Origin: Colwellia sp. TT2012
GTDB taxonomy: Bacteria; Pseudomonadota; Gammaproteobacteria; Enterobacterales; Alteromonadaceae
NCBI RefSeq assembly: GCF_001440345.1
Contig: NZ_LJYX01000017.1
Location: 558,001 to 622,000, forward strand
Direction: 5' to 3'
Length of the DNA: 64,000 nt
The notes beneath the pieces were generated by a model, which saw only the letters and a program-made list of their open reading frames with translations, was not told the DNA's origin and did no database searches. Shown here piece after piece: positions 1 through 64,000 of this stretch (positions are counted from its first letter, which is position 1; every line of letters begins with the position of its first letter). The position numbers and the translations under genes were made by a program.

Positions 1-698
1 GGAATATCCTGGAGATTATACATATCATGATAAGGTTCGGGGGCGACAAACGGAGGGTGTGGGCGTAGATAGGACAAATGAATAAACCAGGGATTATCCT
101 GTTTGATGGATAGATATTTGAGGACTTCATCGGTCAGAAATGCGGTGATACTGTCCTCAGCCTTATAGCGGGACGGAGCGAAAGATGGACCCCGATTTTT
201 GGCATCGGCAAAGTTTGTAACCGGTTGATGGACTTCCCAGGGGCCCAGCGGAGTTTCATAGCCTTTTCCCTTAAGATAGATAAGCCAAGGGATCGCCTCC
301 CTATTGAGTAACACCGCTGGCGTCATCCCCGGTAAAACGCCTTCATCCCGCCTTAAATCGGGATCCCCTGGCGCACGGGTTCGAGGGTCGGGACTCATGT
401 CGGTATAACCAAACAGCAGTGGATCGTAGCCTGCTTTTCGGGCTTCTAAAGCGATATTGGTATGTCTGGCATCTAAGGGGGTTCCGTTTTGAACAATCCG
501 GTGATTCTGTAAATACATACCCGTATAAAGACTGGCTCTTGCGGGGCCACACGGTGCGGCTTGAGCGTAGTGATTCTTAAAAAGCACACCATCTTCTGCA
601 AGCTTGTCCAAATGTGGGGTTTTGATGCAGGGATGATCCATCAAGGACAAACAATCGGCTCGCCATTGATCTGCGGTGATAAACAGTATATTTTTCAT
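1..698 (-). CDS. Phosphonate monoester hydrolase / sulfatase-family enzyme (3' end outside window)
   Basis: About 232 N-terminal residues are present; the C-terminus lies beyond the window edge. The protein begins MKNILFITADQWRAD, the metal-site start of the alkaline phosphatase/sulfatase superfamily. It carries the sulfatase signature C-x-P-x-R as CGPARASLYTG near residue 50, where the Cys would be matured to formylglycine. The segments AGYDP, GYTDMSPDPRT and LRPHPPFVAPEPYHDMY match the phosphonate monoester hydrolase branch better than classical arylsulfatases, so hydrolysis of phosphonate or phosphate (or sulfate) esters is inferred. No signal peptide is seen, so it is probably cytoplasmic. 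The start ATG at 698 is preceded by GTGGGGAAAAAT, a weak ribosome site. Its more GC-rich wording than the neighbouring DNA, and the transposase remnant nearby, suggest accessory DNA. Substrate is uncertain. Confidence 0.82.
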   Translation of the reverse strand, partial: MKNILFITADQWRADCLSLMDHPCIKTPHLDKLAEDGVLFKNHYAQAAPCGPARASLYTGMYLQNHRIVQNGTPLDARHTNIALEARKAGYDPLLFGYTDMSPDPRTRAPGDPDLRRDEGVLPGMTPAVLLNREAIPWLIYLKGKGYETPLGPWEVHQPVTNFADAKNRGPSFAPSRYKAEDSITAFLTDEVLKYLSIKQDNPWFIHLSYLRPHPPFVAPEPYHDMYNLQDI

Positions 699-1258
699 AT
701 TTTTCCCCACGCTGTCATTTATACTCATTTTAGCTGATAAGACAAATAGTTTGTAATTATAAAATAAAGGGTCAGAAATTAAGGGGTCAGAGCGTTTGAC
801 ATAGACGTTTTGGCCTTAGTTTCGTAACTAGAAAATAGTTTCAGGTTATAATTCCAACGGCAGCAACGTTAAACTTAACTATTAGGGGCAGTCATAAAAC
901 GTAACCAATATTTTAAATTTTCTCATTCAGTGACGCACTTCTCATTATTTATGACCTAGATATGCTTCATCGACGTAAGATAATACTAACAATCACAGAA
1001 TTAAGAGAAATATTCACATTAAGGACGAGGTTACAGCATGAAAAACTGCCTGTTAATAAAGATTGAAAATTCAAGGGATCTGAAGCTTTAAAAGTTCAAC
1101 AATTAAGTTGAATGATTGAACGTTTATCATTGGTAGCAATGCCGTGAGCAAGACTTAAAGAATTATGGATGAACAGCTTTTTAGTTCTACCTTACAGTTG
1201 TGGCTGCAGTAATAGTGTCAGCATCACTACCACTATTAAAAAAGAGATACTTTCAAAG
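699..1258. other. Intergenic, no convincing gene
   Basis: No reading frame here looks like a protein. At about 768-792 two direct copies of a GGGTCAGA word (AAGGGTCAGAAATT and AAGGGGTCAGAGCG) sit close together. Such paired GGGTCAG words often lie beside REP-associated Y1 transposase genes in marine gammaproteobacteria, but no transposase is present. A 17-codon frame starting at 1038 is too short to judge. Confidence 0.4.
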
Positions 1259-1972
1259 ATGAAAATAATTACCCGAGGAAAAATAATCTGTTTATTGGTG
1301 GTTTTTTGTCTGTTGGCTTTGACCACTTGCCAGCCAGATAATTATTTATGTATTTATAATGACACCTTTGATAAAGAAGACACTGGGTCTTTTATTGAAG
1401 ATGGGCAGTGCAATGGCTACGTTTTTAAGGCAACTAAAAACATAAAATACCATGGCAATAATTCAGGAAATCAAGGGAAAATGGAGATTACTATCGAAGA
1501 GGGTCATGGAAGTTGGTTAAGTGGCCGGATGATTTACTTCAACGAGGGTCATAATCCTGATACTAGCTTTAAAGCGCGATTTATGGGCAGTCAAACTTCT
1601 TCAGAAAAACATGACGACAAGTTATTTAATGATTATCTAGGTTTACCTGCTTATCTAGATAAAATACCTTTTAATCTAGATAAAAAACCTTCAGCAGGGA
1701 TGAGTTATTTGAAGTTCTATCATCTTGGTGATAAAGCGGTATTGCCTTTTTATATAGATTGTCTTTTTCATGAGATAAATCCAGATGTAACCAAGATGAA
1801 CAAAAAAGAGTTAGCTAAGGTGCAATGCAGGGTAAATTTTGATTATAACCCCGCGGTAACCGTTAACGTTCTTGTCAGTTATGTCGATTTAGAAAATGCC
1901 CTGTTTAAAGTGGCAGAAATACATCAGTTTATTAATCAGTTAATAGTAGATCAAAAAGGGATTTCAGCATAA
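1259..1972 (+). CDS. Hypothetical exported protein
   Basis: I do not recognise this family. The frame is open from 1169, but the ATG at 1259 gives a clean exported N-terminus (MKIITRGKIICLLVVFCLLALTTC), so that start is preferred; the protein is then 237 residues. The hydrophobic stretch ends in LTTC, a poor lipobox because position -1 is Thr rather than Gly/Ala/Ser, so lipidation is uncertain. The mature part is polar, rich in Lys, Asp and Asn, and has four Cys. The stop overlaps the next ATG (TAATG at 1970-1974), suggesting translational coupling to a gene that now ends after 20 codons. Linked pairs like this are common among toxin/immunity and surface-protein genes, but nothing in the sequence supports one specific role. 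Confidence 0.55.
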   Translation: MKIITRGKIICLLVVFCLLALTTCQPDNYLCIYNDTFDKEDTGSFIEDGQCNGYVFKATKNIKYHGNNSGNQGKMEITIEEGHGSWLSGRMIYFNEGHNPDTSFKARFMGSQTSSEKHDDKLFNDYLGLPAYLDKIPFNLDKKPSAGMSYLKFYHLGDKAVLPFYIDCLFHEINPDVTKMNKKELAKVQCRVNFDYNPAVTVNVLVSYVDLENALFKVAEIHQFINQLIVDQKGISA

Positions 1973-2034
1973 TGAGTGAATTACAAAAAATTAACTATAC
2001 CGTCCATGATAACAACATGTATATGATGCTTTGA
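1972..2034 (+). pseudogene. Truncated 20-codon remnant coupled to the upstream gene
   Basis: An ATG overlapping the upstream stop (TAATG) opens MSELQKINYTVHDNNMYMML and closes at TGA 2032-2034. The coupled start argues for a real gene beginning here, but no continuation in another frame is recognisable downstream. It is probably the head of a gene whose body has been lost. Confidence 0.35.
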
Positions 2035-2429
2035 AGATGAACAAAAATTGGGTCAGCTCCAGCTGTATAGCCATATAGCTACACCTCGTGCATCTAATTA
2101 TTTAAAGCATTAAAGTAAATCAAGTTAAAAATAGACTTTTTCTGTAGGCTCCCTTTCATATCCAGAGTGTTACTTATCAGGGGGGACTAGTAAGAAACGT
2201 TCGCTTTAGCCTCAAAGTTGCCATTTAACGTCAGCTTTTAGCGTTCAGTTGATCTAAGTTAACGTCCCCTTTGCGCATAACAATGTCATTAACTTAAGGT
2301 TAAATTACGTATTTACAATAAGTTAGCTAGTTGCTAACCTATCTATGAATTAAAAATAGAGAGAAATCACTAATGAGCTGTTCAGTATTTAATTCAAATA
2401 GTACAAAAATTAACCAATTAAATTCATTC
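2035..2429. other. Intergenic upstream of the transposase remnant
   Basis: No coding potential is apparent. Another GGGTCAG word occurs near 2049. The AT content is high and there are scattered stops in all frames. No terminal inverted repeat of the IS630 remnant could be identified here. Confidence 0.4.
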
Positions 2430-3369
2430 AACTGAGTTTTTAGAAAATCACCGTAAAAAACCTCCATATTAGCCGCCGCATTATTAATGATTGGCTTAAA
2501 ATATTTTATACTCAAGGGCTCGAAGGATTAAAATAAAAACCTCGTTCGGGTCGTCTTTCACGTTTAAATGAAGCTCAACTTGCTCAACTAAGCGAGTATA
2601 TTTCACAATAATAGTATTAAGGAAAGTGGTGGCAGGCTTAACGCCCAGATGCTTGTTAATTATATTGCTCAAAAATTTAAACTCAACTATTGTGTTTCAA
2701 ATGTTTATCGACTATTTCATCAGTTAGGCTTTTCATGGATAACGAGCCGATCTAGACATCCTAAACAGTCGATAGAAATTCAAGAGAATTTTAAAAAAAT
2801 TCGAAATGGAAATGATACTTACGATCCCGTGGAATGTAAGCCTTGAAAATGTTGATGTATGGTTCCAAAACGAAGCTCGTTTTGAACAGCAAAACACGAC
2901 AATACGGCTCTGGGCTGAGAAAGGAACAAGGCCAAGAGCAGTAAAACAGCAGCAGTTTGAATACGCCTATCTTTTTGGTGCCGTCTGCCCTGCAACAGGA
3001 GACACAGAAGTATTAATAGCACCGTGTATGAATATGGATGTAATGGAAAAACATCTAGCGCTCATATCGAAAAAAGTGCCTGAAGGCCGTCATGGAGTGA
3101 TCGTTGTAGATGGGGCCGCTTGGCATCAAAACCACTTAGCAGATAAATTTGAAAACATATTCATTATTAAGTTGCCGCCTTATTCACCAGAGTTGAATCC
3201 AATAGAGCAAGTTTAGCAATGGCTACGCCAAAATGAACTCGCCAATAGATGCTTTAAGGGATATGACGATATTGTTGATGAATGTAGCCGAGCCTGGACT
3301 AGCTTTATATCTGATACCTCCAGAGTAATAAAATTATGCTCTAGGGACTGGATACAAGTGGGAAGTTAA
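2430..3369 (+). pseudogene. Decayed IS630-family transposase
   Basis: Translation in shifting frames gives EFLENHRKKPPY, then IINDWLKIFYTQGLEGLK, KPRSGRLSRLNEAQLAQLSEYI, NYIAQKFKLNYCVSNVYRLF, and finally the DDE domain (VWFQNEARFEQQ, GAVCPATGDTE, VVDGAAWHQNHLADKF, LPPYSPELNPIEQV). These are IS630 transposase segments in order. It is broken by several stops before 2649, a frame change at the seven-A run 2793-2799 (six A would restore the frame), and TAG at 3214-3216 replacing a Trp in NPIEQVWQWLRQNE. The first catalytic Asp, normally in WFQDEARF, is Asn. The frame ends with TAA at 3367-3369. Clearly not functional; terminal repeats were not found. Confidence 0.85.
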
Positions 3370-3500
3370 TTAATGGAATTGGTATAATATCCCCCCCCGA
3401 GAAACTTATTAAGTTAATATTCTTCACTCACATATAAAGATGAAACTAAAATATTAACAGTGAGTATTAAGCCGCTAAGTTAAGATAAAAGAATGTTGAA

Positions 3501-4433
3501 ATGAGTAATATAGTGCGTAAAAAGGTAAGTAAGCAATTGATTGAAAAAAAAACGTTAATGGTCGGTGCCGCAACTAATTTATTTATGGCTTTTGCAGGTT
3601 GGTTAGCTTACTACTTATCAAACTCGCAAGCCTTGGCTCTCGATGGTAACTTCTCTTTTGTTGCCTTTATCACTGTAATACTCGCTTTACGCGTGTCAGC
3701 TATCAAGCTAAACCAAACCAGCACCTTCCCTTTTGGCCAATTCGCCTATGAGTCACTTTTTTCAATGGTTAAAGGTTTGATGATAATCGGCATGTTGCTG
3801 ATGGCACTTATTGTCAATATTGAGCGAATATTTCATTATTTAGCGGGTGAGCCTGCGAATGTTTTAGATACCGATGTTATTTTTATTTATAGCGTGATGA
3901 TGGTTTTTCTTTGTTTCTCTTTGGCTTTTTATTATAAACAACAAAATAAGAGACTATCTAATGCCAGCACATTATTACTGGCTGAATACACCGGGGTAAA
4001 ACTCGATGGTTTAATGTCATTGGGCATAGGTATCGCTTTAGTGAGTATTCGATTTATTGATATTGAAGGCTATTTCGGCTTTCTTCATTATATAGGTGAT
4101 GCTTTACTGATTATTGCGCTGGTATTTCTTTTTGGTAAAGAGCCTCTCACTCTGGTGCGGCATTCCTTTATTGAATTGGCTGGTGGTACTTTGCAAAACA
4201 CTAAGCAAAAACAGCACATTGAATCGATTATAGCTAAGCACTTAAGCGAGGATGGCTTATTAGTCGACAGCTACATATCAAAAACAGGCAGTTGCTATTT
4301 AGTTGTCGCCTACATAAGTATAACTAAGCTAGAGACTATTGATGGTAAGGCGATAACAGCAACCAAAGCTGCTATCGAAGCTGAGCTTAATCAACACTAC
4401 CCTCACTCAATGCTCGAACTATCGTTAAAATAG
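3501..4433 (+). CDS. Cation diffusion facilitator (CDF) family transporter
   Basis: A 310-residue inner-membrane protein with about six hydrophobic helices over residues 20-220 and a cytoplasmic C-terminal domain of about 90 residues. The helix-2 region reads ALALDGNFSF and the helix-5 region AEYTGVKLDGLMS, the positions where CDF transporters hold their metal-binding Asp/His residues. FPFGQFAYES matches the family's FPYGxxxxE loop. CDF proteins export divalent cations (Zn, Fe, Mn, Co) by proton antiport. The metal is not predictable here, and His ligands are sparser than in typical Zn exporters. ATG at 3501 is used because the ATG at 3493 runs straight into a stop. The gene is monocistronic and converges on the fumarase gene. 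Confidence 0.78.
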   Translation: MSNIVRKKVSKQLIEKKTLMVGAATNLFMAFAGWLAYYLSNSQALALDGNFSFVAFITVILALRVSAIKLNQTSTFPFGQFAYESLFSMVKGLMIIGMLLMALIVNIERIFHYLAGEPANVLDTDVIFIYSVMMVFLCFSLAFYYKQQNKRLSNASTLLLAEYTGVKLDGLMSLGIGIALVSIRFIDIEGYFGFLHYIGDALLIIALVFLFGKEPLTLVRHSFIELAGGTLQNTKQKQHIESIIAKHLSEDGLLVDSYISKTGSCYLVVAYISITKLETIDGKAITATKAAIEAELNQHYPHSMLELSLK

Positions 4434-4444
4434 CAGGCATAAAA

Positions 4445-4465
4445 AAGAGCGCTGTAAGCGCTCTT
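4445..4465 (-). terminator. Terminator of the fumarase gene (possibly bidirectional)
   Basis: A perfect 9-bp stem (AAGAGCGCT / AGCGCTCTT) with a 3-nt loop lies between convergent genes. On the minus strand it is followed by six T, so it mainly serves the fumarase transcript. Confidence 0.8.
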
Positions 4466-4496
4466 CATTAATTGTCTCTTTAAAATAAAGAGTCGA

Positions 4497-6020
4497 TTAA
4501 GCTTTTGCTTTGTTTTCCGCTTCTTGGATTTTAACTTTCCAAATTTCAGGGCCGGTGACATGAACAGACTCACCTGTGCTATCAACAGCAACCGTTACTG
4601 GCATATCTTCTACTTCAAATTCGTAGATAGCCTCCATACCCATATCTTCAAAGGCAACCACTTTCGCTTTTTTGATTGCTTTAGAAACAAGGTATGCCGC
4701 GCCACCAACCGCCATTAAGTACACTGACTTATGGTCTTTAATGGTTTGACACGTTGCCGCACCACGTTCAGCTTTACCAATCGTGCCTAATAGGCCAGTT
4801 TCTGCTAACATCATCTCAGTAAATTTATCCATACGTGTTGCCGTAGTAGGGCCAGCTGGACCAACTGCTTCATCACCAACAGCGTCCACTGGACCAACGT
4901 AATAAATAAACTTATTGGTGAAGTCTACCGGCAGTTTTTCACCTTTCGCTAACATGTCTTGAATACGTTTATGTGCGGCATCACGACCGGTTAAAATAGT
5001 ACCGCTCAGCAATACCGTTTCACCCGTTTTCCACTCGCTAATATCGGCTTTGCTTAATTCATCAACATTAACGCGACGAACATTCTCACCAACTTCCCAG
5101 GTAATTTCTGGCCACTCATCCAGCTTAGGTGGCGTTAATACTGCTGGGCCTGAGCCATCAAGATGGAAGTGTATATGACGGGTAGCGGCACAATTTGGGA
5201 TCATCACTACCGGTTTAGATGCGGCATGGGTCGGCATTGAGTTGATTTTTACATCAACCACTGTGGTTAAACCGCCTAAACCTTGTGCGCCAATACCAAG
5301 TTTATTGACACGTTCAAAAATTTCTAAACGTAATTCCTCTTCAGCATTTTCTGGGCCACGTTCAATTAAATCTTGAATGTTTACCGGCTCCATTAAGCTT
5401 TCTTTGGCTAAAACTGCCGCTTTTTCAGCGGTACCACCAATACCTATACCTAACATTCCTGGTGGACACCAACCCGCGCCCATCGTCGGTAAGGTTTTAA
5501 CGACCCAATCAGCAATAGAGTCTGATGGGTTTAGCATCACCATTTTAGTTTTGTTTTCACTGCCGCCGCCTTTAGCCGCAATCATAATGTCAAGGCCTGC
5601 GCCCTCGACCATATCAATATGGACAACAGCTGGCGTGTTGTCCTTAGTATTTATACGTGCTCCGGCAGGATCTGCAACGATAGAAGCACGTAAGGGGTTA
5701 TCCGGATTTAAATATGCACGACGGGTACCTTCATCAACCATTTGTTGTACGGTCATGTCAGTTTTATCCCACTGCACCGCCATACCTATCTTAACAAAAC
5801 AGGTGACGATACCAGTATCTTGACAGATTGGACGTTTACCCTGGGCTGACATACGTGAGTTAATCAAAATTTGTGCTATTGCGTCTTTCGCCGCCTTTGA
5901 TTCTTCTTTGTGATACGCTTTTTCTAATGCCTGAATAAAATCAATCGGATGATAATAAGAAATATATTGCAGTGCATCTTCAATACTGTCGATTAAGTCT
6001 TGTTGTTTAATGATGGCCAT
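4497..6020 (-). CDS. fumA: Fumarate hydratase, class I (iron-sulfur)
   Basis: A 507-residue single-chain class I fumarase, interconverting fumarate and L-malate in the TCA cycle in the cytoplasm. The alpha domain has RPICQDTGI near residue 62 with the first cluster Cys, GGGSENKTK, GAGWCPPGMLGIGIGG with a second Cys, and NCAATRHIHFHLDG with a third. The beta domain carries SGTILTGRDAAHKR and YYVGPVDAVGDEAVGPAGPTTATRMDKF. Class I enzymes hold an oxygen-sensitive 4Fe-4S cluster. The chain is somewhat shorter than E. coli FumA/FumB (548). The symbol could equally be fumB; sequence alone does not separate aerobic from anaerobic roles. The start ATG at 6020 follows an AGAGAG ribosome site. Single gene with its own terminator. 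Confidence 0.93.
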   Translation of the reverse strand: MAIIKQQDLIDSIEDALQYISYYHPIDFIQALEKAYHKEESKAAKDAIAQILINSRMSAQGKRPICQDTGIVTCFVKIGMAVQWDKTDMTVQQMVDEGTRRAYLNPDNPLRASIVADPAGARINTKDNTPAVVHIDMVEGAGLDIMIAAKGGGSENKTKMVMLNPSDSIADWVVKTLPTMGAGWCPPGMLGIGIGGTAEKAAVLAKESLMEPVNIQDLIERGPENAEEELRLEIFERVNKLGIGAQGLGGLTTVVDVKINSMPTHAASKPVVMIPNCAATRHIHFHLDGSGPAVLTPPKLDEWPEITWEVGENVRRVNVDELSKADISEWKTGETVLLSGTILTGRDAAHKRIQDMLAKGEKLPVDFTNKFIYYVGPVDAVGDEAVGPAGPTTATRMDKFTEMMLAETGLLGTIGKAERGAATCQTIKDHKSVYLMAVGGAAYLVSKAIKKAKVVAFEDMGMEAIYEFEVEDMPVTVAVDSTGESVHVTGPEIWKVKIQEAENKAKA

Positions 6021-6228
6021 AGTGCTCTCTATTAGCTATAGGGCGATTGTCCTTTGCTGATTATGTTTACAGCATGAAAGTTCAAAAAACCCTAATATTC
6101 TTTAATATTGTTAAGTGGAAAGTTATAATAAAACTACTGCGTATAATAACCTGCTATTGAAAGTGCTACCAGTCCCTTATGACTGATAATAACTATTTAA
6201 CTAGCAAATACTTAAGTGAAGCAAAACC

Positions 6229-7782
6229 TTGTTTAATACCACTGACATCAAATTTACCACAACACTTAACGCGGCAATTAAGGCCAATAAAAGCGCCGTG
6301 ACTCTTGCCGCTAAAATACTGCCCGTTAAAAGTGGTACCACAGCAGAGGCTATTTTTAGCCCTATTGCTCATCAACCTTGGGCGATGTGGTTAGACTCGG
6401 GTAATAGCGACCATGTTGATAGTCGCTTTGATATTATAGTGTGGCAGCCCATTGCCACCCTAACCACACAGGGTAATAACACTGATATCTGCTTTCCTGA
6501 AAACGTATCTCAAAACTTAGCAAATAATAGTTACCTTGAAAAAAGCAGTGATGATCCACTATTGCTGCTTAAACAACTGCAAGCACAATTATTTAACATC
6601 CCACAGCAGCCTCATCAGTTCCTGCCTTTTTTAGGTGGCGCCTTAGGATATTTCTCCTATGATCTAGGTCGTCGATTTGAGCAACTACCTAGTATTGCTA
6701 AACAAGACATTCACTTACCTGACATGGCTGTGGGTCTATATAACAAAGCGGTTATTTTTGATAAAAACTCAGCGACTTTTTACCTAGTGTGCCCCGATGC
6801 TGAGCGAAATGAGCTTGAAAAATCATTACTTAACTCGACTATTAACGCCTCGCTTGACGCAAGTGAATACACAAAAGTTGCTAAGAAAGCGAGCAATGAA
6901 GCTTTCCATTTAACCAGCTCTTGGCAAGCGAATATGGATAAAGCCAGTTACATTGAAAAATTTAATAAAGTACAAGCTTACTTATTAAGTGGCGATTGTT
7001 ACCAAATTAATTTAGCACAGCGCTTTAGTGCCCAGTATCAGGGTGATGAATTTGAGGCTTACTTAGCCCTAAAGGCAGCAAATAAAGCACCCTTTTCGGC
7101 TTTTATTCGCTTAGACAATGCGGCTATTTTAAGTGTCTCTCCTGAGCGTTTTTTACGGTTAAAGCAAGGTAAAGTACAAAGTAAGCCCATTAAAGGCACC
7201 ATGCCGCGTAGTAACGATAAAGTACAAGATGCTAAGAATGCCGAAACTTTAAGACATTCAAGTAAAGATATTGCCGAAAATTTAATGATTGTTGATTTAC
7301 TGCGTAATGACCTCAGTAGAAGTTGCCAAGCAGGCTCGGTAAAAGTGCCTAAACTTTTTGATATTGAAAGCTTTCCGGCCGTACATCACTTAGTCAGTAC
7401 CGTTGAAGGTGTACTCTCTAACGATAAACATGCCACTGACTTACTTCGCGGTGCCTTTCCCGGCGGCTCGATTACCGGTGCGCCGAAAATACGCGCCATG
7501 GAAATTATAGAAGAGCTAGAGCCTCACCGCCGTAGTGTTTATTGTGGTTCTATTGGTTATCTGTCAAATTGTGGCACTATGGATACCAGCATAACGATTC
7601 GCACCTTGATTTGTCAGCCAAGTGACAGCTCAGTCAATACCGCTTTAAAAGGGGAGAATAGCATTTATTGCTGGGCTGGCGGTGGGCTTGTCGCTGATTC
7701 AACCGCTGAAAGCGAATATCAAGAGACCTTTGATAAGGTCAATTGTATTTTACCGGTATTATCAAAACTCAATCAGGTGTAG
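6229..7782 (+). CDS. pabB: Aminodeoxychorismate synthase component I
   Basis: A 517-residue chorismate-using enzyme that makes 4-amino-4-deoxychorismate for folate with PabA-supplied ammonia. The N-terminal domain has PWAMWLDSG, and the catalytic half has PIKGTMPRS with the Lys that separates PabB from TrpE (PIAGT). Further motifs are ENLMIVDLLRNDLSRSC, VSTVEGVL, GAFPGGSITGAPKIRAMEII and CWAGGGLVADST. The 5' end is odd: upstream of residue 1 the frame closes at TGA 6217-6219, and the only early starts are TTG 6229 or GTG 6298. A different frame opens with ATG 6179 and runs 40 codons to 6301, so either a TTG start or an N-terminal frameshift is possible. It is followed by nudL and sdaA, the same order as in E. 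coli. Confidence 0.92.
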   Translation: MFNTTDIKFTTTLNAAIKANKSAVTLAAKILPVKSGTTAEAIFSPIAHQPWAMWLDSGNSDHVDSRFDIIVWQPIATLTTQGNNTDICFPENVSQNLANNSYLEKSSDDPLLLLKQLQAQLFNIPQQPHQFLPFLGGALGYFSYDLGRRFEQLPSIAKQDIHLPDMAVGLYNKAVIFDKNSATFYLVCPDAERNELEKSLLNSTINASLDASEYTKVAKKASNEAFHLTSSWQANMDKASYIEKFNKVQAYLLSGDCYQINLAQRFSAQYQGDEFEAYLALKAANKAPFSAFIRLDNAAILSVSPERFLRLKQGKVQSKPIKGTMPRSNDKVQDAKNAETLRHSSKDIAENLMIVDLLRNDLSRSCQAGSVKVPKLFDIESFPAVHHLVSTVEGVLSNDKHATDLLRGAFPGGSITGAPKIRAMEIIEELEPHRRSVYCGSIGYLSNCGTMDTSITIRTLICQPSDSSVNTALKGENSIYCWAGGGLVADSTAESEYQETFDKVNCILPVLSKLNQV

Positions 7783-7882
7783 GCTTTAGTTAAAGCCATA
7801 GTTAAAGTTTAAGTTAAGTCTTTTAGAAACCAGCATAAAAATAATGGTTAACGATTCCTAATAAGTAGTAAGGGTAACGCCA

Positions 7883-8452
7883 ATGGGCAAAGATGAATTT
7901 TTATTACGCTTTAATTTATTACAATTGGTTAAGTCCGAGCATAATTATCAACATCATTTACCACTTCGTTCTGCAGCGGTACTCATCCCTTTGGTCGAAT
8001 CAGCTGAGGGTTTACAAGTATTATTAACCAAACGAGCCAGCCATTTAAAACATCACCCCTCACAAGTAAGCTTCCCCGGCGGAAAAGTAGAGCCAGTAGA
8101 TAAGTCATTAATAGATACGGCGCTGCGCGAGGCTTTTGAAGAAATTGGTTTATCTCGCCAAGCCATCACTGTCGTTGGGCAATTACCACCCTATGAAACC
8201 ATTAGCGGCTTTCATGTTACCCCTGTGGTTGCTATTGTCGCCAGCGCGCAAACTTACCATATGGATAAAAATGAAGTTGCTGAAATATTTCAAGTACCAC
8301 TACAGCATTTTTTGACCACCAAAGACCACCATGTTTTTGTTGCCAGCAAAAATGGCAAACAACATAATGTGCATTTTATGCCCTATAAACACTACCATAT
8401 ATGGGGTGCTACCGCGGTAATGATCAAAGATTTAGTGGCACACATAAACTAG
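7883..8452 (+). CDS. nudL: Nudix hydrolase, CoA pyrophosphatase type (NudL)
   Basis: A 189-residue Nudix protein. The Nudix box is seen as GGKVEPVDKS...ALREAFEEIGL at about residues 67-91, with the Arg-Glu-x-x-Glu-Glu core that binds magnesium. It is preceded by LLTKRASHLKHHPSQVSFPGG, the extra UPF0035 signature of CoA/acyl-CoA pyrophosphatases, which cleave CoA to 4'-phosphopantetheine and 3',5'-ADP. Its place between pabB and sdaA is conserved with E. coli (yeaB/nudL). An AAGGGTAACG stretch supplies the ribosome site before ATG 7883. The physiological substrate in this organism is not shown by the sequence. Confidence 0.9.
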   Translation: MGKDEFLLRFNLLQLVKSEHNYQHHLPLRSAAVLIPLVESAEGLQVLLTKRASHLKHHPSQVSFPGGKVEPVDKSLIDTALREAFEEIGLSRQAITVVGQLPPYETISGFHVTPVVAIVASAQTYHMDKNEVAEIFQVPLQHFLTTKDHHVFVASKNGKQHNVHFMPYKHYHIWGATAVMIKDLVAHIN

Positions 8453-8773
8453 CACATCGGTTATTACGCCACTAAAAAAAAGCCCCCCTAGTACATTTAG
8501 TTATCAATTAGTCGATTATTTTATTTCTTTATTTGATAACTTTCAGCTAGAATTACCACCAACAAAAATTAACCGATAAAAATCCCACTATTTCGACAAA
8601 AACCAGTAATAATTCGGAAAAGCAATGTAAGTTCCATACTTTATATTGCATAAAACCTTTAACACCGAGCTTTAGCTTGAGTGTTCTTGGGTCTATAATT
8701 AAAGAATAGTGTGAATTAAACCAAGTAGATTATTCCACTTGGTATTAAATAAGCAGAGCAAAGGTAAAAAAGT
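8453..8773. other. Intergenic, leader of sdaA
   Basis: No gene is seen. Near 8472-8490 an A-run is followed by GCCCCCC, with no matching stem to form a terminator. The right half is AT-rich and holds the putative sdaA promoter and ribosome site. Confidence 0.45.
8671..8699 (+). promoter_or_regulatory. Putative sigma-70 promoter of sdaA
   Basis: A perfect TATAAT at 8694-8699 lies 17 nt after a weak -35 match TTTAGC (8671-8676). It is about 75 nt upstream of the sdaA start. The -35 element is poor, so confidence is low. Confidence 0.35.
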
Positions 8774-10150
8774 ATGATCAGTGTATTTGATATGTTTTCT
8801 ATTGGTATAGGTCCATCAAGCTCACACACAGTGGGTCCGATGAAAGCGGCAAAACTTTTCGTTGATGCACTAGTTAAGCAAGAGTTATTAACTAAGGTCG
8901 ACCGAGTTAAATGTGAACTTTTTGGCTCATTAGGACAAACAGGTATTGGCCATGGCACAGGTAAAGCGGTTATTTTAGGCTTCACCGGGCAAACGCCTGA
9001 AGGCATTCCGGTTGAATCAATAGAAACTATTTTAGCGGAAGTCGTTAGCAGCCAAAAAATCTCACTCAATGGTAGCCATGAAGTCAACTTCCCTAAAGAT
9101 GACGCAATTATTTATCACCGCAGAAAAACGCTACCTGCTCATGCTAACGCCATGACCTTATATGCTTATCAAAATGATAGCTTATTATTAGAGCAAACCT
9201 ATTACTCCATTGGTGGTGGTTTTATTGTTGAAGCATGTGATTTTGAACAAGAAAAAGATAAAGCGCTCTCTTTACACACCAATATTAAGCGGCCACATGT
9301 TTTCAGCTCAGGAGATGAGTTATTAGCTTTGGCGAGTACTAAAGGGCTAAGTTTTAGTACTATCATGATGGATAACGAAAAGTGCTTAAACGATGAAACG
9401 ATAATTCGCACTAAACTGGTCACCATTTGGCAAGCAATGAAAGACAGTATCGAACGTGGTATGAACACCGAAGGTATTCTCCCGGGCGGTTTAAAATTAG
9501 CTCGCCGTGCCCCTGCTCTATATCGCACTTTGTTGGTAGAAAAATCTACCGATCCTTTAATCGCAATGGACTGGGTCAATTTATTCGCCATGGCGGTAAA
9601 TGAAGAAAATGCCGCGGGTAGCCGAGTAGTTACCGCACCTACCAACGGTGCCGCTGGTATTATTCCAGCAGTACTTAGCTACTACGATAAGTTTGTCAAG
9701 CCGGTTTCGGATGATGACTGTGTTCGCTATTTATTAACCGCTGCCGCTATTGGTATTTTATATAAAACCAATGCCTCTATTTCTGGCGCTGAAGTAGGTT
9801 GTCAGGGTGAAGTAGGTGTTGCTTGTTCAATGGCCGCGGGCGCGTTAACTGAAATTATGGGTGGCACGCCACCACAAGTAGAAAATGCCGCTGAAATAGG
9901 TATGGAACACAACCTAGGTTTAACCTGTGATCCAGTTGGCGGCTTAGTGCAAGTACCTTGTATTGAACGTAATGCTATGGGCTCAGTCAAAGCGATTAAC
10001 GCTTCACGCCTAGCGCTGCGCGGTACTGGCACACAAAAAGTTTCTTTAGATAAAGTGATCAAAACCATGTGGGAAACAGGTAATGATATGAAAACCAAGT
10101 ACAAAGAAACTTCACGTGGTGGTTTAGCGGTAAATATTATCGAATGTTAA
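8774..10150 (+). CDS. sdaA: L-serine ammonia-lyase (L-serine dehydratase)
   Basis: A 458-residue single-chain iron-sulfur L-serine deaminase, converting L-serine to pyruvate and ammonia. The N-terminal beta domain opens with SVFDMFSIGIGPSSSHTVGPM, the substrate-loop signature. The alpha domain holds the three cluster Cys at about 343 (EVGCQGEVG), 385 (LTCDPVGG) and 396 (VPCIERNAMG). NEENAAGSRVVTAPTNGAAGI is the family's conserved core. Length matches E. coli SdaA (454). The gene is third in the conserved pabB-nudL-sdaA order, but a 321-bp gap with its own putative promoter suggests separate transcription. A strong terminator follows. Confidence 0.95.
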   Translation: MISVFDMFSIGIGPSSSHTVGPMKAAKLFVDALVKQELLTKVDRVKCELFGSLGQTGIGHGTGKAVILGFTGQTPEGIPVESIETILAEVVSSQKISLNGSHEVNFPKDDAIIYHRRKTLPAHANAMTLYAYQNDSLLLEQTYYSIGGGFIVEACDFEQEKDKALSLHTNIKRPHVFSSGDELLALASTKGLSFSTIMMDNEKCLNDETIIRTKLVTIWQAMKDSIERGMNTEGILPGGLKLARRAPALYRTLLVEKSTDPLIAMDWVNLFAMAVNEENAAGSRVVTAPTNGAAGIIPAVLSYYDKFVKPVSDDDCVRYLLTAAAIGILYKTNASISGAEVGCQGEVGVACSMAAGALTEIMGGTPPQVENAAEIGMEHNLGLTCDPVGGLVQVPCIERNAMGSVKAINASRLALRGTGTQKVSLDKVIKTMWETGNDMKTKYKETSRGGLAVNIIEC

Positions 10151-10223
10151 GCGAGTGTTAGCTGAAAATTCATTACAAAACAGCTAAATAATAGTCTCTT
10201 TAGTAAATAGCAATATCAAATTA

Positions 10224-10258
10224 AAAAGCCCCAACAAGTCAGTCTTGTTGGGGCTTTT
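10224..10258 (+). terminator. Rho-independent terminator of sdaA
   Basis: A 15-bp perfect stem (AAAAGCCCCAACAAG with its complement) closes a 5-nt loop TCAGT and ends in TTTT. It is strong in both directions. Confidence 0.92.
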
Positions 10259-10299
10259 CTTTAACTATCAATTTAATCACTTAACTTAAACTAACAATT

Positions 10300-10396
10300 G
10301 GCTCTGTACCATAATACGGTTGTCTACATTATAACCCTATGATTTTATGTTGAGTATTGCTGAAGTGATAAAGGCGAGCTTCACAAGCATGACGGT
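10300..10396 (-). repeat. Dispersed intergenic repeat, copy A (3' half, inverted)
   Basis: On the minus strand this segment reads CCGTCATGCTTGTGAAGCT...ACTTCAGCAATACTCA...AAAATCA...TGTAGACAACCGTATTATGG...ACAGAGCC. It matches the right half of copy C (55320-55416) almost base for base and copy B (44990-45076) more loosely. The left half with the central hairpin is absent. Confidence 0.75.
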
Positions 10397-10593
10397 AGAT
10401 CGTTTCATGGCAAACGGTTGTGTACCTTTCTTTGTGTAGTCAGCCTGATATCTGCTCTGGACTCCATTTTTCTCTTCACTTGTCTTCGATAAGTGATATT
10501 AGATGAGGTGTCATTTTTATCACCTTCGTAGCCGCTAATCGTCGACTGTCAGTTAATAATTGGGCATGCTTGAAACGATAACCTCGCTTGCCT

Positions 10594-10860
10594 ATATAAC
10601 CAAGCCACTTCAAATTGCTTGTTCAGGACTACTGAGTAATTCATGAACAAGGCGCATCTTTTTATTAATGGTTATTCCCTTAAAAACAGATGCAACGCAA
10701 GGCATGATTGACTCAGAAGTCCCTAAAGGGTTGGTTTAGAAACGTTTTATGCTGCGTTATTCATTTTGACAAGGGAATAACCGTTCTCTTCAATAAATGC
10801 CTTACCTAAAACGTTTCTAATTCCAACTGAATCATGCAGTTGGAGGTGGCTTGGGTATAT
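10594..10860. repeat. Palindromic MITE-like element
   Basis: The ends form an imperfect inverted repeat of about 24 nt: CCAAGCCACTTCAAATTG at 10600-10617 and its near complement at 10837-10854, both flanked by TATA-like bases. Inside are nested inverted pairs: CTTGTTCA (10618) with TGAACAAG (10644), GGTTATTCCCTT (from 10670) with AAGGGAATAACC (from 10771), and TCCAACTG (10822) with CAGTTGGA (10837). There is no open frame. The structure is that of a small non-autonomous palindromic element. Confidence 0.6.
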
Positions 10861-11178
10861 TACGTTTTAACTCCCAACTTACCAAGGATTGATTGGCTCC
10901 GATAATACTCGCCATTTTTTGTTGATAAATATTTGTTTTCTTTAGCACATAAATCTGGCATCGTTGTGCATAGGTTAGTTGTTTATAATTTTTCATTGTT
11001 ACATCTCTTGCCGGAGAAAAGATGATCAGTTTATAAATAACTAACCGCTGTTTCTACTTTAAACAAGCTGTACACTTACTATATGAAGCTATACCGACTA
11101 TACCGAGAGTTAAGCTAAACGGAATTATTTTTAACATGGAGGGGTTATATTAAATACGTTAACAAGGTAACTAATGAT

Positions 11179-13965
11179 ATGATTAAATACTTCCCCTACC
11201 CGACAAGCTGTATCTGCCAATTTATATTGTTATTAAGCCTATCGGCCTGCCAGGATCACAAACCCAAAGAAGAGTTATTGAGCCCTGATGATATACCAGC
11301 TGTAACTGAAAGAGTATCGCCAATCTCTGACGATGTACCACCAATCTCTGACGATGTACCACCAATCTCTGACGATGTACCACCAATCTCTGACGATATA
11401 CCACCAATCTCTGACGATGTACCCCAAGTTATTTTAAACATTGCACCACTTGCCAGTGAGGTGACCATCATCACCCCAACTCAACCCAATAAAGACATAA
11501 CTGCCAGTTATACTTATTTTGATGAACATGATATTGAGGGCAGTAGTTTATATCGCTGGTTAATTGACGATATTGTTATTGCGGATTCATTTAGTTTTAC
11601 CCTACCAAGTGATAGCGAAGCTAAAAATTTAATTTTTTGTATTACACCTATAGCGGCTACAGGAGAAATAACCCAAGGATTAGAGGTCTGTGAAACACAG
11701 GTAATTACCGGGCAATACACAAAACCGACTATTGATGCCTTAGTACTGACTAGCTCCATAACAACGGGTATTGAGGTTTCGGCAACTTACCTGTTTGTAG
11801 ATGAAAACGAACGGCTTGAAGGTGATAGTGTTTTCAACTGGAAAATAAACGACAGTGATTACAGTGCACAAAAAATCATTACCTTCGGGGTAGAGCAGCA
11901 AGGCAGTTTCCTTATATTATGCTTAACCCCCATCGCAATCTCCGGTGAAAATGCTACGGGGGATACTATTTGTAGTGACCAAGTAATGATAGCGGCGAAA
12001 GCAGGCTCTGCGCCATCGGTAACTAACTTGCAATTAGCCAATTTTGCCAAAGCCACTAATAACATGTCGGTATCATATGACTATGTCGATAGTGATGGTG
12101 ATTTAGAATTTGATAGCACAACTGTTTGGTCTATTGATGGCGCACAAGTTAGTCAAATGCCCGATTATATACTGCCTTATGATAGCGCAGGCAAACTGTT
12201 ATCGGTATGTGTTACCCCTATTGCTATAACTGGCTCCCCCACAGAAGGAGCCACTAGCTGCGTAGCAGAATATATCGCGGATATTGTTATCACAGGTGAA
12301 TTAGAACTCTCTGACGATGTACCCCAAGTTATTTTAAACATTGCACCACTTGCCAGTGAGGTGACCATCATCCCCCCAACTCAACCCAATAAAGACATAA
12401 CTGCCAGTTATACTTATTTTGATGAACATGATATTGAGGGCAGTAGTTTATATCGCTGGTTAATTGACGATATTGTTATTGCGGATTCATTTGGTTTTAC
12501 CCTACCAAGTGATAGCGAAGCTAAAAATTTAATTTTTTGTATTACCCCTATAGCGGCTACAGGAGAAATAACCCAAGGATTAGAGGTCTGTGAAACACAG
12601 GTAATTACCGGGCAATACACAAAACCGACTATTGATGCCTTAGTACTGACTAGCTCCATAACAACGGGTATTGAGGTTTCGGCAACTTACCTGTTTGTAG
12701 ATGAAAACGAACGGCTTGAAGGTGATAGTGTTTTCAACTGGAAAATAAATGACAGTGATTACAGTGCACAAAAAATCATTACCTTCGGGGTAGAGCACCA
12801 AGGCAGTTTCCTTATATTATGCCTAACCCCCATCGCAATCTCAGGTGAAAATGCTACGGGTGATACTATTTGTAGCGACCAAGTAATGATAGCGGCGAAA
12901 GCAGGCTCTGCGCCATCGGTAACTAACTTACAATTAGCCAATTTTGCCAAAGCCACTAATAACATGTCGGTATCATATGACTATGTCGATAGTGATGGTG
13001 ATTTAGAATTTGATAGCACAACTGTTTGGTCTATTGATGGCGCAGAAGTTAGTCAAATGCCCGATTATATACTGCCTAATGATAGCGCAGGCAAACTGTT
13101 ATCGGTATGTGTTACCCCTATTGCTATAACTGGCTCCCCCGCAGAAGGAGCCACTAGCTGCGTAGCCGAATATATCGCGGATATTGTTATCACAGGTAAA
13201 TTAGAACTATACCAGACCATTAGCTTAGCAATTACCGGTTATAGTTTTAATAGCGTCACTTGGCGAATATTACACCCAAGCCATTCTCCCATAAGATCTA
13301 ACGATAGTAGCTCTTTCACCATAGCTAGCCCAACGGAAGAAGCTAATTGGTTAATAGGTCACGACCTTGAAGTTTGCATTGATACTATCGAATCGGGTGA
13401 GATATGTTTATTAGCCGCTGAGCAAGCAGTAACTGAGATTACTGGTGGTTTACCGACACAATTAGATACCGACAATAATATCAGCAAGCGCGTTATTGCG
13501 CCGGTAAGTTTTATTGATTTAACCATTTCAGGTACTAGTAAAAGATTACACAGGCCTCTCAATGTTACCGAATCAACACTCGCCAATATTAATAGTTCGG
13601 GTAGTGTGCCACTACATAACGATCAATACATAGATGGAAATACTGGCATTATTTGGGCCATTTATGATCAGCAAACTGCGCTCGATAGCTGTAGTAATCG
13701 CAGCATGATACTGCCGGTGCAAGGAGTTAGTGATACCTCAGATGATTTTGGTTTACAGCAGTTTTATAATCAGACGGCTATTGATTATGCACAGTTTTCA
13801 GACTCCTACATTGTCAGGGGTATGGGCTGGCCTGGGGTCTACTATCGTTCATCCTCTTTTCATTCAACAGGTAACCATTATGATTATTACTTACTTGGCG
13901 GCTTTGGCGATTATATCGATGATGATACTACCGAGGCTGCAGCTTGTTTAACAACGCTGCCTTAA
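11179..13965 (+). CDS. Repeat-containing lipoprotein, probable surface adhesin
   Basis: 928 residues. The N-terminus has a lipoprotein signal ending LLSLSAC (Cys about 25). Next comes a short linker of five tandem PPISDDV-type heptapeptides, encoded by 21-bp repeats. Then come six homologous beta-type domains of about 95 residues, each with an aromatic-rich SYxYxDxxxxEGxSxxxW core and a paired CxTPIAxxG / xxC ending. Domains 1-3 and 4-6 are a 300-residue tandem duplication. The C-terminal 150 residues (GIIWAIYDQQTALDSC, ILPVQG, WPGVYYRSSSFHSTGNHYDYYL, EAAACLT) resemble the C-type-lectin-like tips of intimin/invasin-type adhesins; this is inference. The architecture suggests a cell-surface stalk with a binding tip. 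It is monocistronic and flanked by terminators. Binding partner unknown. Confidence 0.75.
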   Translation: MIKYFPYPTSCICQFILLLSLSACQDHKPKEELLSPDDIPAVTERVSPISDDVPPISDDVPPISDDVPPISDDIPPISDDVPQVILNIAPLASEVTIITPTQPNKDITASYTYFDEHDIEGSSLYRWLIDDIVIADSFSFTLPSDSEAKNLIFCITPIAATGEITQGLEVCETQVITGQYTKPTIDALVLTSSITTGIEVSATYLFVDENERLEGDSVFNWKINDSDYSAQKIITFGVEQQGSFLILCLTPIAISGENATGDTICSDQVMIAAKAGSAPSVTNLQLANFAKATNNMSVSYDYVDSDGDLEFDSTTVWSIDGAQVSQMPDYILPYDSAGKLLSVCVTPIAITGSPTEGATSCVAEYIADIVITGELELSDDVPQVILNIAPLASEVTIIPPTQPNKDITASYTYFDEHDIEGSSLYRWLIDDIVIADSFGFTLPSDSEAKNLIFCITPIAATGEITQGLEVCETQVITGQYTKPTIDALVLTSSITTGIEVSATYLFVDENERLEGDSVFNWKINDSDYSAQKIITFGVEHQGSFLILCLTPIAISGENATGDTICSDQVMIAAKAGSAPSVTNLQLANFAKATNNMSVSYDYVDSDGDLEFDSTTVWSIDGAEVSQMPDYILPNDSAGKLLSVCVTPIAITGSPAEGATSCVAEYIADIVITGKLELYQTISLAITGYSFNSVTWRILHPSHSPIRSNDSSSFTIASPTEEANWLIGHDLEVCIDTIESGEICLLAAEQAVTEITGGLPTQLDTDNNISKRVIAPVSFIDLTISGTSKRLHRPLNVTESTLANINSSGSVPLHNDQYIDGNTGIIWAIYDQQTALDSCSNRSMILPVQGVSDTSDDFGLQQFYNQTAIDYAQFSDSYIVRGMGWPGVYYRSSSFHSTGNHYDYYLLGGFGDYIDDDTTEAAACLTTLP
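11320..11424 (+). repeat. Five tandem 21-bp repeats in coding sequence
   Basis: Units start at 11320, 11341, 11362, 11383 and 11404 and encode the heptad PISDDVP. They differ by only one or two bases. A partial related unit begins the second 900-bp copy at about 12309. Confidence 0.9.
11409..12308 (+). repeat. 900-bp tandem duplication, copy 1
   Basis: This segment is repeated at an exact 900-bp offset by 12309-13208. I count 15 single-base differences and no indels (about 98% identity). It encodes three beta-type domains of the lipoprotein. Confidence 0.95.
12309..13208 (+). repeat. 900-bp tandem duplication, copy 2
   Basis: Second copy of the block at 11409-12308. The join reads TTAGAACT followed by CTCTGACGATGTACC, placing the start of the unit at the last 21-bp repeat. 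The duplication keeps the frame. Confidence 0.95.
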
Positions 13966-13975
13966 CGATTTCGGT

Positions 13976-14014
13976 AGCATTAACTATGTATTGTCTTTCA
14001 TAGTTAATGCTTTT
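13976..14014 (+). terminator. Terminator of the lipoprotein gene
   Basis: A 13-bp perfect stem (AGCATTAACTATG at 13976-13988 with 13999-14011) has a 10-nt loop and is followed by TTTTC. Confidence 0.85.
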
Positions 14015-14359
14015 CTTGGGCAACGGAACTGGTTGGATAAGAAAAGATGACTCGCACCTTAGCTTTAAACCCTTTGGCGTTAAAATCCGCTTTAACCATA
14101 TAAATCCATTGATGAAAACAAATATATAACGGGTTATTGGATTCAATTTTACCTAGAATACCGTAGCGGCATGGGCCCTTTATCTTTTTTAATAAAAACT
14201 AAAAACCCCTTATGGGAATTGCAATTACTTCCTGAGTTACCGCTTTAAAAATACCAGGGCTTTATTCCTTTAATTAAACCTCTTTGCTCTTCCCAAACAG
14301 CCAGTGTTTATTTTTATAGCACTGGCTGTAAGGAGATAAATGATCTGAGATATAACAAA

Positions 14360-14394
14360 CAAAAAGCCCCAACAAATTTATTGCTGGGGGCTTT
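14360..14394 (-). terminator. Terminator of the CobN-like gene
   Basis: An AAAAGCCCC...GGGGGCTTT hairpin with an imperfect inner stem around an ATTTA loop. On the minus strand it ends in a T-run. It lies about 65 nt after the stop of the CobN-like gene. Confidence 0.75.
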
Positions 14395-14456
14395 CTTTCA
14401 TTAATGTTTTCATTATTTTTTAGCTAAAAATAACATCGATCATAGCATTATCGATG

Positions 14457-17400
14457 TTAGGCTGCTTTTTCTAACACTGGTTTTACAGCTTTAGCATTTG
14501 GGTTAAGCCATACCAACTTTTTAGTTGGTCGAACAAAATGACTAACGAGGCCAGCGAAGAATATAGCCAATAACCAATATAGCGTAGTGTGATCACTTTC
14601 AAGGGGCTCAGCTTTGCTCTGCTCTGCCAGCTTTTGTCCAGTAACGTGCTCAGTTTTTTTGGCTTGACTTGCTGACGCTGCTGGCACTTTCGGCTGTGCA
14701 TTAGCTTGTGCCAATACCTCTGCTAATGCCTTAGATAAGGGCATTAAACCAAAACCAACCGCGGCACTGTCCATATACTCATTGAATTTTACATTGTCAG
14801 TAACCACATCAAACTGCGTAGCGATTTCAGTATAGGTTGCTACCATTTTCTTGATAGTTGCTTCATCAGCTTGCCAGTAGCCTTTACGCACGGCTTCAAG
14901 CATACGCTCGATAATTTGCGCTAAGCTTTCCGCATTATGCTCCTCAAAAAACTCACGCATATCCATTTGGTATTTATCTTCAACATAGACTTCAAAGAAT
15001 TCTTGCCATTGATCATCACGTATCGCCTCAGGCGTCATCACTTCCCAACCCCACATGTTATTCATGCGGTCTAAAATGACCGTAGCGCCAGCATAACCAG
15101 AGTCTTGCATGGCTTTAATCCAACGTGGATGGAAATAGCGGCTACGCATTTCTTGATTAATAAATTCAGCCAGGGTTTGTACCTTTAACTGATCTTTTTT
15201 ACGCAAGTTGGAAACATACATTTCCGGAGTTTTACCATCTAGATAGCGTACTGCTAAACCGATACCACCAAAATACTGGAACGGATCATCATTGGTCATT
15301 AAGGCATAAAGGTTGGTTGAGCGTGAGAAAATAACGCCCTGAGTACCTGAAAGCACTTTGGCATATAAACCTTGCCCTGCCCCTAAAGCATTGGCAACAT
15401 TTTCGCTCCAACGTTTTTCATCAGCGCCATAAGCAAAGCCCATGCGGTCAAGATAAAGGTTCGCTAATTTATCATCGGTTTCCCACGTATCCGAGGCTAA
15501 TGAGCTACCCGCTAAACCAGTACCATAATTACCGGTTTCATTAGAGAAAATACGAATAGAAGATAAATACTCAGCATCTGCTACCGATTTACCTTTATCC
15601 AGTAATTCTGTCTTTAGGGCATTGCTATGACGATAAACAAAGTTATTGTCTTCTTTCATTTTTGCCACTTTATCAATGGCTTTTGCTAACCATAACATCA
15701 CATTAGGAAAGGCATCTCGATATAGACCTGTAGTTGAGATAACCACATCAATACGTGGACGTTTTAATTCGCTATAAGGAATAACCTCGGTACCGACCAC
15801 ATGCCCCTGGTGATTCCACTTAGGTTTTACACCTAGGGCATGGAGAATTTGCGCTTCTAAGGCCCCTTGATGACGCATGGTTTCTAATGACCACAAGGAG
15901 AAAGCTAACTTTTGTGGAAACTTACCATGCTTTTCAACATAAGCCGTTATGGTTTGGTTCATCAAGGTAACACCGGCATCATAGGCTTCTTTAGAAGGTA
16001 CTTTGGCTGGATTAAAGCCTATCAGGTTACGACCCGTTGGTACGGCTTCTGGGTTACGAATGGGATCACCGCCATAACTGGTTTTAATGTAGTTAGCGTC
16101 TAGGGCCAATAATAAGTTTTGTGTCTCTGCTATGGCTTGAAAGTTATGCCAATAGTTTTTGGCTATCGTTAAATCAGCAACTAATAACTCATCTAAATCC
16201 GTTAATAACTCTGGGTTAGCTTTATTTTTAGTTAAGTAAGCTTTTAGTAATTGAAAGCCTTCCAGTGCCGGTAGCTTTTTAACATTACGTTGATCAAACT
16301 GCTCTGCTTTGGCAATAGTCATGTTATGCGCTTGCTCATATTTTGCAGCACGCTTGGTGAAGTCATCACCTAACATTTGCAACATGGTGGTATATAAATG
16401 CGCCTCTTTTGGCAAAGCACCAAAAACATGCACACCTAAGGGGTGGCTCATTTGTGCCAAGGCATTTAAGTGATCTTGTAATTTAGCGATATAGTTATCA
16501 AAATCAGCTGCCATGGTCTCTGGCTCAATGGCTAAGTCTTTTAACATATTGAGCTTTTGTGCCATAACTATGATGCTGTCTTGAGTATTCGCCTTAGTTT
16601 TCCCTTCAGATAACATTAAGTAATTGTTGATTTTTTCATTTAATGTTGCCACTTCAGTATATAAACCTGCTTTGGCAAAACCTGGTGTTAGGTGGCTTAT
16701 CATAGTCGCTCGACCACGACGCTTAGCCTGCATGGCCTCACCAACATTATCGATAATATAGGGATAAAACACCGGTAAGTTACCTAAAGCTAAACTCGGT
16801 GCATCATAGACAGATAAACCACGTTCTTTACCGGTTAGCCATTCTTGACTGCCATGAGTCCCTAAGTGAATATAGGCATCAGCGCCAAAAATTTCTCGGG
16901 CAAATAAATAGCTGGCAAGATAACTGTGATTAATCGGTGTTTTAGTGCTGTGATATAAATTAGCATGCTCTTGGGCATCGTCACCACGCACACCTTGGGG
17001 TATCACTATCATATTGCCAAGGTTCATTCTTGGAATAACAAACGCAGGTACGGTGACACCGTTAAGTGTAGCTTGACGTAACATGCTGCTTTCTTCTGGC
17101 TTACCCCAACGGGCAATAATAGCTTCAGTAACCTCTGCTGGCAGGGCATTAAACCAATTAAGGTAAGTAGTTAACGGCATATATTCGGCCAAATCGAGGG
17201 CGATTAACTGCTCAGCATCTTCGCCGCGATAATAGGGGCGTAATAACTTACCCGCTGACTCAATGATTTCTTTATGGCCTTTAACATCAATGTTGTAGCC
17301 TTTGTCTTTCATCGCTTTAGCGATATTTTCAATGGAGGTTGGTACATCTAAAAAGGCAGCACCAATATTTTTTTCACCCGGTGGATAGTTCCAAATAAAA

Positions 17401-18599
17401 GTGGCTATTTTTTTATCACTGTTGTTGATGTGCGCAAGATTAGCGTGATTATAAGCACGTTCAACTAAGGCATTTAACTGATAATCAATAACAGTTTTAA
17501 CACCTTTATCATTTGCGGCAATAATAGTAGGGTCTGCGCTACCGGTATCTTCTGGCATCACCAAAAAAAATGGTGTTAATGATGGTGAAATACCGGCATG
17601 GTCTTGTTCAAAGCTTGCTTGATCGCCTTCGGTATAATTAAGGGCATGTAATACGGGCACACCCAGTTGTTCAAACTCAGTTCGACGCTTAGCAACAAAA
17701 TGTAATGAGCGATAGTTAATCAATAAATCAACACGGCTTTTAGTTTTGCTATGAGCTGCTCCCAGTTTACTTGCAACACTGTCAGAGCTTTCGACCATCA
17801 ATAAATCAGTGAATTTCGTTGCTTGATCTTCCCCTTCGAAGAAATAAGCTAAGGCTTTAGCGCCCTTTGCTTCAAGACCTTTAATCAAGGCATCGACGAT
17901 TTGTTGTTGTTCATAATCAATAACACTTCTATGGATACCAATGGCAATGACTACTTGGTTATCAGTAATATTTAAATACTCAAAAAAAGCATCGGCATCA
18001 CTCGTAACAAGACCGGGAAAATCATAATGATATAAACCAACACTTGGCACAATAATAGGCGCTTTGGCGGTCAGCGAAGATAGGTTAAGGAAATCATTGG
18101 CAAGGTAAAGCATCAAATTAGCATAATTTTCACGACCCGCATTATTGTAGTAACTGCCAATGTTTTTGGCTTGCGCACTAGATAGCCCTTGGTTCATGGT
18201 AGTGTTTGCTAAATCACCCATGGAGATAACCGGCACATTAGGCATTGTGATTAAGTGCTGCTGATATTTAGCAAACATGTATTTAGACAACGCAGGATTG
18301 ATACCATCAAGCATAATTAAGCTGGCTTTCGACCAAGCCGCTTTAATATCTTCTGCTGATTTGCCTTTGCTGGAAAAATTAACTAGCTCAAACGGTTGAT
18401 CTTTTGCTAATAATTGCAATAAGTCGCCCTTAGGTTTAGAGGCGTGGGAGGACATCATCAGTAGCACTTGCGGCTTAACTTGCACCTTATTTAACGGCTT
18501 ATCTAACGTGGTAGAGGGCTCTGCAACACTGACATTTACTAAGCACATTAGTGCTAAAGCCGGTAGTAAAGTAAGTTTATTTAAAATTTTTGTTATCAT
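14457..18599 (-). CDS. CobN-like chelatase, exported and membrane-anchored (HmuS-like)
   Basis: 1380 residues of the CobN / magnesium-chelatase H family. Unlike cytosolic cobaltochelatase CobN, it begins with a signal peptide (LTLLPALALMCLVNVSVAEP) and ends with a transmembrane helix near residues 1336-1356 (LYWLLAIFFAGLVSHFV) plus a basic tail, so the body should be periplasmic. Family motifs include HLGTHGSQEWLTGKERG near 575, DNVGEAMQAKRRGRA, IFSNETGNYGTGLAGS near 1020 and RMNNMWGWEV. It is the last gene after ExbB-like and DUF2149 genes, divergent from a TonB receptor. That set, with signal and anchor, is the arrangement of hmuS in Bacteroidota haem-uptake operons, where the CobN-like protein is implicated in removing metal from haem. 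Haem or another metallo-tetrapyrrole is therefore the inferred substrate; cobalamin remains an alternative. No CobS/CobT partners are nearby. Confidence 0.82.
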   Translation of the reverse strand: MITKILNKLTLLPALALMCLVNVSVAEPSTTLDKPLNKVQVKPQVLLMMSSHASKPKGDLLQLLAKDQPFELVNFSSKGKSAEDIKAAWSKASLIMLDGINPALSKYMFAKYQQHLITMPNVPVISMGDLANTTMNQGLSSAQAKNIGSYYNNAGRENYANLMLYLANDFLNLSSLTAKAPIIVPSVGLYHYDFPGLVTSDADAFFEYLNITDNQVVIAIGIHRSVIDYEQQQIVDALIKGLEAKGAKALAYFFEGEDQATKFTDLLMVESSDSVASKLGAAHSKTKSRVDLLINYRSLHFVAKRRTEFEQLGVPVLHALNYTEGDQASFEQDHAGISPSLTPFFLVMPEDTGSADPTIIAANDKGVKTVIDYQLNALVERAYNHANLAHINNSDKKIATFIWNYPPGEKNIGAAFLDVPTSIENIAKAMKDKGYNIDVKGHKEIIESAGKLLRPYYRGEDAEQLIALDLAEYMPLTTYLNWFNALPAEVTEAIIARWGKPEESSMLRQATLNGVTVPAFVIPRMNLGNMIVIPQGVRGDDAQEHANLYHSTKTPINHSYLASYLFAREIFGADAYIHLGTHGSQEWLTGKERGLSVYDAPSLALGNLPVFYPYIIDNVGEAMQAKRRGRATMISHLTPGFAKAGLYTEVATLNEKINNYLMLSEGKTKANTQDSIIVMAQKLNMLKDLAIEPETMAADFDNYIAKLQDHLNALAQMSHPLGVHVFGALPKEAHLYTTMLQMLGDDFTKRAAKYEQAHNMTIAKAEQFDQRNVKKLPALEGFQLLKAYLTKNKANPELLTDLDELLVADLTIAKNYWHNFQAIAETQNLLLALDANYIKTSYGGDPIRNPEAVPTGRNLIGFNPAKVPSKEAYDAGVTLMNQTITAYVEKHGKFPQKLAFSLWSLETMRHQGALEAQILHALGVKPKWNHQGHVVGTEVIPYSELKRPRIDVVISTTGLYRDAFPNVMLWLAKAIDKVAKMKEDNNFVYRHSNALKTELLDKGKSVADAEYLSSIRIFSNETGNYGTGLAGSSLASDTWETDDKLANLYLDRMGFAYGADEKRWSENVANALGAGQGLYAKVLSGTQGVIFSRSTNLYALMTNDDPFQYFGGIGLAVRYLDGKTPEMYVSNLRKKDQLKVQTLAEFINQEMRSRYFHPRWIKAMQDSGYAGATVILDRMNNMWGWEVMTPEAIRDDQWQEFFEVYVEDKYQMDMREFFEEHNAESLAQIIERMLEAVRKGYWQADEATIKKMVATYTEIATQFDVVTDNVKFNEYMDSAAVGFGLMPLSKALAEVLAQANAQPKVPAASASQAKKTEHVTGQKLAEQSKAEPLESDHTTLYWLLAIFFAGLVSHFVRPTKKLVWLNPNAKAVKPVLEKAA

Positions 18600-18667
18600 T
18601 ATATTTTTGAGAACCTTTTTAACCTCAGCTCGGGTTAATGGTTGTTAATTAGAGTAAATATATAGCC

Positions 18668-18712
18668 AAGCTAGGTAAAATTCCTTTTCAGGACGCCTGA
18701 GGAAAATAGCGA
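18668..18712 (-). other. Intercistronic hairpin between DUF2149 and CobN-like genes
   Basis: On the minus strand TTCCTCAGG, loop CGT, then CCTGAAAAGGAA form a 9-bp stem with a 2-nt bulge, followed by TTTTA. It sits in the 127-nt gap between the two genes and could partly terminate transcription or protect the upstream mRNA. Confidence 0.4.
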
Positions 18713-18726
18713 CTTAACTAACTCAA

Positions 18727-19086
18727 CTAATCCCTCGTTGGCTTAGTTGCTACTGACATGGCCTCAGTTTGTGCTTTAACACCTTCAGGTACATAAATAA
18801 AACTACCATCAGCCATTTTATAAGCAACACCGGCTCGCACACCTTCACCTGAGCCGACTTTTCCAGTAGATTTGTATTGTTTAATTTCTTTGCCTTTTTT
18901 AACAATCACTTCCATATTTGGCTTACCTGGATTTTTTATCACGGTAACATCATCACTGGAAAAGGTGCTCAAGGGATTTTGTGCTAACGCAATTAACAAG
19001 GCAGTAATGATGACCAAGAACACATCAATCAAGTTAACCGCGCTAAGAATGGGGTTTAGCTCTTCATCTTCATCAAGAAAGCGCAT
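18727..19086 (-). CDS. DUF2149 family protein (ExbD/HmuV-like)
   Basis: A 119-residue small inner-membrane protein. A short cytoplasmic head is followed by one transmembrane helix at about residues 14-40 (SAVNLIDVFLVIITALLIALAQ), then a periplasmic tail with GKVGSGEGVRAGVAYKMADGSFIYVPEG. The conserved Asp near the start of the helix mirrors the proton-path Asp of ExbD, so it probably forms the energy-transducing partner of the ExbB-like subunit. Its start overlaps the stop of the ExbB-like gene (TAATG), indicating coupled translation. DUF2149 genes commonly sit beside CobN-like and TonB receptor genes, as here. The exact role is inferred. Confidence 0.82.
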   Translation of the reverse strand: MRFLDEDEELNPILSAVNLIDVFLVIITALLIALAQNPLSTFSSDDVTVIKNPGKPNMEVIVKKGKEIKQYKSTGKVGSGEGVRAGVAYKMADGSFIYVPEGVKAQTEAMSVATKPTRD

Positions 19087-19625
19087 TATGCCTGACCTTT
19101 AATTTTTCTAATGTTAATTAATTCAACCGCACACCAGCGTTTTTTCACCGAGGCCGGCCAAAACGTTAACGATGAAATCACCATGCCCCAAATAACGGCG
19201 GCAAAAGCAATGATCAAATTTTCACTAATGCCTTGGATATTGCCATCAGCCAATGCTTGTAGTGCTGGCCCCATGGGAATCATGGTGGCAATCAAGCCTA
19301 ACATTGGCGCAATTCGAGTCACTATACGCAGGTTTTCTAATTGCTTTAGCGCCACCACTTCCAATTCATCTTCACTGGCTTGAGGGTTATTAATAAAATA
19401 GTTATGGATGGGATAACCATTATGTGTGGTCACCTTCGGTAGGGCTGCTTGGGAAATCTGGCGTACATAAGCCAGTTTGTTTTGTTTTCTCACTAAGTAC
19501 TGTGAGAAAAATCGTCCTAATGCGTATATGGCGTAAACGACTAAAGAACAGATTAAAATAATAACAGGCGTCATCAATAGTTCTGATGTTTGTGCCATGG
19601 TTATTTCTAAAGAATGAATATTCAC
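19086..19625 (-). CDS. MotA/TolQ/ExbB proton-channel family protein (HmuU-like)
   Basis: 180 residues with three hydrophobic helices: one near the N-terminus (LMTPVIILICSLVVYAIYALG), one at VTRIAPMLGLIATMIPMGPAL and one at LIIAFAAVIWGMVISSLTFWP. The last two carry the TolQ/ExbB channel pattern. The frame is open to 19745, but GTG at 19625 has a GAGG ribosome site 11 nt upstream (19637-19640) and gives a normal N-terminus. ATG 19598 is another option. The longer start would place the Fur-like site inside the gene. With the DUF2149 protein it should form a proton-driven motor serving the adjacent TonB receptor or the periplasmic chelatase. Confidence 0.85.
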   Translation of the reverse strand: MNIHSLEITMAQTSELLMTPVIILICSLVVYAIYALGRFFSQYLVRKQNKLAYVRQISQAALPKVTTHNGYPIHNYFINNPQASEDELEVVALKQLENLRIVTRIAPMLGLIATMIPMGPALQALADGNIQGISENLIIAFAAVIWGMVISSLTFWPASVKKRWCAVELINIRKIKGQA

Positions 19626-19687
19626 TGTGCTAATTACCTCGTAAAAATTAAGCCCAACGATTGTACAACTCCCCGAATGACTTATCA

Positions 19688-19706
19688 AATAGTAATTATT
19701 ATCATT
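19688..19706. promoter_or_regulatory. Putative Fur box in the divergent promoter region
   Basis: AATAGTAATTATTATCATT matches 12 of 19 bases of the classical Fur consensus. It lies in the 258-bp gap between the ExbB-like gene and the TonB receptor, so both could be iron-repressed. AT-rich DNA makes chance matches fairly common. Confidence 0.5.
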
Positions 19707-19883
19707 TAGGTTTACATTTGCATTTGTGCTCTGTATGGTACTCACAAAATTAATAAGCAGCGTCTATTTATTGCACAAAGTCACAATGGACACTTGCTGA
19801 AGTATTGCTTTTCCTGAAGCAAATTATTTACTAGATACCCCTACTTGATATCTAGGTATATCTCTTTCTAATAGGAATAAAAA

Positions 19884-22067
19884 ATGTTTATGCCCAAGCG
19901 CGCCCTCCTCGCCACTGCGATTTCCACAGCCCTTTTTGTTGCACCGTCAAGTTATGCTGAAGACAATGTCCATGCCACTGTTCATAGTGCCTTAGAAAGA
20001 ATTGTTATTAGTGGTACTAAAACAGAAAAGCCGCTAAAAGATGTTGCTGGTAGTATCTCGGTCATCACAGAGCAAGACATTGAAAGACAGCTAGTTACCG
20101 ATATGAGCCAGTTATTTAAATATGATCCCAGTGTACAAGTGACCGGCAGTATCGGCGGCGCACAAAATATTATCGTGCGTGGCATGGGTGGCGATCGTGT
20201 TTTAATGATCAAAGACGGTATGCGTATGAACGAAGGTTATGGCGCCAATGGCTTAAATGATATTGTTGGTCGTGGCTTTATTGACACCGATACTCTAAAA
20301 CAAGTGGAAGTGGCTAAAGGCGCGTATTCTTCACTTTATGGCTCAGATGCATTAGGCGGTATTATCGTCTTTACCACCAAAGATGCTGCAGATTATTTAA
20401 CGGATGGTGAAAAATTTGCCGGTACGGTTAAAGTTGGCTACACCGATGATGGTAAGCAAGGCAATTTAGGTACTACCCTAGCTTTAGCGACAGGTGACTT
20501 TGAGCAGGTACTAAACCTAACTTACCGCGACGGTGAAGAGTCACAAAACTATGCGGGTACAAGACCTTCATTAGCTATTGAATCAAGCAGTATTTTCTAT
20601 AAAGCAAAATACCATTTCAATGAAAATAGCTACCTTAGCTTTACTGCTGACATCTGGCAGCAAGAGGTTACGGGGAACGTTGCTTACGGCTTATTAGGTT
20701 ATTTTAGAGATCTTGAAGGTTATAGCATTATTGATGAAAATAGCCAAAGTCAAAAAGATAACCAATCCTTGCAATTACGCTTTCATAGTGAGACTAAAAC
20801 AGCCGTTTATGATCTGCTCAATGTCTCGCTTTATAGCAATAATACTGAACAAGAAGATGTTGAATATGGTCAGTTAGACATAAACGCTAATTATGGTTAT
20901 CCGCTGATTGAAATTCGCGATATGTACAAAACAGCGCTTTATAAACAAGAGACCCTAGGTTTTTTATCTAACGCCAGCCTAGCCCTAAATGACACTCACA
21001 CTATTGGTTATGGTTTAGATATTGAACAATCGACTTCTAGCCGTACCGAAGTGAAACTGTACTCAGTCGAAGGTACACCAAAAAAGGGTTACCCACAAGA
21101 AACAGATAAATTCCCAGAGACTGATGTTTTTCGCGCTGGTTTCTTTATAAATGACGAAATTTCGTTGTTAGATGGCAAGCTTTTATTCACCCCTGGTGCC
21201 CGTTTTGATACTTACCAAATGGATGCTAATGGCGTGCTAAAAGAAGACGGAATGCCCTACGCAGATTTTGATGAAAACCATGTTTCATTAAGCATTGGCG
21301 GCTTGTATAAATTTACCAATACCATTGCTGGCTTTGCCCAATATGGACAAGGTTTTAAAGTACCGGCTTATGATTTAGCCTACATTGAGCATGATAATTC
21401 AATGTACGGGTATAAGATTGTCCCTAGTAATGATTTAGCACCCGAAGAAAGTGATAATTTTGAAATGGGTCTACGTGGCCATACTGGCAATTTTTTATTT
21501 TCAACCGCTATATATTACAGTACGTTTGATAATTTCTTAGCAACAGAGGTTATTGGCCATGAAACTATTACCGACCCATACACAGGTCAAGATATGCGGG
21601 TAGCAATCCATCAATATCAAAATATTGACTCAGTGACGCTTAAAGGTATTGAAGCAGCGGTTCGTTATCATATCAATGATAGTTTTTCTGTCTTTGCCAA
21701 TGCCGCCTATCAAGACGGTAAAGATGATGAAAGTGGTGACTACCTAACCAGTATTTCTCCACTTTCAGGCATCACTGGTGTTAGTTATGAAGTAGATGAT
21801 TTATCTGCTGAGTTAATTGTTAACTGGGCTGACCGCATGGAAAAAGTGAATGTAGGCCATACTGAAGTTGCCGGTTATGGCACGGTTGACTTCTTAACTA
21901 GCTATCAAGTTACTGATGAATTAAGAGTCAACCTAGCGATAACCAATATCACTGACAAAGAGTATGTTAAATACTTAAATGGCGCTGGCCATAAAGATAC
22001 TGCGACTTTATCAGAGGTTACTGAAGCTGGACGTAGCTTCTCCGCATCAATGCGTTATGATTTCTAG
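19884..22067 (+). CDS. TonB-dependent receptor, probable haem/metallo-tetrapyrrole type (HmuR-like)
   Basis: 727 residues: signal peptide (cleavage near SSYAEDN, residue 25), TonB-box-like RIVISGT near 39, plug domain to about 165 (VRGMGGDRVLMIKDGMRMNEG, YGSDALGGIIVFTTK) and a 22-strand-type barrel ending in RSFSASMRYDF. The fold resembles haem/haemoglobin receptors. The usual FRAP and NPNL haem-receptor boxes are replaced by GFKVPAYDLAYIEHDNS and SNDLAPEESDNFEMG. AGGA 7 nt before ATG 19884 is the ribosome site. It is divergent from the ExbB-like/DUF2149/CobN-like operon with a Fur-like box in between, so it is most likely the outer-membrane entry point for the tetrapyrrole that operon processes. 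Ligand is inferred from context. Confidence 0.85.
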   Translation: MFMPKRALLATAISTALFVAPSSYAEDNVHATVHSALERIVISGTKTEKPLKDVAGSISVITEQDIERQLVTDMSQLFKYDPSVQVTGSIGGAQNIIVRGMGGDRVLMIKDGMRMNEGYGANGLNDIVGRGFIDTDTLKQVEVAKGAYSSLYGSDALGGIIVFTTKDAADYLTDGEKFAGTVKVGYTDDGKQGNLGTTLALATGDFEQVLNLTYRDGEESQNYAGTRPSLAIESSSIFYKAKYHFNENSYLSFTADIWQQEVTGNVAYGLLGYFRDLEGYSIIDENSQSQKDNQSLQLRFHSETKTAVYDLLNVSLYSNNTEQEDVEYGQLDINANYGYPLIEIRDMYKTALYKQETLGFLSNASLALNDTHTIGYGLDIEQSTSSRTEVKLYSVEGTPKKGYPQETDKFPETDVFRAGFFINDEISLLDGKLLFTPGARFDTYQMDANGVLKEDGMPYADFDENHVSLSIGGLYKFTNTIAGFAQYGQGFKVPAYDLAYIEHDNSMYGYKIVPSNDLAPEESDNFEMGLRGHTGNFLFSTAIYYSTFDNFLATEVIGHETITDPYTGQDMRVAIHQYQNIDSVTLKGIEAAVRYHINDSFSVFANAAYQDGKDDESGDYLTSISPLSGITGVSYEVDDLSAELIVNWADRMEKVNVGHTEVAGYGTVDFLTSYQVTDELRVNLAITNITDKEYVKYLNGAGHKDTATLSEVTEAGRSFSASMRYDF

Positions 22068-22122
22068 CAATTTAATTGATATTAGTTTAGCTAATTCACT
22101 GAACTAATTTACTATGTAATAA

Positions 22123-22153
22123 ATAATGGCCGTATCATTGATACGGCCATTAT
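22123..22153 (+). terminator. Bidirectional terminator after the TonB receptor
   Basis: A 14-bp perfect stem (ATAATGGCCGTATC and complement) with a 3-nt loop sits between convergent genes. The T-run is weak. Confidence 0.75.
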
Positions 22154-22203
22154 ATCTCTTAACACAAGTTTGAACTGTATTTTAACTTTAACTACCCCAC
22201 TAG

Positions 22204-23100
22204 TTAGTGAGAGTTTTCTAGCGGAATATCCACGTGAAATATTGTTTGATAAGCTCGGTTAAAGTCTGATACATCGACTTTATCTATATATCGAATATGT
22301 GCCTGATAAAACGAGTAACTTTGATAAAGCCTTTGTAAAGCTATATTAATATCCGCAATGACTTTCTGCCCTACAGGACCTTTATGGCAAGCAACATAAC
22401 CAACAATGTAACTTGGAGAGCCAGCGATTGCTAATGACTCTAGCGTAATGTCTGTGGTAGTTCGTTTTAGTACCTTGTTAACATTGACTGGATACTCAAT
22501 GGTGTAATCTATACGATCTTTCAGCAACATTTTGACCAGTGAAGTAGTAGATTCTACACCACGTCTTATCACTAGGTTATGCTTTTCCAATGCAGTGATT
22601 TGAGTATCTAAGAAAACACCAAAAGACCGGCCATCATTGATAGCTAAAGTGTGATTCGATTTACCGGTAAATAAAGCAGCTAATGATTTTAAGCGCTGGT
22701 CATTATCAAGGGCATTCTTTGGTAATATGCTAAATCTGTCGCCTTTTTTATAATACAGACGTAAACCTAAATAGATATTAAGGGGGGAACTGTAAATATT
22801 ATCTTTTAGTCGCTCAGGGGTCTTTACCCGGTTAGGAGCACAACTGTTAGGCAGTTTTTTCAATAAGCGCGCAATACTCGGACTGTCGGAAAATTCAGTA
22901 CTAAATTGGTATTGAGGTAGGGATTTCATCAATAAGCGAGTGGTATCTATTATTGTTGAAATATGAGTATTTGTGCTTTGGGTTATCTCTACCGAGTCTT
23001 CTAAGCTGTCACTGAACCAATAAATTTTATTTTGTGCGTAGCTATTAATGCTATAACAACAATAAAACAAAAGAGTGATCGCGATTACCAAAAATTGCAT
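22204..23100 (-). CDS. Periplasmic solute-binding-protein-like protein
   Basis: 298 residues with an N-terminal signal peptide (QFLVIAITLLFYCCYSINSYAQ). The body has the features of the extracellular solute-binding family 3 fold, of the type annotated TIGR02285: IYWFSDS near residue 28, a middle segment with GLRLYYKKGDRF, and LVKMLLKDRIDYTIEYP, which corresponds to the second lobe. Two Cys (NSCAPNR and VACHKG) could pair. No permease or ATPase is adjacent, so it may be a sensor-type or orphan binding protein rather than part of an ABC importer. Ligand unknown. It is convergent with the TonB receptor and not obviously part of that system. Confidence 0.65.
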   Translation of the reverse strand: MQFLVIAITLLFYCCYSINSYAQNKIYWFSDSLEDSVEITQSTNTHISTIIDTTRLLMKSLPQYQFSTEFSDSPSIARLLKKLPNSCAPNRVKTPERLKDNIYSSPLNIYLGLRLYYKKGDRFSILPKNALDNDQRLKSLAALFTGKSNHTLAINDGRSFGVFLDTQITALEKHNLVIRRGVESTTSLVKMLLKDRIDYTIEYPVNVNKVLKRTTTDITLESLAIAGSPSYIVGYVACHKGPVGQKVIADINIALQRLYQSYSFYQAHIRYIDKVDVSDFNRAYQTIFHVDIPLENSH

Positions 23101-23297
23101 TAAAAAATAGGCCTAAACGTTTATAATAGAATTTGTCTAGCCTGATAAAGCTAACTACTTTAACAGCATAAAAAACTAATAATGAGACAATATAGCCAAA
23201 CCACATGAAGATGCAGAATTCAGCTGGAGAATTGACTGAGTAACACTCTACTACTAGCTTGGTAAACACATCAATAGAAATTAATTAAAACCTACAA

Positions 23298-23330
23298 AAA
23301 AGCCGATAATTTCATCAATAATCGGCTTTT
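23298..23330 (-). terminator. Hairpin terminator downstream of the thyA fragment
   Basis: AAAAGCCGAT (23298-23307) pairs perfectly with ATCGGCTTTT (23321-23330); a T-run follows on the minus strand. It may once have served the thyA copy now reduced to a fragment. Confidence 0.7.
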
Positions 23331-23352
23331 ATCACGCTGTCATAGTAATTAG

Positions 23353-23602
23353 CTACACTGCAAAAGGATATTTAATCGCGTCGTGACACTCATAGCCTGC
23401 TACTTTAAAATCATCCATAGTTACCCAAGTTTCAATGTCTTCTAGTGACTTTATCTCAGGGTTTATAATAAGTTTTGGCAACGCCATCGGCTGACGTTTA
23501 AGCTGTACATCTTTCATTAAAGATAACTGGTCTTCATAAATATGAGCATTAACGACCTTCTTCAATTAATCAGTAGTACCACGGTCTGATTTAGTCAATG
23601 CT
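23353..23602 (-). pseudogene. thyA fragment 1 (C-terminus joined to an internal piece)
   Basis: Codons 3-70 of the open frame 23353-23565 match the last 68 residues of the intact ThyA (28389-29240) with about 7 differences. Upstream, from about 23552 to 23602, the DNA instead resembles thyA DNA near 28853-28900, so about 260 bp of the gene is missing between them. The join falls where both sides encode a K-[IV]-V-N type word (HKIVNA and KKIVDN), suggesting deletion at microhomology. The fragment lacks the active-site Cys and cannot be functional. Confidence 0.85.
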
Positions 23603-23919
23603 CACTATTGAAAAATAACAGTATATGACCAAGTTATTTACTGCCTATTTACGAATTTATTTAAAGCTGTTTGGTAGCAAAATAATTTTCTACTAAGGTA
23701 CAACCAAGGGAAGGCATCGTCCACCGCTGAAAGATTATGGATAGATAAGGTTTACCCTTTTATTATTCACATAACTTTCACGAAGCTGTTACTTTTTGTT
23801 ACTTTTATTACACTTCATGATCATTGAAATTGCATACAATATAAAGTATATATATAGTGCGAACATTAAACGTTAATACGACCTAAAATAAATATAATAA
23901 ATACTTCTAAGGAAGAACA
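23603..23919. other. Intergenic leader of the second TonB receptor
   Basis: No gene is seen. The right part carries a good sigma-70 promoter and an AAGGAAG ribosome site. AT content is very high from 23750 on. Confidence 0.55.
23831..23859 (+). promoter_or_regulatory. Putative sigma-70 promoter of the second TonB receptor
   Basis: TTGCAT (23831-23836), a 17-nt spacer and TATAGT (23854-23859) fit the consensus and lie about 60 nt before the start codon. Confidence 0.5.
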
Positions 23920-26631
23920 ATGAGTATAACTAGAACATTTAAGCTATCGGCAATCTCTGCGGCGATGCTATCTATAGCATCAAGCATTGCCACGCCCGTT
24001 TTTGCGGCTGAAGAAGAAGAAATTGAGAAAATTATGGTTACAGGTTCACGTATAGCACGTGCTGAAATTACTTCAAGCTCACCTATTACCATAGTAACTA
24101 AAGCACAATTAACTAAGTTAGGCATTACTGACGTAAGTTCTGCCTTACGCCGTTTACCTGCTATTACTGGTAACAGTACTAATAATCAAAGTAGTTCTGG
24201 TGCTAGCAGCATTCAAACGGCAACACTGCGTGGTATTGAAGCAACCAATACTTTAGTTTTACTGAATGGCCGACGTTTGGTGGGCTCAAATGCAGATGGT
24301 CTAGTGGATCTTTCCTCAATCCCTTTTGAAGCTATTTCACAAATTGAAGTATTAAAAGATGGTGCTTCCGCTATTTATGGCTCTGATGCCATTGCCGGTG
24401 TTATTAACATTATTACTCGTAGCAACTACGAAGGTTTTGAAGTTAACGCGACTTATGGAGAATCTTCAGAAGGTGATGCACAAGAGCGAAAAGTCGGTTT
24501 TGTTATGGGTTTAAGCGCGGATAAAGGTAGCATAATGATCGCGGCTTCTAGCAGCAACAATGCAGGCTGGGAAGAAAAAGACCGCTACATGACCCAAGAT
24601 GCTAACCAGGAGTATTTAGGTGGCACTAACTCTAGGTCAGGCTATGCGCCTAATGCTAGGCTTTCTGGTTTCGGTTTAGGTGATGGAAATTGGACTGTTT
24701 TAGATGCCAACAATCCAAGTGTAGCGGTTCCATTTGATTATGATACCATGGGTTATAATTATCGCGATGCTCAATCAGGTGCCAATGATAATAAAACCAC
24801 CAGTGTTTTTGTAAGTGCTGATTACGAGTTAAGTGACGATGTATTATTCTATACAGAACTATCTTTCCATAATGGTTTTGTTCAAGGAAACCAAGCGCCG
24901 CCAGCAGTTAGTACAAGCTGGTATGGTGATAGCATTGACACCCCTAATGCATTTAAACGTTACCCAGACGGAGACGGTAATAACTTTGGTGTAGGTCCTA
25001 ACCAAAAATATAACCCGTTTGGTGCTGCTGGTAATGTCGATCGCCGTTTTAGTGAATATGGCTCTCGTATCTACAAAACAGATAACACCATTCAACGTTA
25101 TACCCTTGGTTTACAGGGTACTGTTTTTGAAGAGTTTGATTGGGAACTAAGTTTTTCAAGTCAATCTGCTGAGTTAATTACTCGAGGCGGTGCTCAACCA
25201 TCAATTAATCAAATTGAGCGGGCTTTGTCTGATGAATGTGAAACAGCGGCAGATCCTACTTGTGTAGCCTTAAATGTATTTGGCCCTGAAGGCTCTATTA
25301 CGCCTAAAATGTTAGACTTCATTAATACTACGGCTCCTGTAGTGACTAATAAAAATGATTTAATGTTTATGCAAGCACATATTTCTGGCCCTGTGATGTC
25401 ACTGCCATCGGGTGATTTGATGTTCTCAACAGGTGTTGAATATCGCGAAGATCAATTATCTTTGGAAGTAGATCAGGCACAACGTACGGCAACATTTGAC
25501 GTATCTTGGGGTGGTTCAAGTACGCCAGTAATTTCTCCAGTGCGTGAAATTACTGAAGTTTATTTAGAGCTAGCAATTCCTGTACTTGATAATTTAGACG
25601 TTGAACTTGCAGTTCGTTACAGTGACTATAGTGATATTAACGAAAGTACCACTAATCCTAAGTTTGGTATCAGCTACAGACCACTTGATATGTTAAAACT
25701 ACGTGCAAGTTACAGCACAGGTTTCCGTGCACCAACAATGGCACAAATGTATCAAGGCAGAACATCAAGTATTAATACTAATATTTATGATCCTTGTAAT
25801 CCAAATAATGAGGCTAACTTTAGCTCAACAAATTCTGATTGTGTTGCTCTTGGCTTAGATCCAGCGTTGAGTAAAAACACACTATTAAGTAACGATATTA
25901 TTGGTGGTGGTAATCCAGATTTAAAACCTGAAGAAGCTGAAAACGTGACTTTAGGTTTGGTTGTAGAGCCAATGGATAACTTATCATTTACCCTTGATTA
26001 TTTTTCTATTGAGCAAACTGATGTAGTATTTGGTAGCTCTCGTTATGTAATTGATCAAAACTTAATAGGTAACCCAACTTATTCAGGTGATGTACTTCGT
26101 ACCAATAATGGTACTGGCTATATTCAAACGGTATTCTCACCACAAAATAATATTGCAGCTCGTAACATTGCTGGTTTTGATTTTAATGTTAATTACATGT
26201 TAGAAACTGAGTTTGGTGAATGGCGCATAAACTTTGATACCACAATGATGAGTAAGTTTGAAGTTCAAGATACTAGTGCTTCAGACTTTAGAGACATTGT
26301 TGGTACTTACGATTCAGCCTTCGGCAGCCTACCAGAATATAAAGCCAATTTACAAATTGATTGGTCAATGGGTAATTACCGCGCAACATGGGATGCTAAC
26401 TACAATTCTGAAATTGAAGCGTCTGAAGATGATGTAATGTCAGCAACAGTATTCCATAACATGCAAGTAGGTTACTTTATAGAAGGTATTGGTACCGATG
26501 TACATCTTGGTATTCAAAATATCTTTGATAAAGAGCCACCATTCTTAATGGCTAATGGTACCGCTACTGATGATAATCTTTACTCATTCCGTGGTAGATT
26601 CCTTTACATGGGTGTGAAAAAAGAGTTTTAA
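23920..26631 (+). CDS. TonB-dependent receptor, large peptide/carbohydrate-type
   Basis: 903 residues: signal peptide ending PVFAAEEE (about residue 30), TonB-box-like KIMVTGSRI, a plug with TLRGIEATNTLVLLNGRRLVGS and LKDGASAIYGSDAIAGVINIITR, and a long barrel ending GRFLYMGVKKEF. NPDLKPEEAENVTLG and YSTGFRAPTMAQMYQGRTS are typical of the large receptors expanded in Alteromonadales and Xanthomonas for nutrients other than siderophores. Two short Cys pairs in extracellular loops (DECETAADPTC, DPCNPNN...SDC) are likely disulfides. AAGGAAG precedes ATG 23920. It is followed by an exported cyclophilin and a decayed S9 peptidase, so an imported peptide ligand is plausible. No Fur box is evident. 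Confidence 0.88.
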   Translation: MSITRTFKLSAISAAMLSIASSIATPVFAAEEEEIEKIMVTGSRIARAEITSSSPITIVTKAQLTKLGITDVSSALRRLPAITGNSTNNQSSSGASSIQTATLRGIEATNTLVLLNGRRLVGSNADGLVDLSSIPFEAISQIEVLKDGASAIYGSDAIAGVINIITRSNYEGFEVNATYGESSEGDAQERKVGFVMGLSADKGSIMIAASSSNNAGWEEKDRYMTQDANQEYLGGTNSRSGYAPNARLSGFGLGDGNWTVLDANNPSVAVPFDYDTMGYNYRDAQSGANDNKTTSVFVSADYELSDDVLFYTELSFHNGFVQGNQAPPAVSTSWYGDSIDTPNAFKRYPDGDGNNFGVGPNQKYNPFGAAGNVDRRFSEYGSRIYKTDNTIQRYTLGLQGTVFEEFDWELSFSSQSAELITRGGAQPSINQIERALSDECETAADPTCVALNVFGPEGSITPKMLDFINTTAPVVTNKNDLMFMQAHISGPVMSLPSGDLMFSTGVEYREDQLSLEVDQAQRTATFDVSWGGSSTPVISPVREITEVYLELAIPVLDNLDVELAVRYSDYSDINESTTNPKFGISYRPLDMLKLRASYSTGFRAPTMAQMYQGRTSSINTNIYDPCNPNNEANFSSTNSDCVALGLDPALSKNTLLSNDIIGGGNPDLKPEEAENVTLGLVVEPMDNLSFTLDYFSIEQTDVVFGSSRYVIDQNLIGNPTYSGDVLRTNNGTGYIQTVFSPQNNIAARNIAGFDFNVNYMLETEFGEWRINFDTTMMSKFEVQDTSASDFRDIVGTYDSAFGSLPEYKANLQIDWSMGNYRATWDANYNSEIEASEDDVMSATVFHNMQVGYFIEGIGTDVHLGIQNIFDKEPPFLMANGTATDDNLYSFRGRFLYMGVKKEF

Positions 26632-26686
26632 TGATATAGGGTCTTCATAGAGACCCTTAGAGTTAATAAAATTAACAATTTTTAGC

Positions 26687-26716
26687 AAAGCCACACTTTT
26701 TATCCAGTGTGGCTTT
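26687..26716 (+). terminator. Terminator after the second TonB receptor
   Basis: AAAGCCACACT (26687-26697) pairs perfectly with 26706-26716 and is followed by TTTT. The cyclophilin gene starts 25 nt later, so read-through is possible. Confidence 0.82.
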
Positions 26717-26741
26717 TTTATGTTCATTAAATTAGGAATAA

Positions 26742-27620
26742 ATGATGGTGATTAAATTAAACAAGCTGATAATATTATTACTGTGCCTCTGTTTTTCAGT
26801 TAATGCAGCAGAGGTAAATAAATCACTTTATCGTACACCAAATACCGACAATCTATTATACCTAGAGCTAAATACTGGCTTGATTATTATAGAATTAAAT
26901 CCACTTTTTGCACCAAAACATGTCGCACAAATAAAAAAACTTGTTCGCGCTAATTTTTATCATGGTTTAAGTTTTTATCGCGTAATAGATGGTTTTGTTG
27001 CACAAGCAGGCACAAGTATTGATGAAGATGATGGTAGCGAAAACTTTAAAATAAGTGATAAATCTCTACAATTAAAGCTAGAGCCATGGTTGAGCAGTAT
27101 TGGCAATAAAACATTCACCTTGGTGCAATCTCCCGATTTATTTGCCTCTCAAACGGGGTTTATCGAAGGTTTTGGAGCCGCTCAAAGTAGTGGCAGTTTA
27201 CAAACTTGGTTAACCCACTGTCCAGGTGTTGTCGGCATGTCACGTAACAAAGAGCCCAATACAGCAACAACAGATTTTTACATTGTCATCGGCCAAGCAC
27301 CCAGATATTTAGATAGGATAACGACTATCTTTGGACGAGTGATATTGGGAATGGATATAGTACAAAAAATTAATCGTGGCGATAAAAACAATAATGGTGT
27401 CTTTGATTATGCTAACAATGCCACTGTAATTAAAAGCATGGTTATAGCAAGTGACTTACCAATAAACAAACAATATAGGGTTTTGATAGAGCGTACGGAC
27501 ACCGTTGCTTTTAAAAAAAAGTTACATACCAGGTTAGTACGGCCTGATAATTTTTTCTATAGAAAGCCTCCACAGGTACTTGATGTTTGCCAAGTTCCCA
27601 TCATGACCATACTACTTTAA
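26742..27620 (+). CDS. Exported cyclophilin-type peptidyl-prolyl isomerase
   Basis: 292 residues with a signal peptide (KLIILLLCLCFSVNAAE). The cyclophilin domain is read as LNTGLIIIELNPLFAPKHVAQIKKL, then FYHGLSFYRVIDGFVAQAG with the catalytic-loop F-x-R-V-I-x-G-F, then FYIVIGQAPRYLDRITTIFGRVILGMDIVQKI. It is longer than small cyclophilins, with an insertion carrying LQTWLTHCPGVVGMSRNKEP and a C-terminal extension of about 60 residues. It should catalyse proline isomerisation in the periplasm. AGGA lies before ATG 26742; the second ATG is equally possible. Its place directly after a large TonB receptor suggests handling of proline-containing imported peptides; inferred only. Confidence 0.85.
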   Translation: MMVIKLNKLIILLLCLCFSVNAAEVNKSLYRTPNTDNLLYLELNTGLIIIELNPLFAPKHVAQIKKLVRANFYHGLSFYRVIDGFVAQAGTSIDEDDGSENFKISDKSLQLKLEPWLSSIGNKTFTLVQSPDLFASQTGFIEGFGAAQSSGSLQTWLTHCPGVVGMSRNKEPNTATTDFYIVIGQAPRYLDRITTIFGRVILGMDIVQKINRGDKNNNGVFDYANNATVIKSMVIASDLPINKQYRVLIERTDTVAFKKKLHTRLVRPDNFFYRKPPQVLDVCQVPIMTILL

Positions 27621-27621
27621 A

Positions 27622-27754
27622 CGATAATATCTACTTTTTTACCGGTAATGTTCGCCATTAGCGCTACAGGGGTATCACACGAAACCGGTTAGCTGCAATA
27701 TACCGCCAAATAAAAAGAATTTATGAATATACATGCAAGGTCTTAAACACCCTA
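27622..27754 (-). pseudogene. thyA fragment 2 (internal piece)
   Basis: This DNA aligns with the part of intact thyA at about 28599-28782 in the same orientation. Shared words are TTTTTTACCGGT, GCCATTA, ATCACACGAA and ATGCAAGGTCTTAAACA (ATACAAGGTCTTAAACA in thyA), with an internal gap of about 40 nt. It is frameshifted and begins directly after the cyclophilin stop codon. It represents thyA sequence missing from fragment 1, on the other side of the TonB receptor/cyclophilin pair. Confidence 0.7.
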
Positions 27755-27835
27755 TTTAGATCGAGCCATGTTAACCGGTGAATATTTTTATTCGAATGCT
27801 AATGACAGTAGAAAAGCAGATTTAAGTTAACTAAA

Positions 27836-28181
27836 CGATCACTTGGTGGTGCTAGCCGCCCTTTTAGCATTATTAATATTCTTAAAGATGACAAAGTGCA
27901 TATATTGATCTTAGACACCTCAACGTGTGAGTACCCAACAGCATATAAATTAAATGTATTTTCTGGGAAACGTAAAAAAAACAACTCGAAGTCCTGTTTA
28001 TATTGGCGATAATTCGGGAAACATACGTCTTGCTACTGGCCTGACGAAGGATGGTATAGAGGGCGTTCGTTATAAAAGAAAAGAAGGCTATGGCTTGGCC
28101 AAGTTTGAAAACAGAGTGAAGCCCTATAAAAAGATAGAACAGTTTTCAGATCAACATTTTGGCAATTCTGGCACAAAATAG
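27836..28181 (+). pseudogene. Decayed S9 (prolyl oligopeptidase) family peptidase fragment
   Basis: Frame 1 gives SLGGASRPFSIINILKDDK...YKLNVFSGKRKK until a stop near 28010. A second frame from 27954 gives TRSPVYIGDNSGNIRLATGLTKDGIEGVRY and ends at TAG 28179-28181. Joined near 27975 (A-run), they match the propeller part of exported S9-family peptidases common in this order (PFSIINILKDD, KLNxxTGKRK, DxxGNIRxATG). The catalytic domain is absent. This is recognition from motif memory, not a search. Confidence 0.5.
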
Positions 28182-28296
28182 TCGCGGCTAGACAGTTTAC
28201 TAGCAGTTCTTAACCTGCGGCTAGTAAAAAAATTCTTTTGTAGTTATTTCGAGTATTATTTTATTTCGGCTTGCGCTTATTTGACTAGGCTGAAAA

Positions 28297-28326
28297 AAAA
28301 GGCCAGCTGTTATCAGCTGGCCTTTT
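28297..28326 (-). terminator. Terminator of the thyA operon
   Basis: A 13-bp perfect stem (AAAAGGCCAGCTG and complement) with a 4-nt loop TTAT; a T-run follows on the minus strand. Confidence 0.92.
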
Positions 28327-28388
28327 CCGCTTTGCTTTATCTATTCAGTTAGGTCTTGAGTAGCGGCTAACAGCTTATCGCTTAAACA

Positions 28389-29240
28389 CTACACCGCAAA
28401 CGGATACTTAATCGCATCGTGACACTCGTAACCTTCCACGTTAAAATCATCCATGGTTACCCAAGTCTCTAAATCTTCTAATGATTTGATGTCTGGGTTG
28501 ATGATAAGTTTTGGCAACGCCATCGGCTCACGTTTTAGCTGCACATCTTGCATTAACGATAACTGGTCTTCATAAATATGGGCATTAACAATTTTGTGAT
28601 AGGCCATACCGGCTTTTTTACCGGTTATTTGCGCCATTAACGCCAAAAAGGTAAACACTTGCACCTGATTAAAGTTAAGTCCTAGCGGTACATCACACGA
28701 ACGCTGAAAGCTGGTTAGGTGTAAAGTATCACCCAATAACGAGAAGTTATGAGTATGCATACAAGGTCTTAAACAGCCCAAGTGAAATTCACCTGGGTTG
28801 TAAAAAGTCATAATTTCAGCGCGATCATCGATACCGTTTTTTAGGTTATCAACAATCTTCTTCAGTTGATCAATAGTGCCGCCATCGGGCTTAGCCCAGG
28901 CGCGCGCTTGAACTCCATACACTCGGCCCATATCATCTTCACCTTTACGGTGTGAGTTATTAAGCCAAGCTGCATTTAAATTGGCATTGGCATCCCACGT
29001 TTTGGTGCCTAATTTACGAAAATCACTGGCATTATCATAACCACGGATATAACCAATAAATTCCGCGATGGCCGATTTATAAAAGCTTTTACGGGTGGTG
29101 ATTAACGGAAATTCATTAGCACCAACGTTGTATTCTAAATCGGCATTAATCACGGTCAAACAACGCTTGCCAGTACGCTCATTTTCAACCCAAGTACCTT
29201 GATCAACAATGCGTTGACATAAATCTAAATAAGCGCGCAT
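28389..29240 (-). CDS. thyA: Thymidylate synthase
   Basis: 283 residues, methylating dUMP to dTMP with 5,10-methylene-THF. It reads [25 protein letters not shown] near the N-terminus, the active-site Cys near 160 in [12 protein letters not shown], then [20 protein letters not shown] and NAHIYEDQ, ending DAIKYPFAV. The Cys region (RPCMHTH rather than PPCHAFYQ) belongs to the slightly longer ThyA form seen in Vibrio and Shewanella relatives; E. coli ThyA has 264 residues. Its ATG overlaps the lgt stop by one base (TAATG), so it is translationally coupled, as in E. coli. Two broken copies of parts of this gene lie 0.6-5 kb away on the same strand. Confidence 0.95.
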
Positions 29241-30136
29241 TAGCTATTTCCTTTTACTGATTTTCTTGATGATGAACTAGCAGATTGACTGGTCGACTTC
29301 GAACTTGCTTTGCTCATTTTTTTACTATCATTAATGGCCGATTTTTGCTGCTGGTTGTACCCCCAATAAATGATAAACAGTCCAATGAGTATCATGGGAA
29401 TACTTAATATTTGCCCCTTGGAAATAAAAGAGAAATACAAACCTAAATGAGCATCTGGCTCACGGAAGAATTCGACCAGACTTCTAAAGATACCATAACC
29501 AATTAAGAAGGTACCAGACACTAAACCTAAACTGCGCGGCTTACGGGTAAGAACATACAAAATAATAAACAGTACCACGCCTTCTAAAAAGAATTCATAG
29601 AGCTGCGATGGATGACGCGGAACTTGTAAGGCATCCGTAGGGAAAACCATAGCCCAAGGCACATCGGTTTGACGTCCCCAAAGCTCGGCATTAATAAAGT
29701 TGCCTAAACGGCCCATACCTAAACCAATAGGCACTAAGGGTACAATGAAATCACCAACCGTTAAAAAGGACTTATTGGTCTTACGGGCAAAAATCAATAC
29801 CGCTAAAGTAACCCCCAGTAAGCCGCCATGAAAAGACATGCCGCCTTGCCATATTTGCAATAGGTATAAAGGATCAGCTAAGAAGTAGTCAAACTGGTAA
29901 AACAGCACATAACCAATACGACCACCTAAAATAACGCCGAGAAAACCGTAAAATAACAAATCACTTACTTGCTCACGTGTCCATAAGCCATTACTTCTAT
30001 CCGCCGCCTTGTTTGCCATAAACAGTGCGGCAAGAAAGCCAATTAAGTACATGGTGCCATACCAACGTAATGATACTGGGCCAATGCTAAAAATGATAGG
30101 GTCTATCACTGGGAATTGTAAAAACTTATCTGTCAT
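29240..30136 (-). CDS. lgt: Prolipoprotein diacylglyceryl transferase
   Basis: 298 residues, an inner-membrane enzyme transferring diacylglycerol from phosphatidylglycerol to the lipobox Cys of prolipoproteins. About seven hydrophobic helices are seen. Signatures are [14 protein letters not shown] near residue 95, [17 protein letters not shown] near 142 and [14 protein letters not shown] near 170, followed by [15 protein letters not shown]. The C-terminal 35 residues are a Ser/Lys-rich tail. It heads the lgt-thyA pair; the upstream ptsP and rppH match the E. coli gene order with one TauE-type gene inserted. Confidence 0.95.
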
Positions 30137-30272
30137 TGCTGGTCCATTTTTTAGATAAAAGTTAGAGATAAAAGATTAAAAGATAAAATATTTGCTTAAT
30201 GTGCACGATTATACCCTGTTATGGTTAAAAGGTTATTTATTAAAGTACACCACGGAAAAACACGTTTAAAAG

Positions 30273-31067
30273 CTAGCCAAGCATCATTTTAATAGCGACA
30301 AATATAAGAAAAACTGCAAAAATTTTCTTTAAGGTTTTCACCGGTAATTTACTGGCATATTTAACCCCTATCGGTGCAAATATTATCGAAGTCATCACTA
30401 TGCCCAATAAGGCTGGCAAATAAATATAACCAAAACTCCACTCAGGCAACTTGGTTAAATTAAAGCCAGTAATGATGTAACCAAGTGAGCCAAATAAGGC
30501 CACCATAACGCCACAAGCGGTTGCTATACCTATGCTATGGCGCACCGATACGCCGAAAAAGCTCAACATGGGTACTAAAATAGCACCGCCAGCAATGCCC
30601 ATTAAACTGGCAATAACGCCGGTAAAAAAGCTAAGTGATGGCAAAACATAAGTCGCGGGCAGTGACCTTTCTTTTGAGGAATTTATCGAAAGTAACATGT
30701 AAACCGCCAGTAAAACCACGACAATAGAGAAAAATCCGGCCAACGCTTCACTCGAAAGAGAATCAGCAATAAAAGCGCCTAGCAATGCCCCTATGGCGAT
30801 TAAGATCATTAAGGGTCTGGCTAAAGACCAGGGGATATTATTTTGTCTATGGTGGGCTAATGCCGCACTGGCTGAGGTAATGACAATCGCCCCTAAAGAC
30901 GTGCCTAACGCCACCGGCATTACAATATCGCTACTCACGCCAACCAGTGGTAGTAAATACACCAGTGCCGGTACGATAATAAGACCACCACCTATGCCTA
31001 ACAGGCCGGCCAGAAAACCAACAATACAGCCTAAAACGAGACAAAATATTAATACCGTTAAAATCAT
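30273..31067 (-). CDS. TauE/SafE-family membrane transporter
   Basis: 264 residues from the ATG at 31067. The open frame extends to 31181, overlapping the ptsP 3' end by 53 nt, but the longer start adds an unlikely polar N-terminus. The protein has eight hydrophobic helices with the family signature GFLAGLLGIGGGLIIVPAL near residue 15, repeated in the second half as GVIASLMGIAGGAILVPML. TauE/SafE proteins are sulfite, sulfonate or other anion exporters; no substrate can be assigned here. It interrupts an otherwise conserved rppH-ptsP-lgt-thyA arrangement. No strong ribosome site is seen for the chosen start. Confidence 0.82.
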   Translation of the reverse strand: MILTVLIFCLVLGCIVGFLAGLLGIGGGLIIVPALVYLLPLVGVSSDIVMPVALGTSLGAIVITSASAALAHHRQNNIPWSLARPLMILIAIGALLGAFIADSLSSEALAGFFSIVVVLLAVYMLLSINSSKERSLPATYVLPSLSFFTGVIASLMGIAGGAILVPMLSFFGVSVRHSIGIATACGVMVALFGSLGYIITGFNLTKLPEWSFGYIYLPALLGIVMTSIIFAPIGVKYASKLPVKTLKKIFAVFLIFVAIKMMLG

Positions 31068-31128
31068 ACTAGTTTGCGGCAAGTCCGCCCTTCTATAAAC
31101 TTTTGATAAAATATGAGGGGTAACAGCC

Positions 31129-33483
31129 CTAGTAACCCGCGCGAATAAAAACACCCAGACCAAGTGCTTCAAGCTGTTCATTAAGGTAACTATGTACTTG
31201 CTTAGCCGTTGTTAAGGTTAAGACTTTAGCTAAAATAATTTCTGCTTGGACAAAAGAAATATGACGAATAACCCATTTAATACGGGGTACGTTATGACCA
31301 TTCATACTTATTTTATCATAACCCATGGCCAATAATAAAATAGCCCCTGCAGGTTGTGCCGCCAACTCACCGCATAAACTAATGGGCGTTAAATATTGCG
31401 CCGATTGCTGAGCTAAGCTATTTAAAGCCGTTAATACCGCAGGATGAAAAGCATCATATAAATTAGCCACCTGGCTATTATTTCGATCGACCGCTAATAA
31501 ATACTGCGTTAAGTCATTACTACCAACAGAGAAAAAATCAACACGTTTAGCGAGGGCTTCCATTTGAAATATAACCGAAGGTACCTCCAGCATAATGCCT
31601 ACTTTAGGCCGTACTAATTGCGCCGATACAGCCTGTGCTTTCATTTGTGCTTGCTGGAGACTTAAATGACCATCGACATTACTTGCTGACATCAGTTCGG
31701 TGGTTATTGCTGTGGTCAATTCCGCTTTTAGCTCCAAAAAAGCCTGATTGATTAAGCGAAGGGCTTCATCTACTTCTTCAACACCAGAGATCATCGGCAA
31801 CATAATTTCTAAATTATTTAAGCCTTGATTGGCCCTTAGCATTGCCCGCACTTGCACCAGAAATATTTCCGGATGATCTAGGGTAATGCGAATGCCGCGC
31901 CACCCCAGAAAAGGGTTTTCTTCATTAATAGGAAAGTACGGTAGTGATTTATCGCCGCCGACATCTAAAGTCCGCATGGTGACAGCATGTTTAGGAAAGG
32001 CCTGTAACACCTTGCGATATAGCTGAGTTTGCTCTTGCTCCGAGGGAAAACAGTGGCGGTTCATAAAAGGAATTTCGGTGCGATATAAACCAATACCAAT
32101 GGCACCAAGTTGCGTATTATGTTCAAATCCTGCCGATAAACCCGCATTGAGTAACACTTCAATCGCTCTACCATCTTGGGTAATACAAGGCAGGTGTGCC
32201 ACTGCCATAACTTTATCGGTGAGGGCTTTTTCTTGACTTAATAAATACTGATATTCTTGTATTAAAGTCTCATCAGGTTTGATAAATAACTCACCACTAT
32301 AACCATCAAGTATCGCCTGTTGCTGGTGTAATTGACTGAGCACTATGGCATTAACCCCCATAATGGCCGGCAAACCTAATGAACGCGCTAAAATGGCCGC
32401 GTGAGAGTTATTTGAACCTGATAAGGAAATAATACCTAACAGTCCCTGATGCTGATATTGAGCCACCATGGCGGCACTAACATCTTGTGCCAGCAATATA
32501 AATTCGCTGGGCAATAACAGTTCTTCTTGCGCTTGTTGCTGAAGATTAACCAATAAACGCGTGCCTAAGTCTCGAATATCACTAGCGCGCTCGCGAAAGT
32601 AACTGTCTTCAATGGCTTCAAATTGACTAATATAATGCTCGATCACTAACCTTAAGGCACTATCTGCACGCCAGCCTTGGGCGATTTTCGCGGCAACCTC
32701 TTGGCCTAAATTGGCATGTTCTAGTAATTGTTTATAAACATCAAAAATAGCTAAGCTGTCATCATCAATCGTTTCACTCAACTTACTACTTAAGGCATTA
32801 AATTCTAAACGCGTTTTTTCAACCGCCTGTTCAAAGCGCAATAATTGTTGTGCACTGTTGTTAGATTTTTTTAATGGGACCGCAGCAAGATCAGCTTGCG
32901 GTTGGCAGACAAAAATTTCACTTAAGGCTATTCCTGGCGCGCCAGCAATACCATGTAATTGTTTAACACCTTGATTGTGTTCTTCTTGCTGATTGAGTAA
33001 ATTTTTAATTTCGGCATTAGCCAAAGCACTGGCTAATTGCGCTGACAGTGTCACTAAAAAAGCTTCGTCATTTTCAGTAAAATGACGCGACTCTTTTTGC
33101 TGAATCGCTAAAATACCTAACACTTTACGTTGATGAATAATGGGCGTGCCCAAAAAGGCATTAAAATCCTCTTCTTCAACTTCAGGAGCGTGAATAAAGT
33201 CTTGATGCTGCTGAGCATCAGCAATATTTAACGGTTCTTCTCGTTGGCCGACAAGACCAACTAAGCCCTCAGAAAAACCGATACAGGTTTGTCCTTGTGA
33301 CGTTTTAGCTAAGCCATCTGAAGCCATTAATAAAAAATGTTGCTGGTGATAATCGGCAAGATAAACTGAGCAACAATCAGTTTTCATGGCTTTTTTTACA
33401 CTAGAGACCATACGTTCTAGCGCATTTTGCAGTTCAGCCTCTTGACTAAATTCCAAGACTATTCGACGTAAGGTAGTTAACAT
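31129..33483 (-). CDS. ptsP: PTS-Ntr phosphoenolpyruvate phosphotransferase (EI-Ntr)
   Basis: 784 residues. An N-terminal GAF domain (about 15-165, with CCSVYLADYHQQHF and GILAIQQKESRHFTENDEAFL) is followed by Enzyme I domains. The phospho-His is near residue 357 in SGSNNSHAAILARSLGLPAIMG. Next come RTEIPFMNR, MRTLDVGGDKSLPYF, RGIRITLDHPEIFLVQ, SVGSNDLTQYLLAVDRNN and LCGELAAQPAG, the PEP-binding barrel. EI-Ntr passes phosphate from PEP to NPr and IIA-Ntr in the nitrogen-related regulatory PTS. GAGG six nt before ATG 33483 supports the start. The gene lies downstream of rppH, as in E. coli, but a hairpin terminator separates them here. Confidence 0.95.
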   Translation of the reverse strand: MLTTLRRIVLEFSQEAELQNALERMVSSVKKAMKTDCCSVYLADYHQQHFLLMASDGLAKTSQGQTCIGFSEGLVGLVGQREEPLNIADAQQHQDFIHAPEVEEEDFNAFLGTPIIHQRKVLGILAIQQKESRHFTENDEAFLVTLSAQLASALANAEIKNLLNQQEEHNQGVKQLHGIAGAPGIALSEIFVCQPQADLAAVPLKKSNNSAQQLLRFEQAVEKTRLEFNALSSKLSETIDDDSLAIFDVYKQLLEHANLGQEVAAKIAQGWRADSALRLVIEHYISQFEAIEDSYFRERASDIRDLGTRLLVNLQQQAQEELLLPSEFILLAQDVSAAMVAQYQHQGLLGIISLSGSNNSHAAILARSLGLPAIMGVNAIVLSQLHQQQAILDGYSGELFIKPDETLIQEYQYLLSQEKALTDKVMAVAHLPCITQDGRAIEVLLNAGLSAGFEHNTQLGAIGIGLYRTEIPFMNRHCFPSEQEQTQLYRKVLQAFPKHAVTMRTLDVGGDKSLPYFPINEENPFLGWRGIRITLDHPEIFLVQVRAMLRANQGLNNLEIMLPMISGVEEVDEALRLINQAFLELKAELTTAITTELMSASNVDGHLSLQQAQMKAQAVSAQLVRPKVGIMLEVPSVIFQMEALAKRVDFFSVGSNDLTQYLLAVDRNNSQVANLYDAFHPAVLTALNSLAQQSAQYLTPISLCGELAAQPAGAILLLAMGYDKISMNGHNVPRIKWVIRHISFVQAEIILAKVLTLTTAKQVHSYLNEQLEALGLGVFIRAGY

Positions 33484-33535
33484 TTAAGGCCTCAAAAATT
33501 TAGTCATGTTTACCCTAAAGTAAAATTGAGAAAAA

Positions 33536-33561
33536 AATAACCCACAATAAAGTGGGCTATT
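33536..33561 (-). terminator. Terminator of rppH
   Basis: AATAGCCCAC / GTGGGTTATT (minus strand) form a 10-bp stem with one G-T pair and a 6-nt loop, followed by a T-run. It lies 53 nt after the rppH stop. Confidence 0.78.
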
Positions 33562-33613
33562 AAGATTCTTAACGCGAATCTACAATCATAGTAATAATTA
33601 AGTTTTATTGACA

Positions 33614-34129
33614 CTAGGCGCGACGTTTACGACGCTCTGGCCGCCGTTCATAGGTTAACGGTAAAGCAAAACTGGCAAACTCTTTCATGACCATGCGATA
33701 AACATCACGTTTAAAAGAGACTACCTGCCTAACTGGATACCAGTAACTTACCCATCGCCAATCATCAAATTCAGGATGCGAGCTATGCAGTAGATCAACT
33801 GAAGATTCCGGTGCCGTTAATTTTAATAAAAACCACTTTTGTTTTTGTCCAATACAAACGGGTTTAGAGTCATGCCTAATATAACGTTTTGGTAATCTAT
33901 ATTTTAGCCAATGTTTAGTTGAAGTAACAATTTTCACGTGTTCAGGTTTTAAGCCAACTTCTTCATGTAATTCTCGATACATGGTTTCTTCAGCCGACTC
34001 ACCTTCATCAACACCACCTTGTGGATATTGCCATGAATGTTGTCCAAATCGCCTTGCCCAAAATACTTGTCCCCTGTCATTAATTATTACTATGCCGACA
34101 TTGGCGCGATAGCCTTCGGCATCGATCAC
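33614..34129 (-). CDS. rppH: RNA pyrophosphohydrolase
   Basis: 171 residues starting [15 protein letters not shown], the usual RppH N-terminus. The GTG at 34129 is preferred over the upstream ATG at 34174 because AGGAG (34135-34139) lies 5 nt before it and family members start here. The Nudix box is [23 protein letters not shown] at about 37-59. The enzyme removes pyrophosphate from 5'-triphosphate mRNA ends and so starts 5'-end-dependent decay. The C-terminus is strongly basic ([10 protein letters not shown]), consistent with RNA binding. It is divergent from mutH; the same neighbourhood occurs in E. coli. Confidence 0.94.
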
Positions 34130-34278
34130 AGGAACTCCTGACAATTTATAAAATTCTTGCCTCAATTCAACCATATTAACGTCAGAGGGGCAAATGATTA
34201 CTTTGATTTTTTTAGCAAAACCATGATAATAGTTATTAACTTAGTAAGAATATATTTCATGGTTAATTCACTGCACTT

Positions 34279-34947
34279 ATGAACATACCCTCTTCTGAAC
34301 AAGTACTGATGCAAAGAGCACAAAATTTAGCCGGTTTAACCCTAGGTGAAATAGCGCAACAAGCAGGTATTGTCATTCCTAAGGATTTAAGCCGTAATAA
34401 AGGTTGGATAGGCTTGTTATTCGAGCATGTTTTAGGCGCCAGTGCCGGCTCTAGGCCTGAGCCAGATTTCCCTCATTTAGGGATTGAATTAAAGTCCTTA
34501 CCCATTAACGAGCAAGCTAAACCTATTGAAACAACCTTTGTCAGTGTTGCCCCCTTAACAGGTCTAGTTGGGGTAACTTGGCATAATTGCTACGTACGTA
34601 AGAAGTTAGCGCGAGTGCTCTGGGTGCCAGTGATCACCCGTAAAGATATACCCTTGAGTGAGCGTGTAGTGGCTACACCTTTTTTATGGTCGCCCAACGC
34701 TGAAGAAGAAGCGTTATTAGCCCAAGACTGGCAAGAGCTCACCGATATGATAGTACTGGGTGAAGTAGAGAATATTCATGGCAAACACGGGCAAGTGATG
34801 CAGTTAAGACCAAAAGCGGCCAACAGCAAAGTAAAAACCCAAGCATTTGACCGCAACGGTAAACCTTTTATGACCTTACCGCGGGGTTTTTATCTAAAGA
34901 TAAACTTTACTCACGCTTTGTTACATCGCTATTTAAGAGTTAATTAG
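34279..34947 (+). CDS. mutH: DNA mismatch repair endonuclease MutH
   Basis: 222 residues. The nuclease core is visible as [37 protein letters not shown], with the Asp...Glu-x-Lys catalytic set at about residues 65-75. Later come [21 protein letters not shown] and [16 protein letters not shown]. MutH nicks the unmethylated strand at hemimethylated GATC sites in Dam-directed mismatch repair, so a Dam methylase is expected elsewhere in the genome. Start ATG 34279. It is divergent from rppH, with about 150 bp shared promoter space. Confidence 0.95.
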
Positions 34948-34981
34948 TACTCACTAAGTCCTAGACAATGCAAGGGCTTAG

Positions 34982-35911
34982 TTAAAGTTTAGTGACAGTT
35001 ATTTCTTGCGATATGATGACCGTTGTCCCTGCGGGCAGTGCTTGCCAGCGAGTATTAGCGGCTTCTAAACAAACATATTCTTGCTCACCATTAGGGTGAA
35101 TATCTGCCATAGTATTGGCTAACTCAACGCCTGGATTCCATAACACCCACTGTTGGCAATTACGGCTGACGATGGTAATTTTACGTTGCCACTGGCTATC
35201 AACAAGGGTCATTTGTTCACTGCTATGATATTCACGATCAATCTCGCCGACACAACTAACGCTCTGTTGTTGAATGCTCGAATTACCGGTTAACTTATCA
35301 TAATAATTCACGCCAGTTAACGCATCTATGGTGACGTTCTTTGGCTTACTGACACTAAAATAGCTATGCAAGGCAGTCGAGTATTGCGCATCGTCTGGCG
35401 AAAGGTTGCTCATGGCTAGTGTCTGTTTAAGGCTTTTACCAAAAAACAGCGTTTGCTTTAATTTATAGGCATTCGGCCAAAGCGGATGTTGCTGCTCTCC
35501 CTCTAAGACCAAAACAAGGGTAACGCCACTTTCATCGGCCTCAATGGCTTCAAGTTGCCATGGCAGTTGGCGAGCAAAGCCATGGTTAGCTGATTTTAGC
35601 TGCTTATCTTGTTTCTCATGAGCACCAAACCAAGGCCAACACAACGGGATACCACCGCGAATTGCTTTACCGCTTTGATAACTAGCTTGCTCACTTAACC
35701 ATAAAACATCTTTATGGCCCCTGGGGGTAAAACTTAACACTTGCCCGCCATACAAACTTAGCTGTGCTTGGCAATGTGCATGGGTAATACTGAATCCCTC
35801 ATGACATTCAGTACCATTACCCGCTGGAAGATTTCCTGGTGAATAATCACCCTGGCTTAGGGTGATGGCGGTAACTTGAGCAAAATCGTTATCTAATAGT
35901 AGTTGTGTCAT
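34982..35911 (-). CDS. yeaD: D-hexose-6-phosphate mutarotase
   Basis: 309 residues of the aldose 1-epimerase superfamily, YeaD branch. Signatures are LYGGQVLSFTPRGHKDVLWLS near residue 52, KAIRGGIPLCWPWFGAH near 83, ANHGFARQLPW near 108 with the conserved catalytic-type His, YSTALHSYFSVS near 180 with a second His, and VCLEAANTRWQ near the end with the Glu. These enzymes interconvert the alpha and beta anomers of hexose 6-phosphates. It stands alone, tail to tail with mutH. Confidence 0.88.
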   Translation of the reverse strand: MTQLLLDNDFAQVTAITLSQGDYSPGNLPAGNGTECHEGFSITHAHCQAQLSLYGGQVLSFTPRGHKDVLWLSEQASYQSGKAIRGGIPLCWPWFGAHEKQDKQLKSANHGFARQLPWQLEAIEADESGVTLVLVLEGEQQHPLWPNAYKLKQTLFFGKSLKQTLAMSNLSPDDAQYSTALHSYFSVSKPKNVTIDALTGVNYYDKLTGNSSIQQQSVSCVGEIDREYHSSEQMTLVDSQWQRKITIVSRNCQQWVLWNPGVELANTMADIHPNGEQEYVCLEAANTRWQALPAGTTVIISQEITVTKL

Positions 35912-36158
35912 AAAGGTAACTAATGTGGTTAGGTTATAAAGTGGTAAGTGCTTGTTATACCAAAATCAATTGATAGCGTTTTTAAACGGTAGATTAAGCT
36001 AGCTTTTATTAGCAAGTAGCTATAACCGGCTAAATTCTATAAGAAGCTAACACTGGTTGATAGTGTAAAAGCTTACCTGTTAGCTTTTACTTAACAGCAA
36101 GCCATATAAAAAAGTGCTATCTAAGCGAGAAGTTACTTCGTTAGCTGCAGTGGCCTAT

Positions 36159-38366
36159 CTACCAGCTCTTACCTAGCGATAAAAATAGCGAATACTCACC
36201 GCCTGTGGCAATCCCTATACCAAATACCGCAGGACCAAAACTGGTGTCTGTGCCTATGTAAATGCTGCCGGAGTGAATTAAATCACTGTATTTAACGGTT
36301 TCATTAATAGCCCAAACATTACCCGCCTCAATACTGGTCCCTAAATAAATAGGTAATCCTGAGCCACCGGGTACTTCACGGCCTAAATCATACTGATAAA
36401 CAACCGCAGCAAAGACTTTATGTACACCAATAAGCGCATCCTCTTGATAGCCAGACAGGTTTAAGAAACCACCTAACTCGGTCACATGGACACTAAAGTC
36501 ACTGTCATTATCTATAGTGGCAAAGGAGGTTATACCAACAAAAGTATGGCCGCCAAGACCAACAGCACCACGCCAATCAAGAGTAAAGATCAGGGTTTTA
36601 TCTCTTGTAGTTGAGGTTAAATGCGGTGAGTACTTATCATTTAGCCACTGCACTTCAACGGATAACTTATTACCTTGCGTGGGGAAATTAATACTGTTCA
36701 GCGTATCATAGCCAAACTTAACAAAGCTGCCGTAACTCTCATAATCAAACTCATCCGCAGCAGGGGCATCAATAGAGAGATTTCCTGTTTCAGCGCTGGC
36801 ACCGACTTCAATGATACCGTTAAAAGAATAATTATAACCTAAGGATAATATTGCCAAGTAATAGTCTTTACTAAGTTCAGGACGTTGATTGGTTTTTTCC
36901 CACCGATCTTGAGCAAAGGCAACTCTAGCGCGACTGTATAAATCATGTGACTTGTTCAACGGTTGATAGAATTCACTCGCGAGTAATGATTCCCAACCGA
37001 CTCTAACTTCATTTAACCAGTAGCCACCATTAGGAGTAAGATCTGTCATCAAATAAGACATATTAATGGCAGTGATAGATCGATTAGAAAAATCTGTCTT
37101 TAAATTAAAACCAAAATCAAAGTAATTAGGCCCCCAAGACTTAGCTTTAGTATGTAGAATTAAAACCCTACCTTGCTCGGTATCATTAAACTCAACCGTT
37201 ACTTGTTCAAATTTATCCAGGGCATAGACTCTATCAATGGCTAAATCTAAGGCTTCTTTGCTCAGCTCTTTGTTTAACTCAACGGCAAAATGCAGGGCAA
37301 TAATATCGTTTTCTACTTTTGAATCGTTGCTAAATTGAATTTCAATAATTTTGTCAGTTAGCTCAGCAAACCACTGTTGAGCTTTATTGCTCTTTTGTTG
37401 TTGATAAGCTTGATAATCAATATCATCAATGGCTAACTTTGCCAAAATAGTTAAATTAGCCAACGCAGCTTGTTCCCCCAACTTTAGCGCTTGTGGCATA
37501 ACCGACCAATCTGTGGTGCTTAGCTCATCAATGGCTGGCCGTAACAACACATCTTTATCACTCAGTAAGGCTTTTTGCGCCAAACTGGTATTGTTCGTTA
37601 AAATGGTAGATAACTGATTGAGCACTGATACCGTACTGGTTAATTCACTTTGCTCTGCTAATGGCGAGCCTATATCGACAGCAATAACAATATCGGCGCC
37701 CATCGCTTTCACCACATCAATGGGCATGTTATTGGTGATACCACCATCGACTAACATTAGGCCATCAATTTCAACCGCTGCAACAATACCTGGGACAGCG
37801 GCGGAGGCTTTCATTGCTTGGTTAATACTGCCCGAATCCAGTACCACCATTTGTGCCGTTGCTATATTTGAGGCAACCGCCCGAAAGGGTATGGCCAAGT
37901 CATCAAAACTAGCAAAAGAGCCGACGGTATCCGTTGAGCGCTGTAGGATTTGATAAGCACTTTGTCCTAACAACAAGCCATGGGGAACTTTAAATTTTCC
38001 GTCGCTATAACCTAACCGTATTGATAAATTGTACCTATCTCGGTGCTGTTTTTTGGCAAAAGAGAGTGCTTCCCTTGGGATGAAATCAGAGTAACCATCA
38101 TGCCAAGGCAGTGCCAGCATAATACGTTCAATTTCATCAACTTCATAACCTAAGGCATACATGCCGCCGACATAAGCGCCAATACTGGTACCGACCACAT
38201 AATCGATAGGAATGTTATGCTGCTCTAGTACTTTAAGCACACCAATATGAGCCGAGCCTTTCGCGCCACCGCCACTTAAGACTAAACCAATTTTATCCCG
38301 GGCATGAACAGAAAAAGCTAAAGTAGCTAGCTTAAAGAGTAAAAAAGCCAGTAAAATAAAACGCAT
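36159..38366 (-). CDS. Patatin-like phospholipase with BamA-type barrel (PlpD-like)
   Basis: 735 residues. A signal peptide (ILLAFLLFKLATLAFSVHA) is followed by a patatin domain: GLVLSGGGAKGSAHIG near 27 (oxyanion loop), VGTSIGAYVGG with the nucleophile Ser in G-x-S-x-G near 60, and MLVDGGITNN with the Asp of the catalytic dyad near 205. Next is a POTRA-like segment (about 330-410) and a 16-strand BamA/Omp85-type barrel with GYSYNF-type strands, ending in LFLSLGKSW. This is the layout of type Vd autotransporters such as PlpD, in which the lipase is exposed through its own barrel. It likely hydrolyses phospholipids at or beyond the outer membrane. Catalytic residues appear intact. Confidence 0.85.
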   Translation of the reverse strand: MRFILLAFLLFKLATLAFSVHARDKIGLVLSGGGAKGSAHIGVLKVLEQHNIPIDYVVGTSIGAYVGGMYALGYEVDEIERIMLALPWHDGYSDFIPREALSFAKKQHRDRYNLSIRLGYSDGKFKVPHGLLLGQSAYQILQRSTDTVGSFASFDDLAIPFRAVASNIATAQMVVLDSGSINQAMKASAAVPGIVAAVEIDGLMLVDGGITNNMPIDVVKAMGADIVIAVDIGSPLAEQSELTSTVSVLNQLSTILTNNTSLAQKALLSDKDVLLRPAIDELSTTDWSVMPQALKLGEQAALANLTILAKLAIDDIDYQAYQQQKSNKAQQWFAELTDKIIEIQFSNDSKVENDIIALHFAVELNKELSKEALDLAIDRVYALDKFEQVTVEFNDTEQGRVLILHTKAKSWGPNYFDFGFNLKTDFSNRSITAINMSYLMTDLTPNGGYWLNEVRVGWESLLASEFYQPLNKSHDLYSRARVAFAQDRWEKTNQRPELSKDYYLAILSLGYNYSFNGIIEVGASAETGNLSIDAPAADEFDYESYGSFVKFGYDTLNSINFPTQGNKLSVEVQWLNDKYSPHLTSTTRDKTLIFTLDWRGAVGLGGHTFVGITSFATIDNDSDFSVHVTELGGFLNLSGYQEDALIGVHKVFAAVVYQYDLGREVPGGSGLPIYLGTSIEAGNVWAINETVKYSDLIHSGSIYIGTDTSFGPAVFGIGIATGGEYSLFLSLGKSW

Positions 38367-38513
38367 AATAATCGCTTAAAAACTAGTTAGTTAGTTAAAT
38401 ATAAATCATTATAATAATGATCCGTAATTAAAATACAAGCTTAATCTCTTGGCGATTACCCTTAATATATTACCGACCAAGGCAACTTATTTTAAAAATA
38501 GTGACCAGAAAAA

Positions 38514-38550
38514 TAAAAAACCCATAGGTTAAGTTTCCTTAACATACGGG
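38514..38550 (-). terminator. Terminator of the amidohydrolase pair
   Basis: On the minus strand CCCGTATGTTAAG, loop GAAA, then CTTAACCTATGGG form a 13-bp stem with one wobble and one mismatch, followed by seven T. It lies about 90 nt after the stop at 38638. Confidence 0.78.
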
Positions 38551-38637
38551 CTTTGTTAACAGTACCGTAATTCCCTCAACTGCATAGGGCTTTAGCTTAG
38601 TGCTTAGCCTTGGTACTTTACTTTAATAATCTCATAA

Positions 38638-39942
38638 TTATTTAGTATAGGCACGCGGCATATCAGTATTGGCAGTATAACGTTGACGCAAAACATCTTG
38701 GCGTGATTTTAACGACATGGCCTTACCATTAATCCACATAGCATCAACCTTGGTACTTAGTTCAAAGGGATCACTGCTCCATAAAACTAAATCAGCATTT
38801 TTACCGACAACAATACGGCCAGAGTTTAAGTTAAAGCTATCGGCAACATTGGCCGTAATGGCGGCTAAGGCAGTGGTTTTTGCTAGACCATTGGCAATGG
38901 CCACACCCGCATCAAAGCGTAATTGATTAATGTTATGGCTCTCTCCACTATTAGTGATAATAACGGTAACACCCGCTTTGCTCAATATAGCGACATTGGC
39001 AAGTGAGTTATGCAATGAATCAAAGCTAGTCGGTAAGTTATCAATAGCACTCATCATTACCGTTACCTTGGCTTTCGCTATTTCATCGCTAACCAGCACA
39101 GCATCGCTTGCGCCAACCAGTATTAGATCAAGGTTATATTTTTTCTTTATTTTAAGTAAGGCGAGAATATCTGTTGCTCTATCCGCGTAAGCCAATAGTG
39201 GCTTTTCACCTGACAATAAAGTATACATAACCTGCTCTGCGCGTGATGGCGTTTTAGCTTCTTTTTCGTCTTTGTCTTTTCCTTTCGACTTTTTCTTCTT
39301 GGCTTTAGCTTTTTCGGCTTTGGCTAAGGCTTTTTTTGCATCTTCAAGTTCATTACTCAAGGTTTGTAATTTAACCGCTCTTGAGCCTTTACGACTACTA
39401 CCAAGTGACACTATCACCGCGTTTTGAGAGACAATAACACTGTCAAATTCACCGGATAAATTAACGACAAAACTTTGACCGGTGAACACTTTTTCGCCAC
39501 CCTGCGGCATAACCACGTTACTGGTAATACCACCCTTGCGCGCATAAGGTATTAAGCTCGATTTAGGATTAAAGGCTAAACTGGCATCAAAGGTTAAATC
39601 GGCTTTTTTATCCTTGCCATCACGAGTAGCAGAGACAGCACCCACTTCAACTAAACCCAGTAAGTTCTTAGTGGCAATAAAACCTGGCGTTAAAATACGC
39701 CCTTTAGCATCAATAACAGTGTCGACACTAAGGGATTCTGGCACCTCATCCTTGTTATATACGGCAGTGATTTTTCCGCCATCAATCACAACAGTTGCTT
39801 GTGAAAGCACACCTTGTTCAGCCACTGTATACACAGTGGCATTGGTGATAGCGATTGTCTCTGCCTGTACCGCGCTAGTTGTTACGGCAAATGCGCCAAA
39901 CAAAACATAACGCAATGAAGTAAGTAATTGAGTGTTTTTCAT
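38638..39942 (-). CDS. Exported amidohydrolase-fold protein lacking metal ligands
   Basis: 434 residues with a signal peptide ending SAVQAE. The amidohydrolase scaffold is clear: ITNATVYTVAEQGVLSQATVVIDGGKI at the start and NSGRIVVGKNADLVLWSSDPFELSTKVDAMWINGK at the end. At the metal site, where active members have PGxIDxHSH, it has TPGFIATKNLLG. The later His positions read AYADRATD and LVGASDAVL, and the catalytic Asp position reads TNSGESH. All usual ligands are therefore absent and metal-dependent hydrolysis is unlikely. A Lys-rich, charged segment of about 40 residues sits at about 192-232. Twelve nt separate it from the upstream intact paralogue, so a regulatory or structural partner role is inferred. 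Confidence 0.8.
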   Translation of the reverse strand: MKNTQLLTSLRYVLFGAFAVTTSAVQAETIAITNATVYTVAEQGVLSQATVVIDGGKITAVYNKDEVPESLSVDTVIDAKGRILTPGFIATKNLLGLVEVGAVSATRDGKDKKADLTFDASLAFNPKSSLIPYARKGGITSNVVMPQGGEKVFTGQSFVVNLSGEFDSVIVSQNAVIVSLGSSRKGSRAVKLQTLSNELEDAKKALAKAEKAKAKKKKSKGKDKDEKEAKTPSRAEQVMYTLLSGEKPLLAYADRATDILALLKIKKKYNLDLILVGASDAVLVSDEIAKAKVTVMMSAIDNLPTSFDSLHNSLANVAILSKAGVTVIITNSGESHNINQLRFDAGVAIANGLAKTTALAAITANVADSFNLNSGRIVVGKNADLVLWSSDPFELSTKVDAMWINGKAMSLKSRQDVLRQRYTANTDMPRAYTK

Positions 39943-39953
39943 TGGGATTCCCC

Positions 39954-41504
39954 TTATTTGATTGCTGGCTTGTTTGCTGAGTTATTTTCTGAACTGTTTA
40001 CTGATTCAGTGCTTGATTTGTTAACGGCTTTACTGGTATCGCTATCAACATAACTATCCAGTGTTTGGCCAAGTAAAAAATCACTTATAGCTTGGTATTT
40101 ATCATCATACCTATCATAAACCTTAGCGCCATCAATAAAGACTTGCTCAGCTTGAGCATAAACGCTGAACGGATTAGTATTCCAAACGACAACATCAGCC
40201 TTTTTACCCACCACTAAGCTGCCAACTTCATCATCAATACCCAAAGATTTGGCGGCATTGGCGGTAATCCACTTAATGGCGTCTTCTTCTTTTAAGGCAA
40301 AACCATGCTCATTGGCGCGGTACATAACTTTCGCCGCTTCTTGGTTTAACCGTTGAATAGTGGTGCTTGAGTCTGAATGAACCACAGCACAAGAATTTTT
40401 AACGGCATCAACAATGGCCACATTTTCTTCAACCATGTCGAAGGCTTCCATTTTAAAGCCCCACCAATCTGGCCACATGGCCGCACAGTTGCCATTGGCA
40501 GCCAATAAATCAGCTATTTTATACGCTTCAATAGCATGGTGAAAAGTACCCGAGTGATAATTAAACTCTTTACCTAGGTCAATCATTACCGCCATTTCTT
40601 CCGCTTTATAACAATGGTTATGAATTAAAATTTCACCGTCTAAAACCCCCATTAAGGTATCAAGCTCTAGATCACGTTTTGGTGCTTCCGGGTTTTTACC
40701 CGCGCTGTAGTCACTGTCATACTTATCCCAAGCACGCTGGTATTCTGTCGCCGCAAGCCAAGCACTGCGGTAACCGGCAACATTACCCATGCGGGTAGAA
40801 GGTAAAACTTTTCGGCTACCATAAACACGTTTAGGATTTTCACCGCAAGCCATCTTCAAACCATAAGGTGCCTTGGCATATTTCATGCCTTGCATAGTTA
40901 CACTGGGTACATTACGTAAAGTAACACCACGGCCACCAAATAAGTTAGCCGAACCTGGTAAAATCTGTAGGGTAGTTACCCCACCGGCACGGGCGGTTTC
41001 AAAGGCAGGATCTTGCGGCCAAACGCTATGCTCAGCCCAAACCTCTGAAGTATTAGGCGAGCTCATTTCATTGCCATCGGAATGTGATTCCACTTGTGGA
41101 TTTGGATAAACACCTAAATGGGAGTGAACATCAATAATACCTGGGGTAATCCATTTACCTGTCATATCAATAACCTTCGCATTGCCTGCGGATAAGTCAC
41201 TACCTACTTGCATAATCTTGCCGTTTACTAACAAAATATCGGCATCATTTAAGCGTACACCTGTGCCCGTTAAAATAGTGGCATTGGTTAGTAAAACACT
41301 TTGCGCCGGTAGTGCTTGGTAAGTACTGGGGTAAGGGTTTTTATTGATAACAACTTTAGCATCTTGTTTTTCATTGGGTAAACAGGCCGTTAAGCCGAGT
41401 GACAACATACTGGTGGCGAGCAAGGTAAACACACTTTTATGATAAGTGATTTTTTGAGTGAATTTACCGTTAAATAAACTGCGTGGTAATGACTTTTTAG
41501 GCAT
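39954..41504 (-). CDS. Amidohydrolase lipoprotein, intact metal site
   Basis: 516 residues. The N-terminus is a lipoprotein signal ending SLGLTAC (Cys about 41). The amidohydrolase domain has PGIIDVHSHLG near 125 with the paired metal His. ILIHNHCYKAEEM and YHSGTFHHAIEAYK supply later His ligands, VVHSDSSTTIQRLNQEA supplies the Asp, and IDDEVGSLVVGKKADVVVWNTNPFS closes the fold. The pattern resembles imidazolonepropionase/dipeptidase-like amidohydrolases found in TonB-rich bacteria; the substrate is not evident. The C-terminal 30 residues are Ser/Asn/Lys-rich and probably flexible. It is first in a two-gene operon with a metal-less paralogue. Expected location is the periplasmic face of a membrane. 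Confidence 0.86.
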   Translation of the reverse strand: MPKKSLPRSLFNGKFTQKITYHKSVFTLLATSMLSLGLTACLPNEKQDAKVVINKNPYPSTYQALPAQSVLLTNATILTGTGVRLNDADILLVNGKIMQVGSDLSAGNAKVIDMTGKWITPGIIDVHSHLGVYPNPQVESHSDGNEMSSPNTSEVWAEHSVWPQDPAFETARAGGVTTLQILPGSANLFGGRGVTLRNVPSVTMQGMKYAKAPYGLKMACGENPKRVYGSRKVLPSTRMGNVAGYRSAWLAATEYQRAWDKYDSDYSAGKNPEAPKRDLELDTLMGVLDGEILIHNHCYKAEEMAVMIDLGKEFNYHSGTFHHAIEAYKIADLLAANGNCAAMWPDWWGFKMEAFDMVEENVAIVDAVKNSCAVVHSDSSTTIQRLNQEAAKVMYRANEHGFALKEEDAIKWITANAAKSLGIDDEVGSLVVGKKADVVVWNTNPFSVYAQAEQVFIDGAKVYDRYDDKYQAISDFLLGQTLDSYVDSDTSKAVNKSSTESVNSSENNSANKPAIK

Positions 41505-41705
41505 CTTAATTCCTGTAGCGAAACATATTGCCCAATACCATAATTTTTTTTTGCTAAAACAACAAGGTTATGACGACAAACAGTCAAAAAATTAAGTTTA
41601 ATGACAGAGATTAAGCTCCCGTCCGAGTCTGCCCCTAACGCTGAGAAAATATTTATAGCCCTTTACCTCAAAAGGCAGCATTGAGCGTGTCTAAACAAAC
41701 GCTGG

Positions 41706-42329
41706 TTATTTCTTCTTAACGATAGAGAAGAGCAACGCTTTAATTTTTTTATAGCGAAAAGCTAATAAAATGAGGGTTAAGATAAAATAAAATAACGGTG
41801 AAATAAGTTCCGATTTAACCGACCAATAAAAGTGAATCGACACCAAAACAGTTATAAGATAAGAAAAATTATGTAAAATTTGCCATGATTTACCCATTTT
41901 CCGTTTAAGGAGGTTGACGGAAGTAATAGCCAACGCAGCTAAGAAAACAAAGGCTACCATACCAACTGTGATATAGGGGCGTTTAACAATTTCATTAAAA
42001 AATAACAACCAAGCAAACTGCAAGTCAAAAGCTAAAAAATTCAGTATATGCATAAAGGCATAACTAAAAGCATATAAACCAAGTAAGCGTCTTACTGGCA
42101 ATAAATAACCTTGCTTAAATTTTTTGGCCAGCGGTGACACAGTAAGCGTTAGCAGTAACAAGTTAAAAGCACCGATACCGGTAAAATGAATCACCCGTTG
42201 CACCGGATCAGCACCGAGCAAATCATTAAAAGCAAGGTAATATAAATTGAACAAGGGTAAAAAAGCCGCTAGATGAATAACAACTTTTAACATGAATACT
42301 TTATTCGCCGTGGATGTTTTTCTCTTCAT
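41706..42329 (-). CDS. msrQ: Haem-binding membrane subunit of methionine sulfoxide reductase MsrPQ
   Basis: About 207 residues with six hydrophobic helices. GAFNLLLLTLTVSPL, RRLLGLYAFSYAFMHILNFL and SWQILHNFSYLITVLVSIHFYWS carry the His residues that ligate b-type haem in the YedZ/MsrQ family. MsrQ passes electrons from the respiratory chain to MsrP. The open frame reaches a GTG at 42341, but ATG 42329 is preceded by AAGGTG and gives the usual basic N-terminus. It follows msrP by a few bases, so the two form one operon. Confidence 0.9.
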   Translation of the reverse strand: MKRKTSTANKVFMLKVVIHLAAFLPLFNLYYLAFNDLLGADPVQRVIHFTGIGAFNLLLLTLTVSPLAKKFKQGYLLPVRRLLGLYAFSYAFMHILNFLAFDLQFAWLLFFNEIVKRPYITVGMVAFVFLAALAITSVNLLKRKMGKSWQILHNFSYLITVLVSIHFYWSVKSELISPLFYFILTLILLAFRYKKIKALLFSIVKKK

Positions 42330-42342
42330 ACAACAAAACACC

Positions 42343-43377
42343 TTAAAAGAACCGTCTTAAATTCATACCTTTATATAAATGAGCTACCTGCTCACCATAA
42401 CCATTAAAAGCTAAAGTTTTAATACGGTTTCGGGCAAATAAGCCTCCCGTCGTTATGTGCCGTTCACTGGCTTGACTCCACCTTGGATGGTCATGTTCTG
42501 GGTTAACATTGGCGTAAAAACCATATTCCTTAGGTGCCAGCTTATGCCAGGTGGTTTGTGGTTGCTGACTTACTAACTTAATCGACACTATGGATTTAAT
42601 ACTTTTAAAGCCATATTTCCATGGCACCACTAACCGAATAGGCGCACCATTTTGCGGCGGTAAAGTTTTACCATATAAACCAACACTCATTAAAGTCAGT
42701 GGGTTCATCGCCTCATCAAGTCTAAGTCCTTCAACATAGGGGTAAGCAATACCACCGCCTAAGCGTCTATTGGCTTGTCCTGGCATCTGCTCTGGATCAT
42801 CAAGGGTTTCAAACAATACATATTTTGCCGAGGCGTTAGGCGCTACTTTCTTTAATAAGTCAGCTAAAGAAAAGCCGATCCAAGGAATGACCATGGACCA
42901 AGCCTCAACACACCTCAAACGATAAATTCGCTCTTCAAGGGGAAACATACTGCTTAGGTCATGGTAATCTAAAGTGATGGGCTTATCGCATGCACCACCA
43001 ATAGTTAACTGCCAAGGATTAACGTTAAAGTTTTGTGCTAACTCTTGTGGTTGCTGTTTTTGTGCACCAAATTCATAGAAATTGTTGTGGGAAATAACTT
43101 TACTTTCAGGAGTAAGAATTAACTTATCTGGATTGGTATCCGGTGTGTACTTTAACGGTGTTGTTTTGAATTTTCTTGGCTCATCTTTGGAGAACCAACC
43201 AGCGTTCGCATTAGCACTAGCGGTAGCTAACAAAGCACCCGCCCCTAAAAAGCCCATACCTTTTAGTAATTCACGTCTATTTAGATATACAGCTTCTGGG
43301 GTTACATCGCTTTCTTTTAAATCATAGCTCTTCGGTATTTTTATAAGCACAACTAACGCCTTAATTATTTTCAACAA
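42343..43377 (-). CDS. msrP: Periplasmic molybdopterin methionine sulfoxide reductase MsrP
   Basis: 344 residues of the YedY/sulfite-oxidase family. A Tat signal is seen as [27 protein letters not shown] near residues 33-60, preceded by a cytoplasmic stretch. The molybdopterin Cys is in [18 protein letters not shown] near residue 157. [22 protein letters not shown] is the conserved cofactor-binding end. With MsrQ it repairs oxidised methionines in periplasmic proteins. It is the first gene of the msrPQ operon; length matches E. coli MsrP (334). Confidence 0.95.
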
Positions 43378-43454
43378 CTATCAATAAGAAAGGCTTTAGC
43401 TTAAGAAAATTTCAAAGATGCTCATTAAAAATATGGCTAACATTTAAAATAAAA

Positions 43455-43480
43455 AAAGTGCGCCAACAATGGCACACTTT
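43455..43480 (-). terminator. Terminator of the glutaredoxin gene
   Basis: Minus strand AAAGTGTGCC / GGCGCACTTT (one T-G pair) with a 6-nt loop, followed by seven T. Confidence 0.85.
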
Positions 43481-43538
43481 ATAATAAGGTAAGTGTGCTT
43501 AACTTCACTTATCTCAACTGAACTGAACTTAACTAAAA

Positions 43539-43913
43539 TTAAGCGGCTTTAGTTAAGGTTTGTAAATGTGCTACCACATCACTTGACTCATATAACCATT
43601 GCACTTGACCATCTGATTTTTCTATACGTAGACAAGGTACTTTGCGTTTACCGCCGCCACGAATAAGCTCTTCACTAAAATCATTTTTACCACTGATGTT
43701 ACGTAGCTCAATCTTTAAACCTTCTCGTTTCATGGTACGACGCACTTTTACACAAAAAGGACAAGATGGTAGCTGATACAAGCTTAAACTTTGGGTTTTA
43801 TCATCAATTTTAGCTTGTTCCTCTACCGCGCGTTTTGGTGAGCGCGGTGAAAAAATAAAATTTAGTATTAAAATTAATTGCCCTATGGGCCAACGGATAG
43901 CTTTCATCAACAT
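43539..43913 (-). CDS. Membrane-tethered glutaredoxin
   Basis: 124 residues. An N-terminal hydrophobic segment (GQLILILNFIFS, about 11-22) probably anchors a cytoplasm-facing glutaredoxin domain. The domain begins LSLYQLPSCPFCVKVRRTMKREGL with the CPFC redox pair near 52-55. It continues with the cis-Pro region KVPCLRI and ends SSDVVAHLQTL. It is expected to reduce disulfides or glutathione adducts using glutathione. An extra Cys next to the cis-Pro (VPC) is notable. Monocistronic with its own terminator. Start ATG 43913, or the third codon ATG. Confidence 0.85.
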   Translation of the reverse strand: MLMKAIRWPIGQLILILNFIFSPRSPKRAVEEQAKIDDKTQSLSLYQLPSCPFCVKVRRTMKREGLKIELRNISGKNDFSEELIRGGGKRKVPCLRIEKSDGQVQWLYESSDVVAHLQTLTKAA

Positions 43914-44087
43914 AATATTTAGTAACTCTTGTAAATAAGGTAATTTCTATATGCATAATTAACACTTTGTTTCGGTTAACTATTAATATAGGTACTAGTG
44001 TTTTAGGCGTTCAAGACACCAATTCCGGCCATTATTCTATCACAATTGTCAGACTATTATTTTGCTGACCATTGTCCTATTAATTCA

Positions 44088-44639
44088 CTACCACATTAGG
44101 TCATCGGGAATTTGATAATCCGCGTAAGGATCATCTTCATCCGATTCTTCAGTAGCTAGCTTGTCGTTTTGCACTAGCACCATAGTATGGTCGAGCTCTG
44201 CAACTTTAGCAGCCGTTTCACTGGTAACAAGGTAAGTGATTTCATTTAAGCCACATAATGCCAAGCGGCCATTGACCAGAGCTTTATGGGTGATGGTATT
44301 AAGTGATAATTTTTTAACTTTATTATTAAAGGTGTAGTTATATTCACTTTCCCCGCTAACACCTGTCAGTTGGTGATGTTCAAGAATTTGCTTGATACGT
44401 AATAGCTGTTCCTTAGTAGCAACTTCTTGTTTTTTAACATCATTAAGTGCACTATCTTTAGCAACCTTCTCAGCTTTTGACTTAAGTAAGTCTTGTTTTA
44501 CTTGCTCTTGTAAACTCGCGCCATGATCAACACCGCTACGCTGTTGTTTATTCTTTTTACGTTTATCGGCATTTGCTTGACGCGTTTTTTGCTTGGTAGT
44601 TAAACCCGCTTTGAGCAACTGTTCTTGAAGAGAAGCCAT
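44088..44639 (-). CDS. DUF2058 family protein (YaiL-like)
   Basis: 183 residues from ATG 44639, chosen over the longer open frame (to 44753) because TAAGGA lies about 8 nt upstream and the family starts MASLQEQLLKAGL. The N-terminal half is highly charged and likely helical (TKQKTRQANADKRKKNKQQRS, then a Lys/Glu-rich coil to about 85). The C-terminal half is a compact domain (YNYTFNNKVKKLSLN, LALCGLNEITYLVTSETAAKVAEL) ending in an acidic tail DDPYADYQIPDDLMW. Proteins of this type are nucleoid- or RNA-associated by appearance, but the function is not established to my knowledge. Confidence 0.85.
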   Translation of the reverse strand: MASLQEQLLKAGLTTKQKTRQANADKRKKNKQQRSGVDHGASLQEQVKQDLLKSKAEKVAKDSALNDVKKQEVATKEQLLRIKQILEHHQLTGVSGESEYNYTFNNKVKKLSLNTITHKALVNGRLALCGLNEITYLVTSETAAKVAELDHTMVLVQNDKLATEESDEDDPYADYQIPDDLMW

Positions 44640-45333
44640 GATGAATTCCTTACTGCTTTGGGCAATATTTGAGGCGAAAATTTTTGCTATTCTACCCATA
44701 TTTAAGTGTAAGTGCCAATTTAGGCGCATAAAGACTCCAAAGGACCGCATCAAGCTAGCTTATGACTAAAGTAAGAGCTTGTAGCTAGACGCTGTAGATA
44801 TGCAATAGTCTCTATTTTTTGTTCTGTTGTAGTTTAGTGTGGGTGAGTAAACAAGCGAGACGCATACACGCTCTTTGACATCCTGTCACCGCGATATACC
44901 GTGCGTCCTGAACATAATCCCATCCATGGGGCTCTGCACAAGCATCAGGACAGTGTGCTCCTGCACTGTCTAGTAAGGGTATATCCATATACCGTCATGC
45001 TTGTGCAGCTCGCTTTTATCACATCACCAACACTCACTGTAAAATCAATAGGTTACTATGTTGACAACACAGCCCTATTTTTTGTTCATAGCACCTTGAG
45101 TTGAAATTGCTCAAGCACTCTGAAATATGCCTCTTGAATGGTAAGCTTAGCTAGCCGTTTAAAGCACCCGTATGATAATCAACTATACCTAAGGTGTTAC
45201 CGATGGGTAGGCACGAGTTTCATTGCCCTGACTTTCAATTGCTATGTAGATGCGTTACTGTACAGGCGCTCAATGATATGATTATAATTATGTCGAAAAT
45301 ATAATTTCAAATTTAAAGTAACAGGAAAATAGT
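44640..45333. other. Intergenic region with dispersed repeat copy B
   Basis: No real gene is seen; an open 67-codon frame at 44901-45104 lies wholly within the repeat. Apart from the repeat (44823-45076), the right 250 bp is the leader of the parvulin gene and has no clear motif beyond the AACAGGA ribosome site. Confidence 0.6.
44823..45076 (+). repeat. Dispersed intergenic repeat, copy B (about 254 bp)
   Basis: It begins TCTGTTGTAGTTTAGTG and shares with copy C the words GAGTAAACAAGCGAGACGC, CCCATCCATGGGGCTCT, TACCGTCATGCTTGTG and GACAAC, in the same order. A 12-bp perfect inverted repeat (CTGCACAAGCAT 44934-44945 with 44997-45008) encloses a smaller hairpin GACAGTG / CACTGTC (44949-44955 with 44964-44970). 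About 50 bp after GAGACGC are absent from copy C. Confidence 0.8.
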
Positions 45334-45612
45334 ATGTCTCAAGCAAGTGCACGCCACATTTTAGTGGATACAGAAGAACAATGTTTAGCCTTGAAAACAG
45401 AAATTGAAGCAGGTAAAGACTTTACTGAAGTAGCTAAAGAGCATTCTAACTGCCCATCTAATGCCCAAGGTGGTGATCTAGGTAGCTTTGGACCTGGCCA
45501 GATGGTACCGGAGTTTGATGCAGTTGTTTTTTCAGCACCTTTAAATACCGTACAAGGCCCAGTAAAAACTCAGTTTGGTTACCACTTATTAGAAGTAACT
45601 GAACGTAGCTAA
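45334..45612 (+). CDS. ppiC: Small parvulin peptidyl-prolyl isomerase
   Basis: 92 residues, a stand-alone parvulin domain: ASARHILVDTEEQCLALKTEIEAG, FTEVAKEHSNCPSNAQGGDLGSFGPGQMVPEFDAVVFS and VQGPVKTQFGYHLLEVTER. These contain the conserved His residues and the GGDLG loop. There is no signal peptide, so it is cytoplasmic; length equals E. coli PpiC (93). AGGA precedes ATG 45334. Monocistronic with a strong terminator. Confidence 0.95.
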   Translation: MSQASARHILVDTEEQCLALKTEIEAGKDFTEVAKEHSNCPSNAQGGDLGSFGPGQMVPEFDAVVFSAPLNTVQGPVKTQFGYHLLEVTERS

Positions 45613-45677
45613 ACCTAGTCCAATAAAAAGCTAGTTAAGCTAATAGTTTGTAAAGACTAAGTTTAAATAAAAAACAT

Positions 45678-45706
45678 AAAAAAGCCGCAAAATTTGCGGC
45701 TTTTTT
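45678..45706 (+). terminator. Bidirectional terminator between ppiC and pit
   Basis: AAAAAAGCCGCAAA pairs perfectly with TTTGCGGCTTTTTT around a single base; in practice the inner pairs open to form a loop. T-runs occur on both strands. Confidence 0.93.
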
Positions 45707-45741
45707 GTCTCTTTTTTCTAGAAGCTTATAGAAGTAACAAG

Positions 45742-47037
45742 CTAGCTAAAAGTTGCCTGCATCATCCAGAAGAACAAAATGGATAAACCTGCACCTATAG
45801 GTAAAGTGACAACCCAAGAGATAACAATGTTTCGCACCACACCTAAGTTAATAGCCGCAATACCACGGGCCATACCGACACCTAACACTGCACCAACAAG
45901 AGTTTGTGTGGTTGAGATTGGTAGACCTGCACCCGAGGCGATGACCACAGTACTAGCCGCAGCTAATTCAGCAGCAAAACCACGACTTGGCGTTAAGTGG
46001 GTAATACCTTGGCCAATGGTGGCCATTACTTTATGACCAAACAGCGCTAGTCCAGCAACAATACCAAAGCCACCTAATGGAAGAATCCACCAAGCAATGG
46101 CTGACGTAGCGGAAATTTGCCCATCATTTTCAACAATACTCACCACCGCGGCCAGTGGACCAATGGCGTTAGCAACATCATTTGAACCGTGAGCAAAAGC
46201 CATAGCACAAGCGGTAATTACCATTAATACAGCAAATACTTTTTCTACATTGACGTATTGCGCTTTTTTGGCAAGCGTTTCGTCAAACTTCAAGCGACTA
46301 ATCAATACTTTACCTATGATTGCCACGATAACAGCGACAATAATTGCTAAATAATAGCCACCTGCGCCTTTGATTTCAAGGGTGACAATACCAAGGTCGA
46401 CAGTTTCTAAACCTATGTGTTTAAGACCTTTTTTGATGGTAACCAGTGATAAGACAAAACCAGCAAGAAACATATAAACAGGAACCCAACGCTTAGCTTG
46501 TTGTAATGGTTTATCGGTATCAAAAATCAATTTTTGTGCACTGTTAAAAATAACAAAAGCGATAACACCTGAGATAAGTGGCGTGATAACCCAGCTACCA
46601 ACAATACCAAGAACCTTACCCCACTCAACAGCATCAGGGCTTACGCCTACCGCAGCAAAACCAACAATGGCGCCAATTATAGAATGAGTAGTAGAGACCG
46701 GCCAACCTAAGGCTGAAGCGATTAATAACCAGGTTGCCGCAGCAAATAGTGCTGAAATCATGCCATAAACAAGTAATTCAGGCGTGTCGATAAAGTAACT
46801 AGCATCAATGATGCCTTTACGTATGGTTGAGGTCACTTCACCACCAGCAAGGTAAGCACCAGCAAATTCAAAAACCATCGCTATAATAATAGCTTGTTTA
46901 ATGGTTAGCGCTTTTGAACCAACAGAGGTTCCCATGGCATTAGCGACATCATTGGCACCAATACCCCATGCCATGAAGAAGCCCACAACAGCAGCAATAA
47001 TGACAAAGGTGCCGCCTGAGTTAAGTATAATATCCAT
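45742..47037 (-). CDS. pitA: Low-affinity inorganic phosphate transporter, PiT family
   Basis: 431 residues with about ten hydrophobic helices. The duplicated family signature appears as WGIGANDVANAMGTSVGSKAL near residue 27 and FAHGSNDVANAIGPLAAVV near 285. Each repeat is followed by a PVSTTHS- or PISTTQT-type motif. These proteins import metal-phosphate complexes with protons. It is directly preceded (11 nt) by a DUF47 gene, the usual regulatory partner of bacterial Pit transporters. It lies downstream of phoU, so low- and high-affinity phosphate uptake genes are grouped here. Confidence 0.93.
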   Translation of the reverse strand: MDIILNSGGTFVIIAAVVGFFMAWGIGANDVANAMGTSVGSKALTIKQAIIIAMVFEFAGAYLAGGEVTSTIRKGIIDASYFIDTPELLVYGMISALFAAATWLLIASALGWPVSTTHSIIGAIVGFAAVGVSPDAVEWGKVLGIVGSWVITPLISGVIAFVIFNSAQKLIFDTDKPLQQAKRWVPVYMFLAGFVLSLVTIKKGLKHIGLETVDLGIVTLEIKGAGGYYLAIIVAVIVAIIGKVLISRLKFDETLAKKAQYVNVEKVFAVLMVITACAMAFAHGSNDVANAIGPLAAVVSIVENDGQISATSAIAWWILPLGGFGIVAGLALFGHKVMATIGQGITHLTPSRGFAAELAAASTVVIASGAGLPISTTQTLVGAVLGVGMARGIAAINLGVVRNIVISWVVTLPIGAGLSILFFWMMQATFS

Positions 47038-47048
47038 CAGTTAAGTCT

Positions 47049-47729
47049 CTATTTCCTAGCAAGAAGAATTTCTAAACGTGCACCTACACGTTCAGCAAGG
47101 TCGGCTAAGTCGCCAACCCAATCAATAATTTGATATAAGAACATTACATCAACTGGATTCAAATCCTTTTCAATCGTTAATAAGTTTTTACGCAAAATAA
47201 TTTGCAAGCCATCGGTATCATCTTCGATAGCATCTAATTGGTTGATCATTTTCTCAACTAAGACAACTTCACGGCCACGAAAGCCCGTTTCTAATAAGTC
47301 TTCTAGTTCATTAATGGCTTCCGCCGCTTTTTCGGTAGCATCAAGACAGCGCATTAGATAAGTAGAAAACTCTGCTTGCAAGCTAGTTGGTATTTCAAGT
47401 TTACGCCCTAAGATTCGGCCGGCAATATCTTTTGCTTTGTTGGCTATTTTGTCTTGTTGGGTAAGGAGTTCAAGTAAGTCAGCTCTATCCACTGGCATAA
47501 ATAAGCCACCAGGTAACTCAAGACGTAATTGACGTTTTAAAGTATCAGCATCTTGCTCTAACTTAGACAGTTTACGACGAATTTTTGCCGCTTCACTCCA
47601 GTCATTTGCAAAACATGCATCAAAAAATGGGATAAGTTGTTTACTACATTTAACAACTATTTGAATATGTTTTTCTAACGGTTTTATTGGTGATTTTGCA
47701 AATACACCTATGATTGTATTTCTGGCCAT
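47049..47729 (-). CDS. DUF47 (PhoU-like) Pit accessory protein
   Basis: 226 residues from ATG 47729; the frame is open to 47789 but family members start near MARNTIIGVFAKSPIKPLEKH. The all-helical TIGR00153/DUF47 fold is recognised by LSKLEQDADTLKRQLRLELPGGLFMPVDRADLLELLTQQDKIANKAKD and ATEKAAEAINELEDLLETGF. Such proteins resemble PhoU and are thought to regulate the adjacent Pit transporter. A gap of 11 nt to pitA implies co-transcription. The 168-bp gap from phoU leaves room for a separate promoter. Confidence 0.9.
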   Translation of the reverse strand: MARNTIIGVFAKSPIKPLEKHIQIVVKCSKQLIPFFDACFANDWSEAAKIRRKLSKLEQDADTLKRQLRLELPGGLFMPVDRADLLELLTQQDKIANKAKDIAGRILGRKLEIPTSLQAEFSTYLMRCLDATEKAAEAINELEDLLETGFRGREVVLVEKMINQLDAIEDDTDGLQIILRKNLLTIEKDLNPVDVMFLYQIIDWVGDLADLAERVGARLEILLARK

Positions 47730-47957
47730 AATTATGTTTCCAGTCTGTATAACTCTCGTCATTGCTATGCGCGGCGGATAGTAACTCATTTAACTTCCAA
47801 TGTTAAATGCTAATATGAGCTTTAATGCATACCTATATTAGCTAACCACAACAGTGTTAATTTATATCCACTAAACTCTCGGTTATAGCTTGGCTAATCA
47901 ATTGAATTTAATGTACTTCTATGTAACTATCTTGCTTTGAAATTACGTCCTAATTAT

Positions 47958-48659
47958 TTAAATATTTTTCATCTCTTCCGCTGTGATATGGCGTACCACC
48001 TTACCTTTAACAAAATAAATAATGTATTCACAAATATTTTGACAACGGTCGCCAATACGCTCTAACGCTCTAGCGGACCAGATAACCGTCATAACTTGCG
48101 GGATGGAACGTGGGTCTTCCATCATATAGGTCATTAATTGACGAATCAGTGCTTCATATTCACGGTTGATTTTGTCATCCATTTGATGAATTTTAATAGC
48201 TGCATCAACATCCATTCGAGTAAAAGCATCTAAGCTTAATTGTAAAAACTCTAACACCCGTCGACCTAAGTTATCAAGATTCACCAGTAAGTATTGCTGC
48301 GAGGTGGAAAAATTTTCCAGGGCGACTCGTGCTATTTTCTCTGCTTCATCGCCAATACGCTCTAAATCTGTAATGGTTTTAACGATCGCCATAACTAACC
48401 GTAAATCGCCAGCCGCTGGTTGGCGTTTGGCAATGATGCGGGTGCACTCATCATCAATACTCACTTCATAAGCATTCACTTGATAATCTTTGCTCAACAC
48501 TTGCTTAGCCAAGGTTACATCCCTTTGATCAACCGCCGCTAGTGCATCGGCTAGTTGTTTTTCAACCAAACCGCCCATATGCATAACATTATTAATGACG
48601 CGCTCTAAATCTTCATTGAACTGGCCAGAAATATGACGACCTATTTGTAAATTATCCAT
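47958..48659 (-). CDS. phoU: Phosphate-specific transport regulator PhoU
   Basis: 233 residues, two three-helix-bundle repeats. The metal-binding PhoU signatures are VKTITDLERIGDEAEKIARVAL near residue 85 and VIWSARALERIGDRCQNICEYIIYFVKG near 190. PhoU inhibits the PhoR/PhoB response through the Pst complex when phosphate is plentiful. AAGGA lies 8 nt before ATG 48659. It follows pstB by 82 nt in the pstCAB-phoU order of E. coli. phoBR are not in this window. Confidence 0.95.
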   Translation of the reverse strand: MDNLQIGRHISGQFNEDLERVINNVMHMGGLVEKQLADALAAVDQRDVTLAKQVLSKDYQVNAYEVSIDDECTRIIAKRQPAAGDLRLVMAIVKTITDLERIGDEAEKIARVALENFSTSQQYLLVNLDNLGRRVLEFLQLSLDAFTRMDVDAAIKIHQMDDKINREYEALIRQLMTYMMEDPRSIPQVMTVIWSARALERIGDRCQNICEYIIYFVKGKVVRHITAEEMKNI

Positions 48660-48741
48660 GGTGTGTCCTTTTATCGGTATGTTCTTGCATACTTATCTAC
48701 TTACTTGCTAATGAGTTACCAATAGATTACTACTGAGGGAG

Positions 48742-49581
48742 TTAACCATAACGACCCGTAATATAATCTTCAGTTTTCTTTTTCAATGGCGTGGTAAATA
48801 ATGTATTGGTATCACTGTACTCTATTAAATCACCCATATACATAAATGCCGTTTGATCAGACACCCGTGCAGCTTGTTGCATATTATGCGTAACGATTAC
48901 CACGGTAAATTGCTTTTTAAGATCATTGATTAATTCTTCAATGACCAAGGTCGAAATGGGATCAAGTGCAGATGTCGGCTCATCAAGCAGCAATACCTCA
49001 GGTTGAATGGCAATAGCACGGGCAATAACTAAACGCTGTTGTTGACCACCGGAAAGGCCTAATGCACTTTCGTGTAGTCGGTCTTTCACTTCATTCCAGA
49101 GCGCGGCACTGCGTAATGATTGCTCGGCCGCATCATTGAGCCTTCTGCGGTTATTTTCGCCCATAATACGTAAACCATAGACGACATTTTCATAAATAGT
49201 TTTAGGAAAAGGATTAGGACGCTGAAACACCATCCCCACTTTTCGCCGCAATTCGGCCACATCAACATGTTTGTTATAGATGTTATGACCATTAAGGTTT
49301 ATTTCACCACTGATATGACAATCATCAACTAAGTCATTCATACGGTTAATACAACGTAATAAGGTTGATTTACCACAACCACTTGGTCCAATAAACGCAG
49401 TGACCTGCCCCTTGGGAATCGACATGGTAATATTATTTAGCGCCTGTTTTTTACCATAGAATAAATTTAATTGTTTAATATCTAAGGCAACTTGCTCGGG
49501 CGGTAAATTATTTAAATCTAACGGGCTTTTAATTAAAGGGTCCGAGCCTGTAGCTAATACTTTTGGACTTATAGAAATCAT
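48742..49581 (-). CDS. pstB: Phosphate ABC transporter ATP-binding protein
   Basis: 279 residues. Walker A is [11 protein letters not shown] near 71-81, the Q-loop [19 protein letters not shown], the signature LSGGQQQRL, Walker [14 protein letters not shown] and the H-loop [13 protein letters not shown]. The motif [16 protein letters not shown] is specific to PstB. It energises phosphate import by PstCA. About 30 residues precede the core compared with E. coli PstB (257). It lies between pstA and phoU. Confidence 0.96.
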
Positions 49582-49675
49582 AATAGGTTTTTCTCTAATT
49601 ACTTTTCATTGATCATTACTTGTCATTTTAAAGGCTAATTTGAAATGACTAATTTAAACATACTGTTTAAGCAAA

Positions 49676-51346
49676 CTAGTGCTCTAACATCTTATATTTT
49701 TCACGTAATCTATTGCGAATTGAAACGGCAGTCATATTCAAGGCAACAATAATGCTGACTAAGAGTAAAGCGGTTGCAAAAACCAAGGGACGCGCAGCTT
49801 CTACATTGGGACTTTGAAAGCCAACATCATAAATATGAAAACCTAAATGCATGAACTTGCGATCTAAATGTAAGAAGGGAAAATTACCATCTAGGGGTAA
49901 ATTAGGCGCCATTTTAACCACGCCGACTAACATCAGCGGTGCTACTTCCCCTGCGGCTCGAGCAATAGCTAAAATAATACCGGTCATAATAGCAGGACTG
50001 GCGATAGGTAAGATAATGCGCCATAAGGTTTCAGCCTTTGTTGCGCCCAAGGCCAAGGAACCGTAGCGCATCTCTGAGGGAATACGTGATAAACCTTCTT
50101 CGGTGGAAACGATGACCACAGGTAAGGTCAATATTGCCAGTGTTAGCGAAGACCATAATACGCCTGGTGTTCCAAAAGTGGGGCTAGGTAGGTTTTCTGA
50201 ATAAAACAATTGGTCGAGTGAGCCCCCCACCATATAGACAAAAAATCCTAAACCAAATACGCCATAAACGATAGACGGCACACCGGCCAAATTAATAACC
50301 GCTATACGTAAAAAACTAGTGAAGGCATTTTTACCGGCATATTCATGTAAGTAAATCGCCGCGATAACGCCCAAAGGTGAAACGATAACGGTCATCAACA
50401 ACACCATAAGTACGGTACCGAAAATAGCAGGAAACACACCACCTTCAGTATTTGCCTCACGCGGGTCTTCTATGATGAATGACCCAATCTGGCTAAAGAA
50501 AGTGCTCAGTTTTTCAAAAAAGTTAAGTTTATTATTAAAGGTGACTTTAAGGATGTATTCCAAATTAATAGGTACTAACTGCCCATCCATAGCACGCATA
50601 ACAAGATGGTCACGCGAAATTTCTTCGCGATAGCCCATTAACTCTTGCTCTAACTTGGCATAGCGTTGATTTAAGCTAACCACCTCACTATCAATCTCGG
50701 CTTGCACACTCGCGGTTAACTTATTTTGCAATTGATACTTGCGCGTTTTTAAACGTAAACGTTCTAGCTGGTAGTTTATCGCACCGATATCAGACTTTTG
50801 TAAGTCATCAATCTGTTGTTGAAAATTCTCAACTCGCGCTAATAATGTAGTTAGCTGATTAGAGTCGACTACTTTGCCGTCAACAACAACACTGTCAATG
50901 TAACCGTAAAAGTTACCATTAGTACGGCGTTCAACCACAACTAAATCTTTTGGTGTTTCGGTCTTTTGAATGTAGTGACTTAACAACCAACGAAAATCTA
51001 AACTGACCAGTTCTCGATTACCGGTTTTGATTAATAAGCGCTCTAATACTTCTTGCTCGGGAGGAAGTACTAAATTTAAATGCGCTAATTGACTGACAGG
51101 TATTTCTTCTCGATCATATATTTCACCAATAACAACACTCTTGACACCATTTTTATCAAGAACATCAAATTGGTAAAGCTGACTTGGCCAAAAATATGAC
51201 AGTCCACGTGAAGCGATAAGCCATAACAAGCCCAACACTGAGATTAAGCTGATACTGACGCCCGCTGCTGATAACCAGATCCAGGGGGCGCCTGATTTAA
51301 ACCATTTGTTCATAAAGTAACTCATCATGGGTGAATGACTTTTCAT
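49676..51346 (-). CDS. pstA: Phosphate ABC transporter permease PstA, with large extra N-terminal domain
   Basis: 556 residues against 296 in E. coli. After one N-terminal helix (WIWLSAAGVSISLISVLGLLWLIAS, about 22-46) comes about 240 residues predicted to be periplasmic, including a coiled coil at about 170-235 (LERLRLKTRKYQLQNK, LNQRYAKLEQELMGYREEI). The ABC permease core starts near 300. The coupling loop is LALGATKAETLWRIILPIASPAIMTGIILAIARAAGEVAPL. With PstC it forms the inner-membrane channel for phosphate. The added domain, matched by a larger one in PstC, may shape docking of the phosphate-binding protein. Confidence 0.92.
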   Translation of the reverse strand: MKSHSPMMSYFMNKWFKSGAPWIWLSAAGVSISLISVLGLLWLIASRGLSYFWPSQLYQFDVLDKNGVKSVVIGEIYDREEIPVSQLAHLNLVLPPEQEVLERLLIKTGNRELVSLDFRWLLSHYIQKTETPKDLVVVERRTNGNFYGYIDSVVVDGKVVDSNQLTTLLARVENFQQQIDDLQKSDIGAINYQLERLRLKTRKYQLQNKLTASVQAEIDSEVVSLNQRYAKLEQELMGYREEISRDHLVMRAMDGQLVPINLEYILKVTFNNKLNFFEKLSTFFSQIGSFIIEDPREANTEGGVFPAIFGTVLMVLLMTVIVSPLGVIAAIYLHEYAGKNAFTSFLRIAVINLAGVPSIVYGVFGLGFFVYMVGGSLDQLFYSENLPSPTFGTPGVLWSSLTLAILTLPVVIVSTEEGLSRIPSEMRYGSLALGATKAETLWRIILPIASPAIMTGIILAIARAAGEVAPLMLVGVVKMAPNLPLDGNFPFLHLDRKFMHLGFHIYDVGFQSPNVEAARPLVFATALLLVSIIVALNMTAVSIRNRLREKYKMLEH

Positions 51347-51502
51347 CTTGTTACTGTAAAACCCTATTTATGCGGCAAAAGTAGTCATTGATAGTCATCA
51401 ACTGCGTACATTTCCCTTAAAATTGAACTCTACAGCCTAAAGCTGAATAGCCATTGACCTCTATAAAAATTATTGTGTATATGCTAAATTCGATACTAAC
51501 GA

Positions 51503-53836
51503 CTACATTGAACTGTATTTCTCTCGTAAGCGTTGGCGAACAAATTCTGCTGCGGTGTTGAAAATAAAGGTAAAAATAAATAAGACAAAGGCGGCTAAGA
51601 ACAAGATACGATAATGGGAACTGCCCACTTCTGCCTCTGGCATTTCTACGGCAATATTGGCTGCTAACGTTCTCATTCCTTGGAAAATACTCCAATCTAA
51701 TATCGGCGTATTACCCGTTGCCATCAAGACAATCATAGTTTCACCAACCGCGCGACCAAGCCCCATCATAACCGCGGAAAAAATACCTGGACTTGCGGTC
51801 AACAGCACTACCCCTACTAAGGTTTGCCATTGAGTGGCACCAAGCGCTAATGAGCCATTGGTTAAATGGCCTGGAACACTAAAAATTGCATCTTCAGCCA
51901 TAGTGTATATGGTGGGAATAACAGCAAAACCCATGGCAATACCGACCACTAAAGCGTTCCTTTGATCAAAATTGATACCCAGGTCGTTAGTAAGGTATTG
52001 ACGCATATCGCCATTAAATAACATAGCCTCAAGCCATGGTGATAAAGAAAAGGCCACATAGGTTGTCAAGATTATCACGGGGATTAATAAAATTGGCGCC
52101 AAGGTTTCAGGTAATTTATCTTTGACCTTATTGGGTAGTTTATGCCAGGAAAAGGCGGTTAACAGTGTCGCCAAAGGTAATAAAATAAAGAGCATAAATA
52201 TTGCAGGTAAATACTCTTCCATTAACGGCGCTAACCATAAACCCGCTAAGAAGCCTAAAATAACGGTCGGCAGTGCTTCCATCATTTCGATAGTGGGTTT
52301 GACTTTTTTACGTAAGTTTGGCGTCATAAAGTAAGCCGTATATATGGCTGCGCTTAAGGCAACGGGTACCGCAAATAACATCGCATAGAAAGCCGCTTTA
52401 ATGGTACCAAAAGAAATAGGGACTAAAGAGAACTTAGCTTCAAAATCATCAGAGCCAGAGCTAGATTGCCAAATATAATCAGGCTCAGGATAACCTTCAT
52501 ACCAAACTTCTTGCCATAACGCTTGCCAAGTAACTTCTGGGTGCTCGTTATGAACACTGAACGTTTGTAAATTTTGCTTATTGGCATCGAGTGGATCATT
52601 ACCAATTATTATTAAGCCATTTGCTCGCGGCGCTATGGTAAAAGCTGCAGGTTGGCTAGAGGCTAACTGCCCTTGCCATAAATGTGCGGAACTCGTGGTA
52701 TAAAAGACATTGACCCAGCCACTGGCCGTCATAGTATAAAAACTTTTACGAAAACGCTCGGTGTAAATAGCGGTTATCGCCTTTGATGTTTGCTTTTGGC
52801 TGTCATCATTGGCATTAAAACTTCTTATTTGTTTAAACTGGCGACCTGACTCTGTGGCCACTTCAAACCATTGACTGACGTGGCCACTACTATCACCCAG
52901 TAATACTGAACTACTACCAGAGAGCAAAGCCATTGAAGTCAGGTAAGTATCTTCGCTACTAAGAATAGGGGTAATCGTTGCTTTTAAGCGAACCTCGTCA
53001 TGCTCTTTTAACGAATAAACCCACACGGTTGAACCAGTACGCACAAAAGCCAAACTCAAATCAGGCGTTACTTTAATTTCATCAACGCCACTATTAACGA
53101 TAGCGGTTGGCAAGTCTATTTGTTGATAAATTATTTCATAGTCAATGTCATCACCAGCACTGTTTGAGCCAAACTCATCATCCGCAATAAAGCTGGTTTT
53201 TATTAAACGTTTATCCTCAGTAAAGGCAACAAAGACAATTTTTTCGTCATCTAGTGCAAAAGCCAGTTGAGGTAATTTCGCTTGTTGCTCATCTATCTTT
53301 AACGATTTTTGTCCTAAGGGGTAATTTACTTGGGCAATAATTTCCCGGGTATCATTGGCGTATAGGGCATGAAAACCGGGTTGAATTAATAAGGTTTTAC
53401 CACTACGGGTATGCAGTAATTTATTAGCGGAAAAAGAATTTACCACACTAACAAGCTGCTCTTGATTAAAGCCATCACTGGCAAAAAGAGACCTTGAAAG
53501 CGCTTTATCACCCACTAAAAACTGATTACTTGCTTGCTCAGCACTGGCGGTTAAATGATAGAAATGAATAGTACCCGTATCGGTAATTTGATAAACCAAT
53601 TCTTGTAATTCATCGACACCGGTCGCTAACACTTTGTCATTCGCTGGTAAGTCAATACTGATATTAACGGCAGGCTCTATTTTTGCGGACTCAAAAATAG
53701 GCATAACGACATAAAGCAAATACAAAAAAATCAGCACTAGGGTGAACAAAACGCTAATACCACCTAGGGTTATTAACCATTTTGCTAATGAATTTTTAAC
53801 CGCCCGACTTCGGGTTGCACTAATAAGAGTTGCCAC
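51503..53836 (-). CDS. pstC: Phosphate ABC transporter permease PstC, with large periplasmic domain
   Basis: 777 residues against 319 in E. coli. A first helix (GISVLFTLVLIFLYLLYVV, about 23-42) leads into about 420 residues outside the membrane. This part contains repeated beta-type stretches (LQELVYQITDTGTIHFYHL, VLLGDSSGHVSQWFEVA, FYTMTASGWVNVFYTT), suggesting a beta-propeller-like domain. The permease core begins near 470 (FGTIKAAFYAMLFAVPVALSAAIYTAYFM) with the coupling loop SLALGATQWQTLVGVVLLTASPGIFSAVMMGLGRAVGETM. The start is GTG at 53836 with AAGG 8 nt upstream. It is first in the operon behind a PHO box. No pstS is adjacent. Confidence 0.92.
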   Translation of the reverse strand: MATLISATRSRAVKNSLAKWLITLGGISVLFTLVLIFLYLLYVVMPIFESAKIEPAVNISIDLPANDKVLATGVDELQELVYQITDTGTIHFYHLTASAEQASNQFLVGDKALSRSLFASDGFNQEQLVSVVNSFSANKLLHTRSGKTLLIQPGFHALYANDTREIIAQVNYPLGQKSLKIDEQQAKLPQLAFALDDEKIVFVAFTEDKRLIKTSFIADDEFGSNSAGDDIDYEIIYQQIDLPTAIVNSGVDEIKVTPDLSLAFVRTGSTVWVYSLKEHDEVRLKATITPILSSEDTYLTSMALLSGSSSVLLGDSSGHVSQWFEVATESGRQFKQIRSFNANDDSQKQTSKAITAIYTERFRKSFYTMTASGWVNVFYTTSSAHLWQGQLASSQPAAFTIAPRANGLIIIGNDPLDANKQNLQTFSVHNEHPEVTWQALWQEVWYEGYPEPDYIWQSSSGSDDFEAKFSLVPISFGTIKAAFYAMLFAVPVALSAAIYTAYFMTPNLRKKVKPTIEMMEALPTVILGFLAGLWLAPLMEEYLPAIFMLFILLPLATLLTAFSWHKLPNKVKDKLPETLAPILLIPVIILTTYVAFSLSPWLEAMLFNGDMRQYLTNDLGINFDQRNALVVGIAMGFAVIPTIYTMAEDAIFSVPGHLTNGSLALGATQWQTLVGVVLLTASPGIFSAVMMGLGRAVGETMIVLMATGNTPILDWSIFQGMRTLAANIAVEMPEAEVGSSHYRILFLAAFVLFIFTFIFNTAAEFVRQRLREKYSSM

Positions 53837-53910
53837 TTAATTAACCTTATTATTAATAAACTAACGACTAGCTTATCCAATATAGAGAATATGATAAAAT
53901 AACTGGGCAA

Positions 53911-53944
53911 AGTATAAGTAAGTTATGTGACATTTATATTACAG
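53911..53944 (-). promoter_or_regulatory. PHO box plus -10 element of the pst operon
   Basis: On the minus strand CTGTAATATAAATGTCAC (53944-53927) matches 16 of 18 bases of the E. coli PHO box consensus. Ten nt downstream is a consensus-like -10, TATACT (53916-53911). This is the usual geometry of PhoB-activated promoters, where the PHO box replaces the -35. The start codon of pstC is 75 nt further on. Confidence 0.85.
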
Positions 53945-53980
53945 TAAAAAAGTGCTTAGCTAATAAATGGCTAAGGGCAT

Positions 53981-54013
53981 AAAAAAAGCAGCGCCTCGAG
54001 TGAGTTGCTGCTT
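53981..54013 (-). terminator. Terminator of the epimerase gene
   Basis: Minus strand AAGCAGC ... GCTGCTT with a 14-nt loop, followed by seven T. It separates the polysaccharide genes from the pst promoter. Confidence 0.7.
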
Positions 54014-54074
54014 ATCTAATACCACCGCTAAATTACAAGGTGACTTTTAATAATCTTTTGCTATGACTACCTTC

Positions 54075-55109
54075 TTAGCTCAGAAAATTAATATACCAAG
54101 GCATGGCTTTATCTATGCCTTGTTGAATTTGAAATTGTGGTTCAAAACCAAGCAATGATTTAGCTTTAGTAATATCGGCTTGTGAATGCCTAACATCTCC
54201 CGCTCTAAAGTCTCTATACGTTGGTGATTGTTGATACTCGATACCATTCGCTTGTAAAGCGACTTTTAAGCTAGTAAATAAGCTGTTCAAGCTTGTTCTA
54301 TCACCTAAGGCAACGTTGTACACTTGATTCTTACCCGCAGCGTTTGCTGTGGCCGCTAAAATATTAGCTTGTACGACATTTTCAATAAAACAGAAATCAC
54401 GGCTGGTTTCACCATCACCATTAATCAGCACGGCTTCGTTCGCTATCATGGCAGCAGTCCACTTAGGTATTACCGCAGCATAAGCGCCATCGGGGTCTTG
54501 TCTTTTACCAAAGACATTAAAATAACGTAAACCGGTACAATTTAAGCCATAGGTTTTATAAAAAACATCCGCATAAAGCTCATTAACATACTTAGTAACC
54601 GCATACGGAGATAACGGTTTACCAATAATATCTTCCACTTTAGGTAACCCCGGGTGATCGCCATAGGTAGAACTTGAAGCCGCATAAACAAAACTTTTAA
54701 CCTTGCTATCTTTTGCCGCCGTTAACATAGTTAAAAAACCAGTAATATTGGCTGAATTGGTTAGTAAAGGATCGGCAATCGATCGGGGCACTGAGCCGAG
54801 CGCCGCTTGATGGAGGATATAATCAACCCCCTCTTTATAATGACTTAAGGCTTTATTACAATCACTTAGCTCTCTGATATCACCTTTAACGAAATGAAAA
54901 CTTTGCCATTGCTGAGATGAAACTTGTGTTTCCACTTCATCCAAATTGTGTTGATGACCGGTAGAAAAATTATCTAAACCTACCACTTTTTGATTTAATA
55001 ACAGCAGCGTTTCTAATAAGTTTGAACCGATAAATCCGGCACAACCCGTAATCAGCCAAGTTTTAGGTGAATTGATAAGCGCTTGTTTAATTTTTTGAAA
55101 TTGAGTCAT
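54075..55109 (-). CDS. tviC: UDP-N-acetylglucosamine 4-epimerase (TviC/WbpP type)
   Basis: 344 residues from ATG 55109, which has GAAGGA upstream; the open frame extends 9 codons further. This is an extended [16 protein letters not shown] near 25-37 is the NAD-binding loop, [12 protein letters not shown] holds the Ser/Thr, and [15 protein letters not shown] the catalytic Tyr-x-x-x-Lys near 155. [23 protein letters not shown] and [22 protein letters not shown] are typical of WbpP/TviC. It interconverts UDP-GlcNAc and UDP-GalNAc or their uronic acids. With the upstream dehydrogenase it would supply UDP-GalNAcA-type precursors for a capsule or exopolysaccharide. Confidence 0.9.
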
Positions 55110-55453
55110 TTTCTTTTCCTTCAATGAGAAGCCCATGAGTTAAATAGTCCTTCTTTAACAAAATACCTAATAACTGAGAAAGTCAGCTAGGGGTATTTAT
55201 GTCGCCTCTGTTGTGGTTTAGTGTTGCTGAGTAAACAAGCGAGACGCGTAAACCCATCCATGGGGCTCTCTACAAGCTTCAGGATAATATGCTCCCAGCA
55301 TTATCTTAAAGTACATCCTGTACCGTCATGCTTGTGAAGCTATATTATAACTTCAGCAATACTCACCATAAAATCAGATAGTTACAATGTAGACAACCGT
55401 ATTATGGAACAGAGCCTTTATGTCATATATTAGTTGAATTGAGCTAAATGGGA
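55110..55453. other. Intergenic gap holding dispersed repeat copy C
   Basis: This 344-bp gap between two co-oriented sugar-nucleotide genes has no gene. Most of it (55207-55416) is the dispersed repeat, which has apparently inserted within the polysaccharide gene set. Confidence 0.7.
55207..55416 (+). repeat. Dispersed intergenic repeat, copy C (about 210 bp)
   Basis: It starts TCTGTTGTGGTTTAGTG and ends GTATTATGGAACAGAGCC. Short terminal inverted repeats CTCTGTT (55206-55212) and AACAGAG (55408-55414) bound it. The central hairpin pairs GATAA (55283-55287) and TGCT (55290-55293) with AGCA and TTATC (55297-55305) around CCC. Two base pairs of this stem differ from copy B by compensatory changes. 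Confidence 0.8.
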
Positions 55454-56734
55454 TTACAGACGAATATCTGCTAACTCTTTATCTAGCATATATTTCAGAT
55501 CGTAAATTACATGTTCTTTTTTCATCATAGCTTTTATTTCACTAGCAGTTAAGGCCTTAAACTGGTGGTGAGCTACCGCAAAAATCACCGCATCATAATG
55601 ACCTTGCTTAGGCGATGAAATTAAATCAATATCATATTGTTGTTTTGCATCTTCAGGATTTACCCAAGGGTCGTAAACATCAACTTTAACATCAAACTCA
55701 GCTAATTCTGTATAAATATCAACTACCTTAGTATTACGCACATCAGGACAGTTTTCTTTAAAAGTTAAACCCATTAATAACACATTAGCGCCACTCACCG
55801 GTAACTTGGCTTTAAGCATGGTTTTCACTAATTGTGATACCACATATTTTCCCATAGAGTCATTAATACGACGTCCCGCTAAAATAACTTCTGGATTGTA
55901 ACCTATCGCTTGAGCTTTATGTGTTAAATAATAGGGATCGACACCAATACAATGGCCGCCAACAAGACCTGGTCTAAAAGGTAAGAAATTCCATTTAGTG
56001 CCGGCGGCTTTTAATACTTCTTCGGTATCAATATTAAGTTTATTAAAAATAACCGCTAATTCATTAATTAAAGCAATATTGAGATCTCTTTGAGTATTCT
56101 CAATCACCTTAGCTGCTTCAGCTACTTGAATACTTGATGCTTTATAGGTACCTGCGGTAATAATAGATTTATATAAGCTATCGATAAAATCAGCAATTTC
56201 AGGGGTTGAGCCTGAGGTAACCTTTAAAATATTGGTAACCCTATGTTCTTTATCTCCGGGATTTATACGTTCAGGACTATAACCGGCAAAAAAATCTTGG
56301 TTAAAAACCAGTTGACAATTACGCTCAATCTCAGGTAAACAGACCTCTTCGGTTGCCCCAGGATATACCGTTGATTCATAAATAACGATATCACCTTTAC
56401 TCATCACTTTGGCCAACATAGCACTGGCTTTAATTAGCGGCGTTAAATCAGGTTGCTTGTGTTGATCAATAGGTGTTGGCACAGTAACAATATAGATATT
56501 ACATTTTTTTAAGTCGTCAACCTGAGTAGAATAGGAAATAAAGGCTGAATCGGCTAACTCGTCACTTGATACTTCTAAAGTGAAATCATGGCCTTGCTTT
56601 AATTCCTCTACCCGTTTGTTATTAATATCAAAACCTAAGGTAGGGTATTTTTTACCAAATTCTACAGCTAAGGGTAAACCAACATAACCTAGACCAATTA
56701 TAGCTAAATTTACGTTTTTTAATGAATGCAACAT
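55454..56734 (-). CDS. tviB: UDP-N-acetyl-hexosamine 6-dehydrogenase (TviB/WbpO type)
   Basis: 426 residues of the UDP-glucose/GDP-mannose dehydrogenase family. The N-terminal NAD domain has [19 protein letters not shown], and [14 protein letters not shown] and [19 protein letters not shown] follow. [17 protein letters not shown] and the catalytic Cys in [23 protein letters not shown] (near residue 264) identify the WbpO/TviB branch, which oxidises UDP-GalNAc or UDP-GlcNAc to the uronic acid. [17 protein letters not shown] lies in the C-terminal UDP-binding domain. It is followed by the 4-epimerase and preceded by the SLBB exporter gene. Confidence 0.93.
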
Positions 56735-56799
56735 ACTAGGTCCATTTAATGTTTGATGAATACTCTATGAGTATTTTATTAACGCTTTTATTTATTACT

Positions 56800-56822
56800 T
56801 GCTAGGCATTAACCCCCTAGCA
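56800..56822 (-). other. Hairpin between SLBB exporter and dehydrogenase genes
   Basis: TGCTAGG (56800-56806) pairs with CCTAGCA (56816-56822) across a 9-nt loop in the 119-nt gap. No T-run follows, so attenuation or mRNA protection is more likely than full termination. Confidence 0.4.
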
Positions 56823-56853
56823 GTATTTACTTATTTATACTATACGCTTTCAG

Positions 56854-59619
56854 CTAAATACCACTGATAGCGGCGATTGCCACGGCCGAGTTATAGATAA
56901 TGCCCGTGACACTAGTCCATAAGGCTAAGTTATTCATATACTCAGCATCTAAAGGTACTACTATGGTATCGCCAGGTTTTAAGTTATCACCGGCATCACT
57001 GGTAAACCAATTGCCACTGTCCATCATTTTAATACTACCATTAGCAGCAATAATATAGATTCTACCTTCATCCGCACGTTTTTTACTACCGCCGCTTTGG
57101 GCAAGATAGTCTTGAGCCGATAAATTAACATCATACATATGTGACGAGGTAACTTGTACTTGACCAACGACGTTAATAGAGTTTTTCAATGTTGGTACGT
57201 AAAGCACATCGCCGCCTTCCAGTAAAACGTCATAATTTTTATCATGTACAATTCTTGGTAAATCAAGCACTAAACGTCCCACTGGCTGGACATTAGCCAT
57301 ATCAGCCAACATTTGTTGTACTTCAGCATAAGATTGTGAATAATTTTGATCCGTCATTGACTTAGACGCCATTTCGATACGTAAGTCAGCGGTCAATTTT
57401 AATAAGTTTTGTTGTTCAATTTCTCGTAACTGCACCCGGGTAAAAACAGAGCCTTCTTGATGAGCAAACGCGGTAAAACCACCTGCTTTAGCAATTAAAT
57501 CCGCTAAGCTTTCGCCACGGCGTACGGTATATTTCCCCGGAAAAACAAATTCGCCTCTCAACTCAACCACATTGTTTTCACTCCACGCGGGGATTTGATG
57601 AATATTCAATCTATCTTTAGAGCTTAATAAGACATTATCCTTTTCATCACCGGCAAGTGCTGCACCAAGATTTATGGTAATAGACGTTTGCTGCGCCATA
57701 TAGTTAACGACATGATTACGAGTCACTTCAGCGCGGACCACATAGGCAGATTCTGTTAAGCCGCCAGCAGCCGCCACCAGATCAGCAACGCGGGCATTTT
57801 TAGCCAGCGGATAAACCCCAGGGAATTTCACTTCACCATCAGCTTCCACTAGTTGAATAGGCTGTCCAGATTTACCCTGACGTTTTAACTGTTCAATAAT
57901 AGGCATCAATAATCGTTGACGTGAAAACAGGGTTAACTCTTTAAGGTCAAGTTCCTCTTCAATTTCACCACCACTAAATAGTGCAATTGATTGCTCAATG
58001 CGTTTAGCTGCGGCGACTTGTTCACTATCAAGTTGAGATATTTTTTCTTCATCGCCGTATTTTAACCAGAATTGCTTTAGCTTATATTTATCTTTCGCTA
58101 GTTGCTGCTCTTTTTTGGCGAGATTATCTTGAGTAAAGGCCAAGGTATCTAAATTAATTTTACTGTCCATTAATTTAACAATATTAGCAAAAACTAATAT
58201 TTTATCATTACCTTGTAAAAGCAGGTTATCTTTTGAATTTGGTGCTGAAATAGCTTTGGCTAAATCAAACTGGTGAATTTCAATATTACGAGCAATATCA
58301 ATTTCACGAACAACAATAGAATAATTTAGATCGGCAGAGTGTAATAAGTGAGAGTCGATATTTGGCAAGATATCGGTAATACGCTGCCCTGTTTGCCATT
58401 GGTATTTACCCGGGCGAGTAACCGCACCAATAACCGTAATAGATTGTTCAAACATTTCAGCCGCTTTCATCACATAAATTGCATCGCCTGCTTGAACTTT
58501 TTTAGCTAAATCACTGGCGTTGGTTAAATCGATATTAACTACCGTTCGCAAAGCATCTTGATTATAACGTTCCACTCGGGTTGTTTTAGCAAAGGCTGTT
58601 GGTAACAAGCCCCCGAACATAGTCAAGACATCATTAAAGTCAGCATTGAGACTTAGTTCATAAATAGCAGGGCGTCGTACTTCACCTTCAACCCTAATGG
58701 TATGACCTTTAGGGGCAATAAAAACCACGTCACCCGATTGCAATAAAACATCAGAGCTTGAGTCACCCTTAATTAACAGATCATATAAATCCAGCGTAGT
58801 GATTAATTTACCGCCACGTTTAAGCTGAATATTACGCAAACTACCAATATCACTAATACCACCGGCAGCAAAAATCGCATGGGTAATGCTTGATAATGAA
58901 CTTAAGGTATAAGGACCTGGTTTAAAAGCATCACCAAGAACAAAGATACGCATTGAGCGTAAAGAGGCTATACCGATAACAACATCAATACCAATCACCT
59001 TCTCTTTAATACGTGCGGTCAATAAACGTTTCATTTCATCAAAGGTTAAACCCGCAACCGTAAAAGGTCCATGTGATGGAAAGACTATTTTCCCTTCACG
59101 GTTCACCGTTAATTCTAACTCGTCTTGGTCTTTACCGAAGATTTGTACTGAAATTTTATCACCTGGACCCATGATATAATCGGCTGGAATGGCAATATCC
59201 ATCATAGGTGCAAACGTTTGTGGGGCATTAGCAAAAACATCATAGCCAAAAGCTTTTAACTCATCACTTTCTTCTAACTCTGCTAATTCTTCATCTTCAA
59301 CAATAGGGTTGCCGTCCGCATCAAACATGGTGCCGCGCGGAAATACATCGGTATTTATTATCTCATTGCTTAAACCACTCGCCGATAGCTGACCTTTAAT
59401 GCTATTTAAATCAATACCCATACTTTTAGCAAGCGCTGCTTGTTGTGATGGCGGCAATTTCTTAAACTGCTCTAACTGCTGCTGACTGATCTGAGTATTA
59501 GCGAATACTTTTAAGGGGAAATTGGTCAGAGAAAAAGTCAAAAAAAGCGATGCTATTATAAAAACATTTCGGGTATGGGCATGGTGATTTTGAATAAACT
59601 GTTTGATGGCGCTTATCAT
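56854..59619 (-). CDS. Polysaccharide export protein with multiple SLBB domains (Wza-like)
   Basis: 921 residues. A signal peptide (IIASLFLTFSLTNFPLKVFA) precedes a Gln-rich helix (ISQQQLEQFKKLPPSQQAALAKSMG). The polysaccharide-export domain begins at PADYIMGPGDKISVQIFGKDQDELELTVNREGKIVFPSHGPFTVAGLTFDEM near 145-200. At least five SLBB-type repeats follow (GDAFKPGPYTLSSLSSI, GEVRRPAIYELSLNADF, GAVTRPGKYQWQTGQR, FPGVYPLAKNARVADLVAAAGG, FPGKYTVRRGESLADLIAKAGG, GQVQVTSSHMYDVNLSA), with a coiled segment near 500-530. The end is hydrophobic. No lipobox Cys is seen, unlike Wza. It should form the periplasmic/outer-membrane conduit for a capsule or exopolysaccharide. First of a three-gene set with tviB and tviC. 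Confidence 0.9.
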   Translation of the reverse strand: MISAIKQFIQNHHAHTRNVFIIASLFLTFSLTNFPLKVFANTQISQQQLEQFKKLPPSQQAALAKSMGIDLNSIKGQLSASGLSNEIINTDVFPRGTMFDADGNPIVEDEELAELEESDELKAFGYDVFANAPQTFAPMMDIAIPADYIMGPGDKISVQIFGKDQDELELTVNREGKIVFPSHGPFTVAGLTFDEMKRLLTARIKEKVIGIDVVIGIASLRSMRIFVLGDAFKPGPYTLSSLSSITHAIFAAGGISDIGSLRNIQLKRGGKLITTLDLYDLLIKGDSSSDVLLQSGDVVFIAPKGHTIRVEGEVRRPAIYELSLNADFNDVLTMFGGLLPTAFAKTTRVERYNQDALRTVVNIDLTNASDLAKKVQAGDAIYVMKAAEMFEQSITVIGAVTRPGKYQWQTGQRITDILPNIDSHLLHSADLNYSIVVREIDIARNIEIHQFDLAKAISAPNSKDNLLLQGNDKILVFANIVKLMDSKINLDTLAFTQDNLAKKEQQLAKDKYKLKQFWLKYGDEEKISQLDSEQVAAAKRIEQSIALFSGGEIEEELDLKELTLFSRQRLLMPIIEQLKRQGKSGQPIQLVEADGEVKFPGVYPLAKNARVADLVAAAGGLTESAYVVRAEVTRNHVVNYMAQQTSITINLGAALAGDEKDNVLLSSKDRLNIHQIPAWSENNVVELRGEFVFPGKYTVRRGESLADLIAKAGGFTAFAHQEGSVFTRVQLREIEQQNLLKLTADLRIEMASKSMTDQNYSQSYAEVQQMLADMANVQPVGRLVLDLPRIVHDKNYDVLLEGGDVLYVPTLKNSINVVGQVQVTSSHMYDVNLSAQDYLAQSGGSKKRADEGRIYIIAANGSIKMMDSGNWFTSDAGDNLKPGDTIVVPLDAEYMNNLALWTSVTGIIYNSAVAIAAISGI

Positions 59620-60018
59620 TTTAGCAAAAATTCCTATTTATATAGCCGGTGCAGTAATACATTTAAGCAGGGCGACCATTTATCATTGGAACAATCCGTC
59701 CTTGAATGAATAGCGCCTGAGCTAAACCACTTACATTAGTGACGCCGAAGTTTACCAGCATATGGACAGGCAAACAATATATGAACCAACCTAGTGTGAA
59801 GTAATATCAGCCAACAACTGACTATTTACCTGGTAAGTGCAAGGAAACATTTCTCTACGGCTCTCAAAGCAAGCAGGCTATTGATTTCACGCAAAACTTG
59901 CCTTTAAAGCAACACACAGGTATAACTCTCTCTTTACTTTTGTATGGTCATACCCTCTGCCCATACAAAAGTGAAACTAACGCAAAAAATTATAAAAAAT
60001 AAAATCTAGGATAATTAT
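59620..60018. other. Divergent intergenic region
   Basis: This 399-bp region separates the polysaccharide exporter (minus) from the peptide transporter (plus). It has no gene. Its only clear structure is a perfect 12-bp inverted repeat at 59936-59972. AGGATAA just before 60019 is the ribosome site of the transporter. Confidence 0.55.
59936..59972 (+). promoter_or_regulatory. Perfect 12-bp inverted repeat in the transporter leader
   Basis: ACTTTTGTATGG (59936-59947) and CCATACAAAAGT (59961-59972) flank a 13-nt loop, 46 nt before the transporter start. It may be a regulator site or a 5'-UTR hairpin. No T-run follows, so it is not a normal terminator. Confidence 0.45.
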
Positions 60019-61458
60019 ATGACTACACCTAATGCGGGTACGCTATTTGGCCACCCTAAAGGACTTTTCCTGTTATTCGGTACTGAAATGTGGGAGCGTT
60101 TCGGTTATTACGGTATGCGTGCCATTTTGGTCTTGTACCTAATTGCCTCAACACAAGATGGCGGTTTTGGCTGGACCAACCAAGAAGCGTTACGGTTATA
60201 TGGTTTTTTCACTATGGCTGTTTATTTAACCCCGGTAATCGGTGGTTGGTTAGCTGACAACTATCTTGGTCAACGTAAGGCTATTATTTGGGGGGGTATT
60301 ATCTTCTCCTTAGGTTACTTTACCTTAGGTATTCAAAAGTCATTGATTGTCGGCATGGAAGAAACGGTATTTTATATCGGTTTAGCGCTTATTATTATTG
60401 GTAACGGTTTATTTAAAGCCAATGTTTCAAGTTTAGTTGGTGAGCTTTATGAAGAAGGCGATAAACGCCGTGATGCTGCTTTTACCATTTTCTATATGGG
60501 CATTAACTTAGGTGCCTTTTTAGCACCTATTACTGTTGGTGTTCTTGGCGAAACGGTTGACTGGCATTACGGCTTTATCTTAGCCGGTTGTGGTATGTTG
60601 ATTGGTTTAACCTTACAACTGACCCTAGCAAATAAATATTTAGGGGATATTGGTGTTCTACCATCAGCTAAACGTGTTAAAGGTGAAGAAAAAGCAGATG
60701 CGCCGTTAACCCCGCAAGATATCGACCGCATGAAAGTTATTTTGATCGTGAGCATGTTCTCGGTAATTTTCTGGGCGGGCTTTGAACAAGCCGGTGGTTT
60801 ATTCACTATTTATGCGTCGGACTTCACCGATCGTACCTTGTTTGGTTTTGAAATTGCCGCTTCATCATTTCAATCATTGAATGCCATGTTCATTATTTTA
60901 CTTGCGCCTTTTGTTGCCTCTACTTGGGTTAAAATGGGCTCAAACGAGCCGACCTCACCGAAAAAATTCGCTTTAGCTATGTTATTTTTAGCTTTAGGTT
61001 TCTTCGTGATGTTATGGGCTACTATGGTTCAAGGCGGCGATGTTGCGGTGAAAGTAAGTATGTTGTTCCTAGTATTTGCTTATTTTTTCCATACGTTAGG
61101 TGAGTTATGTTTATCACCGATTGGTTTGTCAATGGTCACTAAATTAGCGCCACTTAAATTTACCTCCTTATTAATGGGTATTTGGTTCTTCTTTACCGCT
61201 TTATCTAACTGGTTAGCTGCATTTATTGGCTCATTTGTTGGTGAAGGTGAAGAAATGGTTAATAATGCCGCTAACATTTTTATGGGTGTTGGTATTGGTG
61301 CATTAATTACCGGTGTTATCATCTACCTTTCTGCAGGTAAACTCGTTGAATGGATGCATGGCGCCGAAGGCGAGAATACGCATGATTTAGAGTCTAAAAT
61401 TGAAGAAGAAATTTCAGTGACTGGCACCCATGAAGGTATTTCAGAAACACGCAGATAA
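60019..61458 (+). CDS. POT-family proton-dependent oligopeptide transporter
   Basis: 479 residues with 12 or more hydrophobic helices. The POT signature is GTEMWERFGYYGMRAILVLYL at about 18-38, holding the E-x-x-E-R-F proton/peptide site. GLFKANVSSLVGELYEEGDKRRDAAFTIFYMGINLGAFLAP is the second family signature (PTR2). WAGFEQAGGLFTIYA matches helix 7 and ELCLSPIGLSMVTKLAP helix 10. It imports di- and tripeptides with protons. The C-terminal 25 residues are acidic. AGGA precedes ATG 60019; a terminator follows. The single gene resembles E. coli dtp genes, but which paralogue cannot be said. Confidence 0.93.
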   Translation: MTTPNAGTLFGHPKGLFLLFGTEMWERFGYYGMRAILVLYLIASTQDGGFGWTNQEALRLYGFFTMAVYLTPVIGGWLADNYLGQRKAIIWGGIIFSLGYFTLGIQKSLIVGMEETVFYIGLALIIIGNGLFKANVSSLVGELYEEGDKRRDAAFTIFYMGINLGAFLAPITVGVLGETVDWHYGFILAGCGMLIGLTLQLTLANKYLGDIGVLPSAKRVKGEEKADAPLTPQDIDRMKVILIVSMFSVIFWAGFEQAGGLFTIYASDFTDRTLFGFEIAASSFQSLNAMFIILLAPFVASTWVKMGSNEPTSPKKFALAMLFLALGFFVMLWATMVQGGDVAVKVSMLFLVFAYFFHTLGELCLSPIGLSMVTKLAPLKFTSLLMGIWFFFTALSNWLAAFIGSFVGEGEEMVNNAANIFMGVGIGALITGVIIYLSAGKLVEWMHGAEGENTHDLESKIEEEISVTGTHEGISETRR

Positions 61459-61490
61459 TTCGTAATAGTACAAGTTACAAGTATAGTATT

Positions 61491-61516
61491 AAGCTGGGTG
61501 AGCAATCGCCCAGCTT
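61491..61516 (+). terminator. Terminator of the POT transporter gene
   Basis: AAGCTGGGTGA / TCGCCCAGCTT with one T-G pair and a 4-nt loop, followed by seven T. Confidence 0.92.
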
Positions 61517-61564
61517 TTTTTATTCCGAATAAACAATAAAGAACTCATAAAGATAACCTCCCTT

Positions 61565-62143
61565 ATGAATGCACGCTCACAATTACGAAAAGAAATCAGA
61601 CAACGCCGTAATAGCTTATCAGCAAGTGAACAGTATAATGCAGCGATTGCTCTAGCAACTAGCTTATCTAGCCATAGTAAGATTCAACCCGCTAAGTGCA
61701 TTGCGGTTTACTTAACCAATGATGGTGAGTTGGGGACGTCAATTTTTATTGACTGGTGTTGGCAACAACAAAAAGAGGTTTACCTACCGGTTATACACCC
61801 TTTTAACCCTGGGCATTTACTTTTTTTACGTTACCAACAAGATACCGAGCTAGTTACCAATGCCTTTGGTATTTTAGAGCCTAGATTAGATGTCACCAAG
61901 GTTTGCCCGTTAGCAGAGCTTGATATCATATGTACACCGCTAGTGGCTTTTGATGATACTGGCGCCAGGTTAGGTATGGGTGGTGGTTTTTATGACCGAA
62001 GTCTAGCCCACTGGCAACAAACTAAACTATACCCACTTGGGCTTGCCCATGATTGTCAGCAAGTAGCAAATATCCCGATAGAGAGTTGGGATATTCCCTT
62101 ACCCGAAATAATCACGCCAAGTAAAAGCTATTGTTTTGTTTAG
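61565..62143 (+). CDS. fau: 5-formyltetrahydrofolate cyclo-ligase
   Basis: 192 residues. The N-terminus SQLRKEIRQRRNSLSASEQYNAA is typical. DIICTPLVAFDDTGARLGMGGGFYDRSLAHW near 120-150 is the family's ATP/folate-binding signature, and LGLAHDCQQVANIPIESWDIPL follows. It converts 5-formyl-THF to 5,10-methenyl-THF with ATP. In many gammaproteobacteria the 6S RNA gene lies just upstream; here only 106 bp separate it from the transporter and most of that is a terminator, so 6S RNA is not here. No clear ribosome site precedes ATG 61565. Confidence 0.92.
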   Translation: MNARSQLRKEIRQRRNSLSASEQYNAAIALATSLSSHSKIQPAKCIAVYLTNDGELGTSIFIDWCWQQQKEVYLPVIHPFNPGHLLFLRYQQDTELVTNAFGILEPRLDVTKVCPLAELDIICTPLVAFDDTGARLGMGGGFYDRSLAHWQQTKLYPLGLAHDCQQVANIPIESWDIPLPEIITPSKSYCFV

Positions 62144-62198
62144 CTATTCAAGCATCATCCATTAGCTAACAAATAAAGCGTAGCGTTAACAAGAAATA

Positions 62199-63107
62199 TT
62201 AAATGACGGGCCATTTCAATTCAGTAAAAAGCTGTCGCCATTGCTGATCAAACGGCGCAGATATGGTGATTCTTTTATCGCTAACCGGATGATTGAACGT
62301 TAATGATTGTGCGTGCAGCATTAAACGTTTAAAGCCGAAGTGTGCAATAAAAAACGGATTCTGTTTATTGTCGCCATAATTAATATCACCTAGAATGGGG
62401 TGACGTAAATGCGCTAGATGACGACGGATTTGATGACGTCTGCCAGTAACTGGCTGTACTTCAACTAGAGAATAACGCACGCTATCGAATTTCCCAACCT
62501 TGATTGGCAAGCTCACTTGCTGCTTTACTTGATAGTAGCTTTGTGCCGATTGTGCGGGCTTATCACGACTCACATTTTTATCGCCTAATTTATCCAGTTT
62601 TTCTTTCAATGGGTGATCAATAAAACCTGTTGGCACAGCCAAGTGACCTCGTACTAAGGCATAATAAGTTTTCACCATGCCACTGGCTTCGATGTTATCT
62701 TGCGCAGCGAATTTCGGCGCAAGCTCGGCATCAAGTTTAGGCCTATGCTCAGCTTGGCTACTTTTATTGGCAAAAGCTTCGCTTAGCTTAGTTGCTACCG
62801 CTTTAGTTAAAGCAAAAAGTAGCACCCCTGATGTTGGTCTATCTAGACGATGTACCGGATAGACATATTGCCCGATTTGATCTCGTACTAATTGCAAAGC
62901 AAAATAGATTTCATCTTTATCCATAAAGCTACGATGGACAAATAAACCCGCAGGTTTATCAACCGCTACCATAAACTCATCTTGATATAAAATAGTAAGC
63001 ACTGGTTTGACTAATGGCACCGCTTTTTCTTCAGCTAAATCCATAGCTGAGCCCGTAGCTAACGTCTTAGCTAAAATACGCCCGTCAATATCACTCACAG
63101 TAATCAC
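62199..63107 (-). CDS. truC: tRNA pseudouridine(65) synthase
   Basis: 302 residues, longer than E. coli TruC (260). The RluA-family core starts at VLTILYQDEFMVAVDKPAGLFVHRSFMDKDEI near residue 35. It contains YPVHRLDRPTSGVLLFAL with the catalytic Asp near 98, and PVTGRRHQIRRHLAHLRHPILGD. An extra 25 or so residues rich in Ala/Lys/Glu (SSQAEHRPKLDAELAPKFAAQ) lie just after the active site. The first 30 residues are also extra; ATG at 63044 is a possible shorter start. The gene overlaps the yqcC stop by 17 nt. It modifies U65 of tRNA-Ile and tRNA-Asp in E. coli. Confidence 0.92.
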   Translation of the reverse strand: MITVSDIDGRILAKTLATGSAMDLAEEKAVPLVKPVLTILYQDEFMVAVDKPAGLFVHRSFMDKDEIYFALQLVRDQIGQYVYPVHRLDRPTSGVLLFALTKAVATKLSEAFANKSSQAEHRPKLDAELAPKFAAQDNIEASGMVKTYYALVRGHLAVPTGFIDHPLKEKLDKLGDKNVSRDKPAQSAQSYYQVKQQVSLPIKVGKFDSVRYSLVEVQPVTGRRHQIRRHLAHLRHPILGDINYGDNKQNPFFIAHFGFKRLMLHAQSLTFNHPVSDKRITISAPFDQQWRQLFTELKWPVI

Positions 63108-63429
63108 CTTGTCCGGTCAATGTTTGGTCTATTTTATTGATAACAGCAAGTAAAGCTTGCGCCGATAACTGTTTAAAAGATTCTTCTGCCATTGGTCTTA
63201 GCGCTATTTTACTCGGTAGCGCTTGTTGTTGATTTATCAGTTGAGTTATTCGAGGAATAAAAACAAACTGTAACCATTGTTCAAAAGCTAAGCTATCACA
63301 GCAAAAAGGTGCACTACTCGCCAGCTCTACTGCACTGGGTTGCTGTGTTTGCCAAAGTTTAAGCAATTTAAGTTCAGTGGTTAGCGCTGCCAGCAACGCT
63401 GTGGTGTGTTCAAGGTGTTTTTTCATCAT
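63091..63429 (-). CDS. yqcC: YqcC family protein (DUF446)
   Basis: 112 residues, a small helical protein. LLAALTTELKLLKLWQTQQPS, PFCCDSLAFEQWLQFVFIPRITQLINQQQALP and IALRPMAEESF are the conserved segments of the YqcC family. The family's function is unknown; its place directly upstream of, and overlapping, truC is conserved with E. coli, which suggests a tRNA-related or truC-linked role. Start ATG 63429 (the second codon is also ATG). Confidence 0.92.
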   Translation of the reverse strand: MMKKHLEHTTALLAALTTELKLLKLWQTQQPSAVELASSAPFCCDSLAFEQWLQFVFIPRITQLINQQQALPSKIALRPMAEESFKQLSAQALLAVINKIDQTLTGQGDYCE

Positions 63430-63539
63430 CAGGGGTCAATTATTTAAGGCCGATTAGTGCCGGCCGATAGTTTTACTATGTTAATAGCGTCATTATCCTT
63501 ATAATAAGGTGCTATAACAAGCAGCAATATTTTGAATTT

Positions 63540-64000
63540 ATGACTGACACAGTACCAGCAGCGAACATAGCTACCCTATCAGAATTACTTAAACTTTCTG
63601 GCTCACAATATCGCCTTTATGATATTGGTCGACTCGTCACTAAATTAGCCAAAGAACACTTTGAAAAGATGGAGTTAAACCAATTACCCTATCCTACCCC
63701 CGTTCAGGGTCATGCTTGCCTTGCGATTGCTTTTTGGCAAAAAAAATCGTCTCAACCTTATTTATGGCTATTGAAGTTACCTCTTGATGAGCGTGGCTTA
63801 TTAAACCAAGGGGCAATAAATCACTTTATCGCTATTGTTGTTGAAGCCCTAGGTGCTGATTTAACTCAAAAAACATCTAAAAAACAAGAAGAATTACTCA
63901 AGTCTAATCCATACCTTTATACTCCGCCTCAATATAAATTAGCCAGTATAAACAGTAAAATCAAAGTTGATTTACAGCAACAGCCCAGTGAGTTTTTTGC
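63540..64000 (+). CDS. DUF3549 family protein (3' end outside window)
   Basis: The first 153 residues are present and the frame is open to the window edge. The sequence (MTDTVPAANIATLSELLKLSGSQ, YRLYDIGRLVTKLAKEHFEKME, QLPYPTPVQGHACLAIAFWQ, PYLWLLKLPLDERGLL) matches the DUF3549 family, found next to yqcC/truC in Shewanella and Vibrio relatives. The function is unknown. It is divergent from yqcC with about 110 bp between. Confidence 0.82.
   Translation, partial: MTDTVPAANIATLSELLKLSGSQYRLYDIGRLVTKLAKEHFEKMELNQLPYPTPVQGHACLAIAFWQKKSSQPYLWLLKLPLDERGLLNQGAINHFIAIVVEALGADLTQKTSKKQEELLKSNPYLYTPPQYKLASINSKIKVDLQQQPSEFF

Follow-up and report, generated by a model that had tools for sequence, protein, structure and literature searches.

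The locus described here raises the question of what an exported chelatase acts on and how it could be driven, given that there is no ATP outside the cytoplasm. The class I chelatases CobN-CobS-CobT and ChlH-ChlD-ChlI are ATP-driven and insert metal, and the reason why such enzymes need energy is, according to PMC7689651, unsettled. A candidate motor pair travels with the exported relatives of CobN, and this would offer a direct and testable answer to how these proteins are driven without ATP. Our preferred reading, to which we give an even chance, is that the present cassette is iron linked and that it imports a tetrapyrrole, most probably haem or an iron porphyrin resembling it, and scavenges the metal, with the motor driving the chelatase.

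The locus and the exported clade

The window (the whole 64-kb stretch of DNA analyzed) carries an exbB-like gene, a DUF2149 gene and a cobN-like gene in that order, all on the reverse strand, with a TonB receptor gene running divergently from them (Table 1). Coordinates and Pfam matches in the Colwellia-like genome confirm this order and bear out the original prediction, which had the ExbB-like and DUF2149 genes preceding the cobN-like gene and the receptor divergent, and which had placed the CobN-like, DUF2149 and receptor genes correctly in both position and strand. The more likely start of exbB is the ATG at 19598 (MAQTSELLM, matching orthologues) rather than the GTG at 19745.

Table 1. Features of the cassette and of its flanks, in window coordinates
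Feature	Position	Strand	Details
Terminator-like hairpin after cobN-like gene	14367..14389	-	consensus scan only
CobN-like class I (de)chelatase, exported, inner-membrane-anchored; BtuS/HmuS-type, not HmuS proper	14457..18599	-	1380 aa; PF02514, 1009.8 bits
DUF2149 protein, ExbD-like in gene position	18727..19086	-	119 aa; PF09919, 104 bits
ExbB/TolQ-like protein	19086..19598	-	170 aa; PF01618, 28.7 bits (cut-off 22.9)
Promoter-like TTGATA-17-TACAAT for exbB-duf2149-cobN	19688-19660	-	10/12; consensus match only
Fur-like site CTAAATGATAATAATTACT, shared promoter region	19691..19709	-	13/19 match
TonB-dependent receptor, haem/haemoglobin-receptor type	19884..22067	+	Pfam Plug and barrel

The divergent four-gene layout is common to 33 of 39 related loci, among them two (L021 and L036) whose receptor is merely 31% identical; two others have a distant, codirectional receptor, and four are cut or incomplete. 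Such recurrence across related loci points to an arrangement beyond chance, and besides the four genes none is conserved nearby. The set is not new: a TonB receptor, a CobN-like protein, an "ExbD" and a DUF2149 protein have already been published as PA1922-PA1925 of Pseudomonas aeruginosa, a precedent that was at first overlooked, and in those accounts their role is called undetermined or speculative (PMC4542158, PMC8531726, PMC9431628, PMC11761036). Neither HmuY nor HmuT adjoins the window cassette, so that the six-gene hmu operon is incomplete here; a search of the Colwellia-like genome for HmuY found none, but the search controls gave no match anywhere either. Terminator-like hairpins in the region are at about chance level (8 found versus 7.3 in shuffles), and promoter-like sites are fewer than in shuffled sequence (13 versus 24.4). 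As to the route of freed iron, a PF02421 search of the genome returned 11 matches, none of them FeoB-like by frame length, the top one (58 bits) lying in a 515-aa frame.

Read directly from the sequence, the CobN-like protein has a signal-like N terminus (MITKILNKLTLLPALALMCLVNVSVAEP) and a hydrophobic C-terminal segment (LYWLLAIFFAGLVSHFV) followed by RPTKK, in keeping with the signal peptide and membrane anchor first proposed for it. In a tree of 107 proteins, it falls into an exported CobN-like clade of 78 tips that includes HmuS (FastTree, 0.846; UFBoot, only 70), and its subclade is separate from Bacteroidota HmuS. Of the 78 exported tips, 76 have a C-terminal hydrophobic segment (17-residue mean of at least 1.3), as against none of the 29 others, whereas N-terminal hydropathy does not separate the two groups (75 of 78 versus 17 of 29).

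The ExbB-like/DUF2149 pair

The ExbB-like protein has a GLxxT motif that is common to the ExbB and TolQ of its own genome. Its neighbor, DUF2149, is predicted to have one transmembrane helix with a conserved Asp21, followed by a short further part; in a low-confidence structure model the helix spans residues 12 to 36. D21 is invariant in 30 of 30 orthologues and is likewise D in 9 of 9 members of another, partly overlapping set, and the position is acidic in all 25 members of a wider DUF2149 set (24 D, 1 E). The ExbD profile matched no member of a set of 34 DUF2149 proteins at E values up to 10 (filters drop most matches above 0.1). Profile-profile comparison with ExbD was weak, with a probability of 6% (P = 0.006; 1 of 20 shuffles higher) and the helix in register at the Asp; a divergent set gave 2.4%.

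Among the 78 exported tips, 76 have matches to both ExbB and DUF2149 no farther than 4 kb from cobN, and of the two that do not, L108 does show a Pfam DUF2149 match (G140); for the 29 other tips, neither was found in the DNA examined. Because many tips had been picked via DUF2149 or similarity to the window, an even sample of 369 genomes is a fairer test of co-occurrence than the tree. In this sample DUF2149 exceeded its cut-off in 20 genomes, all 20 of which had CobN, CobN itself being present in 41 (Fisher, 5e-22); in the 21 CobN genomes without DUF2149, the main CobN proteins lie outside the exported clade.

The pair could nonetheless serve the receptor. In the Bacteroidota Hmu model, HmuV-HmuU power HmuR (PMC12583661), and ExbB-DUF2149 might similarly energize the TonB receptor here while the chelatase works unaided, the role in uptake and metal removal being the same. 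Of the 78 exported tips, 68 have a receptor gene no farther than 4 kb from cobN, and CobN distances also track those of the receptor (partial correlation of 0.72 over 66 loci). With CobN allowed for, however, the pair follows CobN but does not follow the receptor: over the same 66 loci, the partial correlations of pairwise distances, which come from nonindependent data and carry no P value, are 0.47 for ExbB-CobN versus -0.14 for ExbB-receptor and 0.66 for DUF2149-CobN versus -0.36 for DUF2149-receptor. Moreover, the window's genome encodes TonB-ExbB-ExbD and a TolQRA-like set elsewhere, and in two loci (L093 and that of Trichlorobacter, L114) a separate TonB-ExbB-ExbD set adjoins ExbB-DUF2149-CobN. 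The genome of Methanosarcina acetivorans, counted irrespective of gene adjacency, has CobN, DUF2149 and MotA/ExbB family matches, and neither ExbD nor TonB_C was matched in it. We therefore regard a motor for the receptor as unlikely, if worth keeping in view; the comparisons suggest that the ExbB-DUF2149 pair follows the chelatase.

In the preferred reading, the receptor, powered by the ordinary TonB-ExbB-ExbD encoded elsewhere, would deliver the ligand to the periplasm, where the CobN-like protein, exported and anchored in the inner membrane through a C-terminal helix, would bind it and remove the metal. The ExbB-like and DUF2149 proteins would form a proton-driven inner-membrane motor acting on the chelatase and would replace, outside the cytoplasm, the ATP-driven AAA+ subunits (CobS-CobT, ChlI-ChlD) of the cytosolic class I chelatases. 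What the sequence shows is the four genes and their conserved linkage, the signal-like start and C-terminal anchor of the CobN-like protein, its position in the exported clade, the conserved acid of the DUF2149 helix, the recurring Fur-like site and the absence of a CobT match; we infer that haem is the ligand, that metal is taken out and not put in, and that the motor acts on the chelatase. More broadly, and more tentatively, at somewhat less than an even chance, all exported CobN-like proteins, HmuS included, may be class I chelatases driven by the proton motive force, with ExbB-DUF2149 replacing AAA+ ATPases for several metals in bacteria and in archaea, which have no outer membrane, and metal being taken out of tetrapyrroles, or inserted into them, outside the cytoplasm; branches regulated by iron through Fur, by zinc through Zur (in Pseudomonas) and by B12 would then share one engine. 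A motor for the chelatase would reassign HmuU and HmuV, also in haem-consuming bacteria of the gut and mouth, and would help to account for the Zur-regulated PA1922-PA1925 locus. The motor is perhaps not strictly needed, since heterologously expressed HmuS, with NADH, is reported to convert haem to protoporphyrin (PMC12583661). A btuS1 btuS2 double mutant of Bacteroides fragilis is described as still releasing protoporphyrin from haem, although growing poorly on haem iron (PMC6460266). The weak profile comparison of DUF2149 with ExbD, the missing HmuS haem ligands and the low Fur scores of 7 of 34 promoters (see below) also count against the preferred reading.

Receptor, promoter and ligand

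The receptor clears two curated haem-receptor cut-offs (TIGR01786, 386.7 bits against 323.75; TIGR01785, 358.2 bits against 316.85). The original prediction had it lacking the usual FRAP and NPNL haem boxes; the boxes are indeed not canonical, but degenerate versions are present (FKVP...H503...SNDL). H503 lies between the boxes in 20 of 22 receptors; in the plug, M101, M113 and M115 are likewise present in 20 of 22, and M108 in 19 of 22.

With exbB starting at the ATG at 19598, the Fur-like site sits upstream of the gene, beside the promoter-like sequence. Taken alone the site, which had been noted in the shared promoter region from the outset, is weak: a third of 60 shuffles equal its score, and 61 sites scoring at least 13 occur in the 64 kb. 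It does recur in orthologous promoters, and only by this conservation does it gain weight. Fifteen of 34 such promoters, which are related and hence not independent, score at least 14 (12 others score 13, and 7 score 11 to 12), compared with a mean of 0.92 and a maximum of 4 in 200 resampled sets. Zur-type matches, scored against the Zur consensus, were no better in the 34 promoters than in shuffles, and the window's best match (8/14) was reached by all shuffles. The locus looks iron linked, and marine gammaproteobacteria appear to possess an iron-linked version of the cassette. A sister lineage (L091, L092, L146 and L097), one of whose genomes belongs to the same genus as the window, has HmuY, which favors a haem-like ligand.

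Alternatively, the metal may be other than iron (zinc, nickel or cobalt) and held in another chelate, the Fur-like sites being incidental or a matter of cross-regulation. Zinc starvation is reported to induce PA1922-PA1925 strongly, and Zur to bind the promoter (PMC4542158, PMC8531726); B12 riboswitches precede the genes in other branches, the ExbB-DUF2149-CobN trio of Runella lies within a hydrogenase hyp cluster, and the haem ligands of HmuS are missing from the window protein. Given Zur control in one relative and B12 riboswitches in others, the cassette alone cannot give the substrate. Against another metal stand the recurring Fur-like sites, the shuffle-level Zur-type matches, the haem-type receptor and the HmuY of the sister lineage, and we consider it decidedly unlikely for this locus.

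Kinship with HmuS, CobN and other known systems

In the comparison with HmuS and CobN structures that was first proposed, the top PDB match by sequence is HmuS 9d26 (1.3e-122) and CobN 7c6o is second; by fold, the model matches CobN 7c6o as well as HmuS. HLGTHG in the window protein corresponds to the HFG(T/A)HG motif of HmuS, with His538 kept, the THG-motif His being a superfamily-wide feature. The LSLDHxxEFMGG motif of HmuS, with His1209 and Glu1212, is not kept (LMTNDDPFQYFGG, with Asp and Gln there), and the Met79-Gly80 and His254-Gly-Arg haem site is absent, INP and NYRSLHF standing at the aligned places in a low-identity alignment; an Aureibacter hmu control also has no equivalent of Met79 (R instead). 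As for the Met-rich insertion of domain IV, the richest 80-aa stretch contains 8.7% Met, by a coarse measure that two of three hmu-operon controls failed too. With H1209, E1212, M79 and HGR-254 missing, the published haem-ligation scheme of HmuS is not simply transferable. The original prediction of periplasmic metal removal from haem or another tetrapyrrole is partly supported: the place in the exported clade, the seemingly iron-linked locus and the HmuY-like gene in the sister lineage speak for it, but a likeness to HmuS at the level of individual residues does not hold.

We rejected HmuS proper as an identity for this member of the exported clade. That gammaproteobacteria acquired a haem dechelatase of the Bacteroidota kind would agree with the top PDB sequence match, with the exported, anchored protein and with a gene set equal to hmu minus HmuY and HmuT, but the separate subclade, the lost H1209, M79 and HGR-254 and the equal fold match to CobN 7c6o make such an orthologue very improbable. 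A cobalt-inserting CobN for corrinoid synthesis or salvage is scarcely credible, for although the top NCBIfam model is the CobN equivalog and related branches are B12 controlled (one with CbiZ), the protein misses the cut-off of that model (1235.3 bits versus 1248; the remaining NCBIfam models are far lower), is exported, is not part of the cytosolic CobN clade (itself supported at UFBoot 100), with which the original prediction had not expected it to cluster, and has a Fur-like site, with no CobT (PF06213) match in the Colwellia-like genome (Caulobacter control positive) and no B12 riboswitch within the 64-kb window.

Among known systems, PA1922-PA1925 is, by its published descriptions, alike in composition, with the same four components at one locus of a gammaproteobacterium; it is Zur regulated and zinc responsive, whereas the window cassette has the recurring Fur-like site and Zur-type matches at chance. 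HmuYRSTUV of Bacteroides thetaiotaomicron and Porphyromonas gingivalis shares the receptor, an exported CobN-like protein of the same clade, the ExbB-like and DUF2149 proteins and the link to iron, and differs in its adjoining HmuY and HmuT, its gene order, the divergent receptor of the window, and the H1209, M79 and H254-G-R of HmuS. The window protein also fits the BtuS family (a name given by Rodionov 2003, according to PMC6460266) of exported, anchored CobN-like proteins with a proposed role in metalloporphyrin salvage, whose members include BtuS1 and BtuS2 of B. fragilis (PMC6460266) and two proteins of Methanosarcina barkeri (PMC10846266); these accounts, as far as they bear on BtuS, neither associate it with an ExbB-DUF2149 motor nor discuss an iron-linked member from gammaproteobacteria. 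For the M. barkeri genes, the entire operon seen elsewhere is said to be missing (PMC10846266), which counts against the preferred reading. In its favor, a plasmid-borne CobN of Geobacter lovleyi is described as having neither a CobS nor a CobT partner (PMC3403914). CobN-CobS-CobT and ChlH-ChlD-ChlI have a homologous catalytic subunit with the conserved His of the THG/KHG motif, but the window chelatase is exported and is accompanied by a proton-channel-like pair, with no CobT match in the genome. Finally, as in the ExbB-ExbD and TolQ-TolR motors, an ExbB-like channel protein has as its neighbor a protein whose single helix carries a conserved acid; unlike ExbD and TolR, DUF2149 is short, has no match to the ExbD model and goes with CobN, not with TonB.

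The cassette and its CobN-like protein

In the Colwellia-like genome that carries the window (4.42 Mb), an ExbB-like gene, a DUF2149 gene and a gene for a CobN-like (de)chelatase share one strand and a TonB-dependent receptor gene is divergent from this trio, a predicted layout that the coordinates and strands bear out (see the table). The CobN-like protein is the single match to PF02514 in the whole genome; it has a signal-like segment at its N terminus and, at its C terminus, a hydrophobic helix that precedes basic residues, in keeping with the predicted signal peptide and C-terminal membrane anchor. One scan of the genome collection placed the nearest related locus in Colwellia marinimaniae (91% identity) and found the identical divergent layout in 33 of 39 related loci; two loci, from Nitrosomonas, have a co-directional gene for a distantly related receptor, and four are truncated or cut by contig ends. 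A fifth conserved neighbor gene was considered and rejected, the recurrent families around the four being mostly antisense frames or local synteny among close relatives. In Parashewanella hymeniacidonis, the cobN-like gene (L040:4317-4946) comprises the C-terminal part only, with other frames upstream, and the locus is apparently broken or rearranged.

Positions of the cassette genes and of other features in the window
Feature	Position	Strand	Remark
TonB-dependent receptor	19884-22067	+	divergent from trio
ExbB-like gene	start 19598	-	
DUF2149 gene	18727-19086	-	
CobN-like protein	14457-18599	-	1380 aa
Lipoprotein-like gene	11179-13965	+	928 aa; internal 900-bp tandem duplication, ~98% identical (11429-12285 vs +900)
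thyA region	23356-29243	-	
Second copy of last 68 codons of thyA	23356-23559	-	
Second TonB receptor	23920-26631	-	between thyA copies
292-aa gene	26742-27620	-	between thyA copies
Further thyA piece	27681-27767	-	29 aa
Intact thyA	28392-29243	-	

Elsewhere in the window, the arrangement of the thyA region resembles the outcome of a segment inserting next to thyA and duplicating the end of that gene.

Among 107 CobN-superfamily proteins placed in a tree, the window protein did not cluster with the cytosolic CobN of B12 synthesis but joined the exported proteins, a clade of 78 tips supported at 0.846 (UFBoot only 70 in a 60-tip tree). The cytosolic CobN clade had a UFBoot of 100, and the window protein lay outside both it and the BchH-type proteins. 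Within the exported clade, at least four parts can be told apart, in a poorly resolved branching order (UFBoot 49-70): a gammaproteobacterial branch of 1436-1571-aa proteins (14 tips), Bacteroidota HmuS (the heme de-chelatase), a Trichlorobacter/Runella branch and the window's branch, to which Azospirillum and Diaphorobacter are outlying. Short loci that were duplicates (L001, L041-L061, L082-L090 and L122-L136), fragments below 1000 aa and L160-L171 were omitted from the tree; L083 was assigned by BLAST, small extra CobN fragments of genomes G191, G193 and G295 stood outside the tree placement, and L149 aligned poorly at the His motif.

The window protein belongs with the exported CobN-like (BtuS/HmuS) systems without being a HmuS itself, BtuS being a related family. 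At the HmuS-specific positions given in the accessible text of PMC12583661, His1209 is replaced by Asp and Glu1212 by Gln, and the alignment shows neither Met79 nor the His254-Gly-Arg site; the superfamily-wide His538 is retained. The structural comparison envisaged in the original prediction came out level: Foldseek, run with a low-confidence AlphaFold model of residues 41-1240 (pLDDT 63, pTM 0.46), matched HmuS (9d26, 2.5e-38) and CobN (7c6o, 1.9e-37) equally, at an rmsd of about 26 Å, and would favor neither.

Metal and ligand across the exported clade

The Fur-like site predicted in the shared promoter region recurs in part: 15 of 34 promoters score at least 14 of 19, where resampled sets have 0.92 such promoters on average, and 7 of 34 score only 11-12. 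Both Fur and Zur sites were scored against consensus words. Zur-type matches were at chance level in the 34 promoters, and Zur control in the window's clade was rejected on this ground; a Zur-like match at L150 was one of 174 regions scanned (background, 0.3%) and is explained by chance. A role in B12 synthesis was rejected in view of the clade, of the lack of a CobT match in the genome and of the lack of a cobalamin riboswitch in the 64-kb window.

The FRAP and NPNL heme boxes, which the original prediction had as lacking, are degenerate in the receptor. A His is retained between the boxes, and the receptor passes two heme-receptor models. Within residues 101-115, plug methionines 101, 108, 113 and 115 each recur in 19-20 of 22 clade receptors but, M101 excepted, mostly not outside the clade; they are possible metal or heme ligands.

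The sister lineage of the window's branch has a UFBoot of 100. In this lineage, a HmuY gene lies between the receptor gene and exbB in L091, L092 and L146 (PF14064 over cut-off) and in L097; L093 has none between these genes. L146 comes from the window's own genus, from a genome (G717) with two systems: L146 itself, which reads HmuY-receptor-ExbB-DUF2149-CobN, and L147, which falls in the branch of long proteins, most of them B12-linked.

In that branch (1436-1571 aa), a cobalamin riboswitch adjoins the receptor gene or cobN in 7 of the 8 loci scanned (L099, L101, L102, L104, L107, L108 and L154, the last by cobN and marginal at 33.5 bits versus 31.5), and L105 has none; here the same chelatase-motor system may be under B12 control. 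Cobalamin riboswitches were also found at L114, at L142 (with CbiZ) and, in Azospirillum, just after the trio. On a Runella slithyformis plasmid (L115:1-12812), a hydrogenase maturation cluster (hypF, hypC, hypD, hypE) encloses the trio and a receptor, with a membrane gene whose NicO match is below cut-off (21.7 versus 27.7 bits), a hint of a nickel-linked version.

What the ExbB-DUF2149 pair may power

The periplasm is without ATP. Given that, the AAA+ ATPases required by cytosolic class I chelatases (PMC7689651, accessible text) and the absence of a CobT match in a profile search of the window's genome, the ExbB-DUF2149 pair would be a stand-in motor, the proton-driven engine of the exported chelatase. 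The Hmu model in print, as far as its accessible text goes, has HmuU and HmuV (ExbB-like and DUF2149) power the receptor (PMC12583661). We infer that the pair acts as the chelatase's motor instead, in the first place because DUF2149 goes with CobN. In an even sample of the class, DUF2149 was over cut-off in 20 of 369 genomes, all 20 with CobN (present in 41; Fisher p 5e-22); none of the main CobN proteins from the 21 CobN genomes without DUF2149 falls within the exported clade. The sole sub-cut-off DUF2149 match (G294) proved to be an ExbD gene. A phylum sample had DUF2149 in 17 of 398 genomes; 3 of these overlap the earlier locus set, and the other 14 gave 15 loci, all with CobN and ExbB near. 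Among plasmid records with DUF2149, CobN lies within 4 kb in 10 of 11; the sole exception, from Paracoccus alcaliphilus (L157:3611-4732), has DUF2149 adjoining a receptor fragment of 200 aa and, over the 13.5 kb read, no CobN, and is likely a remnant. A Cupriavidus member of the exported clade (L118_1) has neither ExbB nor DUF2149 nearby.

The same assignment is favored because, over 66 loci, ExbB and DUF2149 pairwise distances track CobN and, with CobN controlled for, do not track the receptor, CobN distances themselves also tracking the receptor, and because TonB, ExbB and ExbD genes directly adjoin the trio at L093:4119-11125 and L114:5562-12140, so that each of these loci seems to encode two neighboring proton motors; the window's genome likewise has a TonB-ExbB-ExbD set elsewhere. 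The control genome of Methanosarcina acetivorans is a further reason, with matches to the CobN, DUF2149 and MotA/ExbB families and, in a profile search, none to the ExbD and TonB_C models. A table in PMC9425974 (accessible part) has DUF2149 among methanogens (count column, 41), linked to TolQ, and the accessible text of PMC10846266 gives Methanosarcina barkeri two BtuS without the operon seen elsewhere. Lastly, the DUF2149 helix keeps an acid at the ExbD/TolR acid position in the alignment. An ExbD profile search of DUF2149 proteins gave no match, profile search and profile-profile comparison did not establish DUF2149-ExbD homology, and the AlphaFold model (pLDDT 54) was too poor for a fold search; HmuV is described, in the accessible part of PMC13227078 (2026), as without homology to any known family.

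Against a chelatase motor we count the receptor linkage (within 4 kb of cobN in 68 of 78 exported tips), the activity reported for heterologously expressed HmuS without partners (PMC12583661, accessible text) and the Bacteroides fragilis btuS1 btuS2 double mutant (PMC6460266, likewise). On balance, we regard the joint claim, an iron-linked cassette for tetrapyrrole import and metal removal by the exported CobN-like protein with ExbB-DUF2149 as motor, as evenly poised between right and wrong. The wider proposal, that all exported CobN-like proteins including HmuS are proton-driven class I chelatases with this motor, is more tentative, with the balance tipped slightly against it.

Comparison with known systems

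We found no proposal of ExbB-DUF2149 as a chelatase motor in the accessible portion of the open-licence PMC literature; if true, such a proton-driven engine would be new and testable. Neither the components of the cassette nor the way they are combined is new, both being known from P. aeruginosa and Bacteroidota; the cassette is a Fur-type variant, in marine gammaproteobacteria, of the BtuS/HmuS kind of exported CobN-like system. In P. aeruginosa, PA1922-PA1925 is under Zur control, according to the accessible texts of PMC4542158 and PMC8531726, whereas in the window's clade it is Fur-like sites that recur.
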